From NCBI GenBank assembly GCA_950295325.1, contig OX485809.1:19546144-19610143 (forward strand): DNA of 64,000 nt. Direction: 5' to 3'. The translations under genes and the position numbers were made by a program. Source of the stretch: Polytrichum commune. Taxonomy: Eukaryota > Streptophyta > Polytrichopsida > Polytrichales > Polytrichaceae. The notes beneath the pieces were generated by a model. The model was not told the DNA's origin, made no database searches, and saw only the letters and a list, made by a program, of their open reading frames with translations. Shown here in pieces: positions 1-64,000 of the stretch. Position 1 is the stretch's first letter. Each line of letters begins with the position of its first letter.

Positions 1-34
1 CAAACACCTTCACCAGAAATGGAAAACCTATTGA

Positions 35-228
35 AGGTCTAATTTTGGTGGGAGTAACTTCCATGTAAACCGGTCAGCAGCGGGTTACACCGTCTAAGTT
101 TGCTGAGGGTTTGAAGGTGACCTCGACAGAGGATCTAATTTTGGTGGGAGTAACTTCCATGTAAACCGGTCAGCAACGGGTTACACCGTCTAAGTTGCTG
201 AGGGTTTGAAGGTGACCTCGACAGAAGT
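35..228. repeat. Tandem 96-bp repeat, about two copies
   Basis: Two near-identical units start at about 38 and 134. Each holds GTAAACCGGTCAGC, GGGTTACACCGTC and GAGGGTTTGAAGGTGACC. A single related copy lies at about 6400-6515, where the last motif reads GGGTTCGAAGGTGACC. GGTTCGAAG resembles a pol III B box, so a SINE-like origin is possible, but I see no convincing A box. Confidence 0.75.
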
Positions 229-299
229 CAAGAACATATGTACAAATTTTGTGACCGTTTGTTGTAAGGTTCGTAGATGGAGAGAAAATATAGGAAGCG

Positions 300-1190
300 G
301 ACTCAATTATAATATATTAAATTCAAATTTTTGTATAAGATGTTGGGGCCCCTATTTGAAGAAAGAGGATATACATTTTAAGATAATTGTGTTGGTGCAA
401 GAGAGGATAGCAATGTTATTGCATAAGTTGGGTAATGGTGATGGATTACAAAGCATACGAGACTTATATGGAGTCCACATGAGTTTATATTAAAAAATAT
501 AAGGGAATTTTGTGGAATTATTGGGAAGCATTTTCATTTAGTTTTTGTGCAAAACTCCAAGTAAATCGTAATTTACGGTTTTAGCTTCAAAGTTTGAGCA
601 GTTGCATGACATATCTTACATCATAGGGACAATATATAGGTCACATATTCATGTTTTAGTTTCTGTAATTGACAGAGAAAACTAATATTGTAGATTTTTT
701 TTCATTCAACAATTCTATAAGTTATTGTTGGATCAGACTGTATGTTATGGGGTTATGAGTTTGGTTAGACATGAAGCCTTCATGATTGGGTTGTTTTTCA
801 TGTTACAAGAATTGGACATGGATGCTTAGAAGATAAGTTTTAGCCGTATAGATTTATAGAAAACGTTGTATATCTAGTGAGACATTGGATGTCCTGTCCA
901 TTTAAAGGTGAAAAAGTATGTTTTATCCAAAAATGAGGCACATTGGAATTTTATTCAATCTTTAGCCAAGATGTGTGTAGAAAAAACATTTGGAATTTCT
1001 AAGGGTGGATAGAGATTGATAATGAAATAATCCGAAGTACCTTTGAGGAATATGCTTGACATTGTAGCAACTTGCATAGATTTGCATAAATTGTGTATTG
1101 TAAACAACAAAGTGATTAAAAATGAATGAATTGTTGAAATAATGCATAAATTAGCTAAAAGAGTTAGCAAAGGCAAAATATGAGAGGGTA
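300..1190 (+). pseudogene. PIF/Harbinger-type transposase remnant (DDE)
   Basis: Frames shift repeatedly, but the fragments come in the order of a plant Harbinger transposase. These are QERIAMLLHKLGNGDGLQSI (about 395-455), IREFCGIIGKHFHLVFVQ (about 500-555), an IIGTIYRSHIHV segment (about 615-655), NEAHWNFIQS...CVEKTFGI (about 930-1000) and a VATCIDLHKLCIV segment (about 1065-1105). In the family the third segment normally reads IGAIDGSH; here the first catalytic Asp is replaced by Tyr, and stops and frameshifts follow, so the copy cannot be active. It ends just before a poly-G run. The superfamily makes 3-bp TWA target duplications, as do most MITEs in this window. Recognition is from remembered family motifs. 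Confidence 0.7.
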
Positions 1191-1209
1191 GTGAATTCCG
1201 GGAGGCTAA

Positions 1210-1225
1210 GGGGGGGGGGGGGGGG
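1210..1225. repeat. Poly-G tract (16 G)
   Basis: A run of 16 G directly follows the Harbinger remnant. Such runs are prone to sequencing and assembly error. Confidence 0.9.
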
Positions 1226-3440
1226 ACTTCCTAAAGTGAAATGAAATATTCTAGCTAGAGATAATGCTTCCAATTGTAGATGAAGTAAATGATGCAAAAA
1301 ATAAAAAATAAAAAATTACTGAATTTTTTGATAATGCAATGATTATTTTCATGAAACTACAATGATGCATGAATTACTAGCCAAAATTTTGTGGCAATAC
1401 AAGCTACGAAAAAATCCAACATCACAAAAATAAATGATAGTGGGACAATTACAATAAAAGAGTAACTAGAATTTATGTAGGAAAGGAGCAAAAAATGAAT
1501 CCATGTTCTTCAGGAAATTTGTGGAATCTTGCGATGATGTACGAAGGGCCTTATAATTACCAATAACATGTTTTAGCATAAATTTAATATTTTTTCAACG
1601 ATACCGATTTGTTTTGTTGTTTAGAACATATCCATATTATTATAAGTCTTGAAGAACATCTTTTCAATTTCCTCTCATTTAAGTCAATCGTCTCTTTTGG
1701 CTCTAATAACTCCTCATCTCTTGCGATTCAACCTGCACCCTTTGACTTTCAAAGGCTATTGCCTTAGTGTTACACACATAGGTTTAACTATGACACTCAA
1801 AACCTTTCATCTTTATTTCTCCAGTTGACATGCAAAACTTCCTCAATCTTGCACTATGATGATACTCTTACTCACAACATGCATTGGCATTAGGTCTTAT
1901 CATACTGTACTTTGCCAATCTATCACTCATGCTCACCCTTTCTTTCTCTATCGCCAACAATTACGCTCTTACATTCAAATCTCAATGCCTTCTTCCTCTT
2001 GCTCTCATACTATCATCCTCGTGTTTACTCTCACTCATATCCACTTTGTTGGCAAACCTTATTTCACAAGTCTATTGCAAAGAATTTGTTATTTTACATT
2101 CACTCGGACTCATACAATCCTCGATCAACCTATTCATGCTCTTAATAATCTATTTGCTCAACACCGTGCATGTAGCCATTGCTTTCACACATGCAAGTTC
2201 TCTAGTTTACTACGGACTGCAACCAACTACAATCAAACCTCCACTCCACATACAACAAGACAATCACATTTAAAAGTCATCCTTACTCTCGATTTCATAA
2301 TTCAATTAAGTATATAATCCAAATCACTTGGTTCATCTCAATCTATTGCCTTCTTGGCCCTTATGTCTATCTACCCAATCTCAATTATAAAGTATCGATG
2401 ATCTCTATGTTTGTTGCTTACTAAAAGACTATGCCTAATTTCTACATATGAAAGTAGCCCATCTTTCTCATGACCGACCTTCTCCTCATAGAGCCAAAAG
2501 GAATGCAAAAGTGGTTACATGCAATAACCAGCTTGAAGTGGCAATAGCTTCCTAACTATGAATGAGAATCTAACTACCATGTGTTGGATGAAAGCCACAA
2601 AACTTCAAAATTTGGCCACTTCAACTTGGCTATGGCCAAAAAACTTAGCTTACAAATGATAAAGGAGAATTAGTGTAGTGTGTGATACTATGGAATAACA
2701 CAAAGTGAAAAATCTATGATATCTCACATGGAACACAAATAATCTCCCATAGTTGTCTACACATGCAAAGCTCAAACTTTATGGGATGCGTTTGGTCAAA
2801 ATTTCATAACAATACTTACAAAATGATGAGAATAAGTACAAGTAGATAAACTTATTTCTACATATGTAACATGTACAAAAGATTGTCATTTTCAACCATG
2901 CAACATAAAACTTTGAATATCATACTCTTAGTAGCAATTATATGAGCAACACACTTTCTAGACAACTTATCGTAAATGCACTCCACTTGCAACAACTCAT
3001 AATAAGAAAAACTTCTTGAACATTCACCTAAAATGAAATCCAATACTTGTGAGCACCAACATGCATTTCCACCATGTGAACATATGGTACTTGGAACCAA
3101 AAAAAAATGGCTTATTAATATTGAACATGACATTGTCACCAACATAACTCTTGTTGCATGCAATCGACAATATTGAATATAAACATACACTTGACCAGGT
3201 AAAACTTGGTCATGTCTCGATTAAGAACAACAACAAGTCTCTAATCAAGCTAAAATATTGACCACAAACTTAAGGACTTAATTGTGGTAGAATGCAACAA
3301 CTTTGTTATTCTAAGTAAAGCTTTCATGCAAATTGTCTTACATTTATAAAAACTAGATACATCTTACCAACACAAATGATGGGCATCATACATGGAGTTG
3401 TAGAATGGAAAGATCCATAGCTTCGAAAAATGATTATTGA
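1226..3440. other. No gene recognised; AT-rich intergenic DNA
   Basis: Open frames here (for example 1856-2317, +) are compositionally plain and match no family I know. About 1650-2330 is rich in C and T on the + strand. No RNA gene or clear element boundary was seen. Confidence 0.6.
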
Positions 3441-3942
3441 GGGCCACTTCACACACGAGACTGAGAGCCCGTGACCAATACACTTGAAGCACTCTCGTTG
3501 ATGGAAAAGGTGGAGCCGGTCCAAGTTCGCTTTACACTACGCTTGAGGGACCAACGGAGTAAGTGAATGTAAGATGGATGTAAAGTCTACATGGCTTCCT
3601 TCCTATGTGGCATCGAATGGATCATGTTTCATGGTCACTTGGACTATTCTCAAAACCACCTCTTGGAGGTAGGCCTAACACAAAACCGGGAGATCATGGC
3701 ACTCCAAATACTCACAACCGTTGATTTATTCTATTTTATCATGTGTGAGGACCCGCGTGAATAGAAATTCATCGAAATAGCATTTGGTTGAGGGTCCGGT
3801 CACATATGACTTCACACTACAATTGAGGGTCCATGACTGCACTACATGATTTTGGAGATGTCTTGGGACAACCTTTCGACACTTTCTTTTGGGCTCTCAC
3901 AATCTCATGGTCATGGCTCTTGGCTTGTGTGTGAAGTGCCTC
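3441..3942 (-). mobile_element. Harbinger/Tourist-like MITE, family A copy 1
   Basis: The left end reads GGGCCACTTCACACACGAG and the right end is the degraded inverse (TGTGTGTGAAGTGCCTC). The interior matches the reverse complement of the copies at 12.5 and 32.5 kb. Flanks are TGA and TAA, a worn form of the TTA/TAA duplication. No coding capacity is seen. Confidence 0.8.
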
Positions 3943-3954
3943 TAAGTCAATAAT

Positions 3955-4270
3955 GTAGAGACATTGCCCGCAACCAAGCGAGAGAGAGAAGCTCTGGGGC
4001 GACGGGGAAGACGAGAGCTCATAGACGGCAATGGAAACAGGACTGGTGGAAGACCGGTGAGAACAGGGCCACTGAGACTAGCCATTCGGGAACAGGAGCG
4101 GCCAAGGGAACGTGAGAGGTTATGGGAACTCAAGGGGAACGTGCACGGCCAAGGGGAGCGTGCGAGGGATTGGGAACCCAAGGGAACGTGAGCGGCTGAG
4201 GGAGCGAGCACGGCTGTGGGAACGCAAGCGGCCAAGAGAACGGGAGCAGGGAACGGCCAAGGCTACTGTA
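3955..4270. repeat. GC-rich degenerate minisatellite (GGGAACG-type)
   Basis: Short purine-rich units such as GGGAACG, CGGCCAAG and GAGCG recur irregularly. The apparent Arg/Glu-rich frames on both strands are by-products of the repeat. A TATTTATAGGGC sequence follows at about 4314 with no gene behind it. Confidence 0.6.
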
Positions 4271-4639
4271 GTGGAAACAGGGTCCGAGCTGAGAACAAAA
4301 GGGGTGGGCCGTCCCTATTTATAGGGCATATGGCCAAATTCAAGGGATGAATGTAATTGTAAATGAATAATTAACCAATAGGATACGAAGGGATATGTAA
4401 GTAGGAAATACATATTAGGCAAAATAGATTTAGAAACTTTGAATTAAAGACTTGTTAATCAGGCTATTTTTAGATACATGGCTAAATTTAGCCAAAGCTG
4501 ACGTTGATTAGGATTTTAGGAAAAACTAGATGTGAAACACTATATAAGAAGGCCACTTAAGGGCCCTAATACACGTCATTTGCATAAGAAGATTTTACAT
4601 GAGTGTCCGAGCTCCTGAGTCTTGAGTCTTGAGTTCGCA

Positions 4640-4782
4640 ATTGGCACCCGCGGTGCATTAGATAGAAAATCGGCACCCTCGGTGCACTTAAGTCAAATTG
4701 GCACCCACGGTGCGATAGGGATCGAAATTGGCACCCTCGGTGCGGTAAGGTATAGATAGAGAATTGGCACCCCTGGTGCGGT
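4640..4782. repeat. Minisatellite of short hairpins (GGCACC...GGTGC)
   Basis: Five copies of GGCACC, then a 2-3-nt centre, then GGTGC are separated by about 20-28 bp. The centre varies while the arms are kept. A TATATAAG box lies about 100 bp before the array (about 4541), so an LTR or promoter origin is possible but unproven. Confidence 0.75.
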
Positions 4783-5715
4783 AAGGTATGATGCGGCGAA
4801 TCAAAGTGCAAAGCTATCACGTAGGCCTAGGCAATTATTGAAACACGCGACGAGCAAAGCTTTTGGAAAGGAATCAAATCAAAGAGACTTACTTGCGGCT
4901 TATTAGCAAAGCGCCACACAAGGGAGTTTCGATAAATGCTTTATGAATTCATGTACGTGATTTAAAGGAGAAGCAATTGCGTTACGACAAACTTGAGGTT
5001 TTCACATAGCAATTCGAATTATGCATGGCATCCGGTAAAGTCACCCCAAACTTAGCAAGTGTTTTGAGGTGAAGGAAATATAAGCTACGAAAATCAAATC
5101 ACTTGGGTAGTGTTCATTGGAAGAGAGGGGCATGAGGCCTCAAGCCGAAGTTGACACCTAAGTAAAAACACTTATCATTACCTTCCACACTATCGGTCTT
5201 GGGTTACCTTGATTAGCTTACTCGATAGGACTTAACAAATCTAATCAATAAGACGGCAAACAAGGAATTGATTTAGGGGAGGCTAAGTTGTGGCCTCGTC
5301 ATCAAAACCCCCCCATCATACCACCTAAGGGATTTGAGGCCTAAGAAGGATATTCTGGTATATAGGCCGGCCTTAGCTAAAGATTCGGAATTACCTTAGA
5401 TATGCACTAGGGAGAGGCTCCACGCCTTAGGCCAAGAAGGCTCGAGGTAATAACTTGAGAATTGGCATTAATTACCGAATATTCTATCTTAAAGATCCCT
5501 CTCGGAATATTGATAAATATCATCCAAGCACCTCGAAGATTGAATCCACACATGAACTTGATGGCGGGCACTTGAGGCTAATAGAATTGAGAGAATTCCT
5601 TGACCTCAAGTATGTCCGACTTAAGAGAAATTATAATTGCAAGGGAGTAGGCTTTCCTCGTAATAAGTGCTTAGGCAAGGATTCTCAAAGGGACGTTGGA
5701 GGAATTAGAGAATTC
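4783..5715. other. No gene recognised
   Basis: Intergenic sequence with many short AGGCC/CTTAG motifs. The 88-codon frame at 5455-5721 resembles nothing I know and has no flanking signals. Confidence 0.5.
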
Positions 5716-5719
5716 TCGT

Positions 5720-5892
5720 GAGGTTCCTTTAGTAAGAGAGTATGCTTGGAAGTTGTAAACTCTCTCAAAGGAACATTCGTGAAATACTTTGAGAGAGAGA
5801 ATTCTCCCAATATTCCTTTAGTGAGAGAGTATGCTTGAAAACTATAAACTCTCTCAAGGGAACATTCGTGAAATACTTTGAGAGAGTAAGGA
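5720..5892 (+). repeat. Tandem duplication, about 92-bp unit
   Basis: The block TTCCTTTAGT...GAACATTCGTGAAATACTTT occurs twice in tandem, with TTCCTTTAG starts at about 5723 and 5813. Each unit holds complementary CTCTCTCAA/TTGAGAGAG-type stretches. Confidence 0.8.
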
Positions 5893-5909
5893 AGGTTTTA
5901 ATCATTCAA

Positions 5910-6230
5910 ACCATGAAAGATATTGTATGTAGAAATAAAGTTCCCCTAAGCACACTTAACCTTGACGTTAGGCTTTAGGGGAACATAACCTTAGAAACTT
6001 AGAGCACTTTCTCCTTGGAGGTTCATTAAGAAGAAACATCATTTTAGAAACACTATGTGATAAGAACTTGATATTTATAAGAACCTGAATTAATAAATAG
6101 GATTTTGAATGATTTCAAACCATGAAAGATATTGTATAAGAAGGAGTTCCCTCTAAAACACTTAACCTCGACATTAGAAGTTCGGGGAACATAAGCTTAG
6201 AAGACTTGGACACTTTCTCCTTAGAGATTT
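5910..6230 (+). repeat. Direct repeat, about 110 bp twice, about 205 bp apart
   Basis: Sequence starting CATGAAAGATATTGTAT and ending in CACTTTCTCCTTRGAG is found at about 5913-6020 and again at about 6120-6225. A shorter third relative ends at about 6300. Confidence 0.7.
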
Positions 6231-6558
6231 ACAAAAGACCAACCTTAAAGTTTTTTTAAAGGAACATAAACTTGGGAACTAGGGCACTTTCTCAGTAGAG
6301 ATTAACCCCAAAGAGGAAGTATCATACTAGGGACACTAGGCATTGAGTACATCTTATTAGAGATCTAACATCATATTAAGCTTTTGAATTAATGAGACCA
6401 CCTTCAGGAATGGAATTGAGGAGCGAGCTAATTTTAGGTGGGCGCAGTGTCTGTGTAAACCGGTCAGCAACGGGTTACACCGTCTAAGGCTGAGGGTTCG
6501 AAGGTGACCTCAACAAATAACCCGAGAGTCAATAGGTTGGCCACGGTTCTCACACTTA

Positions 6559-7101
6559 GGGTCACTTCACACATGAGCCAAGAGCCGTGACCTTGTAATG
6601 GTGAGGATCCTTGACTCTCATCCAGAGGCCGTACCATGGGTGTTGGGGAAGCCGTTTTATGTAGTTATGGGCCCTCAAGCATATTGTGAAGTGAGAATGG
6701 ACCATGTTGCGGGATCATTATATATTTTGTTGGCGGAAAAAGAGGGGAGGATTTGGATTAATATAATATGTCTCAAACTCTCTCGATTTAAGAGAATTAT
6801 TCGGTGGTGTTTGTATGTCTTGGAATCTGTTTTGGAATTTGCCCTTCAAATTGTCCTAAAATCTGTCATGTTGGAAAAAAATATTTAAAAAAATTCATGG
6901 TCTCCCGGAGACCATGAAACCTTACCCATAGTCAACCATGTAGGACTCCATGTAGACTTTTCATCCACGAAGTCTTCTGTGGACCTTTAGGCCTTCACCT
7001 TCATGTGTGAAATGAACTTGAACAGTCTCCGCCCTTTCAACCAATGAGAGCTCTTAGATTGCAATGGTCACGGGCCTTCAGTCTTGTGTGTGAAGTGACC
7101 C
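6559..7101 (+). mobile_element. Harbinger/Tourist-like MITE, family A copy 2
   Basis: Ends are GGGTCACTTCACACATGAG and the inverse GTGTGTGAAGTGACCC. The flanking target duplication is TTA on both sides. The interior is longer than in the other copies, so it probably carries an extra insertion. Non-coding. Confidence 0.85.
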
Positions 7102-9828
7102 TTATGTCAAAATCCATATACACTCACCATGAACATAGTATAGGGTTGAGAACTTACACAGAGATCTTCAAGAATCATACTTGCATTAGAATCATACTTG
7201 CATCTTCTCCCTCAGTCAACACCTAACCAGACAAAAGTATCATGGTGTTAATTAAGACAAGTATTTATACCTCAAGCTCAATAATAAATCGATCAGTAAG
7301 CAGTTGGTGCTTTTATTTCTATCAAGTACATGGGGCAGATTTGTTCATGAGTGTTCATAAGGACCATACAAAAAGCAAGGTCCACTTTGTACTTCTGCTA
7401 AAGCCTTTGGAAGTCTTGGTGTCCTGAAGGCTCAGCAAATGTGCCTTTTTGCCATAGTAATTACCCGAAGAATACCCAAGAACCCAATAAGCTGGAAAAC
7501 TCAACTAAGGTTAGCTAAGGTATATATGCGGGTGTTAATTAGTTGATTTGTTTTCTCATGTTTTCCAACTTCTACCGATTAGTTTTACACAACAAAACCA
7601 CGTGTTGCATTAGCGAATCTACGATGAAACATCTGCAAAAACCGGATCGAGAATTGATCCTCCCCTAATTTGGTTATGATGGTCATAAGTGCAAGTTTGT
7701 TGGTTTCTTGACTGGATACATAGGTCCTCCCAATTGTGTTCACTGTTGAGCGTCGAGTAGTTATTAATATTTGAAGGCGTAGTCCAATCTCTCTTGAACA
7801 CACGTGTCTTTATGATGTTTACTCTTTGATCCTCACCGAACTACATACCAATCAAACATAGGGTTCTGATTAGGAAAACGAGCCACTTAAGACCCATGCA
7901 CCTTATGCATCTATTGATAAACTTCAAACTCCACGAGCTTTGTGAAATCTAGAAACAACGCGATCCTCGATGAAGTTACTAAAATGTTATGGTGAGCAAT
8001 GAGCACGAAAACATGATAGAATTTGATGCAATGAAAGCTCAAAACGGATGTCAAAAGAAGGAGAAACTATTTTACACCTCAATGAAGCTCATGGTGGTGG
8101 ATTATGCACTATGAGAGTGCAAAAAAATGAAGGTCGGATGCATTTCGGGCAATGGTTTTCCAAGCGTTTGCAACTTCTCTACAAGAGAGAAGAGAGGCAA
8201 AAGCATTGGAGGAGAAAAGCTTTTCAAATCTTTTGAAATTGTAGATCTAGTGGTTGTTCTAGAAGACGAGTGTGGATCCTCCATTCTAGTAGATTCCAAG
8301 GTGTCCCAATAATGAAATGCGGCACAATGTGAGAGTGTTCTATGAATTCTTTGTTATTTTATTTTTTAATGTCAAAACCCATGATATATGGGAGGGAAAT
8401 GTGACAACAAGGAGTGAAATTTAAACTGAAAACATTTGTTCCCTAGGGTGTCGGGATCTAAGAGAAGATGTGACATTTGAAGGAGGTTGACATTACGAAG
8501 TGTAGGGTGTATTGACTTTGTAACTCGTGCATAAAGAACAAGATTACCTCATTTGAGAAAGAACACCAAGTTCCCTTATTTGCCTTTACATCAAATATCA
8601 CACTACACTAAACAATCCTATTAGCATGGAAATAATTAGCGTGGGCTACACTCACTTTTTAGTCAAGGTGGAATTAACATTGATTCAAGACCCTGGATCT
8701 ACTCCTAAGTCTTCATGAAGACTTTCAAACTACACCTTACATTAAACAAATTAGGCGCCTTACATCAAAAGTAGCTAGAAATATAGAAACCGTCCACATT
8801 GATTTTTTAGAAAGCAAATATTGTAGCCTGTGCTAATTTTTGACTATTGATTTAGGGTGAGTTGAAAATTAATGTGACTTGCATTAATGCTCATTATGAG
8901 AATCAGCACACGCTCAAGAAAATCATTGTTGCTCACAATAATAGGACTATGTGATGTAAATATGAACCTCTTTAATAATTTATTCATCGCCAAACATGAA
9001 TGATCTTTTACATGGGAGGAGCACGTGTAAGCTTAGGGTGGGTTTCCATTAGGGTCTAGTTCAAGAAATTTGAGGTCTGTAAGACACCTTAACCACCAAG
9101 TGCACAAAAGAGCAAAAGAGGTCTTCGATTGTTGTATAAGGACTCTAGGTTTGAGTAGTTGATGTCTTTGTCAAAAGTATAGAAATGCAATATGGGTGCA
9201 TTAGCCTTATGTATCACCGTTGTTTCATAACTATGGCATGAAAGTGATGTCACGTTACCACCGCTTTGTTTTCATACCTTGGACCTAGATCCTAGTGTGA
9301 ACTCCTTGCATCACCAACAAGGTAGACATGCCTAATTCAATTAGTTACTTTAGGGTTAGTGTCCATGTAGGCCGCTCACCCACCTAGGTTTTGGTGGGCA
9401 AGCAACCTACGTGGAAACTCACCATGAACCGGACACTTATATTTGACTGGTGTATGATTTTGGTGTGGTTCCAAAAACATATACAAAAAAGGCATGCGTT
9501 TTAGAAATACTAGACTGCATGCTCAAATTATGGTAAGCACTATAAATTCAATAATTAGGAGAACATATTGTATATGACCCGCTCGACGAGTACATGAATC
9601 CTCACTTTAATAATGGACAAGATATTTATTCAAGCTCCAAAAAAGGAACATGAAAGTGGTTGTGGCCTTGATTTGGTTTTGGTAACCAACTCCTGCTTAT
9701 TGCATGTTTCAAAGCCTAAGAGAATTGGGCTAGGGAGAAAACGAACCATTTAAGACCCGTCCACCTTAGATTAGGCTTATCCTCATGAAGTTTGCAGCCC
9801 ATAAAAGCAAGCGAGGCTTAGCTTGTTG
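7102..9828. other. No gene; worn dispersed repeats
   Basis: About 7560-7700 resembles 33595-33720 (shared TTTTCCAACTTCT and AAATCTACG.TGAA stretches). About 7870-7960 resembles 9735-9830 (AAAACGARCCAYTTAAGACCC). A short relic of the TTAGGGTTAGT... MITE end lies at 9350-9440. No coding or RNA gene recognised. Confidence 0.5.
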
Positions 9829-10479
9829 CACTAATTGTTGCATGTAGTGTCATATGGTATTTTACGCCCCTATGATAACTTTTCTAACGACATTTTTTAT
9901 GAATACGTTCACAAGTATTAGAGTTATTTGTAAAGTAAAGCAAGTAAAACCATGGGTTAGTCCCAAACCTCAAGTTTATGAGAATTAACACAAAGCCACC
10001 CAAGTTTTCTTAATGCTTCAATTTCCATACACAAAGAATGGTATCGGGCTATTAAAAAACCAATTGTCTAGCTTGTTCTCCTAGGATGGGTGGCCCAAGC
10101 TAGCCTTGTATAGGTGGATCCAAGATTTTAAGACATGGGTCTCATGTGCATATCTAATTTTAGATCCTAATAACCTCTCAAAGTTTGAGAGGTGGAAAGA
10201 GACAATCCCAACTTTCAAAACATGCTCCAATACACGATGAGCTACACAAGCTCTCCATGGAAAGTTTTCTCTCAAAGAAAAATCAAACCCAATGTTTCGT
10301 CCCTCGTTGAAGGACTTTATGGCTAAATAACTTGCTTATAGTTCATCCACTACTCAATACCCTACATGGCCCACGAGGCCAAGACTTCTCCGGTGGAGAA
10401 TTTCAAGCTTGGTTGAATAAAATGACATGGTTGTCAGCTGGGCAACATTTTTTTGCTCGGGGAGTTCTCTAAAGATCAA

Positions 10480-10990
10480 GTCTCTTGGGCAACTTCAAAC
10501 CCTCAAACAAAGAAACTCGACCACCAGAGAACTCCAACTCGAGACGTTTTTTTTTGAAAAAAACAACATTCTTCCACCTTGTTTACCACACCAACGGTGA
10601 CCAACCTTTGCCTCCATTGTATAGCCTTGGTTTGGGCGGGAATTTTCGGCCGACCGGTGCACCTGTCGTCTAAAGCACCGGCTCTAGATACGAATATTTC
10701 GCGACGAGCTGACCGACAGGACAAAGGCCACGACACTGCCCGAGTGGTCCTTCTCTGCCCGGGCTCAGATCACATAAAGCGAAAGACATGTGTGTGACCT
10801 ACTTGCGCTGACGTGGCAGAGGGTGGTGTGACCTGGCGCTTATGTGACCTGGGAAGGAGTGCAATTGTCCCGCCTGGCGTCAATGGCCATCGTGCTTGGA
10901 CTCTCTCTCTGTCTGCCCTGCATGCTCATCACGCTCTCTAAACTCACACGAGTCTTCGAGCCCAGGAACACAATTTTAATAAGATTGCAT
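10480..10990. other. GC-rich block inside the fold-back element
   Basis: Composition rises sharply against the AT-rich arms. It contains TGACGTGGCA at 10809-10818, the ACGT-core sequence bound by plant bZIP factors, but there is no gene beside it. It may be a piece of captured genic DNA. No protein family recognised. Confidence 0.4.
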
Positions 10991-11715
10991 GACAGGGCCA
11001 GGCGCTTGGATGAAAACTCAAAGTGCGTTCGTCCGTTTGGTTCAACTTACATTGGAGTACGGTAATTAAAGGCCAGTCCACACGGGTCCCAAGTCCCAAG
11101 TCCCAAGTATGACATGGATGCCTACATGGCAACACCATGTGGAGGTGAGGTTCGTGAGTGAACATTGTTAAGAGTTAGGTCGAGCAAAAAGTTAAATCCA
11201 ATTGTTAACACAAGTCCTGTGAATGTTTTGGCATAAAGTAATTGAGATTTGACTTTAATGGTAGTTAACCATGTTTGAATGGTTTCTTGAGGCACACAAG
11301 TTGGGACTTCGCCTCCGTGTTGGGACTTGGGACTCGGGACCTCGTGTGAACTAGGGCATGACGCTGGGATGAAAACACAATGCGAGTTCATCTGTTTGGT
11401 TGAACTTACATTGGAGTACGGTCAGGGCCAATCCACACGGGTCCCAAGTCCCAAGTATGACATGGATATCTACATAGCAACACCATGCGGAGGTGAGGCT
11501 CATGAGTGAATTCTGTTGAGAGTTAGGTCGAGCAAAAAGCTAAATCTAATTGTCAACACGAGTCCCGCAAATGTTTTGGCATAAAGTAATCGAGATTCGA
11601 CTTTAATGGTAGTTAACCATGTCTTAATGGTTTTTTGAGGCACACAAGTTGGGACTTCGCCACCGTGTTGGGACTTGGGACCTCGTATGAACTGGCCATG
11701 ACTAAGGTATTCAAT
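10990..11715 (+). repeat. Tandem duplication, about 355-bp unit, two copies
   Basis: Unit 1 is about 10990-11350 and unit 2 about 11350-11710. Anchors are TTGGAGTACGGT (11051/11411) and AGAGTTAGGTCGAGCAAAAAG (about 11170/11519). Each unit holds GGGTCCCAAGTCCCAAG near its start and the inverse-like TTGGGACTTGGGA near its end. Confidence 0.85.
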
Positions 11716-11945
11716 GTCACCAATTCTATTTATGTTGCTAACTTGATATTATATGTAAACCGCCCGTGTAGTGTCACCAACACTAAATGTAAACTTCACA
11801 TTGTTAATCACTCCTTGTAAAAAGTAAAATAAAAGTAGGCATTAGAGATTTACAATGCTACAATTATAGTCACTTACTGAATGGTTTTTTCATCCAAATT
11901 TCAATCATCCATGACAATACTTCATTATATAAATGTTGGGATGCA
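11705..11945 (+). repeat. Dispersed repeat, copy of 39318-39530
   Basis: Both places share TGTCACCAACACTAAATGT, then CAATTA..GTCACTTAC, then CCAAATTTCAATCA/CCGAATTTCAATCA followed by CCATGACAATA. Non-coding. Confidence 0.7.
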
Positions 11946-12495
11946 AAATATACCAAACTAAAAGTGGATGTACTCAAAATGGATGAACCAAGAGCAAGTC
12001 GGGATGACAATAGAGTTACATATGCGTAAAAGTCCCTCAAGGAGCGGCGAAACCATGGGTTTGATCCTTCTTTGAAATAAGTCTCTTTTAACAACTCGTT
12101 AGCTTGTCATGTTATGAAGCCTATTTTGAAAGCTGGGTGAAATTTTTAGAAGGAGTTTTCGAATCTAAATAAGATATGCACATGGGACCCACGATCTAAA
12201 ATCCTAGATCAGCCCATGTAAGGCTAGCTTGGCCCACCCATCCCAGTAAGACAAGCTAGGAAGTCAATTTGTAATAACCTGACACCACTCTCTGTGTATG
12301 ATAATTTAAGCATTAAAAAAACGCGGGTGACTTTGGATTAATTCTCGTAAACTCATGGTTTGGGACTAAACCCATGGTTTCGTCTGCATTGCTTTACGAA
12401 TATCTCTAATTCTTGGAAACTTATTCACAAGAAGTTCATTAGAAAACTCCATTAGAAAAGTTACAACACTAACATAAAATACCGTGTCGCACTAA

Positions 12496-12982
12496 GGGCC
12501 ACTTCACACACGAGCCAAGAGCCGTGACCATGAAAGTGTGAGAGCCCAAAATAAAGCGTCCAAAGGTTGTCCCAAGACACCTCCAAAATCATGTACTGTA
12601 GTCACGGATCCTCAAGTGTAGTGTGAAGTCATACGTGACCAGGCCCTCAACCAAATGTTATTTCAATAAATTCCTATTCATGCGGGTTCTCGCACATGAT
12701 AAAGTAGAATAAATCAACAGTTATGAGCGTTTGGAGTGCCATGATCTCCCGGTTTTGGGTTAGACCTACCTCCAAGAAGTGGTTTTTGAAAATAATCCAA
12801 GTGACCATGAAACATGATCCATTGGATACCATGTAGACTTAACATCCATCTTGCATTCACATACTCCATTGGTCCCTCGAGCGTAGTGTGAAGCGAACTT
12901 GGACCGGCTCCACCTTTTCCACCAATGAGAGTGCTTGAAGTGTAATGGTCACGGGCTCTCAGTCCCGTGTGTGAAGTGGCCC
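12496..12982 (+). mobile_element. Harbinger/Tourist-like MITE, family A copy 3
   Basis: Clean 487-bp copy: GGGCCACTTCACACACGAG at the left, GTGTGTGAAGTGGCCC at the right, and a perfect TAA duplication. It sits inside the right arm of the fold-back element, so it inserted later. Confidence 0.9.
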
Positions 12983-13001
12983 TAAATACAATGTTTTAGT
13001 G

Positions 13002-14668
13002 TAGTTCGAAAGACGTGTTCACATGGCAAGTGTATGCTCTATGTAAGAGGATTCTCAGCTAGAGACCATGGCCCAACAGTGAGTGAGTGAGAGTCAACTT
13101 GACTCTTGAATTTAACTAAATCGGGTCTTAAACGAACACTTTTCTCTTGGCACCCAGTTCTCGTAGGATACTAAGAATCACGCAATTAATGTGAAATAAT
13201 TAGCAAATCCAAAATCATGCATGTAGCCACTTTCCTTGTAAGTTTTCATAGCTTGTATGAATACTCTCGTTCTCATTAAATAATCATATATTTCTTCCCA
13301 ATGATGTTGACTATTGCGTTTAGAATGGTGAACAAATTGATTGCATGTAATTGAATCTCATGTCATCGTGTGTCTTTTTTTTTCCATTCTTTGATTCACA
13401 CCCAACATATTCCACTCAAATGTAAGTGTCCATTTAAGATCAAAATTTGAAGTAGGCACAACTACTTTAGCATTGAAGAGAATAAGGGAGATGGTTATTT
13501 CTCCAACTACATTGATTATCCCAGTTAGTGAGGGTGGGCTAATAGTGAGCTTTGGGAAATCAGTGAAGGTGAGGCTAAATTTCTTCACACAATGAAATTA
13601 GTGCCACCAAACGATCTAGGAAGCATTGTTCATCTCAACAATTTCACTTAAAATAATATGCATGGCAACACCAAAAATTGATAGTACCGGCATTGTTCAT
13701 TGACAAGCATGTGTTCGGATACAATTTTTTTTATCCACTCTACAAGCACCTTAGAGCACGCCATGGTTTTTTGAAATATATGGTAAAATGAGCATGTGTT
13801 CGTGATTTGGTATCACTCAATAAAAAATGCAACCCTCATTAATTTTGAATCTTGGCAAAATAGTGTGTGTTCCGGAAATTGATACCGCATAGCCTAATTG
13901 GGATCTTCAATGTAGCCCATTTTCCCCAGGATATGAAGCATGCAGTTAGTATGAGATGGCTAACATTTTTTGAACGAAGGCCATAGCCACTTTCCTTATA
14001 ATTTTCAAAGCGCCAGATATGAATATCTTGTTCATTACCAAAGTGAAGATTCTTGTGCTCATCGAATAGTCATATAGGTCCCCCCCCCCCCATTATGTTG
14101 ACTATTGAACACAAAATGATTAACATGTTTGGAACACGTAGTCTAATCTTCTTCAAACACATGCCTTTTTGGTATATGTTCTTAGAGCACATAGCACTCA
14201 AATATAGGCATTGATTAAGATAAACAACCATATCATGCCTATCTTGGAGAATAAGAAAGATGGTGCTAAAACAATACATGGAGCATTGAGCTGAGATACT
14301 ATTACTAGATTATAAAAGTAATCAATTGGTAGGGGATTCCAACACACCAAAGTATGTCATATATGAATTACATGTGCAAAAGTTGTTAGAGTTCAAAGTT
14401 TTACTGGTAAATGAGCATGATGTTAAGGCGGTGGATATTCAAGTGGTCAATATGTACCAAATATGCAAGAATTAAGAGTGTTAGTTTTAACACCTTCTGC
14501 CTAATGTGGTTGCTCTTCCTAATTTGCCACTTAGAGTAGAGGCGCTTGTTCCTAATCATGACCCCATCATAATTTATAGATTGCCATAATTCCATAGATT
14601 TTGGGATGATTTTTGTAATTTATTTTTGTGGGTGGTTAAAATAAAGTTCCACGTTTCATAGCTTCTAA
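13002..14668. other. No gene; dispersed repeat family
   Basis: About 13225-13390 and 13980-14180 are diverged copies of each other and of 32095-32290 (TAGCCACTTTSCTTRTAA...AGTGAAGATTCT...TGTTGACT). About 13505-13640 resembles 38995-39100 (GGGTGGGCTAATAGTGA). A poly-C run lies at about 14081. No coding sequence recognised. Confidence 0.55.
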
Positions 14669-15154
14669 GGGTTGGTTTCCATGTAGGCTGCTCACCCACC
14701 AAATTCTAGTGGAAATGTAGATACCAATTATGGGATCTAGAGTAGAGGCACCTATAACCGATCACTTTAAGAGATTTTGCACTAGATTTGGAGTAGTAAA
14801 AGGTGGTGCAACTTTTTCATACGTAGGAAAATAGAAATCGGAAGAGTTGCAAAAAAATGTTAATTTATTCCTTAAATTGGATTTTTTATGAGTTTTTAAA
14901 GCCAAAAGTTGGTTCAAACATACTACCAATGTCTAGAGTCTGCCATAACCGTTCATTCCTCCTCGGTTTAGCACTCAAATCTATGACATGTGTCATGGCA
15001 CTATTAGTTTTGGCCTGATCAAAATTTAGTCCCGACCCGATCAACATTATGGTACCCTATAGATTGCCGATGGGGTCTTGATCATGAACACATGCCTCCA
15101 CAATACATTTCCACTACAATTTGGTGGGTGAGCAACCTACATGGAAATTAACCC
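14669..15154. mobile_element. Harbinger/Tourist-like MITE, family C
   Basis: Long terminal inverted repeats of about 45 bp begin GGGTTGGTTTCCATGTAGG and end CCTACATGGAAATTAACCC, and both include CACCCACC/GGTGGGTG. A perfect TAA duplication flanks the element. A collapsed relative is at about 9353-9440. Confidence 0.88.
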
Positions 15155-15734
15155 TAAGTGGCCAACTTTGGTTATGATATCACTAAGGAAATGATATTGT
15201 CATGACACATGTCCCCAATTTTGAGTGCTAAAGTGAGGAGAACTTTGTCTCAAATGGGTGGTTATTATATACTCTATACATTAATAATGTGTTCATGCCA
15301 ACTTTTGGCTTCAAAAAATCACAAAAATTTCAATCTAAGCCAAAAAAAATACCAAAATTTGCAATCCTCGTGATTTCTATCCTCCTATGTGGGAAAAATT
15401 CCACCGCTTTACACTTCTTTAGATTTGGTGCAAAATCTCTTTAGCGATTGGTTAAGAGCGTCTCTACTCCTCTATATTTGAGTGGTACTCTTTAAGTTCA
15501 AGTATGATGACTTTCCCCTAAATTAATGCGGTGAGTCCAAAAACATCAGTGCCCATGCAGCATGTGTTACACGCACATCCCTATATAGCAATTATAGGCG
15601 GTGGAGAAGATACTAAAATATAGGCAACAATAGTACACAAAAGTGGTCACAAACAACTCTCCACTCATCACCTAGTGTGATTAATAATAAAATATTGATG
15701 TTATTTCATCTATTTATCTATATTTGGCAATTGG

Positions 15735-16055
15735 AAGACTACACTAAATATGATATTTAGTGTAGAGATACACTAAATATGAACAATACACTAAATACCA
15801 CTAACCCTATGAAAGTAAGTAACATTAAATGTAAACTCAAACACTAAATATCATCTATGGTAATATGTGAAAGTTACATGCACGAATTTAGTGTTTAGTA
15901 GGAAAGAGGTGGCAACAAGGAAGGCGGTGGCGGCGCATTTATGTCTAACACTAATTATCAAAGAATTGAAAATTAGTGTTGAGCATAGTAGGTGGTAAAA
16001 CACTAGATCTAATCAAACACTAAATATCATATTTAGCGTAGTCCAAAGCACCAAA
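15735..16055. repeat. CACTAAATAT-type palindromic repeats
   Basis: CACTAAATATGATATTTAGTG and partial copies (CACTAAATATC, ATATTTAGCG) recur about eight times. The same motif family appears at 39300-39720, 48480-48810 and 51805-51855, probably as ends of small non-autonomous elements. Confidence 0.65.
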
Positions 16056-18290
16056 TATGTGTTGTGTGGGTATTTGTATGTCAAAATTATGATGGATCAA
16101 CAAAAGAAGACGTTATATAAAAAGAAGTACCACGTACCTTACCGGACAATCATTTTAAGACAAAACTACTAGTTCAAATGGGATAGTTAGTCTAGAACAA
16201 GGACTATAAAACATGGCGGTAATTATCATGGAAATTATAAATCTAACTTTACGAATGATGGGCCCTCAAGATTAGTGTACCATGTTGAGGGACTGCTATG
16301 TATACATGGGTTCGGATCCCCATAAAGACAACATAAACATTTATAAGAGCCAATGACGATTTAATTGATTGCGACAGACCCTAGTTTTTGCATTAGACCC
16401 ACTTGTTTTGGGTGGCCACACAATATCCAATAGACCTGTGAATATCATCCACTTGTTACCACGTATGACGCCATGAAAAATTTCCATATATTTGAAGTTC
16501 TTTGGTCGTACACGCCCTCAAGGTCTAGTGTAGAGTAAACTTGGACCATCTCCAGCTTCTCGACCAATCACATCATTTGTATATTACAGGTCAAGGGCCC
16601 TCAAGCTCAAGTGTAAAGAAGCTCTGATTTGGACAGAAGCTCGTCATATAGAATTTTGTGTGTTGCTTTACAAAGTATTCACGTACTTGTGCTTGTGCGA
16701 CAATACCAAGTAGCACGAGAAACATCCTTTGAATCAATAACTTTAAACTTCACGTTAACAAAACAATATGTTATGTTGTGTTACACTTGGAACATAACAT
16801 AACATAACATATATGAATTATATGAATCCGACATCTATATTTGAGTGATATGTGTCAATGTTTGTAGTTATGATGGACACCATAAAGACACGTTCAATCA
16901 TGCTTTAACGTGGTTGTCTTTAATGCACCTACTTATAGAATAGAGATTTCAACACATGTCCACCGATATGTTTTCGGGAGCGACACGCGTTGCATGCAAC
17001 AAGTAATTCAATCACAAATTCTAATTGCCAATCATTCCGTTCAGTTTGAGTACATATCCACTATCATGCGGTGGGTTAGGGTCATCTCGGACCAAACATT
17101 GTGACATTCCAAGGTCTCCCAAAAGATTACACTAAGTGGAAATCACAAAATCAATGCCCAACCATGACTTACTTTCAAGAACTTGCACAAGAAAACTTGG
17201 TTTCATCTAGATTCAATGTAATTCTATTGTCCATCCAATGGAGCAAAGTCTTGCTAAAATATTTGTTTCAATGTTGCTCACTACCACCTTTATGCAATAT
17301 TATACTATAATCTTTCACATGCCAACACTTGCACGGCTAGTTGTTTTACTATACATTCCTACTTCCACGATTGTCTAACCCACATGATCAAATTTGTCTA
17401 TTGATTCATGAAGTACACATACAAAATCACCATGATGAATAATTTCTTTTGGGCAAGATTTATGATAATTTGTTTTAGGAGTGCAGAGTTATAAGTTAGA
17501 GCATGATCACACATTGTACACCAAACACTAACACAAAGGGGTGCTAAATAAGGTAACATTCCTTTGAGGAGAGAAGTCCCGTTGTATGTCAAATACATTC
17601 ACTCTATATGAGTAGTATGAAGGATGCGTCTCATGATCAAAACTAATATCTTGCAATACACGAGGCTTTACATAGAATAACTGAAACTAAGATTTTATTT
17701 GGTCAAAGATTATGAGATAATGATAGTGAATTCCCTTATAGAGGAGTTGAAACGCACCCCCTTTAAAAGCTACATAACTTCTTTGCAAGGGCGGAAAGCT
17801 TTAGAGTGAAGAGAGCATCTCTATATCGGTGACGATGAGAATGCATGGGAACCTATTTGTCAAAATTCCCATCTAAATTGATGGTATGAGTATAAAGGTG
17901 ACCAAATCGACAACATGTGAACTACCTAGTGTCAGACTTTTTAATGTTTTCAATATTTCAAAATACCATTCGGATATCAATATCAAGGATTTCACATGTT
18001 TTGATATCATTGAAGTTTGGATGTTTGACAGTATTGATGTTTTTGATACCATCCGGGCCTATATACCGTGCAAGTACCTTCCCACCCAGGTAAAATCACC
18101 ATACAAAGATTCTCTCACCCCAACATACCCACTTAGTATTAATATTTGACTGGTATGCCATAATTCAATACCCATGGGAAGGTTCTCTCATACCATTTTA
18201 TTTTGATGATGATTAAAGACACCCCTGCATTCACCTATATACCAATCCAACATCGGTGTGCACATACTCTCAAGAAAGCAACCGAACCAG
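16056..18290. other. No gene recognised
   Basis: About 16260-16640 is bounded by GGGCCCTCAAG-type motifs and may be a worn MITE. A phrase TTAGGGTCATCTCGGACCA at about 17075 recurs at about 34898. All frames are short and unlike known proteins. Confidence 0.45.
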
Positions 18291-18291
18291 G

Positions 18292-18325
18292 CCACCTCAC
18301 CTCACCTCACCTCACCTCACCTCAC
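18292..18325 (+). repeat. (CTCAC)n microsatellite
   Basis: Six to seven perfect CTCAC units in a row. Confidence 0.9.
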
Positions 18326-18599
18326 TTGAACAAAAGGAATTAACGCACACGAACTTATGTCTCATTCATCCAACATAAAAACCAACATGTTACCTGGAGG
18401 TTACATTGTTTTGTTAATTTGACACTGGAACCATCTTGAGAATCCCTGAATTAGTCTAGCCGAGATCATTCGAGATGAATCAACAACAAACCTAAGCTTA
18501 TAGGAGGTCAAGTTATTAGGTTGGATGGATGACAAGAGGTGAGCTCATGTTTGATAATTCCCTCTCTCCACCGGTACCCTAAACCCCTACCTCACCTTA

Positions 18600-19131
18600 G
18601 GCCCACTTTACACTAGGAGTCGAGGCCAAGGGCCGAGGGAAATCTCGCGATCCTCTTGGTTGCGAGCTTAAGGCCGATCGAAGAGCTTTAGACTAGGAGT
18701 CAATGCCAACAATTAATTGAATACATCAATATATAAAACGTTGGCCTTGAGATGGTCCCCAAGGCACAAAAGGAACCCTCATGGATTGGGGGGATTGGGG
18801 AGATTTTTGAGCATAATCGGTTGAGATCCTAGTGTTTGCAAGTCCAACCGGTTACATGTTAACAACCTTCGGTTTTTCTTTATTATATTGAGGTATATTC
18901 AAAAAATTCCTCTAAAATGATCGGTAATTGTCATACAGTCTTAAACTTCAACCAGTTATTTCTCAAACTCAATCAGTTCATCTGTAACTAACTGCCGGTT
19001 CTCCTTGATCATAGTTGGGGGGCCAACAAAGGACCTTGGGACCAACGAGTACACAAACTTGAGGCCGGTTTGAGCTTCAAAAGCACTCGAATATTGGTTA
19101 AGTTGGCCCCAAGATTAGTGTAAAGCGGCCC
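18600..19131. mobile_element. Harbinger/Tourist-like MITE, family B copy 1
   Basis: The left end GGCCCACTTTACACTAGG and right end TTAGTGTAAAGCGGCCC are inverse to each other, with TTA flanking both sides. Non-coding, about 1.4 kb upstream of the GRDP start codon. Confidence 0.82.
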
Positions 19132-19989
19132 TTATTATGGAGCAACGTCATGGACGAAGTGGGCAGCAGGCAGAAATTAGCGTTGGGCTGCCCGGCTTAA
19201 ACCCCAGTGGGTCCCACTTGCGACAATCGACGGCGCCACTCGTGGGTCCTAAGGGATAACTTACTTACTTAAGATACTTACTTAGGATGAAGGGCGGAAG
19301 TTGGATCGCGGGCGCAATTACAACATGTCAGAGAATCATCCGTCCCATAATTGCCAATGCACTGTTGTCGGGGAGCGAGGGAGGGAGAAAAGGAAAAATT
19401 GAAGGCGAAACCATCGTCGTGACTCGGAGATGGACTCTTGCGCAGTGCAATTGATCTGTAGTTAAGTAGGAAGAACCAACACTGTGCAAGCTAGCTAGGA
19501 GAGATTGAGAAGAATGATGTGAAGGAGATTGATGTGGTTTTCAGTGACGGATATTGTCATCATCATTCATCATGCGTTGTTCTAATTGGATGCACGCTGA
19601 CGGAGGGACGCTCATAGATGAGCGGGGTTTGCTCCGCACTTGGTGCTTTCTTTAGCGGAGCGTAACGAGGGGTGCCTTTAATGGGCTGCTTCTTTGCTAT
19701 TTCGGTGGATCGGTTTTTGTCTCGCTGTCTCCAACTCTAACAGTAGAGAGTAGATGTTACAGATTCTCAATTCATCGACACCTGGGTGTAAGTGAGTAAT
19801 AACATAGGTTTGCTTGACCGTATCGATCCGGTTGGAACTTGTTAGGTAACGGAAGATTGGGTTGTGTTATGTTGTGGTCCATCTCTCGGCGAGAGTTACC
19901 GTTGGAGGCATTGTGTGTTGGTGAGGTGATGTGAGGTGAGGTTGCATTGGGTTGCATTTGGGTTGCTGATCTCATCATCGTGATTTTTG

Positions 19990-20027
<38 letters not shown>

Positions 20028-20529
20028 AGGGGGAGGGGATAAGTTCAGTAGGCTGATGACGCTCATGGTTGCTACTTCGATGCGAAGGAGGAAGCAAGTC
20101 GAGATGCAAGCAAGATGTGGTGAAGGGGGGATTCCTCATCATCAGCTCCTGGAGATGCAAGCATTTGAGTCGAACCTTGTGATGCATCCCAGTGCTGTGG
20201 GGGACAGCCTAGGCAGGAGGAGGAGCTTTTAGGGTGGTTGGTTGGCAATGAAAAAGATGATAGGTATTCTCCAGAGATGGTAGATAAGAGTCGTGGGTTT
20301 ATTGGCACAACAAGATTTCCATGCAAGAAGGCGGACCATAGCATTTCCCTGCATTTCCTTGCATTGCATTGGATTGCATAGCCCTCTCTAAGGAAGGGAA
20401 GGGAGGAAGGCTAATCTACCGGGATGGTAGAGCCGTGGTGGGATTGGCAAAACAAGATCCACATACAAGAAGGGTGACCAGTACATCGCATTTGTATTGC
20501 ATTGCATAGTTCCCTCTTCGGAAGGGAGG
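19132..20529 (+). promoter_or_regulatory. 5' region of the GRDP-like gene
   Basis: This is the only gene-free stretch between the MITE and the GRDP start. Its composition becomes more GC-rich toward the gene. It holds a (GA)n tract, a sequence class often found in plant 5' UTRs and bound by BPC/GAGA factors. I cannot place a TATA box or transcription start with confidence. Confidence 0.45.
19992..20022 (+). repeat. (GA)15 microsatellite in the putative GRDP leader
   Basis: An uninterrupted GA run about 0.5 kb before the start codon, on the coding strand. It may lie in the 5' UTR and influence expression. Confidence 0.9.
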
Positions 20530-23500
20530 ATGGCCGCGGTTCCGGCCAAAGCCATCCTCACACACCCATCGCCACCTGGGCAGCAGCAGCAGGTGCAGCT
20601 GACTACTATAGGGCCATTGGAGCTTCAGATTAGCTATGCGGAGGAACTGAAGGCAGCGCAACGTATCACATTGAGTGTAGATCTAGTGTTAGCAGCGAAG
20701 CGCTTATTGGGGTTCCTTCGCACCATCGACAGCTTGCCATGCCTCCATAGGGGCCCGCTGGTACTTCGTGCCATTCAAAGGTGATCACTCTCTCCATCCA
20801 TCCACCTATGCATCCATACCCCCTTTCAGGTTCAGGAAGGAACGAGGGCAGAGTAGTTCAGATCCCAACAAGATTAGGCGCCATGAGATTAACCCTTGCA
20901 AGATTGGCTAAATCTTCTTTCATTGGAATTTCGTAGTTTCCTGCCCACTTTGGTTTTGTCCAATAGCACTCCGAAACCTTTGTGAACCTTCCCGACATAA
21001 GGGCATAATGATAGATGAGAGTCTCGCTATAAATTGCAGTCATGGTTGAATCCAGAAATTGAGAATTAAAATATTATGCATCAGGGTTTTGAGGGGTTTG
21101 TGGTCTTAGTACTATTCTACATTCAAAGCATTCGAGTATCCTGCCCACTTTGGTTTTGTCCAATAACCCTCTAAACCCTTCCGAACTTTCCGAACATAAG
21201 GGCATATCAATAGCTGAAGCTTGTACGAGCTCTGTGGACAGATTCAATACTGTATCTCTTGCTATAATTGCATTCATGGTTGAATCCAGAAATTGAGAAT
21301 TGACATATTCTATCCCAGAGTTTTGAGGGGTTATCTGGTATTAGTATTCTACATCCATAGCAATGGAGTATCCTTCTGGATTTGTGGTATTCAAGACTCC
21401 ACTAGAAAACCCTCCTTTTAGCTCGTGGCTATACGTTGGGGTCTGAGGTTCAGTTCATCACGTAATTTATTTTGTCAATTGAGCTTTGCATGTCAGGACA
21501 TAAGCCGATATTTCCTTCAGTGCCCTGCAGATTATACCTGAATTTGAATCCTAACCTTACAATCAAGAAGGTGGACTATACAACTAGTCTTGGAATATTT
21601 CTCTGCCTCCTTGGTTTTGAAAGCATTTTGACACAACGATGTGGGTCAGCAGGTACCTGAAGTTTTGGATGCCCTTAGCAGTAGATGCATTAAAATTCGA
21701 TGCACTACTTAACGCAGAGTCGAAGGGAAAATGCCTTCTGCCTCCACTCGATGTGCAGTGGGTGTGGCATTGCCATCGTTTGAATCCGGTTGGTGGAACT
21801 GCACTCTCTAATGCGACTTGTTAGTGTAGTTATTATCTGCAAGAGTTCTAATAACTCTTATTCATGTTGTTTCTCCTGTAAAGAACTGTCTCTTCTTGGT
21901 AAGGTGGACTAGAAAAAAATCCATTCATCTTCTCTCTTATCTGCAAGCACTTTTGCTTGCAAAAATTAGTTCTCTGGTGAACGTTGGTTATCACACAATT
22001 TTGGTTCCTTACAGATTGGCTACAGGGAGTATTGCACCTCAAGGTTTGGAAGGGTGATCGATTTTCCTCTTTTGCCTGATGTCGGCAGTGAATCCTTGGC
22101 TCAAGAGAGGTGTAAGAGATTATGGTCTATTGTTTATCCCAAGGAGCCCTATGATATTATTGCATCTTTCTGGAAGCTCTCTGGGAGTTTTGGCGCCTCC
22201 AATGGTGTATTACCCAATGAAGATTTTGATGGTCTGGACGTTAATGAGCTTGTGGCCTGCATCAACAAGGAGAGTAGTGTTTATTACCAGGTAAGCCCGT
22301 GACCAAGTTTCCTCGTTTTATTGGGTGACTTTGAGGTTTATATATGTTTAGTGTGAGAAAATCCTGTTGCACCACAATGTGTCTCATCGGAGGTGTTGGA
22401 AAGCATTTGAGCATCAATTTTCATAAGAAAACGTGAGTTAGTTACACTATGTGTTGATGGATATAGCACAGGGCCAGCTAGACCCTGAAAGTTAACCCAA
22501 GAGCTTAAAAAATGGCAAGGCAGGGGAAGGTTGGGCAGAAATGCAACTGGATAAAGCTTCTTAAATTGAGCCTGTTAGCAAGTGCCTATCAGGCAGTCAA
22601 TTATTTTTGACAATCTTCAAGGTTCCTATCAAAATACTGGTTGACATAAGGGAAATTGAGGCTAAGTTTTTTGGCAGTGTTTTTAAGGATCTCATACTAC
22701 CCCACAAGCCTGCAAGAGCTCCAACTTCTGATTTATTTTCATGTGCAGTCTTTTGCTATGTCAACCGGATTTGGATATTGTTTGCTGAAGTTGGAAGTGT
22801 GGTGTCCAGGTTTCACAGCCATATATGTGGGAGGATACATTTCTGAATGTTGCGAGGGAGAGATACAAATGCTTTCTGCACATCCTATATAAGGCACAAG
22901 GCAAATTGCTTTGTGTGCCAACCTTTGACATCAATCTCATGTGGCACGCACATCAGGTTCTCATTCCTGGGCATTTTCTCCATATCAATAGTATGAGCTA
23001 TCATGATAGGTTATTATCATGCAGGAGATTTTATATCAGAATGTTGGCATTCACATCGTCATCAGTGCCACTGTGATTCAACTTGGCATTTATTACAAAG
23101 TTCATAGCAACCTCTAGATAAGACTTGCAGTGATATTCAGATTGGTGATTATTTTTCTGACATGTGTATGTGGCAATCTTAGTGCAACTCCCATGGTCAC
23201 TGGAAATTGATTCACTCAGTAAATTGGCTTTCTATGATTTTTTGGCTTTCACATGCTCATTCCACCCAAAAAGACTAAATGTTTTCCAAAACCATATTGA
23301 CAGCAGTTATTGAGAGCAAGGAACCCTCTAAACCCCCACCCTCAATTGTTGAGGTTTAGAGGACTTCAGAGGTTGGTCATCTCTTGCCCTCAATACTTGG
23401 TGGGCAATGAAGGTTTAAACTATATATGGAACATTATGTGTGAGATGAGTATGTAGCATTGGCCCAAAAACTTTGAAAGTTGATCATTGAGAGAAGTCAT

Positions 23501-26500
23501 TTTATAGTGACCATAGGGGTTGCTCTCAATGCAAAAAGCTAACTGTTGCAGATCTCTGTTGTGTTTCACTTCTTTGTGTATGGAGAGGGTAATTCTTGCC
23601 TGCCTTTCACATAGGAATGTTGCAAAAATTCTTGCACTTGTGAATCTCTTTTCAACCCTGACTAGTGGCTTGGGAATGTGTTGTTAACAGCTAGCGCCGG
23701 TAGCTTATGCCAAGGACACGAAGGCCATATTGGGATGTCTTGTTGACTATGATAACCCTCTGGACAGAGGTCCTGGCCCCAAATTAGGGATTGGGTTTGA
23801 AGACACAGTAAGGTTGTGGGAGAGCACTTTTGGGCATCCTTATGTTAGTGCGGGCTCCATGTGCCGAGGATTAAAACCCGTAAATCTATCAGCAGTTCCC
23901 CTGGGGTCAGATGTATCATGCAGCACAGCTTTTCTGGAAAGCATTCCGGCAATTTTACCTTGGGACTTTCGTGTTGCAGATCAAAATACAACCAAGTATC
24001 CTGGTCTTGCACCGAGACATGTCCTGCAGGTGCTGGCAGATGCTACAAACCAATTGATCTGCAGTGAGAAGAAACATACACTTCTCATTGGCTCTTGTTG
24101 GGTTGGATCATAAAAGTCCAAATCACTTGTAACCTTCAGTCTCAAGAAGCATTGAATTTATTTGAATTCTGTGACAAATAAAACATAGTAACTTATTTTG
24201 CAGGTTTCTGTACATGCAGGTTTCTATCTTGATCAAATGTGCTGCCAACATTATACATGTTGGCAGAGCAAATACCGACCTCTTTATTAGACTAAAAGCT
24301 TTGGAATCGCACAAGTTGCTGAAGCTCGAGATGCCGGTGGCCATGTTTACTCAAGACCCCCAGTGGCAAAAACTTTGGCTTCTGCAGTGCGAAGCTCGTA
24401 CAAAAGGGGTGGTGCTGGAGCTGCGGTATCAAGTTGAGGGGTGCCTTCGAAGTTTGCATAAATCAAAACGTGTTGGTGGGGCTCGACTCACGTGGAATGA
24501 TCTCCAAAAAGCCCCGACGCTCTTCCATGAGATTCTCTTCAGCCTTCCTGAAAAACGTTTCAGCCTAGATTCTCACAGGCACCCTCACCAGCTTCGACTT
24601 GGAATCTCCATTACACCTGCTGTCCAGGTGCGCATCATCTGATGGCTATGTCATGTAATCAGATGTGTGTCAGATGCAATTGAATTTTCAGTTCTAGGAA
24701 CTATCCATCCTGGAACTATTCACTTCAAGAAATGAGAAGCTCCGTGGTTTAGATTCCGAAGGCCGTTTACACTACAAAGGTGGTTGTGGTTGTGGTTGTG
24801 GCTGACCACCAAAATCAACCACGATTACAATTTTTCTCATTCACACTTTAGTTTGCATATCCTTGTTGTTGTGGTTGATGGTGCAGCCAGGTTTCTATAT
24901 CACAAGCTAATTCTGGTTTATGTCTTGAATTCTAGGAGAAATTAACATGATTATTTATCCTTGTTGGCCACCTCAACTTTCTCCCTGAACCTTGGCCATG
25001 AATCTCTTTAGTGGTGTCACATGAGCATGAACAACCTCCATATGGGTGATTAACCATCTGGAGTAGTGGGGTTGGTAGGGTAGAGGGTGGTTGTGGTTGT
25101 GGTAAGCTTTCATTATTATGCCTTTTCCATGGAATCAAAATCAAAGAGAGCCAACCACAACCACCATTAATGTTAACGACCCTTGAGTTGGCTATCAACC
25201 ATGGCCAGTTACAATCAGCACACTGAGCTAATGCATGTCAATTGTGGTCAACTGTCCACCAGCAATCAAAAGATTCAAGAGTGTCAACTTCTTAATGTAT
25301 TTCTTCTTCTCCCCTGTTCTTAATGAGTTGCATTACTGCAGGCTCCATATCTGCTGAAGTCCATGCCAGATCGGGTCACAGATGACAGAGGGGCTATGGT
25401 GTCCAATTTGATTTTGCGGTTAAGACGCTATGAACCTCAAGCTGGGCGTTGGATTTCACGAACCGTGCTAAACCATATAGGCAAAGAAATTTTTGTCATC
25501 CGCATAAGGTGAGTGAACATAGGATCTCGCAACTTTCCTAGAGCAATAGGTTGTGTACTGTCTCTGGTTTGTCTTATGGTCGTTGACTCGCTCCACTTGG
25601 TGCGCTTTTTATCGGGATGCGTGGTTAGCCAATAGATGGTAATGTTGAGAAAGTTGTAAAATCATGACTAGAATTGCACTTTTTAACTTGTGGTTCTGGG
25701 GATTGAAGGGCTGCGAAAGGAATATGGAAAAAGAGTGGGGATCGGCCAGTGGGTGTGGACTGGAATGAGCGTGTAATCAATGTCCATGAAGGAGGGTGGA
25801 ACTATGTGGCCAACAGTGTCGGCATTGCTCCAGGTATTTCATAGACTGGCAACCGGGTGGAGATGTGAAATTAATTTTTTGTTTCACATAATTTTAAATC
25901 GATTACTGAAAAATCTAGAAATCTACGACCCCCTTGCGGTAATGATACAACGACTAACCTCAACTATGTAAAAAGCGTTTGTGCAACATCATAAAAATAT
26001 CAGTAAATCTGAGTGTGAGCTTGTCCAGCCCAATTCTAGGTGAATATCATCTGGAAGATCAGAGTCTTGTTGATTTGGTTAATGGGAAATATTGCAACCA
26101 TCCACTCTCTACACTGTAAATGATGGGAACCATATTGCTGTTAATGTATACTGAATTGTATATGTCCAACAGACAAATGTGTTATGAGCTGGGCCCCTAT
26201 CACTATTACCATGGCAAAGGAGGTCTAGTAAAAACATCACCCCTATAGGTTTGTGGTTTGTTCATCTCAAGTGGGTTCCTCCAGACTAATTCGGGGCTTC
26301 TGGTGCTAATTTCGGGGTTAAAGGAATATATATATATATAATAGAATTGCCTGTGCTTACATCTCGGGTAATAGTGGTAGGAGCCCAGCTCACAGAGGTG
26401 GGTGTCTAGCCCTGGCCCAAATTCAATCTCTATTGTGGGCATTTCAACTTTAACCGTCCAGGAGGCCCAGACTGCCTCACTATGCACTAAAATTTTAATA

Positions 26501-29500
26501 TGTGTATTTAACCTACATACTTCCATTTTTAGCCAATTGTGTGAAAAGAGACCCTATTTAAAATCAACTTAATCTTCAAGTGCAATTTTTCTAATTGGTT
26601 GAATACCTTAATGTTATTGAAGATTTAGGTTCAAATACACAGCCTGAGTGCCCTTCAATACAAATACATGGTATTTTGATCATCAATGAGACTTTTGAGT
26701 GTTTTCATTATATCCTTGACATCAGATAATGTCCTAAATAAAGTTTTAAACCCCAAATTTTAAGACATGATTCTAAGACTTGGTGTAGGTCGTAGAAATT
26801 TTGTACCTATGTAGTACATTGAGCCCCTACGTCCTTTTAAGGGTTAAAGGTTCTGCACTGCAGTGGAATTTTTACAGATTGTCCCAAGAGGACCTTATTT
26901 AAAGGCAGAAAATCAAAATTTTAGTGGGTTTGTTTTGCAGAAAAGATTGTTGGAACAGCCACACCATTGACCCATGAGCTGGAGGAGTACAAGTTGAGCT
27001 GGTCTTTGTCTACAGGGGACAAGCTGATGATTTCAAGGCAGTTAGGTGCTGTTGACTGGGAACGACACCTGGAGTTCACCCTCATAACCTCCAGCCCGGA
27101 GGTAGGCTTGGTATGTTTTTATCCTGGTCCTACAAATCCTTGAAATAAACAAAACCAATTCCTCCTTATATTAGAGTTATCCTTTATACTTGACTTTTGG
27201 TCTGGAGTTGGTTGTTTTGCATACAACACCTTCCATACTCGCTGAAATTCGGGTGCATACTTGGAGGTTCTTATATTAGTCAATTGAGGGTGAAACTCAT
27301 TTTGGCATATTATTGAAATTGGAGCACCACCTCCAGGTCTGCACCTGCAGTGGAAAGGAGCTAATGATATGTATACAAAAAAAAACCTACACTGTATGAA
27401 AATCATAGGGCACCAACTCCTGATGAAAAACCCCATTGAGTTATCGAGTTTATTGAGTTTTTGTCCCACCCATTGCTGTATCCGTATCCCCAAATTCTCT
27501 TGTATCCATCCACTTTTTTCTTTCTGAATGCGGATATGGATGCATTCTCCCAGGGATCCGTTAGAGATGATTGTAACCCACGGTTATGGATTTAAACCTG
27601 ATTCTGCAGTAACCTTAAGGTACTCAACCAGTTTAAAAAGTGCACTTGATGACTGTGGTAATATTACAAAAGGTCCCTCTAGACATGTTTGAAACTGTAA
27701 GAGATACCATTCATCAAGGTTATCATTCATTAAGAATATCTTCCATTGCTCCAAAGAACAACAGCTGTGCCATTAACTGCAATTACAATCATCACTGTCA
27801 CATATGAGTATACTTTTATTTTCTCCTGGACAATAGAACATGTACTAAATAAAGTATACTCATTTATGTAAAATTTAAACCCATTAATATGAGAAGATTA
27901 TTTTCAAGACTAGACGAGGGCTTTTAAGAATTGCATATATAGATCATACACTAAGCCCCTGAGACCGTTAAAAGTATATTCTAATCGATGAGTTGTTATT
28001 TCAGGCACGGTTAGTGAATGGAAGGAAGTTGCAGTACGAAGTCCCAGGTGCCACCTTAGAGGACGAGGAAGGCTTCGTCACGCTCATTCGCTATAGCCCT
28101 CGAGCACCCCAAGGCAGGGCAACTGCACTTTTCAACTTCAAGATTTCGGCAATGGAAATTCATCCCGAGGAAGATGTGCTGCTTGTCCTTCTCCTGTGCA
28201 CGGCCACACTACGATCAATTGCCGATTTTGGAGGCGTAAGTTCTCATATGTACACCCGACGAAGAGCGAAGGAGGACAGACCAGGAATGAAGGACTGGGG
28301 ATCCGTGGTCCTTGAAAACTCGAATCTCCAACCAAACCTATCATGTTGGCACTTGAGCCAATTTGAGAACCGTGATGATGATGAGGGTGATGGAGAGAAT
28401 CTGCCAGGTACCTCTCTCTAAATAATTTGCTTTTCTTTAATAGAGTTATCCTTGGTCATAACATGAATCTTGGTCAGGAGTTGGTTATTTTGCATACAAC
28501 ACCTTCCATATGCAGTAAGTTTTTATTGTGTGCTTGGAGGTAGTGTGGTAGTTTGACCAAAGAGCATCCTATATTGGTTCACTGAGGGTCAAACTCATTT
28601 TGGCATGCCAAGAGGGGCTAAAACGAGTTTGTCCCTCAATGAATGGAAAGAGGTTGCTTGTCATTCAAATTCGGACACTACCTCAGAGCATGCAGCACAA
28701 GTGGAAAGAAATTATTGCTTTTGTATGCAAAACAACCGATAGAAAACCATAGGGGATGAACTCCTGACAAGAAGTCCCATTGAGTTAAAGCATAACTCCA
28801 ATCCCATTTTTCTTTTCTTTTCTTTAATTGCTTCAGATCATAGGATGCTTGCGTGGGGTGGACAAAGTATATCTATCCCATGCATTCATGAACATCCATA
28901 ATGTATTTACTACACCTGGATTCTTACTCGTTACTAGAGGTCCTGGAGTACAAACAACTGATTTAGAGTAAGGGCCGCTTTACACTGTGGCCAAGGACCA
29001 TGACGATGAACTGCAAGGGACCTTGAAACTCAGCTGAAGCCTGTACCATGGAAAATTAAAGTTCAATTTTGTGTGGCCATGGGCCTTCCAAGTGTTTTGT
29101 AAAGACAAACGTGACTGGGCTCGCATTCAAATGCTTTTTCATCGTCATCCTATTCATGTGGGTCCTTCTACAGAATAAGATATAGGAAATGAAGGGTTGT
29201 GAGATTTTGAAATGTCAGTCACCCAGTTTTGTGTTACTTCCACCTCTTTGAAGTGGGCTTGATGCAGATTCTGGTAGACTATGAAAAGGTTATCTATTGC
29301 ATGTCATGTAAGGCTCCATGTGTGTTTTCCATCCTTGGTCCAGTAGTCCCTGGAGCTCTAGTGTAAATTAAAATGGGAGGTATCAGCAGTTTCCAATTTT
29401 AGATTTCAACGGTCACGAGATCTCAAGATCTATCTTAAAGTACCCCCAAGGTATGGGTCCAATACCCAAAGTACTTCCTTGGTCGAAGTCAACCTTAGGG

Positions 29501-29930
29501 TGGGTTTAGATTACGATATGGGTCCAAGAAACTTGGGGTCCAAAACATCCCTTAATGGACCTTGTTTTTGGACTCAAGATTGGACCGAGTCTCAAAGACT
29601 GGTTTCTGAAATGAGGAATATTCTCATGAGCTGGGATCACTGAGCTGGTCTCCCTTGGACCTCAACCCTCTTGTATTCTCCTTGGGTTGAAGTTTTTGCT
29701 TTTGCTTGATAGGATGGCTTGATTTTGGAGTTTCTTTGGTATTGAACCCTAGTGTAAATCCACCCCTAGGATTTTTTGTTGTGGGAAAATTAATGACTTC
29801 AAAAATCCTTGCAGCTCGAGTTGGAGCAGCAAGCATGTCAAGCTGCAGGGCAGATGACTGGGAGGAGGGTGAACAAGAGGTTGGAACAATAGATCTACAA
29901 ACTCACATCCCGGCTTCCCATAGCCCATGA
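20530..29930 (+). CDS. GRDP-like protein (DUF1399), 11 exons
   Basis: Exons: 20530-20780, 21653-21788, 22015-22290, 22810-22956, 23691-24029, 24220-24627, 25342-25508, 25709-25833, 26941-27101, 28005-28407, 29815-29930. Every junction is GT-AG and the phases close on an 842-residue frame. The start has A at -3 and G at +4. Family hallmarks are SVDLVLAAKRLLGFL (exon 1), PPLDVQWVWHCHRLNP (about residues 114-129), DINLMWHAHQLAP (about 261-273), DYDNPLDRG, then a C2-like beta-rich middle (about 384-520), a STGDKLMI segment and RATALFNFKISAMEIHPEED near the end. GRDPs are plant proteins linked to growth and stress responses, and many end in a glycine-rich tail; none is seen here. The last exon is the least certain, because other frames and a later 3' acceptor (about 30087) are possible. 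Introns are 0.2-1.2 kb and contain MITEs. Confidence 0.9.
20928..21360 (+). repeat. Tandem duplication in GRDP intron 1, about 200-bp unit
   Basis: CCTGCCCACTTTGGTTTTGT and GGTTGAATCCAGAAATTGAG occur in both units (about 20938-21125 and 21139-21360). Short insertions and substitutions distinguish them. Non-coding. Confidence 0.85.
27165..27450. mobile_element. Intronic MITE-like repeat in GRDP intron 9
   Basis: It shares GAGTTGG.TGTTTTGCATAC and ACACCTTCCATA with the copy in intron 10. Its far end carries the loosely inverse ATAGGGCACCAACTCCTGAT. No target duplication could be fixed. Confidence 0.6.
28443..28795. mobile_element. Intronic MITE-like repeat in GRDP intron 10
   Basis: This is the second copy of the intron 9 repeat. 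The left end has GGTCAGGAGTTGGTTATTTT and the right end has the loose inverse AAACAACCGATAG...GAACTCCTGAC. The pair shows that one small element family entered two neighbouring introns. Confidence 0.6.
28972..29450. mobile_element. Possible family B MITE in GRDP intron 10
   Basis: The left end TAA|GGGCCGCTTTACACTGTGG matches family B ends. The right end is worn (AAAGTACCCC), so the boundary is uncertain. Confidence 0.4.
29498..29765. mobile_element. Short Harbinger-like MITE 50 bp before GRDP exon 11
   Basis: The left end GGGTGGGTTTAGATTACG and right end CTAGTGTAAATCCACCC are inverse, with TTA and CTA flanks. Its nearness to the last acceptor site may affect splicing or supply part of the 3' end. 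Confidence 0.65.
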
Positions 29931-31165
29931 GGTAGCCATCATCAAATTAAGAACACTTGTATGGACAAACATTGGACTGGAAGTGGGTGTCAAGGAAAAA
30001 TCTTTTCCATATTAAAAAAGCATCATCGTCCATTACCCAACAGTTTTCTGTATCATATTTGATACTAATAATTCTTTTCCTGCAGGGAGGGCTAACTGCA
30101 TTCCCTTCTGGTCTCACAGATACAGAAAGCAAGAGATTTGTTGGATAGGAATACTTGTGGTTTGAAGGATAACCAAGTTGAAGGGAACGGGGAATATTTT
30201 TACAGTAGAATATTTCGACAACGTTTTCTATTCAATCGATTGTGACTTGCTGTAGTAGTAAGTAGTCTAATGATGGAATCCTGGAAACCCTATGTGTTTT
30301 AGATTTCTATGTATATAGCTGCAGTGATGACATGTCAAGAGGCTTAGTTAGAAGCGCTTCTGAGCTAATCTTCAGCTTTGCGCATGCACAATTTTACCCC
30401 TAAAAAGCTCATGGGACTATTGAAACTTTGATTGTGCCTGTGCTTTTGGATTCTGATTTTGGATTTTCTTTTACCTTGGTTGTTATGAGAAGAGAAATTG
30501 GTAATTGTTTTCCCCAAAGCTAGGCTAGAGTTAATTGTCTCTGTACAATTTTATTTCTACCTTTCCATTACCTCATCTCTTCACAATTTTACTGTGACAT
30601 TTCCTGTACCTAGTTTTGGGTAATGTGTCAATTAAAAGCGATTGAGAATGTGTATCCAAAGAGCATAAGTGCAATTCGCAAGTCCTAGAATTGAAATTAA
30701 AAACCGATATGAAATGAAATGAAATTGACTTTAGAGTCCGGGAAGCCAACATGCTAATGGAACTGAGAGTATATCATGCATGTTTCAAACATGCTAATTC
30801 CCTAGAGTGGTGGAATGCAGTAGCTTCTGTGAGACATTGGTTAATGTCAACTTGATGGTTCAATCGATAGAGAGCCTTGAGGCTCTCTAATACCTACTAC
30901 ATTCACAAATAGTGATGGAAACTTATTTTTAATGGGGTTATATAGAAGACGTTCCAACACAAAATTTCAGCTGCATTACATGAGCATAAGTGGCATTATC
31001 TATTATCTCTAGAAATAGGGATAGTTGACCATCAACCGGTTTCAATGACAAGTCTATGATTTGAGGTGTGGTAAGCAACAATGATCTTGTATTGTGGTGG
31101 TGTCAATGGTTGCTTCAAGTGCAATTCACATTTGTATTTGAGAAAATCCTTGAGGTGGAGGTAAT
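29931..31165 (+). other. GRDP 3' region; no further gene recognised
   Basis: An acceptor-like TTCCTGCAG at about 30078-30086 is followed by a short open stretch to 30148, a possible alternative last exon. No other coding signal. Poly(A) sites cannot be assigned from sequence alone. Confidence 0.4.
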
Positions 31166-32060
31166 CTAGTTCCATTCTTTAATAAGAAAAGCTTCCTTGA
31201 AATCATCAAATGTGACTCTTTGACGGTGTTGGGTTGTCATGGGTTTCCTAGTGAGATAGACCCCATGATACTTTCCACATGGTTGTCGATTTGTGCCAGG
31301 TGTTAAATCCTTGTTTGGCAAGGTGTCATGAAAGTGATGTTGCTTCATTGACTAATCAAGAGGAAGGTAGGTGGCAAACCGTTGTTGAAAATCCATAGTG
31401 AGCTTAAGAGCATATAATCCTATGGGAAGTTCTCCAAATTCTGCCAACTGAATATGATAGGTAGTTGAACAATGCACTTCAACGTGAGACACCATATCCA
31501 TCTTCATGCCCTTCTCGAAAACCTTCCAATGTGAATATTTCAAGTCGCCTCCCCAAATTTTAGTGCCATATGTGAAAGTTGGAAGCACCAAACCCTTGAC
31601 TAGATGGGATTTGAGTTCCCAACACGTGGGAACTCAAATCCCAACACATGGGATTTGACTCCGATTACTACCTCTTTCCTTAAGGTGCCCGTCAATGTTT
31701 TCATATTTGCAATTCTTCACCTTTTACTTGGTGACTTAGAGTAACCATGTGAATAAAAACAATACCAAGGCATTTGTATTCACAAGTAATCTCAAGTTGG
31801 TACGTGTCTAGGTGAAATGCCTCCTTTTGTTATGGCCAAGGATCATGATTTTAGTCTTAGATGATTTGACTTCAAGGCTAGAAAAAGTACAAAACTCATA
31901 TAGCTTGTTCAGAAGCCTTTGTAGGATATGAAGGAAGATATATGCAATTGATCTTTGAATAGTTTGTTGAAGCCTCTGCATAGGTAAGCCACTATATGGA
32001 TGTTGAAGACAAGAACAAGTGAATCAAGTTGATGGCCATAGCATAGTACCCATCGTTTTA
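31166..32060 (-). pseudogene. LINE reverse-transcriptase C-terminal remnant
   Basis: Reading on the minus strand, frames jump but motifs follow LINE ORF2 order. They are KLYEFCTFSSLEVKSSKTKI (about 31840-31900), ITCEYKCLGIVF (the usual YKYLGI block), and TYGTKIWGGDLKYSHWKVFE with YHIQLAEFGELPIGLYALKL (31352-31591). A continuation lies at 31166-31348 (FDDFKEAFLIKEWN). Stops and frameshifts make it non-functional. The palm-domain catalytic block is not preserved. Assignment rests on remembered plant LINE motifs. Confidence 0.65.
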
Positions 32061-32547
32061 AAACACCCAAAGTTGTGATGGTTAGCAAATCCACATCGAG
32101 GTTGTAGCCACTTTGCTCATAATTGTCAGGGCTCGTGTGAACATCTTATACATTAGCAAAGTGAAGATTCTCATTGCTTGTTAACTGGTTATATAGATCC
32201 CCCGAGTATGTTGACTCTTGAGCTTAGAATGGTTAACATATTTTGAACACATAGTCCAATTTCTTTTAAACACGTCTTTTCAGTGTCCATTCTTAGATCC
32301 ACAACTAACCACACATCACTCAAAACACATGTATCCATATTGTTGCTATGTTAGATTTAGGCATGTCTACCTTACTTAAAAAACACTTTTTTTTTATCTC
32401 TTGCCTTAAGAGAGAGAGAGCCCTATAAGGCCTTCATGCTGTAAAACAAGACCGTGAACCTTAGAACTTTGCAAATAAAAAATCCTACTGTGAAGCAACA
32501 AACGAGCACAATGCATTGTGGGGCAGCTGCTGCAACTTCCTGGCTTA
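32061..32547. other. Dispersed repeat copy; no gene
   Basis: About 32095-32290 is the third copy of the repeat seen at 13.2 and 14.0 kb. The rest is low in information. Confidence 0.5.
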
Positions 32548-33051
32548 GGGCCACTTCACAAACGAGCCAAGAGCCGTGACCATGAAATTGTGAGAGCCCA
32601 AAAGAAAGTGTCCAAAGGCCGTCCCAACACACCTCCACAATCATGTAGTGTGGTCACGGACCCTCAAGTGTAGTGTGAAGTCATATGCGACTGGGCCCTC
32701 AACCAAATGCTATTTCAACGAATTTCTATTCATGCGGGTCCTCACACATGATAAAATAGAATAAACCAACAGTTGTGAACGTTCGGAGTGCCATGGTCTC
32801 CCGGTTTTGTGTTGGGCCTACCTCCAAGAAGTGATTTTTGAAAATAGTCCAAGTGACCATGAAACATGATCCATTGGATGCCATGTAAGAAGGAAGCCAT
32901 GTAGACTTTACCATCCATCTTGCATTCACATACTCCGTCGGTCCTTCAAGCGTAGTGTGAAGCGAACTTGCATGGGCTCTGCCTTTTCCAGCAATGAGAG
33001 TGCTTGAAGTGTATTGGTCACGGGCTCTCAGTCCCGTGTGTGAAGTGGCCC
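32548..33051 (+). mobile_element. Harbinger/Tourist-like MITE, family A copy 4
   Basis: Ends GGGCCACTTCACAAACGAG and GTGTGTGAAGTGGCCC, with a perfect TTA duplication. It is very close to the 12.5-kb copy in sequence and length, which suggests recent movement. Confidence 0.9.
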
Positions 33052-36000
33052 TTAACAAACGCGGCACCAATGTTTTCCTCCAGGCTGGGAAGCTTGGTTG
33101 GACCTACAAAATCAAGTGGACATACATTGTGGTTTGGGCCCACTTTTAACCAAAACTGCAATTTAATTTTACTTTTTAGTCTACACCCAACTACTCTTGT
33201 GGTTGAATTGAAGAGTGAATTTGACCTATTTGATCGCCCTCTTACTGGAGAATAAAAATAAAAATGATCATGGATTGTAGTGGAAAATTCGTCGAGTAGT
33301 TGCCTCCCATATACATCCTCTCCCATGCTTTGGCCTTGAAGTTCTCTCCTTGTGTGACATAGGACCGTGAACAAAATAAAGCCAAAGAAAGTAACTACAA
33401 CCATCGCAACTACCTCCAAACCACACATTGTGTTGTAGTTGGGGAATAGCCACTCGCATACGAAGAATGTATGATGTTTTGGAACGTAAAGGGCCCTCTC
33501 GCTATCTAGGAGCCCCCTTTTCGTGCACTTAATGTCAAGCAACCAAAAATGTTCAATGTCCTAATTGCAGAGTTCTAAGGTATGTGGGTGCTATTTGCTT
33601 CATTTTCCATGTTCTCCAACTTCTATTGATTAGGTTTCCAAGAAAAAAACCTATGTGGCACTTGCAAATCTACGCTGAAGCATCGACAAAAATTAGATTG
33701 GAAAACGGGCATCCCTTGATTACTTTATGGTGGAAGTGGATGTTTGTTGTTTCCTTAACCCTTAAAGGACATATGCTTTCCCGATACCACACCCAAAATA
33801 TCTTTTAAAATTCATTTTAAGCATGATTAACCAATTAATTTACATAGGCTCTATTCTAAAGAAGTATAGATCTTGCTAAGGTGCTCGATTTGGCATTCTA
33901 AAAACCCCATTTGGTGCAATGGAGTAGAAGTTTTGAACAAGATTCTCCCAAAATAATACCAAGCCCGTGGGGCTTGCATTGTCGTTTAAGGGTTAACTCA
34001 ATACATAGGTCTCCTCTGTATTGTGTTTGCTATTGAGAGTGGAGTAGTTCATAAAAATTTGAAGATGTAGTCCAATAACTTTTAAACATGTGTCACAATG
34101 GTGTGTTTCTTTGATATTCACCTAACCACACACCGATCAAATAGAAGTGTCCAGTTTATTTTTTTATTTTTATTTTTAAAAGCGATCGAATAACATCCAC
34201 ATACTTACATGTTTGTCAAACGTTCAACAACTCTCAAAATACAATAAGATGAAGACCAAATCACCTTCCTCGTCACAAATCCCGGCTTGCAATTGGTGAC
34301 AAATTTGTTGGTTTCTCATCGTCAGGTGCAAGTCATGACTTTCTACCGGAACACTTCACCTAGATGTTGGATGTTTTGGAACGTTGGACGTCTCCAAACA
34401 CTTTCTTTCACATGGCTACTTTTTCAAACATTGAATATTCCAAATCATCCGACGTTCGGCTTGTGCGAGTGGTATAAAAGTAAGAGTAGTTGTGGTTGTG
34501 CACCTTCCATCCTTATTCCGCAAAACTAGAATCAAAGTAAGCAAAGTATAACCATCAACCACCAAAATGGTAGTCGTGTGTAACTGCACCTTATGTATTC
34601 AACTTATTTTAGCATCCACATCTACATTCCGACTGTGAGGGTGCTACGAAATGGAATAAATCAATAAATAACCAACTTCGGACAATCCAAAGTGAATTTG
34701 AGCCTGTTGGCCCTACCTTGCTCAAGAATCCTCTTGGTGCAAGGTGGAGTTTACTGCCTACCTTGTGGTGGGTGGACTCTTGGCTTACTTATCTAGCTAA
34801 ATTTTTCTGTCAAGTAGAGAGAAGGTTTCACAGCGGGAATCGAACCGCCAACCACCCCATTAGGAAATGGGTACCTCTCCACTATCTCCTAGTAGTTTAG
34901 GGTCATCTCGGACCAGCTACGAAGTGGATATATGTTCAAGTAACATTTTCCTACAGCAGGAGTTGATGCAAGGTAAGGGCACCCGGCTTTACACTAGAAG
35001 GATTGAGAGGTGAAGAACAAAGCCTTCTCTTTGATAGGAAGCCTCTTGCGCATGCTTGTTCATTTAAATTCACTTTACACTTGACATTTTTTACAAGATC
35101 TTAGTCGAAATTCTAGGCTACCTCCATGAGGTAGCTCAAGAACATCTAGAGTTCATGTAGGCCAGGCAATGGGCTTCCAAACATTATGTGGCTTGTCACG
35201 ACTTCTTCTTTGATTAGTATCATCCCCCCCCCCCTGACATCCCACTTTGACCATGGTCACTTTACACTTGCTCAAACTTTTTGAGAGCTTTACAATTGGT
35301 CAAGCTCTCAATAGTTTGAGCTTTGGGTGAAAGATTGTCAACTCAGGTACCAAATTTCCAATAAATGCAAATTTGGGCTCTGAAATGGAGCTCTGGTACA
35401 AATTTAGAGGGCCCAAAATGTGGAAGTTATTTAATGGTATCGTAATTTGACACACTAGCAAATGGTATCGTGAGCTAGTGGTGGCTGACACGCTTCGACA
35501 CAACAGTTAATTAAACCTTAGGACTTGACAATTTAATCGTTTTTGACGAAACATCGCCAGTGGGCGGCCTAAATTTTCCAAAACAAACATTGCCAGTCAT
35601 AATTTTCACTACTTTTAACGTATGGATTCATTAATAAATTTCAAATGCATTTAAAAAAAACTAGATGGAACGGCTAAACCTTACTATTATAAGGCATACC
35701 TATAGATGAATTTCAGACTTCATCCATATTTTGAATACACTAGGCCCCCTTCAATTTGATGGTAAGCTCCAACTCGGCTACCTCAAAAATAAAAAAATAA
35801 AAAAATAAGATCGACACCAACTGGCCTAGAATCAGCCTCTTGTAATGCCTCCATGATCGCATTACTAGAAAAGAATCCTCATTCAAGCAGGCTTTATGGA
35901 ACAATCCCTAACCCCAACTCTTTGCAACAATTAGACGATCAACATCCATTCATTATGAGTCCAAACCGACTTGACAAACCAATGCTTGTTTATGAATGGA

Positions 36001-36780
36001 AGTTTCAGGAATTGGACTTATTGAAGACAATGCTTGTTTGCTTCTTTATTAAGTTATGCAAAGTAGCCGAGGTGGCGATTAAAAAGAGTACTTAAGTAAG
36101 GAACCGGTGTCAATACTACTACTATATAAGTAAGGTTGAACCGATTCGCACGCATCCAAATAATTAGCTTGGTTTATAGAGTTTATGCAACATCGATCAT
36201 CCTATATTGCAATAGAATGTATAATACGAGATTCTCCATTTAAGATTTTGAGGCGAGGATTTTGTGAAAGCTTTCATCTGCATATATAGAGGGATGATCT
36301 CGATCGGCTTCAACATCACGAGACCAAAGTAGTGACCACTCGATTTGTAGCGCAGTTAGTTAGTGCATCCTCTGATGGTGTCTGCACTCACTTTGGAGAG
36401 GCCAATGCTGCTTAATTTTCCCTCACTAGCTAGTAAGAAACATGGTCCTTTCTCATACAAATATGACACTGAACTGACACTTTTCAGCAACCACAACACA
36501 TGTCGGAGAAGTTGCAGCCATTGTGGAGAAGGTGTCATCTTGGACCAGTCCTATTATTTCGCAAACAGGATGTCAGAATCATGTTATGGTTTTAGCATAT
36601 GCAAATGTAAACTGCGACAGTAATTTATGATTATGGATAAATTTTTGCTGTAAATTTCAAAGGTATATATTTATATATATATATGTTTAGTTGATAGTTT
36701 TGCTTCTACTTCACCTCCGGCATCTAACGACCTACCCTCAGTAGGTGGACCACCTCCAAGGCTAGGCTAAGGGCAAGCAC
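33052..36780. other. No gene recognised; worn repeats
   Basis: About 33595-34160 resembles the repeat at 7.56 kb. A TAA|GGGCACCCGGCTTTACAC end at 34977 looks like family B, but its partner end is unclear. A poly-C run is at 35225-35235. The 174-codon frame at 33018-33542 (-) has no known domain. Confidence 0.45.
34815..34905 (-). repeat. tRNA-derived SINE-like fragment
   Basis: On the minus strand a B-box-like GGTTCGATTCC is preceded by a CCCATT/AATGGG hairpin and an A-box-like TAGTGGAGAGG. The anticodon-type loop is too short and the arms are imperfect, so this is not a working tRNA gene. tRNA-derived SINE is the better reading. Confidence 0.5.
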
Positions 36781-36869
36781 CTAGGGAATTGAATCTTGCA
36801 GCTCATGGTTTCCACTAAGAGGCCTTTATACATGATATACAAGGATTGCTCCAAAGCTTTCTATACGAA

Positions 36870-37385
36870 GGTCACTATTTACTGTCTATTACTCCCTCCG
36901 TCCCAAAATTATTGTCCAACATTTTGGGATATTAAATTCCGGGGAGTAGGACAACAATTTTGGGACGGAAGGAGTATATACTATGTACTATTCACTGTTT
37001 ATTGTCTATTTTTTACTTTTTATTTCCTAATATTTATTATCTATTGTTTATTATCTACTATTTACTATTTATTGTCTATTATTTACTATCTGTTGTTTAT
37101 TGTTCATAGTCTACTATTTATTATTTATTGTCTATTGTCTATTTATTATTTATTGTCTATTGTCTATTGTCTATTTATAGTCTATTCTTTTATATTTATA
37201 TTTATTGTTTATTGTTTATTATGTAGTATTACTATTTTTCTATTATTTATGTTTTTCTATTTACTATTTTACTATTTTATTATTTATTATTTACTATTTT
37301 GTTTATTATATATTATATATTATTTATTGTCTACTGTTAAATATTTATTGTTTACTATTTACTATTTTAGTGTTTTTATGTCGGG
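36870..37385. repeat. AT-rich minisatellite (TTTATTGTCTA-like)
   Basis: Degenerate units of TTTATT, GTCTATT and TTTACTA run for about 0.5 kb and are split by the Stowaway copy. Long open frames here, for example the one over 36796-37392, are artefacts of stop-poor low-complexity DNA. Confidence 0.85.
36892..36974. mobile_element. Stowaway MITE (Tc1/mariner type), 83 bp
   Basis: Terminal inverted repeats CTCCCTCCGTCCCAAAAT and ATTTTGGGACGGAAGGAG, flanked by TA on both sides. Nearly intact fold-back structure. These termini are the classical plant Stowaway termini. Confidence 0.95.
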
Positions 37386-39300
37386 TGAATGAAAGACACA
37401 CTTGTATGCGGTAATTGCTTCTCTCCCACCTTAGTAGTTAATGAGGAAGTGACTCACACCTAGATCTAGATCTTGAAGATTTATAAAACTAATTAAAGAG
37501 AGAGCATTCCTTCACGGAACTTTTCCATGGCAATGAAGTGACACAACTCCCACACATGTAAGGAAAACTGCGCAGAGCTCAAAACTCGAGCACAAAGCTC
37601 AAAACTCCGACACAAAAGTTTTTTATGTCGTGGCCGTATGTCAAAGTGACCCTCCTTCCTACTAGTGCCTTCTTCTCACCAGCTTCTTCAGCTCTCTGAC
37701 CTATTCATTCCATTAGAGCCCCATTAGAATTATGCATAAAAGGTCCCTCGAAGAGAAACAAAATTGTGGGTCCGGTCCTTCTTTAAGATAATCGATTCTT
37801 CTTCTAAGAGCTTGTTAGCTTCTCGTGTGTTGGAGCCTACTTGGAAAGTTCAAGTGAAACCTTCTTGGACCTCCTTTTTTCATCCCCAAAAATTTTGAGA
37901 AAATTTTAGGATCTTCGATAGGCTCTGTTGATTGGACCAACCATCACGAATCCCAAAACGGCGTATGTAAGGCTAACCTGGCCCACCCTTTCTAGAGGGA
38001 CAACCTACACTAATATGTGCAATTAGGGTTGCCTTCGTGAAGAAGTGGCCTCATTTACCCATGCAAATTAGGTTGGTTCAAAACCAAATTACAAAAACTA
38101 CGACTTTATTTATTCATCCGTATAACAACCACATGGGACAAGCATTAGTCTTGCATTTTGTTATTGTGGGAAAATTTCTTAAAATAGTGTTGAAATGTTG
38201 ATTAGCATGGATTATGAAAGCTAGATATAATCTATTTTGTTCAAGATATGCCCTTACTATTTATTAGTGTACTTTGATAAAATTGAATGCCCACACAAAT
38301 CTTAGACTTATACAAAAGTTTCCACTTCCTAAGGATTAGTGAATCCAAATCTCCTCTCCCCTGTATTTCCCCTTCAAGCTGTCTTCACAACATTTTGAAC
38401 CTTGGACAAATGTCAAAATAACTATAGTTAACTACATTTTTTTTTCCAATACATTGTAGAGAACAACTATAGTTAAGTAGAAAATATCTAGACAATTATA
38501 ACTATGTAACTAACTAAGTATAGTTAATTTTCTTCAGTTGAGGGTCATTAATATCCTCGGGCCATTAAGGATCATCAAGAAACGCCTTCATACAATCACT
38601 CATAGCGTTGGGTTCCAGAACAACCTCCGTGCACACTACCAGCACAAATAACGCACTAGTGACACTACAACACTGCAAGAAAATTCCGTGAATAGGTTGC
38701 ACTCGACTCTAGTTAACTAGATTGTTAGACATATGGAATTTAGAAGAACTATAGTGTACTGCATTTTTTGGCAGGTCAAATAACGAACAACTATCGAAAA
38801 GCAACTAGATAACTAATAGTTGAATTAGTTGGTTAGTTGTCCAAGGTCTGCAACATTTGCACGCGAACTCCAGGCTCGCCCCTCACCACCATGTTGCCCT
38901 CCACCATAGAAATCGCAATCATAATACATAATGAAGCCATCGATGTGGATATATAGAATATCCATGTACAAGAGAATTGCGAAAGTTGATGAATATGTAC
39001 AAGAGTACACCGATTATCCCAATTAGTATGGGTGGGCTAATAGTGAAGGTGATACTAAATTTCTATACGCTATGAAACTATTGCCACCGTTGTTCATCCC
39101 GACTCTATTCACTGAAAACATTATTCATAGTAGCACAGTTCATTGAGGGTACGGTCGCTTGGCACTGTTCACTGACAAGCATGTGGCACGCACTAATCAC
39201 AAGCACACGCTAAGTTTCTTGGAATCTATGGATAAATAAGCATGAATTTCAGTGTCGTTTGGTCAAAATTTCAGCCCTTGGTAACTTTGATATCCGGCTA
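37386..39300. other. No gene; repeat fragments
   Basis: About 37745-38010 is a partial copy of the fold-back arm (CTTGTTAGCTT...TGGCCCACCC). About 38440-38850 is rich in AACTATAGTTAACTA-type palindromes. About 38995-39290 repeats 13505-13800. Confidence 0.5.
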
Positions 39301-39720
39301 AGTTCACGAAACATGATATTTAGTGTCACCTATTCTATTCGTCTTGCTCAATGCTAATTGTAAACCCCGCGGTATAGTGTCACCAACACTAAATGTTACC
39401 CCAACGTTATTTCTCATTCCTTGTGAGTACTTTGTGGGGGGATTATAGATTTCTAGTATTGCAATTACTGTCACTTACCAAGTGAGTTTTCATCCGAATT
39501 TCAATCACCCATGACAATATTTCATCACAAGTTGCCGCCAAGAGAAGGTCGGGTTTTGGCGAATGGATGAACTCAACCATCATCCATGATAGTATTTGTC
39601 CACTTACTCATAATTAAGAAGTGTCATTTGAAAAGTTATCATAGTGACACTAAATCCCATACAACACTAAATATCACATTTAGTGTGGTGTGTGCTTAAG
39701 GAATTAGTACCGCCCTCACT
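39300..39720. repeat. Dispersed repeat plus CACTAAATAT motifs
   Basis: 39318-39530 is the partner of 11705-11945. It is followed by CACTAAATATCACATTTAGTG at about 39666. Confidence 0.65.
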
Positions 39721-40044
39721 AATTAGGATAATCGGTGTAGTAAGCTATCAAAATTCAACAATTGAATTTGGTTCAATATAGGAAATGCCCACTACAGTCC
39801 TAGGTCTTCATCAAGTGGCTGGATCTTCAAAACTAATGGTTGTTATCATACAAACTTATAATACAAGTTTCCTCGGAATATAATGGATTGATTTTTCCTC
39901 TTTCCAGATTGACGTTTTCCTCCAACACCGCGTATAACTTAGGGGGTTGAGGCAAACCAACCTGCACACTGGTTCCTTGGAGGCAAGGGTTTAGGCATCC
40001 AACAAGGAACGAGTGTGTGGGTTGATTTGCCTAAATCTAACTTA

Positions 40045-40576
40045 GGGTTGCTTTACACCTAGAGGCCAGGCCAATTTGTTGTGTAAGAAGCTTGAAATCC
40101 TCACTTTTGATTGGCCGAAAGGGAAATTGGCCCCAACCTCTTTACACCCAGAGGCCGGGTCGATTTGGTGGTATGAATTTTTAAATCAAAAAATGCATGG
40201 TACGACACGGCCCGAGCTCATTGAATTGGGTGCACCCAAAATGGAGAGCCAATTCTTGGTCTCGAGACCAATGTCACAATTCAATAAAAAAAAATGTTTT
40301 TAATAAAATATGATTTTTTAACAAACCATATCCGTTGGATTATGTGGAAATATGAACGGCTCTATGCTAGATTATGCTAAATCCGTTGGATTATGCTAGA
40401 TTTATTGAATCGGCCTAGCTTCTTGGCCCTAAGGCCTTTACATACGGGAAAATTGGCCCTCATTATAATCTTATTATAATGTATAGTTGAGGCTGGCCTC
40501 CAGCCCAAAAGGGGCTGAAATTTCATGCAATCGGCCTCAAGGGGAATTGGCCCGGCCTCTAGGTGTAAAGCGGCCC
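40045..40576. mobile_element. Harbinger/Tourist-like MITE, family B copy 2
   Basis: Left end GGGTTGCTTTACACCTAGAG, right end CTCTAGGTGTAAAGCGGCCC, perfect TTA duplication. A second TTTACACCCAGAGGCCGGG at about 40140 shows an internal partial duplication of the end. Confidence 0.9.
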
Positions 40577-40660
40577 TTACTTACTGAGTCTGTGTATAAT
40601 AACATAGTTTAATTGGCATTTCGTCAGCTCTAAATCAATGTGATGTATCCAAGGAACCTT

Positions 40661-43600
40661 CACTACAAGGGAAGTGGTCCTCTCCCACAGGAAGGCCTGA
40701 CAGAGGCAGCCCTCTGTGTGGGATACATCCACACAGGTAGGAAATTGCGCGCGCAGAATTTTGGAGCCTGGTCGTTCCACGGCAGGAGCGCATTCAATGA
40801 CTGCGCCTGTCAAAGCATGTCCCTGCTGGTCAATTTATGCCGGTGCTCAATTAAATTCGGAGTTGCACATTCATGGGCCCACGCCCCCAAAATACGCACG
40901 GTGTCCCACCCGAGGCATTTACTATTAGACAGTCGTATACGTAGATATACATAAAGGTATGCATTTCATTGGATTTTGGTTTCTTTAATTTCCGTTGTTC
41001 CTTTTGCGTATTGCACAGTCTGTACTTTGTGTAGTTGCCTTGAGATTTTGGCTGTATTAATTCTTTTTAAGTACTGGAGCCTGTATACGGTGGCATGTAT
41101 CTAGTACGTGCACAAAGTATACATTTCCCGTCCTGCTACAATGCGGGGGTCCAATCTGCAGGTGCGATCGCACTAGAAATCGTGCAATTCGGGTATACAA
41201 TTGTCCATTGTTCGTTGGATAAGGAGCATACATTGTTTGCTCCCACCGTTGTTGCAATTTACAATTTCCGTTGTTTCCAATTTCATTGCATATCATTTCA
41301 ATGTTTGTGTGCATTCATGTTTTTCTTTCCTCTCCTAACCCTCCTGCTTTGCTACACCACTCTACCAATATTTGCCTCCTACCTTTACCTTTGTTGTCTA
41401 CAACAACAACAACCCTATACCCCTGCCACCTGCTATGCGCTTGCAGGAATGTCCGCGTGTGCTACTTGCATATGTCTGCACTGTGTTGTTATTGTTGTCG
41501 TGTTGCACACGCCTGCTTTGATGTAGCATCCTTGTGCTCGTGCTCCACGTAAGCGGCGCTCGAAGTAGGCGCCCCCCCTCTGTTTTCGTATGCGCTGCGC
41601 ACTTTGGTCTTTGTGGATTTGGACTGCCTTCGCGCATTGGACTCCTCCCGGCAACAACCCTTCTCACCCTTCCTGGCTATTCCTGCAACAAGACTCTGGG
41701 GATTCCTCCACCAACTTATTTGTCATTCCCCCTTTTCATAAGCGCATTTATGTGCCCTACACATGCGGTTGTTGGTTTTCGTCCCATGCATGTCGCGCGC
41801 TTGTTTGGGTCATCGCCCTCAATGTGGGCATGCTTGCTACGCTTCCTTGTGTCTGTGCTGCTGGGGGGTGGTTTATTGTCTTCCAGGTGCAATATGCAGC
41901 CTCTGCATGTGTATGTCCATTTACTACAACACGGCTTGGTACCCGCACGACTCCTCTTGCCCCAGGCCGTGCTCCATGTCTGTGCAGCTTATTCTGCGTC
42001 CTCGGGCCTCCGTTTTCAGCACAACACACCAGCCTGGCATGGACTTGTTGTCCGCAAAGAATACCTGCACGAATGGGTGCACATGTCAGGGGGCAGCACA
42101 TGTCTTCCAGCAGAGCAACCACAAGCATTGATGTGCACACACTGGAAGAATCGGCATGTGTACCTGGGATGCAAATGCGGGGAGCAAATATGGTGTCGTT
42201 CTGTCCCGGGGTCTTGCGGCGAGGATTGCCAACCAGAACCCATGGTCGTATCTGCGTAGCCTTGGCCTCAACTCGCTGTCTTCTGCCACCCATGACACAT
42301 CCATCAACACTATGCCCTTGTGCGCATAATTGAGCACCACAATGTCCTTCAATATGCCCACTCTTGCGAGCTGAACCTCTGCGCGGTTCTGCGATGAGCC
42401 CTCTCCGTTTCCACGCACGGCTAGCACCCCCACTCCCGAGTCGAATGTCACGTGCTGCTCGCCTTCTTCATCTAGCTGCACCATGTAGTGGGATCCAAAT
42501 GAAGTCATGCTCTTGAACGTGCATGCCCTCCTGGAAGGGCCTGCAGCCAGTGCCCTCAGCTCCTCCCCCCACCTTCTGTCTCCTACATGTCTGCTCTCAC
42601 ACTTCTCCCGTAGCCAGGTTGCGAATGCCACCAAGCTTGGTGTTCCTTCGGCCTCCTGTCTGTATTGCCTGTACAAGCATACGCAGTTCGCAAGTCAGTT
42701 CTGCTGTTCGCCGTGTTACTGTGTGCAGCACGTGCACTGCACAGAAGTCAGTGGGTTTTCCTTACCTGCGCATGTCCTCAGTGCTGGCATGCTGCATGAT
42801 AACATACTTGTGTGCTCTTCGCAACTCTGCCGCGGAGTAATTGACCACATGTCCGTGGCCCTCCACAACCGAGCCCCTCAATGACATCTCCTCCGCAGAC
42901 TCCCACACGTGTCGTTTTGTGTGCTCCTGCAAATTCAAGTACTCCGTGCAAAATCCAAGTGCCTCCTCTGCTGCGTACCCATTCGCAATTGATGCCTCTG
43001 GATGTGCCTTGTTTCGAACATACGGTTTTAGGGTCCCCAAATACCTTTCGCATGGATACATCCACCTCCCCCCCACCGGCCCGCACATCTCAAGGTCGTC
43101 CACCAAATGTATGAGATTATGCTCCATGATGTCGAAAAACGACGGTGGAAAACACAACTCCAAATAGCACAATGTCTCTATAACATAAAGTCTTAGTGCT
43201 GGAATGTCGGCCCTGTCTATGACACGTGCGCATATACGATTCAGGCTCTTCCCCAGCCTTATCAGTGTTGTCCTCTGCAGCGGCTGCAGCAAGGTTCTGC
43301 TGACTGTAGGTATTATTTGTTGGATTAAGCAATGATAGTCGTGTGACTTTAGACCCATGAACATGGATTTCGGTAAATGTTTTCCCAAAGAACTCCCATA
43401 CCCTGTTGGCGTTCAGATGGCACTTACCTCTGCTATGAACATTTTATTCTCTGCCTCTCTCAGCACGTACGGTGCTTGCGGTTTTGTGTATGTCAGCCTG
43501 TTGTTTGCCGGTCTCAGCCACAATTCGCGCCTCATTCCCATTGCCTACAGGTCCCTCCGTGATTCTGGGGTGTCTTTTTCTCCAAAGAGGAATTTGAGCA

Positions 43601-43699
43601 CGGACTCCGCCACATTTTTTTCCACGTGCATTACATCGAGCACGTGCCTGATGGGCATGTCCTGCACACAACATTTCGTGAGGGGCATTATTACACAAA
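40661..43699 (-). mobile_element. CACTA (En/Spm) element, left end to interruption
   Basis: CACTACAAGGGAAGTGG at 40661 matches plant CACTA termini (commonly CACTACAAGAAAA). The following GC-rich 3 kb carries TNP2 on the minus strand. GC-rich sequence stops abruptly at about 43.7 kb, where AT-rich DNA starts with another CACTA-like terminus. The 5' half of TNP2 and the opposite end were not found, so the element is either truncated or split by a large insertion. Confidence 0.7.
42100..43661 (-). pseudogene. TNP2-type CACTA transposase, C-terminal half
   Basis: Exon A (43661-42767) begins after an acceptor with DMPIRHVLDVMHVEKNVAES, the conserved Transposase_21 end. It continues through MFMGLKSHDYHCLIQQ, ETLCYLELCFPPSFFDIMEH and GGRWMYPCERYLGTLKPYVR (DUF4218). 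A GT-AG intron of 98 bp (42766-42669) leads in phase to exon B with WLREKCESRH, RVGILKDIVVLNYAHKGIVL and RRYDHGFWLAIL (DUF4216-like). The frame is continuous except for TAG at 43547-43545 (where CAG fits the family DLQ) and TGA at 43415-43413. Both stops are single C-to-T changes. Exon B may end at CAG|GTACAC near 42165; beyond that the similarity fades. The N-terminal half is missing. Confidence 0.85.
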
Positions 43700-43735
43700 C
43701 ACTATATTCGTTAAATTGAGACTTTCTCTAGTCTC
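43698..43735 (+). repeat. Putative element terminus CACTATATTCGTTAA, copy 1
   Basis: CACTATATTCGTTAA starts at 43700, followed by TTGAGACT, a 6-nt loop, and AGTCTCAA. The same terminus, with a looser hairpin, is at 51858. It lies exactly where the CACTA/TNP2 DNA stops and 532 bp beyond the DUF7869 gene's stop codon. Confidence 0.55.
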
Positions 43736-44231
43736 AAATTAATATATGGATCAAACAACATGAAGATGCCCGAAACTATATTGTCAACAATCTCAAATAT
43801 ATTAAATGTTCTAATATCCCACACCTATGATGTGCGGACATAAGCACATATGGTAGAGCACTCAACACCAACTTCATCAACAAAAACACATTGGGTAGAG
43901 CACTCCAAACAAGTTTCACCCAAAAATATATATATAATGATTTCTATTATTAGCATGCTCCATAGAATATAGACATTGCAACATACAAAGTGCATGTAAT
44001 AAATGCATATTTTTTCAATGGACAATTTAGTCCCAAACTTAATAAAAAAAATGAACTTCACATTTGTATTGAAATATAGTAAATGGATATTCATCCAACT
44101 CCAAAACAATATAGTATTCGTAAGTTCTACCCAAACTCTGCCCCAATTTTGAAGAGCATACATATGAGTAATATATGTTCGTAGAATTACATATTACACT
44201 ATAATCATGCTAACACAATCCTACCAACTTC

Positions 44232-47200
44232 TCATTCAACGTGGGTTGCTTCTTCTGCGATCCGAGCAAGGTTGTCTTTTGCAAAAATTATGTACTTTTG
44301 AGGGATGGACACTGATCCACTATGATTTTTCCGTGGTTTCCATGCTATGAATATGGAATCTGTATCTACCCAAGATGGACCGTGCTCAGAATCCACCTTC
44401 CACCGAAAGTTAGGGTTTGTATCCCAGCCTGTATAATGCCGAATCACATCTTCATTCCTTGCCGTCGGTCGGTAGTACTCCACTTGTATTTGTCGAAAAT
44501 GAGGACTGGAAGTTACAAAATTGGGTTTGGACAAAGCTCTTGCCACCCACACTGGCTTCACATATGTCTCGTCTCCAGGACGCAAAATGAGCATATAACC
44601 TTCATGACAATCCACTGCAATGCGGAAAGATGGTGGCGGACGACTACTAGCAGGCCCCACGTAATGGTCGTCCACATCAAACTCCTCTCGAACCTCTCCA
44701 TTTCCCAAAAGACTAGCCTCTGAAGCTTGTACATCGACTCGTGTTTGTGGCCAAAATCCATGCCTCAAAGTATGAGGGCTATCTTGGTGGAGGTCTACCA
44801 AAGCGGCACGAACACGTGTCCAATAATGTATCCAACTCCCATAACGATGCCAACATGATCCGCCAACATCCGCTATCTTCAAACTCTCCCAATATTGTAT
44901 GAAGCCTGATATACCTTTCAAAATATCCTCCAAATTCTTCATGGCTATTGGCTTACAAGGGCTAGGCTCCCCATCCGATAACATGGTCTTCCCATCCGCA
45001 TCCACGCGCCACACAAGAAGACCCTCCGGCGGGCTCCAGTCTTGTGTTGTGCACAACAACTTGTATTGCATGGCCAGGACACCATCGTCACGCATGTAGA
45101 ACCGGAATTGTTGTGCCTTCATATGCCCGATCAATCGGTGAGCTCCACTTCGAATATAAGGTTCTATAAATGCCTTGAAGTCTGGCACCTCCTCAATCAT
45201 ATGGGGGATGACGGGAACGTTCTCCAAATCCATGTACGACTTCATCAATAATGGGATTGTAGGAAAATCCTCCTCCCGCAACTTCATGCTCCACCGCCCA
45301 AAAGATGCATCAATATCATCGTGCGTGTGGCCTACCAATAGGAAGGACACAAAAACCTCCTTGAAAATGCCTTTCGCAACCAACAACGACCAATATGCAA
45401 ATACATATCTGCCTTTATTGTCCTTGGCACAATTGTCCAATTGGACACGCAAAGTTGGAGACAACTTCTTGGCAATCACGGGTTCATTGGGTGGCTCGGG
45501 CAACGAATGCAAACATACATCTTTTCCATCCAACACCGCTTCATATAAAGGTGTTGAACCCGTGTTCTCAAATAACAATCCTAAAGAATAGGCTGGTGGT
45601 TTCTCTAAATCACGTAAAAGCCTTGCAAATGATCCTATCGTGTGGTTTGAATCCGTTGGATACAAATCAAGAGCATAATGAGCAAACTTGACATCACCGT
45701 GTCCATGTGCAATCATTCCTGCAATGCCAACCCAACGTGATTAGCATCTATGTATGAATAAACCATTATGAAGGAATCCATGTTCTCCAGTACATCACGG
45801 AATAAAAAACCATAACATTTAGGGTATGTCATGACATTGTTTCGAAGTTCACCTGTAACCGATACAGGCAACTTAAAAAACCCATCCGTGGCCTTGATTC
45901 GATTTGCAAAACATGGGGAGGTTGTTTTGGCATGGTCCATTTTGTCATGGATGACCGTAAGAACCTCCAAGGGCCTGGAGATGGACAAAGCTCTATTTGT
46001 GTAGTAATCATTACGGTGTGCCTCTTGCATGTTTACGTGCTTGAAATAGTTCAATTGATGCGCTGCATATGACTCGGTACCCATCGTGTGTGCATCCCGG
46101 AGGCGCTTCAACTTCTCGCAATTAGAGCACCTGGCAAATTTGTCCCCTCGTCTTTTTGTAATGTATTCGCTAAAGTTTTGTTTCTTGATTGCACTCAATT
46201 TTGACAATGAAATTGGCTCCAACCCAATCTTCTCGCCAACTGCATTAACGTCCAACAATATGTCTTTCCATTTTGTGCCTATGGGAAGAACTTTCTCCAC
46301 AACCTTTTCACCGGTTGTGAGTGTGCGTGTTTTGTGTGGCATTGCATCAGCAAGGGGGACAATGATGGTTGCTAGAGTTGCCGTTGCTTGCCTTGTTGCT
46401 TCCCTAGGTTTCTTTAAACCCTCGTTCCCATGGTGACGGGACCGGCGGCCTTCCTTGGCATAAGCAGCTTGTCTATAGAAGTCCGCCTTTGACACACCGT
46501 GAATGGTGTACCATGCCTTACAACACACGTCTATGCTTTCAATGGTGATTACCTTGCGACCCGTTCCATTCACATGTATTGCCCTATGGACATCAAGTTT
46601 TTTTGTGGATCTTAGACGAAAATCTCCAAGCCACATTTCTTCACGGATGGCCTTCAATTTATCCCTTGGAAACAATTGGCAACAACGATGTACACAACAA
46701 TCCTTTGTGGCAACTTCTCTTATGGACTCCTCCCCAAGCAGCCTTTGACGTTTACAATCAGTTGCAGATGGAGAAGGACGTGCCATAGTATCGTACTTTC
46801 TTTGACCCTTGCGTGGCCACATGTTTGATTGCATTTCCTTTTCGAGTTGCATGTGTCGTTGCTTATGTTCACGCAAGCTAACTCCATCAGTCGTGACATT
46901 CCTCAATGGCCACCTGCGGAGGGAGAACCTATGAGTGGGATCCACCTCAGAAGGAACGAGTGACTCCAATATGACAATCCCAACGTCCTCGGTGCCAAGT
47001 GGATTTTGATCAATGCAATCTTGTGGATGGGTGTTACGACAAATACCCTCCGCCACAACAACCCCACTGTCATTAAGAAGTAACACATCCAAATTCACCC
47101 ATGAAGCTCTTGAAAGCCCGACACACTCTGGAATGGGACAGTCCGGTACGGAACGCGAAGGTATATCGAAATGCTCTTCATCTGAACTCTCATCCATAGT

Positions 47201-47392
47201 AGCCTCCCCGACAATGTCTAGCTCTTCCTCAGGTGCAGATGGCCAAGTGGCCATGTCTTCTCCAGACGAATACCCTCTTCCAGTATACCCATCCATTCTG
47301 CCTACACACATGAACATGGAACCTTGTAAAGAATTGACAAAAGCTATAGGGTCCAATAGAAAAACACGTACAGAAACCTTATCATAACACAT
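44232..47392 (-). CDS. DUF7869-like transposase-type protein, two exons
   Basis: Exon 1 is 47392-45853 and exon 2 is 45718-44232. The 134-bp intron (ACAG|GTGAAC ... TTGCAG|GA) joins in phase 1 to give about 1008 residues, KLPVSVTG|MIAHGHGD. In order: an acidic N terminus, a Cys/His cluster CCVHRCC (about 232-238), CSNCEKLKRLRDA (about 422), IHDKMDHAKT (about 481-490), DLYPTDSNHTIGS, VQLDNCAKDNKGRYVF (about 605-620) and LLVGHTHDDIDASFGRW (about 642-656). The last blocks match the DUF7869 pattern (QLDN..., GHTHEDID). I infer that the Asp residues of MDHAKT, QLDN and GHTHDDID form an RNase-H-like catalytic site. The tail (VEYYRPTA, GWDTNPNF) is BAH/chromo-like. The start may instead be Met at 47296, since the codons before it look like the end of an intron (GTGTGTAG|GCAGAATGG). 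No stops interrupt it, so it may be intact. A host gene of transposon origin is also possible. Confidence 0.8.
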
Positions 47393-47487
47393 GTTGTATG
47401 AATATTATATCAATGGGTTCCAAAAGGATGGAGCGCACAACAGTTTGTTCAGGATCCGTCTATGCACATCCCCATTGTGTGCATGAG

Positions 47488-48072
47488 GGTGGGTTTGGGT
47501 CGAGCGACCCAAACCTCGTGACAGGATGGGCATGCTAATCCAGGCCCAACCCGTGACAGGGGTGGGTTTGGGTCGCTCGACCCAAACCTCACAATGGAGG
47601 TGTGTTTGGGTTGTGCGACCCAAACCTCGTGACAGGATGGGCCTGGTAATCCAGGCCCAGCGCGTGATAGCGGTGGGTTTGGGTCGAGCGACCCAAACCT
47701 CGTGACAGGATGGGCCTGCTAATCCAGGCCCAAACCGTGACAGGGGTGGGTTTGGGTCGCTCGACCCAAACCTCACAATGGAGGTGTGTTTGGGTCGAGC
47801 GACCCAAACCTCACAATGGAGGTGTGTTTGGGTCGAGCGACCCAAACCTCACAATGGAGGTGTGTTTGGGTCGAGCGACCCAAACCTCGTGACAGGATGG
47901 GCCTGCTAATCCAGGCCCAACCCGTGAGAGGGGGTGGGTTTGGGTCGAGCGACCCAAACCTCGTGACAGGATGGGCCTGCTAATCCAGGCCCAGCCCGTG
48001 ATAGGGGTGGGTTTGGATCGCTCGACCCAAACCTCACTATGGGGGTGGGTTTGGGTCGAGCGACCCAAACAT
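47488..48072. repeat. Array of alternating hairpins upstream of DUF7869 gene
   Basis: Eleven palindromes with arms GGTTTGGGTCG and CGACCCAAACC around a 2-nt centre start near 47492, 47565, 47607, 47677, 47750, 47788, 47828, 47867, 47938, 48010 and 48049. Centres are AG in most and CT in three. Spacers are either about 15 bp (TCACAATGGAGGTGT) or about 49 bp. The long spacer contains a second hairpin, GGGCCTG-CTAATC-CAGGCCC, flanked by CGTGACAGG direct repeats. The array begins about 90 bp from the ATG, the position expected of promoter or subterminal transposase-binding repeats. Confidence 0.9.
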
Positions 48073-51000
48073 TCCGCAAATTCCGCCTTAAATTGCGGTA
48101 ATCTTCCATATTCAGCTACGTGGATACTAATTGGAAGAATTCAGGCCGTGCATGGCTGTTGTAATTAGCTACTCATCAATGGATGCATACACGAACCTTG
48201 CACTCCACCACTACTTGAGAGAGCTTGCAACCATTTCAGAATGGAGAGATGAGAAAAAAGGAGCAAAGTTTGGGGGGTTTGGTACTTTATACTACCCGCC
48301 TCCGCCTTGGCCTTCCTCTTTGGATCCCTTTCCCGCCCGAACGTAAACCCTAAACCTAAGTTCAAACCTTATGACAGAATTTCCCGCTTCTTGTTGGTAA
48401 TAGAGCATCCATATTTAGCCTGCCTCTTCGTGGCGCCAACCATCAAATGACCTTGGACAACTAACCTCCTAATTCCGCTATTAAATAACTACACAAAATA
48501 TGATGTGTGGATTTGATTATATGTAGTGTTGTTACCACCCTTACATGCTCAACATTAATTTTCAATCCTATGACAGTTAGTGTTAGAAGTAAATGTGTTG
48601 CTACCTTCTACTCTCACGTATATTTCTTCTTTTCACATCCTTACTAACACTAAATTCAAACATGTCAATGCCACATATTACTATAGCTTATATTTATTGT
48701 TTGAGTTTATATTTAATGTTTATTACTTTCATATGGTTATTGATATATTGTGTATGCACTTGTATTTAGTGTATCAAACACTAAATATCATACTTATTGT
48801 AGTTGTGTTTTGTACCTATAGTTTTTATTGATTTGGCTTGCCAAAAAAATGTAGTCAACTTTATTTGTTTTAACAAATGTTTGATGAAAAATCTAAACAT
48901 ATATAGTTGTGGTACTTTTGGGCCACCCCCTTTCGAGGGAGCCTAAAAGTATCACACAAGCCCTTCGGTGAAGGTGGCCTGCATTTGCAGGCGCCCAAGC
49001 CGAACCCGGATGATAGGTGTATAACGTGAGTAGTTAGATTTTTAAGGGAGATTAAATATGCGTCGTAGTACCTCCGGAGGTTAGGCCTTAGTTTTTTACT
49101 AGTGTGGCTTTAAACTCCACTAACCAATTTCATATCTAGTTCTAACCTTAACCTACAACCTATTCTACGCGCAGACGCACCAGCCTTGAAACCAAGGCAA
49201 TCCTAATTTGTGAATTGGGATGGTTCTGATACACCCAACCGGGTGTGACTCATACCACCCTAACTCAACGAACGGAATAACGACAATTTGATGGACCATT
49301 CAATTCTTCCTATTTCTTTATTTAGTTCTATTTAGTTTTCTAAGCGGGGGAACTTGGCCTAAGTCCCACCCTTCACACAAATTCCTTCTTAATTACTTAC
49401 TTTTGTTTGCACGTCCTAACTTACTACATTAATATATTAGGCATCACCCCTTACCTCGGGTCTCTTGCCAACAAGGGTTTACGATTTATTTTGTATGTTT
49501 TGATTGTTAAATGTGTTTACACTGGATAGACCACGAAATGCAACTCAATGGGACCAGGGTGACGGGCGACCTGTAGGTTCAACCTGTTGCGCAATCTTCA
49601 TAAATTGGGGCCATTACTCCCAATCTATGGGGCCAACAACATAATAGTGGATTCGCGGGTCATTAACCCCACCTTTCCACCAACAACATTCAGAATGGTC
49701 GTGTCGGTGATTAATCCGACTTACCACACACGAAACTTGCTAATAAATGAAGCTACTACCACAAAACATACCAAGGGCCCCGAAAACAATGGAATTGGGT
49801 ACTCCCTTGGCGGTCAAGTGGTCAAGCCACTTGACCTTACGAGATAGGTGAGTGGGTTTAGAGATGCGTACCTTAGCCGTGCTCCCTCCAATCCTAAATG
49901 GAAGGCTTAAGGTTAGTTAATTTACCTCAATTTTCCTCGGTTGATTTGGGCTTGATATAGGCCGAGCCGCTATCTCCTTCCTTGCTCCACTTTCCGAGCG
50001 TCGACCTTGCCTCCTTCTTTGTAACTAGTTTGGTAGTAAGCGTACCTTAGTTAACAATTAAAATATAAAGTGTTATTCTGCCCTGTAATTTAATCCTAAG
50101 CATAATATTTATACTTAGTGCACCAAATTATCTTTCCAATGATCTAAAAATCACTCTAATCGGATAAGAAATGCAAAAGTTATGAGGGTTGGAAGTGTGA
50201 GGTCGATTCAACCGACCCTTCCAACCCACCTATCTACCTTCTAACTTCAAAAATTCATAGCACATTCCTTACTACTTGGATCTAGGCTTTCCTTATACCA
50301 TTGGAAAGCTATGAACAAGCTCTAACTAGAAAAATTATGACATCAGCAGGTTAAGCTAATAGAAATTCAGCGGACTCCTTGTAACACAGCAGTCAATCAA
50401 GAAGGCTTCAACTATGTATCTCGCCTTCAACAATTCATATCTAATTCAAATCTTAGTCAAATCAAACGTTCTATATGACCCTGGAGAGATATTAAAAAGA
50501 TGTATTTGATAAAAATATGTGATTAGAAAGGTAAGCCGAAGTGAACCCAGCAGGTCCTCTGTAATGCAGCAGTCAACCAAAAGTTCTCAAACTATGTGTC
50601 CCATCTTGCACAATTCAAATCTAATTCAAATCATGCTCAAATCAAATGTTCTAAGCCATTTTGGAAAGCTACACAAAAGTTCTACTTGGGAAAAATATAA
50701 TTTCTTGGAATTAAAATTCCTATTGGGCTCGCAGGTCTGATCCAGCAGCCGCTACCCACAAGACCACCCAGTTTTTCTACTCCATCTTTGAAAATCCATA
50801 ACTAATTGTCATCTCAACCAAATCACAAATGGGAAACGGCTATGGATAGCTATATGAAATCTCTCTAAGAGAAAAATGATAAGTATCTTGTTCTAGCTTT
50901 TGAACTAAGCGTTCAGGGCATTGGCAGATGAGGTCTATAATGCCTCTACTCAAAACTCTACCATCCAACCTACCTCTACAAAAGAAGGAATAATTTTGTT

Positions 51001-51857
51001 GGTGTGTTAATAAACACACAACCTAACTAGGAGAGAGAGAGTAGAGGGGGTTCTCAAGCCTTTCTTTTAGACCATTGAGAATACATGCTAAAGGATTTTT
51101 TCCTAACTACATTGAAGCAGGGCTTCGCCCAAAAACTAGAGAAAAAGAGAGAGCTACAAGGTGGAAGGAGGGGTTTTTAAACCCTCTCACAAAAGGGTTG
51201 GACCCCTCCTCCACCGGATCCATTTTTCAAACTCTTTCCCGAAATTTTGGCTCGGGGGTTTTCCCAGTTGAGGTTGCCACCCTCTCGCCGAGGTGGCTCC
51301 GACAAAAAACCTTTAGAAATCTTTCTAATTTTTCCGCCATCGAGTTGGCAAGGGGGCAAGTGGGCAAGTATCCCCCTTGCTTTCTTTCTTTTTTGTCTTC
51401 AAAATTCTTCACGCCGATTTTATCTTCTTACGTAAAACACCTCCAATAGTCTTGTGTGCCTCACACTAACTAATAAACTAACACTTACTTAGCTAGCATC
51501 TACTAACATTTGCTTAATAACTAGCATCTACTAATATTTGCTTAGCTAGTTGTTTTTACTAGCTAGCACATTTTTTCTACTTTGCTATCTTCTAGCACTA
51601 CTTAGTTTCATTTTGACCTTCCTTCTTCTAGGCTAAATGCTAAATGAACTAATTTTCCCTAAATTCCCTATCAATTCTAACTTTTAATGCTAACATTTTA
51701 ACTAAAAGTGATCCCGCAGAGTGGTGGACCACTCAAAGGGTTCACAATAGTTGTATCTATTCAATGCAAGTTGAGCAGAACATGTCCTTAAATACATGTT
51801 GGTGTGTTCTAGTGTAACTACACTAAATAAGATATTTAGAGATTTATACACTAAAAA
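48073..51857. other. No gene; repeat-rich, possible LTR fragment
   Basis: 48480-48810 holds CACTAAATAT motifs. About 50200-50900 is a degenerate tandem repeat of roughly 180-200 bp built from phrases such as AATTCAAATC..AGTCAAATCAAA and GGAAAGCTA. About 51000-51450 is more GC-rich, with purine runs. Together these recall retrotransposon LTR or leader DNA, but no gag, pol, PBS or polypurine tract could be identified. Confidence 0.4.
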
Positions 51858-51905
51858 CACTATATTCGTTAATTGGAGACTTTTTGATGATTTTGAGACT
51901 TATTA
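51856..51905 (+). repeat. Putative element terminus CACTATATTCGTTAA, copy 2
   Basis: AACACTATATTCGTTAA matches copy 1 base for base, followed by TTGGAGACTTTTT. A further shared 14-mer, CAAAGTGCATGTAA, lies at 51984 (126 bp in) and at 43986 (286 bp in). It is 368 bp beyond the stop of the phosphatase-like frame. Confidence 0.55.
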
Positions 51906-52225
51906 AGGCCGCAAATTTTAAATTTGGACCAATAATGACAGCATAAAGGGCCCATATATAAGGTTTTGCATATAATTATCGGACAAAGTGCATGTAAGTG
52001 GAAACAAATATGAAGCATACATGAGAACATTTGCGTATGAAATAAGAAATCGATGCTGATGGAAGGGAGTATGAGGACAACAATTGCAAATTGAATAAAT
52101 TAAATGGGCTCAAAATACAAATATAATGGAAATACCATCAATGTATTGGAGAAATTCATAGCCTATAGAGAACCAAGCACTACGTTCCGTTACTAGTACG
52201 TTTGAAATAGATGTTTGTAGTCCCA

Positions 52226-53949
52226 CTATTTTTTTTGGGCGGCTAAGTCTTTTTTTTTGGCGGCCTCCATGGCTCTAAAAATCTCAGGCCCACGACTGTA
52301 TCCTTGTGTGTTGCCTGGACAAGAATATGTGTCGTTCTTGCATATTTCAGGACGCGCTCCCGAATTGTACGAGTTGGTATTATAAGTAGAATACGAGGGC
52401 GTTTGCGAAAGGGAACGTCTTGCGCTTCTCCGGAGGGCCAGACAACGATCGGACTCGGAAGATGCGGCCTTGAGGGCGTGCCTTGGCAATGACAAAGTCG
52501 AGGAGGGTTGGCCACCAAGCGAGCAGGGAGCCACCTGCCAAAAAACACCATAGGAAGATAATAATAAGAACGGAGTGGGGAAAATGGGGAAGGGCGGTTT
52601 GAGATGGGCGCTCGTAAACCTCTTGGCACGCGGAAACAAAGAGGAAAGCAATGGTGAATATGGGTTTAGGGACAAAGAAGGGCACCTTGGATTTGGTGAC
52701 ATCGATCCCGGGGACGATGGGGGCGTCGAGGAGAGCATACGAATCCGGTTGAATTGCGGCGTTGTTGAGTAATGTGGGGGAAGCATAGCAAGGAGGGCCA
52801 ACGACCGGGGATGGGTTTGCAGGAGGAGGAACGGGGACAACGGGGGAGGGATCGCACCGGGTTGCTTCCAGGTGGAGACGTCGGCTCGGCCCACGACGAG
52901 CGACGGCGTCGTCCCTCGAGGGCGACACATGCCCCAAACGAATGAGCGTCTGCTTCTCCTTGGATAGGGGGGAGGGCGACGGGGCGAACACGCGGGGGAC
53001 AACCCTGGGGGGCGGGCTGTTGACAACACCATCGTCGACGTCGACGTCCCGGGAGTAGTCCATGGCCGAGGCTGCATCCACCGCCGAGAAGTGATAGAGT
53101 GAGGGGACCTCGGACTCCGGGACGTCGCGGGAAGGGGAGCGTGGGGACAAGGGGGGACGGGAAAGGCCATCGAGGACGGGGGCGTCACATACGGGGGGAC
53201 ACTATGGGCAACAACAACATCAACAAGAACAAAGACATCCAAAAACGGATGAAACATTAGATACGTGAACCACATGATAACAAACATGAAATGGAGATAT
53301 TTCAAATCAATTTATTAAATTTTGCGAGCCTCATGATGCTCTTATATACATTATCGCGGGGGCTTAGCCCCGCATTGCCGATGGGGTTGGACCTAACAAA
53401 AAAGGGGATGCTACCGGCGTGGAGCACAAGCCTTCTAAGGTAAGGCGCTAGAGTCTCGATCAAAAATGTGTCCTTCCTATCGCCGGTCCACGTTTCGGGA
53501 AAGATGACGTTTCCCGGGGGGTTCAAAACGCTCTTAGCGGGGTTGTCGTCGACGAGGAGGGTGTTCTCCGGAGTAGGCCACCACCCGTGGGGTGTCCCCT
53601 GCAGCCGGGGGATGCCGCGCCACAATCTGGACCTGAGGACCTTCAGGAATTGCTGTCCTCCGCCACGACCGCCGAACTTCGGAACTGGCAGACCCTTTTC
53701 GTCGAGCAATTCATCGCAGTCCTCTTGCCCGAGGACTAGGCAAGGGCTCGGGAGATCACGGAATAGAAACTCGACGATGGGTTCAGTGTTCTCCATGACC
53801 ATGGAGCTCCACACAACGATGTGAGCTACGTCGAGCACCTCGCGAAGGAAGTCACGCAGGCCGGGACGGGCGCGGACAGCCTTGCGGTTGATGAGGGTGT
53901 TGAGGGGAAAAGCTATTTTGCGAGCGGTGAGCGGTGAGCGGTAAGTTTT
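52226..53949 (-). CDS. FCP1/NIF-like HAD phosphatase, 5'-truncated, three exons seen
   Basis: Exons 53949-53350, 53201-52620 and 52534-52226 are joined by GT-AG introns, all phase 0, and give 496 residues open from the first acceptor (TTCTAG|AAAACT). Exon 1 reads LINRKAVRARPGLRDFLREV, VVWSSMVMENTEPIVEFLF, PHGWWPTPENTLLVDDNPAK and NPPGNVIFPETWTGDRKDTF. This is the NIF/FCP1 fold with motif II (Ser in VWSS) and the DD of motif IV. Exon 2 is Pro/Ser-rich (SPPPRVVPRVFAPSPSP). Exon 3 ends RAMEAAKKKDLAAQKK. The exon that should carry the nucleophile DxDx(T/V) was not found between 53950 and 55527. As it stands the protein would lack its catalytic Asp. GC content is far above the flanks. Captured gene fragment or gene with a distant first exon are the two readings. 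Confidence 0.65.
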
Positions 53950-55527
53950 CTAGAATATTGAAATTTTGTCAGGTGAAACATGCCCTATGGCCGTGGTGTA
54001 GAGCTAACTTTTGAAATATTTATTGACAAATTTATTGACAAAAAGAACCTATAACCGTGGTGGAGGAACCTATATAGTATTTGCTTGCACCTTCTTGGAG
54101 GTTCAGGATATTACCTGACCACGACAATTTCATGACAACCTCTAGCAATTTAGCAAGTAAGATTCCATCTATTGTGGTGAGGGAATCTCCAAACCCCAAT
54201 GCTGCAGGCCTCACACGTAATGCCCATGAAGACCCATCCGTTTGTATGTGTGTGTATATATATATATGAGCATAAACCTAAAATGTTGAAAGAAACTTAA
54301 AGAAAATATTAAAGAAACTGAAAATGTTGGAAGTGTTTACAACATGTTCCTCTAACAACAACACCTTACTATATACCACTCAAATATAGGTGGTTATTTA
54401 AGAAGAGCAATTGTGTTGAACATAAAACCTAGGATGATGTCCATATTTTAAGCACAAGCCTTCTTGGTTTAACACTCAACACAACTAGGAGGTCTCGAGT
54501 TATCATTTAAAAAAAAAATTCTTCACTTTGACTTATTATAACCTTTGCATCTCAACTTCAATTTTGAAACATGAAATAAAAAAATTCTTGGTTCTCAGTC
54601 GCTAGCCAAATGGGAAAATTATGATCCAATCCAATGACCACAATTCTATGTGAACTTGGAAGTTTTTGACATTAAAATTGCATATTCTAACCTCATTTGG
54701 AGTATATCTATGATCATGAGTCTAAAGTAAATTATGTCTTAATAATTAAAAACCTAAGCGATATTAAACAATAAACTTTTTGTCACCTTCAACTCATAGT
54801 ATTGCCATAATGTTTGATCCTTGATTGGGATTAAAGTTTCCTGACACCTACTAAAGGGGAGAGCAAAGAAACTAATTATCATGTAGAACATGTGAATGAT
54901 TGGTCTAAACCCAATTAACACCTTAATCAAGATCAAAGACCTTGAATTATTCTAGTAGAATTAACTAGAGATGGATCTATATGTACTAAAAGTTTGTTAG
55001 ACCGCGTTGAAGTATGCAAGGGGAAGATATTCTTGAGCATACCAATGTCAAGTGTCGTTGGTGTACACTTTAGTCAACTTGTAGACCATTGTGTAATATA
55101 GGTGTGCACTTCATATCATTGTGGAACATACTAATGCTGAGATATTAGTCAAGACACTTGAATGCCAAATTTCATGAGGTGACATTAATGGTGAGGTTGA
55201 TGGTGAATTATTCAACCCAACATTCGCCTAAAATCGTAAGCAAGCATTGAAAAAGTATATGAAAACGATAATAGAAGAATAGTGGAAACCCTTAAATTTC
55301 AAAGAGAAGGGTATGAACTAATAGGTTGATTATGGAATTAGGTGAACAATATCAGAAAACACGAAGTCAAAAGTTAACCTAAATCTGCAATTTTATATAT
55401 GCAATCCCATAAATTCCGAAAGTAATACAAATACAATGAATTTCATGCGGAATGAGTGCACAAACTGAAAAACCAACGGAAGAAAAACCGGTATATTAGA
55501 TAGTACACAGACATTCACATGAAGCTA
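53950..55527. other. No gene recognised; AT-rich
   Basis: Searched on the minus strand for the missing HAD nucleophile exon (D-x-[ND]-G) without success. No element boundary was recognised. Confidence 0.5.
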
Positions 55528-58500
55528 TTACATCAGATCCGAATCACTGTGATCACGTGATGATGAAGACATTCTAGAATCACTAATATATGCATCAGAG
55601 GAGGCCTGACCATCTGATTCTAAAGCTTCTATATCCAAAAACTCTAAAACTCTTCCCGGATGATATTTAGATGTAAAAGTCTGATAAGAACCTCCAGCTA
55701 GTTGATTAGCAATAACATTTGCATATGTAGGAAGTTGCCAAGACTTTGGAGGGCTGGGATAGAATTTAGGGTCACAAAAAAAAGGCCGGTGAATAGGATA
55801 GCTCAATTTATCGCATCTGCAAATGCCAATGGTACCATGTTCATAACTCAACTTTAGAAGAAATGACAGCAAAAAACATAACACTGGTAAGAGAATTTGT
55901 GGACCATACTCACTTAGTAAACCGAGATCTCTTCACAATCCTCTCAACGGGAATATCTTCACCCTCAGGATCCTCTACACTGGTGACACGGTCTTCAAGA
56001 GTGACTTTAGAGGCTGCTCTAGAGATAATCAATGGAGCAAGTACGGCCTCAAAAATATCTACATCAGCCTCTAATGCCGCAATGTGACGGTGCACATTGC
56101 GGCATGCATGAATGGAAGATCCTGCAAATAAAGAAGTTGGAAAAACTTAGTACAAAAACCACTATGAATTTTGTAGAACAAAACAATATTAACAATTAAC
56201 CAACTGAAATGCAAGATTACAAAGACATATCGGTCGCTGCCGTGCAGTCTAGAATAATATCCCATGGGGAGCTACATGCTTCAATTAGCATTTGCATTAG
56301 AAGCACGGACTTTTCACGAGGCCCTCGCCATGGTGTGGATCCATTAGTTAGCTGGTCCTCACGAGAGACCAAGTTCTGGAGAATATCATCCCGTGCAACA
56401 TCCACCCCATAAGGATCCAATTCAGGGACATGGCGAAATGAAAACTTCGATGCAGGTGACCCCGGCACGCTCCTGACCGCCAATGAAATACCGAACCTCA
56501 TGGTCTATAATATACCAGACATAAAGATCAATATTACTTTACAAAGTGAACAACAGAACTGCGTGAGTATAATAGTTAGGTGGGTCTACACTCAGAACTA
56601 CCTCAAGGATGAAATTGAAACTGAATGCGGTGATCAGAAAGAAGACTTAAGCTTTATCTTACAGTTGATGCTGGATTTATTGGAGATGTAAGATGAAGGC
56701 GGTTCATTCCCCACCACTCTTTCCGAATTGCAAAACCATACGATTTGCAATATCCAAGAATATTGGACTTCATACTCATGCGAAAAGGGTGAAACAAAAT
56801 AATTGCCCCGTCGTCGTGCAGATGTTCGTCGGCAAAGTCAAAGAGTGGTTGTAACCACTCTTTCGATTCTTGATTCCAAGCGGGAATGGACGACGGTGGG
56901 TTTGATATGCCAGGAACAGGAAGACCTTCCGGTATATCTGCAAGAATCAAGTCCAAACAGGGATGGTCATCCGGAGAACCCTTGTAGTGCCGGGTTTTGT
57001 CTTTTGAGTGCTGCACAATCAAAGGACAACCAAGTTTGGTGTTAAAATAATCCTCCTTGCTTTGTACATTGCCTAGTACTAGCCCTTATATCAAACATAT
57101 CTATACTCATTACTAACCTTATATAATACACAAATCTAACCTCTTATCAGGTTACACTTGTTACCCACATATCTAACCATAGATCAAAGTACCTTTATGA
57201 CACCCATATTCAACCTCATATCAGATTGACCTTATAACATGCGAATATAACCTCACATCAGATTGTACTTATAACACACATATCTAACCTCATATCACAC
57301 ACATATCTAACCCGATATCAGATAACATATATAGCCCAGATATCTTATCTCCCATCAGATTACAGTAATATCACCCATATTCAACCCCAGTTCAGATAGA
57401 CCTTACAACACATATATCTAACCTTAGATCAGATTACACTTCTAACAAACATTTCTAACATCATATTAGAGTACACTTATAACAAGCATATCTAGATATC
57501 AATATCTACTATGATTGTAGGTAGTAGAGTTTGAATACCAGAAAATGTGTCTCGGGACCGAGACACTCAAACTCGGCCCTGGAAAATCAGAAATGTCTAA
57601 GCTTAAATCAGATTACCCTTATACCCACAATTGCAAACTAACCTCACATCAGTTTGACCTTAATACTAGCATATCTAGACCTCACATCAAATTTCACTTC
57701 AAACACACATGTGTAGTCTCATATCAAAGTACTCTTATACCAAGTAAATCTAGATTTCAATATCAAATATCATTGTAGGGTTTACAGTTTGAATACCAGA
57801 AAATGTGTCTCGGGACCGAGACACTCAAACTCGGCCCTGGAAAATCAGAAATTTCTAAACTTGCCTCATATTACCCCAATACCCAAAATTGCAAACTAAC
57901 CTCATATCATATTGCACTTGTAACCCACATATCTAACCTCACATCAGTTTGACCTTAATACTTGCATATCTAGACCTCACATCATATTTCAGAGAAGGTA
58001 GAATTCAGAGAGGGCGGGGATTTCACTTAAACAGTGTTCCGACTAAAAAAGTTCAAAAATTAACATGACACCTCACCATTCATATTTCAACTCCTAATTT
58101 CCACAAACAAAATGGTACAACAAAACAAATGGCCGATTGCAAGCACAAAACAAATTGCCGAGTCCATTGAGGGCTCAGCTCGCACTCCACATGGTGTTTG
58201 GGTCCCGCATAAACTATACCCTACCAACCTTACTCGTCAGATCCATGATTCGGTCCCGAAAAAAATTATGGCCGATTACTGAAATATGAAAAGTAGTACC
58301 TACTGAATGTTCAATGTGGACCACATTGAAATGCATAAATTTAAATGCAAACATGTTATGACAAAAATTAAGGAAGAGCAGTACCTTGAGCATGAATCTT
58401 TTCAACTCGTTGTAGGAAGGGGTGAATTCCTCCGTGTCACCGCCAAGAACGTCCTCCATTGAGGCGTTGAGAATGAGTTCTTGAATATGGATATCGAGCT

Positions 58501-61500
58501 CCTCCCCCGATGTCAAAATAGGAATTTGACTCCACTGCTCATAGGAGGAATCGCGTTTTGTTCCTCTAGAAAATGTTGGAGCATGAGAACCAGATTCATA
58601 GGTTGGACTTGGAGCAACGGGACTCTTACCTTCTAGCTCAGAATGGGGGTTCATCTTCTTTTTCCCCTTCATGGTAGTCTTCTCCAATGATTTTTGAAGT
58701 TTTTCCATCTCTTTCTGTGCGGCTTTCTCCTCTGCTTCCTTTACTCTAAGCGCCTTCTTCCTATCCTCTTCTAGACGTCGGGATAGGGCCTTTGCCCTCT
58801 CATGCTCGTCTTCTATGCCCTGTAAGTCAATCATCTCAACACTAGATTCTCCAACTGCCTCCCTTGACTTCCTAAGTTCAGTTTCAAAGGAAGGAGTGAA
58901 ACTAGGAGCACAGTCAAGGTACCAACCACCTCCAGTGAGATGTGAGGTTGACCATGTACGCTGTTGATTTGCTGAGAACATGCACGTGGAGTTAGACCTG
59001 TCAAGCCATGCTGAGAGGAATATAGGGAGATCTTCTTTTGTTATTGTTCCTTTTGCAAGGAGCTCGTACTTGAAATACCTGCGGGAAAGACACAGCTCAT
59101 CATTAAATACCTTGCAATTGACATAGCTGCCATATTAAAAACCAAAACACTATGCCAAATCAGATGTCACTAACTAAGCTTATATCATATAACACTAACT
59201 AAGCTTATATCAGATTACCCTCGCATCATATTCCACTTATAACACACAAATCTAACCTCATATCGGATTGACCTTAATACAAGCATATCTAGAAATCACA
59301 TCAAAATGCACTTATAACACACATATCTAGCCTCATATCAGAGTACACTTATACCAAGTATAGGTAGATATCAATAGCAACCATGTTTGTAGGTAGTAGA
59401 GTTTGAATACCAGAAAATGTGTCTCGGGACCGAGACACTCAAACTAGGCCCTGGAATTTCAGAGATTTCTAGGCTTATATGAAACTAGGCCCTAACTAAG
59501 CTTATATCAGGTTACCCAAACTAAGGTTATATCAGACTCCCCTAACTAAGATTGTATCAGATTTCATTACCTAAGCTAATCTCAGATTGCACTAACCAAG
59601 CTTAAACCAGACTAACCTAACTAAGCTTATATCAGATGTCACTAACTAAGCTTATATCAGATATCACTAACTAAGCTTATATCAGATTACCCTCACATCA
59701 TATTACACTTATAACACACAAATCTAACCTCATATCGGATTGACCTTAATACAAGCATATCTAGAAATCACATCAAAATGCACTTATAACAGACATATCT
59801 AGCCTCATATCAAAGTACACTTATACCAAGTATAGGTAGATATCAATAGCAACCATGTTTGTAGGTAGTAGAGTTTGAATACCAGAAAATGTGTCTCGGG
59901 ACCGAGACACTCAAACTAGGCCCTGGAATTTCAGAGATTTCTAGGCTTATATGAAACTAGGCCCTAACTAAGCTTATATCAAGTTACCCAAACTAAGGTT
60001 ATATCAAACTCCCCTAACTAAGATTATATCAAATTTCATTACCTAAGCTAATCTCAGATTGCACTAACCAAGCTTAAACCAGACTACCCTAACTAAGCTT
60101 ATATCAGATGTCACTAACTAAGCTTATATCATATATCACTAACTAAGCTTATATCAGATTACCCTCACATCATATTAAACTTATAACACAGAAATCTAAC
60201 CTCATATCGGATTGACCTTAATACAAACATATCTAGAAATCACATCATAATGCACTTATAACACACATATCTACTATGATTATAGGTAGTAGAGTTTGAA
60301 TACCAGAAAATGTGTCTCGGGACCGAGAGACTCAAACTCGGCCCTGGAAAATCAGAAATGTCTAAGCTTAAATCAGATTACCCTTATACCCACAATTGCA
60401 AACTAACCTCATATCAGATTGCACTTGTAACCCACATATCTAACCTCACATCAGTTTGACCTTACTACTTGAATATCTAGACATCACATCATATTTCACT
60501 GCAAACACACATCTCTACCCTCATATCAGAGTACCCTTATACCAAGTAAATCTAGATTTCAATATCAAATATCATTGTAGGGTTTAGAGTTTGAAGACCA
60601 GAAAATGTGTCTCGGGACCGAGACACTCAAACCAGGCCCTGGAATTTCAGAGATTTCTAGGCTTATATGAAACTAGGCCCTAACTAATGTCACTAACTAA
60701 GCTTATATCACATATCACTAACTAAGCTTATATCAGATTACCCTCACATCATATTAAACTTATAACACACAAATCTAACCTCATATCGGATTGACCTTAA
60801 TACAAGCATATCTAGAAATCACATCAGAATGCACTTATAACACACATATCTAGCCTCATATCAGAGTACACTTATAAGAAGTACCTGTAGATATCAAACA
60901 TTGCTAACTAACCTTATATGAGATTAAACTTATATCAACCATATATAACCTCATATCAGATTTCACATATAACCCTTAATACAACCAAATGTAGAGCACA
61001 CACCAGATTTCACATATAACACAAATTTCTAACCTCATATTAGATTACCCTAATACCTCAAAGTGCATACTAACATCATATGAGAGTACACTTATAACAC
61101 ACATATAGAACTGTAGTATGAAAGGAGAGAACTCACCGAAAGATAACTCTTCGGACAATCAAGTTTGTCCCGTTAAATCCCTCAAATTCGTGAGTTTTGT
61201 TAAAGGCCTCCTGCCCTCGGAAGAATGTGGGAAACGCGTTGTCCCATAATTTCATTCTACAGTCCTCGATGTATGCAACCAAGGTCAAGGGCTCGCTGGG
61301 TAGTGCAAAGTTGATAGCAAGTCTGTCTTGGCGCAAAGTGTCTTCAAATATAATGGAAGCCTGATCGGATATCTGTATATACAGAGAGTGAATATGAACA
61401 AGAATTTGAGCAACATCGATTCATATATTGAAATAACCGTGAAACCAAGAGAAAGACCAATTAATGTAAGGGATCAAATCAAGTAACACCGAACTAAAGG

Positions 61501-63098
61501 GTACATAGGGGATTATGTACTCACTCCTTCCCAAAAACATGCCTTGGCTAGGAATGCCTGCAATTTGTCCTCATTGGTGGGCTTGGTTGGCAGTTTGCAA
61601 GCCTCACGTGTTGATGAAGAGGAATTGAAATATTCCAACCATTTGATTTTACAAGCGGGTGATGCTTTTGCAGTAGCGATCAACTGCAATTTCTCTAAGG
61701 TGAGCTCGGGTGCAATTGAGTTAAGAGTATAGTGACGCGCAATCTGTGACCCATAGAGCAATATATTAAGATCATGGAGATTAATGAATTACTTGAAAAA
61801 TGTAGAATGGGTTTTAAAGTAGTGGACATACCTCCCGAAGCCATCCATCTGTCAAGTTTGGGTTTGCCACACAAACTAGTTTTGACATTTTCTTATGAAG
61901 TGCCTCGGCTCTCTTTGAAGCAGCGACCTTCATGGAGGCTGCTTTTTCAGCAGCAGACACCTCTCCATCCGTTTGTTCAAGAAGTTGACGAACGCCTTCA
62001 TCTGCAGCAAGTGCCAGTTCATGCTGGAAAGGGATTACCATAGTTAGTTTGTAATCAAACAACTGCGACAAAAAGGTGTTATGAAAGTACATAAAAAAAC
62101 AAAAACATTCAAACATCAATTATAAGTACCAAATGTTGAAAGGGATTAGATATAAGAGTAATCACATCATCAAGCATCAACATCACATCATACCTGGAAG
62201 ATGAAGCTCGTGAATACATGTAGATTTAATGAATACCATGTCTTCTTTGAAGTTTGAGATTTCTTGCACCTTTTAATATCAGAGGGAGTCAAAATGTCTT
62301 GGTACTGTTCGAGCGGCATAAGTCCATACTTCTGCACCCTAAATAGAGTGTGAACTGTGTTTGTCTTCACGTGAGAATCTTCCGTATGTCTACAAGTAAC
62401 AATCATATATTAAAGACAAGAACAACATAATATATGTACATAGATGAAAACCTCAAAAAATGGACTTAGAAAACTTACTTGTTGATATTATGTATAACTT
62501 GCATAACAATACCAATTTTTCCCTTGATGTCAAGGAGGATGCTATCCACCAAAAAATGCCAAGACTCTTCTGTTTTGTGAAGTCGTTCAATATGGTTCAA
62601 CCAAGCCTGCCGCCTATGGTTCCCGTCACAAACAAAGAACATCAAATTCGTAAAACCGGCTAACTCTGGAACGGACAGAAGAAAGGAGTTGAATTGTTCA
62701 TTTTTGGCACTCCAAATAGGACCCCACGATGCCTTATCAGCCTCAGTAACCTCATGTGTTTTCCCTTCTTCATTTGTTATTGTCACATAAAATACCGAGG
62801 CACCCTCTCTATACCCATGCACAAACTCCTGCTCCAATTTAGCAAGATCACTTGGGAGAGTTGGCCTCACCATAGGCATGGCCAACATTCTGCACAAGGG
62901 AATAGGGAACCTTGAGGAACTCAGGGGTTGGACTCTTAGTCGAGAAATCGTGGCAACAGAATTAAGTTTTTGTCGGGTCCTGATATCATCTTCATCCCCT
63001 TCATATGGATCTCTATCTCCAAGCCCCTCTTCATCCTCATCCTGACCCTCTTCAGAATAGTCTAGAGAAAACAGAGAAATAGCAGGAACATCCTCCAT
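55528..63098 (-). CDS. ParB-like / beta-class amino-methyltransferase-like protein, ten exons
   Basis: Exons: 63098-62479, 62389-62194, 62023-61832, 61743-61525, 61372-61137, 59078-58385, 57010-56663, 56504-56231, 56121-55914, 55816-55528. Phases agree at all nine junctions and give 1091 residues. Near residue 150-170, FFVCDGNHRRQAW matches the DGNHR box of ParB/Srx-type domains. About 572-628 is a charged coiled coil followed by KGKKK. LDLILADIPEG (about 738-748) stands where motif IV (DPPY-like) belongs. GPREKSVLLMQMLIEACSSP and DIILDCTAATGSS (about 916-929) match motifs X and I, so the order is that of beta-class N4/N6 MTases. The tail is Ser/Asp-rich. ParB-MTase fusions are known in phages. 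The start codon could lie further upstream, because an acceptor (TTTTGCAG) precedes the exon at 63114. The eighth intron begins AT instead of GT. Motif IV is altered, so catalysis is doubtful. Confidence 0.7.
57060..58010. repeat. Satellite array in the sixth intron of the ParB/MTase gene
   Basis: AT-rich units of about 20-40 bp (ATATCTAACCTCATATCAGATT, CACTTATAACACACAT variants) carry two copies of a block GAATACCAGAAAATGTGTCT...CTCGGCCCTGGAAAATCAG. Each block centres on the hairpin GTGTCTCGG-GA-CCGAGACAC (about 57546 and 57805). A further CGGTCCCG core is at about 58240. Confidence 0.85.
59140..61110. repeat. Satellite array in the fifth intron, with 476-bp higher-order unit
   Basis: Same satellite as in the sixth intron. 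About 59205-60260 holds two nearly identical units of about 476 bp (GTAGTAGAGTTTGAATACC at 59392 and 59868). Within them AACTAAGCTTATATCAGAT-type units of about 20 bp recur. Hairpins GTGTCTCGG/CCGAGACAC lie near 59420, 59895, 60315 (one arm changed) and 60608. Confidence 0.9.
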
Positions 63099-63113
63099 TG
63101 CGTTGTTCTCTAC

Positions 63114-64000
63114 CTGCAAAATATATGTACTAGTTAATCAAGGAGAGAACATGAGCTCAGCTGCCATCAGTTATAAGTGTATGTGGTATTGTTTGACCAT
63201 CAAAAGACATGTCTCGGGACCGAGACACTAGTACTAGGCACAAATATTCAACTCATGAAATAGTGATCCTTACATCGGATCACCCTCTTAGCTCACATTG
63301 CAAATTTACAATATATCAAATTACACTTATATTAGGTTACACTTATATAAGATTACACTCATATCAGGTTACACTTATATCAGATTACACTTATAGCCCC
63401 TAAAGTCATAGTGAGGTGGAAGAGTTTAATAGTCTCAAATAGTCTCTCGGGACCGAGAAACTAGAAATCAACTCTAAAATTCAATTTCAAACCTACCTAT
63501 CCTTACAGATATCAAACCTTAGATCAGATTACACTTCTAACAAACATTACTAACATCATATCGGAGTACACTTATAACAAGCATATCTAGATATTAATAT
63601 CTACTATGATTGTAGGTAGTAGAGTCTGAAAACCAGAAAATGTGTCTCAAGACCGAGACACTCAAATTCGGCCCTGGAATTTCAAAAATTTCTAAGCTTA
63701 CATCAAATCACCCTTATACCCACAAGTCCAAACTAACCTCATATCATATTGCACTTGTAACCCACATATCTAACCTCACATCAGTTTGACCTTAATACTA
63801 GCATATCTAGACCTCACATCAAATTTCACTTCAAACCCACATTTTTGGTATCAAATCAAAGTACCCTTATACCAAATAAATCTAGATTTCCATATCAAAT
63901 ATCATTGTAGGGTTTACAGTTTGAATACCAAAAATTGTGTCTCAGCACCGAGACACTCAAACTCGGCCCTGGAATTTCAAAAATTTCAAAAATTGAATCA
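63114..64000. repeat. Satellite array upstream of the ParB/MTase gene, to window end
   Basis: The same units continue past the first exon. Hairpins near 63210, 63440, 63645 and 63940 are more diverged: arms stay alike while the centre varies (GGGACC, AAGACC, AGCACC). No upstream exon was recognised before the window ends. Confidence 0.85.

Follow-up and report, generated by a model that had tools for sequence, protein, structure and literature searches.

Within the window, by which we mean the whole 64,000-nucleotide stretch of Polytrichum commune DNA analysed here, lies a ten-exon gene for a methyltransferase-derived protein that is the accessory (passenger) gene of a many-copy cut-and-paste DNA transposon. 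A long palindrome in its introns and upstream repeats is found, for the sites listed, around copies of the gene, an indication that the element recognises its own DNA. Arguing from sequence and by analogy with known systems, we tentatively favour, at rather less than an even chance, the reading that the protein, probably non-catalytic, binds the element's own palindromes and would thereby counter silencing.

A ten-exon gene built on a methyltransferase fold

The gene is real. A first-pass annotation had joined ten exons into one 1091-residue frame, and independent splicing returned identical exons on the minus strand from 63098 to 55528 (Table 1), with phase maintained across all ten and with the motif strings FFVCDGNHRRQAW, LDLILADIPEG and DIILDCTAATGSS present in the spliced protein, as that annotation had them. 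In diverged copies, several of them incomplete within the fetched stretch, tblastn matches correspond to the ten exons with their order kept, and this shared order rules out a chance fusion or mis-joined exons. The order is also kept in a subfamily only ~25% identical over residues 440-1062, the copy of which that was read has a stop within its exon 1 part. A 914-residue automatic splice model proved wrong, its donor threshold having been too strict. The window copy may be mis-spliced because its intron 8 donor is AT (ACCG/ATATGT, the slash marking the junction) rather than GT, whereas the junction reads ACCG/GTATGT in all six loci in which it was located among ten others searched. The interval 55528-63098 spans the gene alone; the element begins at 53905 and extends beyond the window end.

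Table 1. Features of the element within the window
Feature	Position	Strand	Basis
Transposon left terminus, short terminal inverted repeat GGGAAAAGCTATTTTGCGAGCGGTGAGCGG...	53905..53942		aligned starts of copies
Exon 10: C terminus and stop	55528..55816	-	splicing and aligned copies
Exon 9: remainder of motif I (GSS), motif II acidic region	55914..56121	-	
Exon 8: motif X region (PWRGPREK), motif I start; donor AT in window copy	56231..56504	-	
Exon 7: methyltransferase motif IV region (ADIPEG)	56663..57010	-	
Intron 6: two perfect palindromes TCTCGGGACCGAGA at 57550 and 57808	57550..57821		
Exon 6 (middle region)	58385..59078	-	splicing and aligned copies
Intron 5: four perfect TCTCGGGACCGAGA at 59422, 59894, 60315 and 60610, within tandem repeats	59422..60623		
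Exon 5	61137..61372	-	splicing and aligned copies
Exon 4	61525..61743	-	splicing and aligned copies
Exon 3	61832..62023	-	splicing and aligned copies
Exon 2	62194..62389	-	splicing and aligned copies
Exon 1: carries the start codon, an acidic N-terminal stretch and the GNHR-box domain (resembling ParB in motif only)	62479..63098	-	
Upstream of start codon: two palindromes at 63212 and 63445, flanks strongly diverged	63212..63458		
Start of 295-bp satellite array; palindrome or near-palindrome in each unit	63504..64000		

The C-terminal domain is indeed the beta-class amino-methyltransferase domain that had been annotated, since all five members scanned match PF01555 (N6_N4_Mtase) with E no higher than 1 (1.1e-7 for the best). 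The window domain itself reaches 26.2 bits (E 9e-6; cut-off 26.7), and a divergent family member, L036, exceeds the cut-off with 35.3 bits over profile positions 1-216, that is, the whole profile. This match, together with the collinearity of the window protein with L036, in which DIPEG lies under DIPYG, upholds the annotated order of motif IV before X/I; the CcrM profile alignment spans positions 44-217, with motif IV outside it. In HMM-HMM comparison with four bacterial or phage methyltransferase domains the plant domain scores 71, the maximum among 30 shuffled controls being 20. Motif IV reads D-I/L-P-E-G (DIPEG or DLPEG) in all five aligned members, not DPPY, and none of the five carries the S/D/N-PP-Y/F/W that the available text of PMC8885841 gives as the catalytic motif of amino-methyltransferases; other members have NIPEG, QFPDG, NIPEN or DIPDG, and one retains DIPYG. 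Judged from sequence, the protein has a methyltransferase fold whose cofactor-binding core is kept and whose catalytic motif is altered. The annotation's suggestion of an adenine/cytosine-N4 modification protein thus stands as to domain class. With the second proline of motif IV missing, and the aromatic residue present in just one of the copies read, catalytic modification of adenine or cytosine is doubtful, and the domain probably no longer methylates.

The ParB domain proposed for the N terminus is unsupported by profiles, the claim coming down to the GNHR box. Pfam ParB matches none of nine members, none of the six PDB profiles matched with E no higher than 10 is a ParB, and PHROGs ParB matches three of nine (best E 0.051); in HMM-HMM comparison the ParB score was equalled or exceeded by 14 of 30 shuffled controls and, in a second run, fell below the shuffled maximum. 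AlphaFold, given exon 1 alone as a single sequence without alignment, returned an uninformative model (mean pLDDT 40), and a Foldseek search with this low-confidence model gave a best E of 0.43 and no ParB among the best 50 matches. This domain may still have a ParB/sulfiredoxin-like fold because the box is invariant in nine of nine aligned members, although SNHR (L016), GDHR (L020) and GNHP (L122) occur in single copies.

Purifying selection acts on the protein in the exons tested. Among unsaturated pairs with dS of at least 0.2, dN/dS was 0.04-0.23 for exon 1, 0.12-0.28 for exon 4, 0.06-0.38 for exon 6, 0.07-0.08 for exon 7 and 0.12-0.27 for exon 8, the upper values for exons 6 and 8 both coming from the L019-L020 pair; many other pairs are saturated and their ratios hence undefined. 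Close pairs (the window with C2 or L004, and exons 7-8 with L015 or L027) differ by 0 to 8 changes, and their ratios, 0.27-0.84 or undefined, are uninformative either way.

An accessory gene of a many-copy DNA transposon

That the gene might be transposon-borne was borne out by a sharp left end, inverted ends, target duplications and a transposase-like gene. When positions 53900-54050 were used as the query, 40 matches were scored of 157 candidates, and the 39 besides the window itself begin at query positions 2-6; the terminus so defined sits within a NIF-phosphatase-like reading frame. Its inverted counterpart was found at the opposite end in two copies, and both copies read at the two ends are flanked by a 10-bp target duplication, which falls within the range of 8-11 bp given for Mutator-like elements (MULEs) in the available text of PMC6446971. 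The right end of the window copy was not found. A divergent transposase-like gene accompanies the element. Of the 130 exon 1 matches entered, 63 lie no more than 60 kb from one of 79 close transposase matches, the transposase being divergent and upstream in 54 of these 63 pairs. Conversely, an exon 1 match occurs at no more than this distance from 59 of the 79 transposase matches, where ~2.3% would be expected. Pfam gave no match to the transposase, whether for three pieces of the C4 copy or for frames of 705 and 602 residues from two other copies; a DDE-like D...D...C-x-x-H pattern was seen by eye only.

The family comprises at least 150 matches of 933 candidates, at least 150 of 1126 and, with a distant query, at least 150 of 1005, these counts being lower bounds from overlapping lists. 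A family with hundreds of matches contradicts the alternative label of a domesticated gene, and a domesticated single-copy gene is ruled out by the copy number. The host genome is photosynthetic, with 58 chlorophyll a/b-binding matches. Two alignment queries found no relatives in viral contigs, and viral origin was rejected within the reach of those two patterns.

Palindromes in introns and satellite repeats

The palindrome TGTCTCGG-NN-CCGAGACA occurs as a perfect 18-mer at 1310 sites genome-wide, against none for the reversed control. Nine matches with at most one mismatch lie in the window, where 0.07 are expected, and all are inside the element. Each of 50 sites listed has a family exon no more than 4.9 kb away, such neighbourhoods making up 0.6% of the contig, although this cut-off was chosen after the fact as the largest distance among the 50. 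Within the gene spans of ten loci, 40 of 40 sites are intronic, exons accounting for 45% of the spans. The satellite, which reaches at least position 73857 in window coordinates (the end of L001), is located between the accessory gene and the divergent transposase gene.

When the intron units of the window copy were located by their flanks, all six carried the palindrome, altered at no more than one outer position. Across eight units outside the array, which were selected by their palindrome, differences affect 3 of 128 arm positions and 177 of 720 flank positions. In the young satellite constraint on the arms was not shown: differences number 7 of 560 in the arms and 230 of 9695 elsewhere, and 115 of 278 windows match or exceed the arms in conservation. 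Since the arms do not clearly surpass the remainder of the unit, the satellite counts are no evidence of constraint.

Related palindromes accompany other branches of the family. A symmetric variant, TTTCGGGACCGAAA, occurs five times in one copy of another subfamily and six times in a second, and L025, from a 40%-identical subfamily, has CTCGGATCCGAG, with the same core, three times upstream (four with one variant); the same core is also found in copies L011, L012 and L014, whose flanks do not match. A palindrome is repeated at least three times in 8 of 18 gene loci (7 of 13 in one set and 1 of 5 in another). The same repeats hold other near-palindromes, including TAAATCTAGATTTC, 32 times in the window element, and the AAGCCTCGGCTT, CCCATATATTGG and AGCCTATAGGCC types of L015/L016, which equal the CGG core in frequency. 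Palindrome type tracks the N-terminal half of the protein, to which the introns are physically linked. As a candidate compensated change, TCTTGGGACCAAGA in L013 was not counted, being a single copy that could reflect CpG decay.

A second multicopy gene has a different palindrome, found at 9231 sites genome-wide (reversed control 0), and 30 of 30 sites within its gene spans are intronic. In this 22-mer the two centre bases vary widely, the arms being fixed by the search pattern. The second palindrome also lies beside L018, a distant copy of the methyltransferase-like family, and adjoins a DUF7869 gene within the window. The methyltransferase and box assignments of this second family were made by eye only, and HMM-HMM comparison did not establish it as a homologue of the first: the methyltransferase parts score 14.2 (shuffled maximum 20.7) and the box domains 19.9 over 12 columns (shuffled 19.1). 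Its methyltransferase part scores 17.9 against bacterial enzymes and its box domain 17.2 against ParB, both below the shuffled values of 19.9 and 20.7, and no matches were found in Pfam or PHROGs.

A putative reader of the element's own DNA

We propose that the palindromes are bound by the accessory protein and not by the transposase or a factor of the host. This protein, in which a long middle region links the GNHR-box domain to the methyltransferase-derived one, would, as a dimer, bind TGTCTCGG-NN-CCGAGACA or its own subfamily's variant, its targets sitting in its own introns and in the satellite between the accessory and transposase genes. Many bound copies would keep this control region free of silencing marks, and element copies sharing the palindrome would thereby remain expressed, in convergence with the VANC proteins of VANDAL elements. 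In weighing anti-silencing, we counted for it the element ends and target duplications, the paired transposase, the purifying selection, the number, placement and variants of the palindromes, the VANC motif layout, and the like arrangement of a different palindrome in the introns of the second multicopy gene; against it we counted the other recurrent near-palindromes, the loci without a repeated palindrome, the neutral conservation of the satellite, the second palindrome beside other gene types and a transposase without a Pfam match.

The nearest parallel is the Arabidopsis VANDAL/VANC system, as described in the available text of PMC5735166 and PMC10398659: a DNA transposon with an accessory gene and with family-specific short motifs in fast-changing tandem repeats, located in accessory-gene introns and upstream of genes. 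VANC target motifs form tandem repeats in the VANC21 and VANB21 introns and upstream of VANA21 (same, PMC5735166). Here, too, element-specific motifs were found in intron and upstream tandem repeats, in 8 of 18 loci rather than in every copy. The likeness is one of layout: our protein has a methyltransferase fold with a GNHR-box domain, and its site is a 16-18 bp palindrome rather than, as those sources have it, a nine-base motif arrayed in one orientation. Bacterial and phage ParB-N6_N4 fusions (L033, L039, L040) likewise join an N-terminal box domain to a C-terminal beta-class methyltransferase, but they have DPPY and a Pfam-recognised ParB domain, neither of which the plant protein has by the tests run, and they lack the ~500 residues that separate its two domains. 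A permuted N6_N4_Mtase (PF01555) domain is also found in another protein of eukaryotes, the bdelloid rotifer N4CMT; in the available text of PMC8885841 N4CMT has catalytic SPPY and demonstrated 4mC activity, in contrast to DIPEG here, and is not described as a transposon gene, whereas the plant family is a multicopy one. Fungal DNA transposons with TET/JBP dioxygenases (PMC12730594) and retrotransposons with cytosine methyltransferases (PMC5890265) similarly carry an accessory gene related to DNA modification, although of other enzyme folds, and the available text of those sources mentions no element-specific palindromes. Among the papers listed from the open-licence literature, judged by title and abstract opening, we found no such transposon-borne ParB-like/methyltransferase protein and nothing relevant on anti-silencing palindromes in transposon intron repeats.

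The palindromes might instead serve as sites for the transposase or for a host factor, such as an enhancer, insulator or replication factor, with the methyltransferase-like protein acting otherwise, for example by assisting transposition. We consider this somewhat unlikely. Transposase or promoter sites could well sit in an array between two divergent genes, and the second palindrome adjoins more than one gene type; however, palindromes also occur within the accessory gene's introns, transposase-binding repeats are usually close to element ends, and the intron layout is shared by the second multicopy gene. It is less probable still that the palindromes are functionless by-products spread passively with tandem repeats. 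Intron and upstream units keep intact arms beside flanks that have drifted by about a quarter, the core persists in L011, L012 and L014 despite their flanks, none of 70 sites within gene spans is exonic, reversed-pattern controls are zero for both palindromes, and the 22-mer's centre varies between its pattern-fixed arms. Passive spread would nevertheless suit palindromes residing in tandem repeats of several periods, satellite-unit arms not clearly better conserved than the remainder, the recurrent near-palindromes, and the 10 of 18 gene loci where no palindrome is repeated three times.

Two readings would take the protein's domains at face value. In a ParB-parS-like system the GNHR domain would load as a CTP-dependent clamp at the palindromes and spread along DNA or chromatin; the invariant box and the arrays of 16-18 bp palindromes, similar in form to parS, are consistent with this, but the missing profile support for ParB and the box variants of L016, L020 and L122 make it very unlikely. 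That the protein works as an N6-adenine or N4-cytosine methyltransferase, methylating the element's own palindromes as a self-mark, is improbable too, if less so. The confirmed beta-class domain, purifying selection on exons 7 and 8 and the DIPYG of one member speak for it, yet methyltransferase targets are usually shorter than 16-18 bp. Motif IV departs from the usual S/D/N-PP-Y/F/W throughout the five aligned members and in the variants read elsewhere, and an APPA replacement of SPPY abolished N4CMT activity (available text of PMC8885841).

Returning to binding by the accessory protein, a broader version of the proposal, which we hold a little more loosely, is that at least two multicopy families encode box and methyltransferase-like proteins that would read their own intron palindromes, at more than 10,000 sites (1310 and 9231), and that subfamilies with variant palindromes may recombine reader and methyltransferase halves at the palindrome-bearing intron. 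The predicted binding site is spelled out by the genome, and the idea is testable with one protein and one oligonucleotide, such as TGTCTCGGGACCGAGACA. If it is true, transposons have repeatedly invented sequence-specific self-recognition to evade silencing, here on the scaffold of a bacterial-type methyltransferase rather than VANC, and the family would be a source of natural DNA readers for long palindromic sites. It would also account for the thousands of palindromes in the intron repeats of this plant.

Copy structure and transposition of the gene

The first-pass annotation had joined ten exons into a single 1091-residue frame, and re-deriving the exons yielded the identical protein. Using this protein as a tblastn query, we recovered the exons in order in other genomic copies, several of which are incomplete in the stretch fetched. 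The intron 8 donor is non-canonical in the window copy (AT, versus GT in all six other copies with the junction found among 10 loci searched). At the level of the family the gene is thus genuine; the window copy, judging from its splice site, may be mis-spliced.

The proposal that the gene is transposon-borne was confirmed by copy number, sharp ends, inverted termini and target duplications, and we regard it as practically certain. The exon 1 core occurs at at least 150 places in the genome (the best 150 of 933 candidates), many of them 83-98% identical. The block common to the window copy and to copies on contigs C2 and C4 breaks off sharply, and with window 53900-54050 as query (40 matches scored of 157 candidates) all 39 non-window matches start at query position 2-6. 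The right end, read in the C2 and C4 copies, is the inverted counterpart of the left (GGACGAAGCTATTTTGCGAGCGG... versus GGGAAAAGCTATTTTGCGAGCGG...), and these copies are flanked on either side by the 10-bp target duplications GCGGAGTTGA and ATTCATCGAA, respectively. A search for the right end of the window copy did not locate it: the sequence ceases to resemble the C4 copy about 0.4 kb too early, and about 28 kb between L001, the stretch holding the window copy, and L032 lies outside the sequence read. In the excerpt from PMC6446971, Mutator-like elements have target duplications of 8-11 bp, with which 10-base duplications are compatible; the element is a candidate member of that superfamily.

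Between its ends the element contains the gene under study, a satellite array and a divergently oriented gene, a putative transposase. This gene shows a DDE-like pattern by eye, and a Pfam search gave no match. Among the 130 exon 1 matches entered, 63 lie within 60 kb of a close transposase match, from a set of 79; the transposase is upstream and divergent in 54 of these cases, at a median distance of 8.8 kb, and otherwise arranged in nine. Conversely, 59 of the 79 are no more than 60 kb away from an exon 1 match, against an expectation of about 2.3%. The accessory gene and the transposase gene travel together, and since the transposase search scored 150 of 1971 candidates, relatives are more numerous than counted.

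The phosphatase-like frame at the left element end is possibly the transposon's insertion target. Beside the C2 copy lies a retrotransposon-like frame whose protease matches fall below cut-off and whose C terminus resembles, by eye, the start of a C5-cytosine methyltransferase; cytosine methyltransferases in retrotransposons are described from charophytes and dinoflagellates in the excerpt from PMC5890265.

Coordinates of the element and of other features in the window and the genome searched (G000)
Feature	Location	Remark
Gene under study	window 55528-63098, minus strand	ten exons
Left element end	window 53905	
NIF/FCP1-like phosphatase frame	window 53302-53949	PF03031, 3.2e-13; contains left element end
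DUF4218 frame	window 42762-43412	DUF4218 occurs in other DNA transposons
22-bp palindrome array	window 47488-48070	directly upstream of minus-strand frames 44232-47404, one with DUF7869
22-bp palindrome arrays	L123	locus of second gene family
22-bp palindrome arrays	G000 C1:616088-626110	
Retrotransposon-like frame	L006:2588-3997	
Chlorophyll a/b-binding matches	G000 C5:1751760-1846160	fourteen of equal best score within 95 kb

The two halves of the accessory protein

Profile comparisons bore out the beta-class methyltransferase domain assigned to the C terminus. The window domain scores 26.2 bits against PF01555 (cut-off 26.7), all five members scanned give a hit with E no higher than 1 (best 1.1e-7), and L036, a divergent member on contig C1 with which the window protein is collinear in alignment, exceeds the cut-off at 35.3 bits over the whole profile, including motif IV. 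A family profile matched DpnA over the X-I region (E 8e-6) and CcrM from position 44 onward, with motif IV outside the alignment (E 0.0096), and HMM-HMM comparison with four bacterial or phage methyltransferases scored 71, versus a maximum of 20 among 30 shuffled controls. These comparisons leave little doubt that the C-terminal half has a methyltransferase fold. Motif IV reads D-I/L-P-E-G in five of five aligned members and NIPEG, DLPEG, NIPEN, QFPDG or DIPDG in others, with DIPYG in one. According to the excerpt from PMC8885841, the motif in known enzymes is S/D/N-PP-Y/F/W, and bdelloid N4CMT becomes inactive when its Ser and Tyr are lost. Because motif IV departs from this pattern, we suggest, with modest confidence, that the domain binds rather than catalyses in most of the family.

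The ParB domain proposed for the N terminus found no such profile support. What we found is a D/E-G-N-H-R box, in which G-N-H-R is invariant across nine aligned members; SNHR, GDHR and GNHP were each read in one copy not included among the nine. ParB was matched in none of the nine by Pfam, by no PDB profile, and in three of nine by PHROGs (best E 0.051), and the HMM-HMM score equalled the shuffled-column level. A single-sequence AlphaFold model has a mean pLDDT of 40, and its Foldseek matches are meaningless. At the sequence level this half is a motif only, and we incline slightly against a ParB-type fold. Elsewhere in the assembly, contigs C10, C12 and C23 (L033-L035 and L038; 20-61 kb) carry genes for ParB and N6_N4 methyltransferase of bacterial or phage-like type, and on C10 and C12 the two form a single fused frame; these contigs are likely contamination and illustrate the bacterial architecture.

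The protein is under selection: for pairs whose dS is unsaturated and 0.2 or higher, dN/dS ranges were 0.04-0.23 (exon 1), 0.12-0.28 (exon 4), 0.06-0.38 (exon 6), 0.07-0.08 (exon 7) and 0.12-0.27 (exon 8), many other pairs being saturated and near-identical ones uninformative.

Palindromes in two multicopy gene families

A 295-bp satellite upstream of the gene spans at least 10.3 kb in the window copy, about 0.9 kb in the C4 copy and about 5.6 kb in the C2 copy, where an insertion interrupts it; 29 of 35 units read contain TGTCTCGGCACCGAGACA and the other six a variant altered at one to three positions. At up to one mismatch, TCTCGGNNCCGAGA occurs at nine sites in the window versus 0.07 expected, all inside the element (four in intron 5, two in intron 6, three upstream). 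Perfect 18-mers number 1310 genome-wide, and the backwards-read pattern is absent. The 50 distinct sites listed out of the 1310, all on contig C1, are each at most 4.9 kb away from an exon 1 or exon 7 match; such neighbourhoods make up 0.6% of that contig. Across ten family loci, all 40 palindrome sites within gene spans are non-exonic, exons being 45% of the spans; L013 has no sites and L014 has four, all beyond the gene span.

Elsewhere in the family, L011, L012 and L014 share the core with flanks that do not match; L015 and L016 have the core TTTCGGGACCGAAA, five and six times, and other palindromes recur equally often there; and CTCGGATCCGAG stands upstream of L021, from a subfamily 40% identical, three times and once more with a change (L025). 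Within the stretch searched, 10 of 18 gene loci have no palindrome repeated three times (including L013, L017 and L019-L022, counted with L027-L030). The satellite gives no clear sign of constraint, its arms differing at 7 of 560 positions and the remaining unit sequence at 230 of 9695, with 115 of 278 windows at least as conserved as the arms. When intron units of the window copy are located through their flanking sequence, six of six contain the palindrome, one with an outer change; in eight non-array units, chosen by the palindrome itself, differences affect 3 of 128 arm positions and 177 of 720 flank positions.

Copies are mosaics: compared with the window copy, L013, L015 and L027 show one history for exons 7-8 and another for the N-terminal exons. 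Between the window copy and L015, dS exceeds 2 in exon 1, reaches saturation in exons 4 and 6, and is only 0.03 in exons 7 and 8; with L013 it is 0.24 in exon 1, 0.54 in exon 6 and 1.6-1.7 in exons 7 and 8. The switch thus lies, in each comparison, between exon 6 and exon 7, at a palindrome-bearing intron, and these differing histories indicate that gene halves were swapped among subfamilies at or near intron 6.

A second, 22-bp palindrome, GTTTGGGTCG-NN-CGACCCAAAC (GTTTGGGTCGNNCGACCCAAAC), occurs at 9231 sites genome-wide, with none for the reversed control, in arrays of many periods. L123, chosen solely for such arrays, holds a different multicopy gene (at least 150 matches, the best 150 of 880 candidates), with 26 copies, L123 included, identical over 90 residues; this family is young. 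By eye it has a DGQHS box and a methyltransferase-like end (GDCIFNVFGGSKPIFAAM joined across an intron to MSGLNIYSYVEDAD). In all four copies read, the palindromes lie in both introns and in no exon, and 30 of 30 in-span sites are intronic, introns being 18% of the spans. Since Pfam, PHROGs and HMM-HMM profiles confirmed it neither as a relative of the first family nor as ParB or methyltransferase, we treat it as a parallel, not a member.

Possible self-recognition by the element

We found no description of such a system in the titles and abstract openings of open-licence literature. The closest layout is that of Arabidopsis VANDAL transposons, whose VANC anti-silencing proteins, in the excerpt from PMC5735166, bind short motifs that lie tandemly repeated within the VANC21 and VANB21 introns and upstream of VANA21; they bring about a loss of methylation in matching copies, and the repeats change fast (excerpts from PMC5735166 and PMC10398659). 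As far as these excerpts go, the present element likewise has motif repeats in introns and upstream, but it encodes a different protein and its motif is palindromic, so the two are likened by layout only, and each step beyond layout is one we infer. A palindromic motif would require a two-fold symmetric binder; that an element-encoded protein binds the palindromes seems somewhat probable, and whether this would be the methyltransferase-like accessory protein we judge close to evenly balanced. Given the VANC-like layout and the palindromic motif, we propose that the accessory protein may recognise its own element's palindromes, and, more speculatively, that such self-recognition would lead to anti-silencing.
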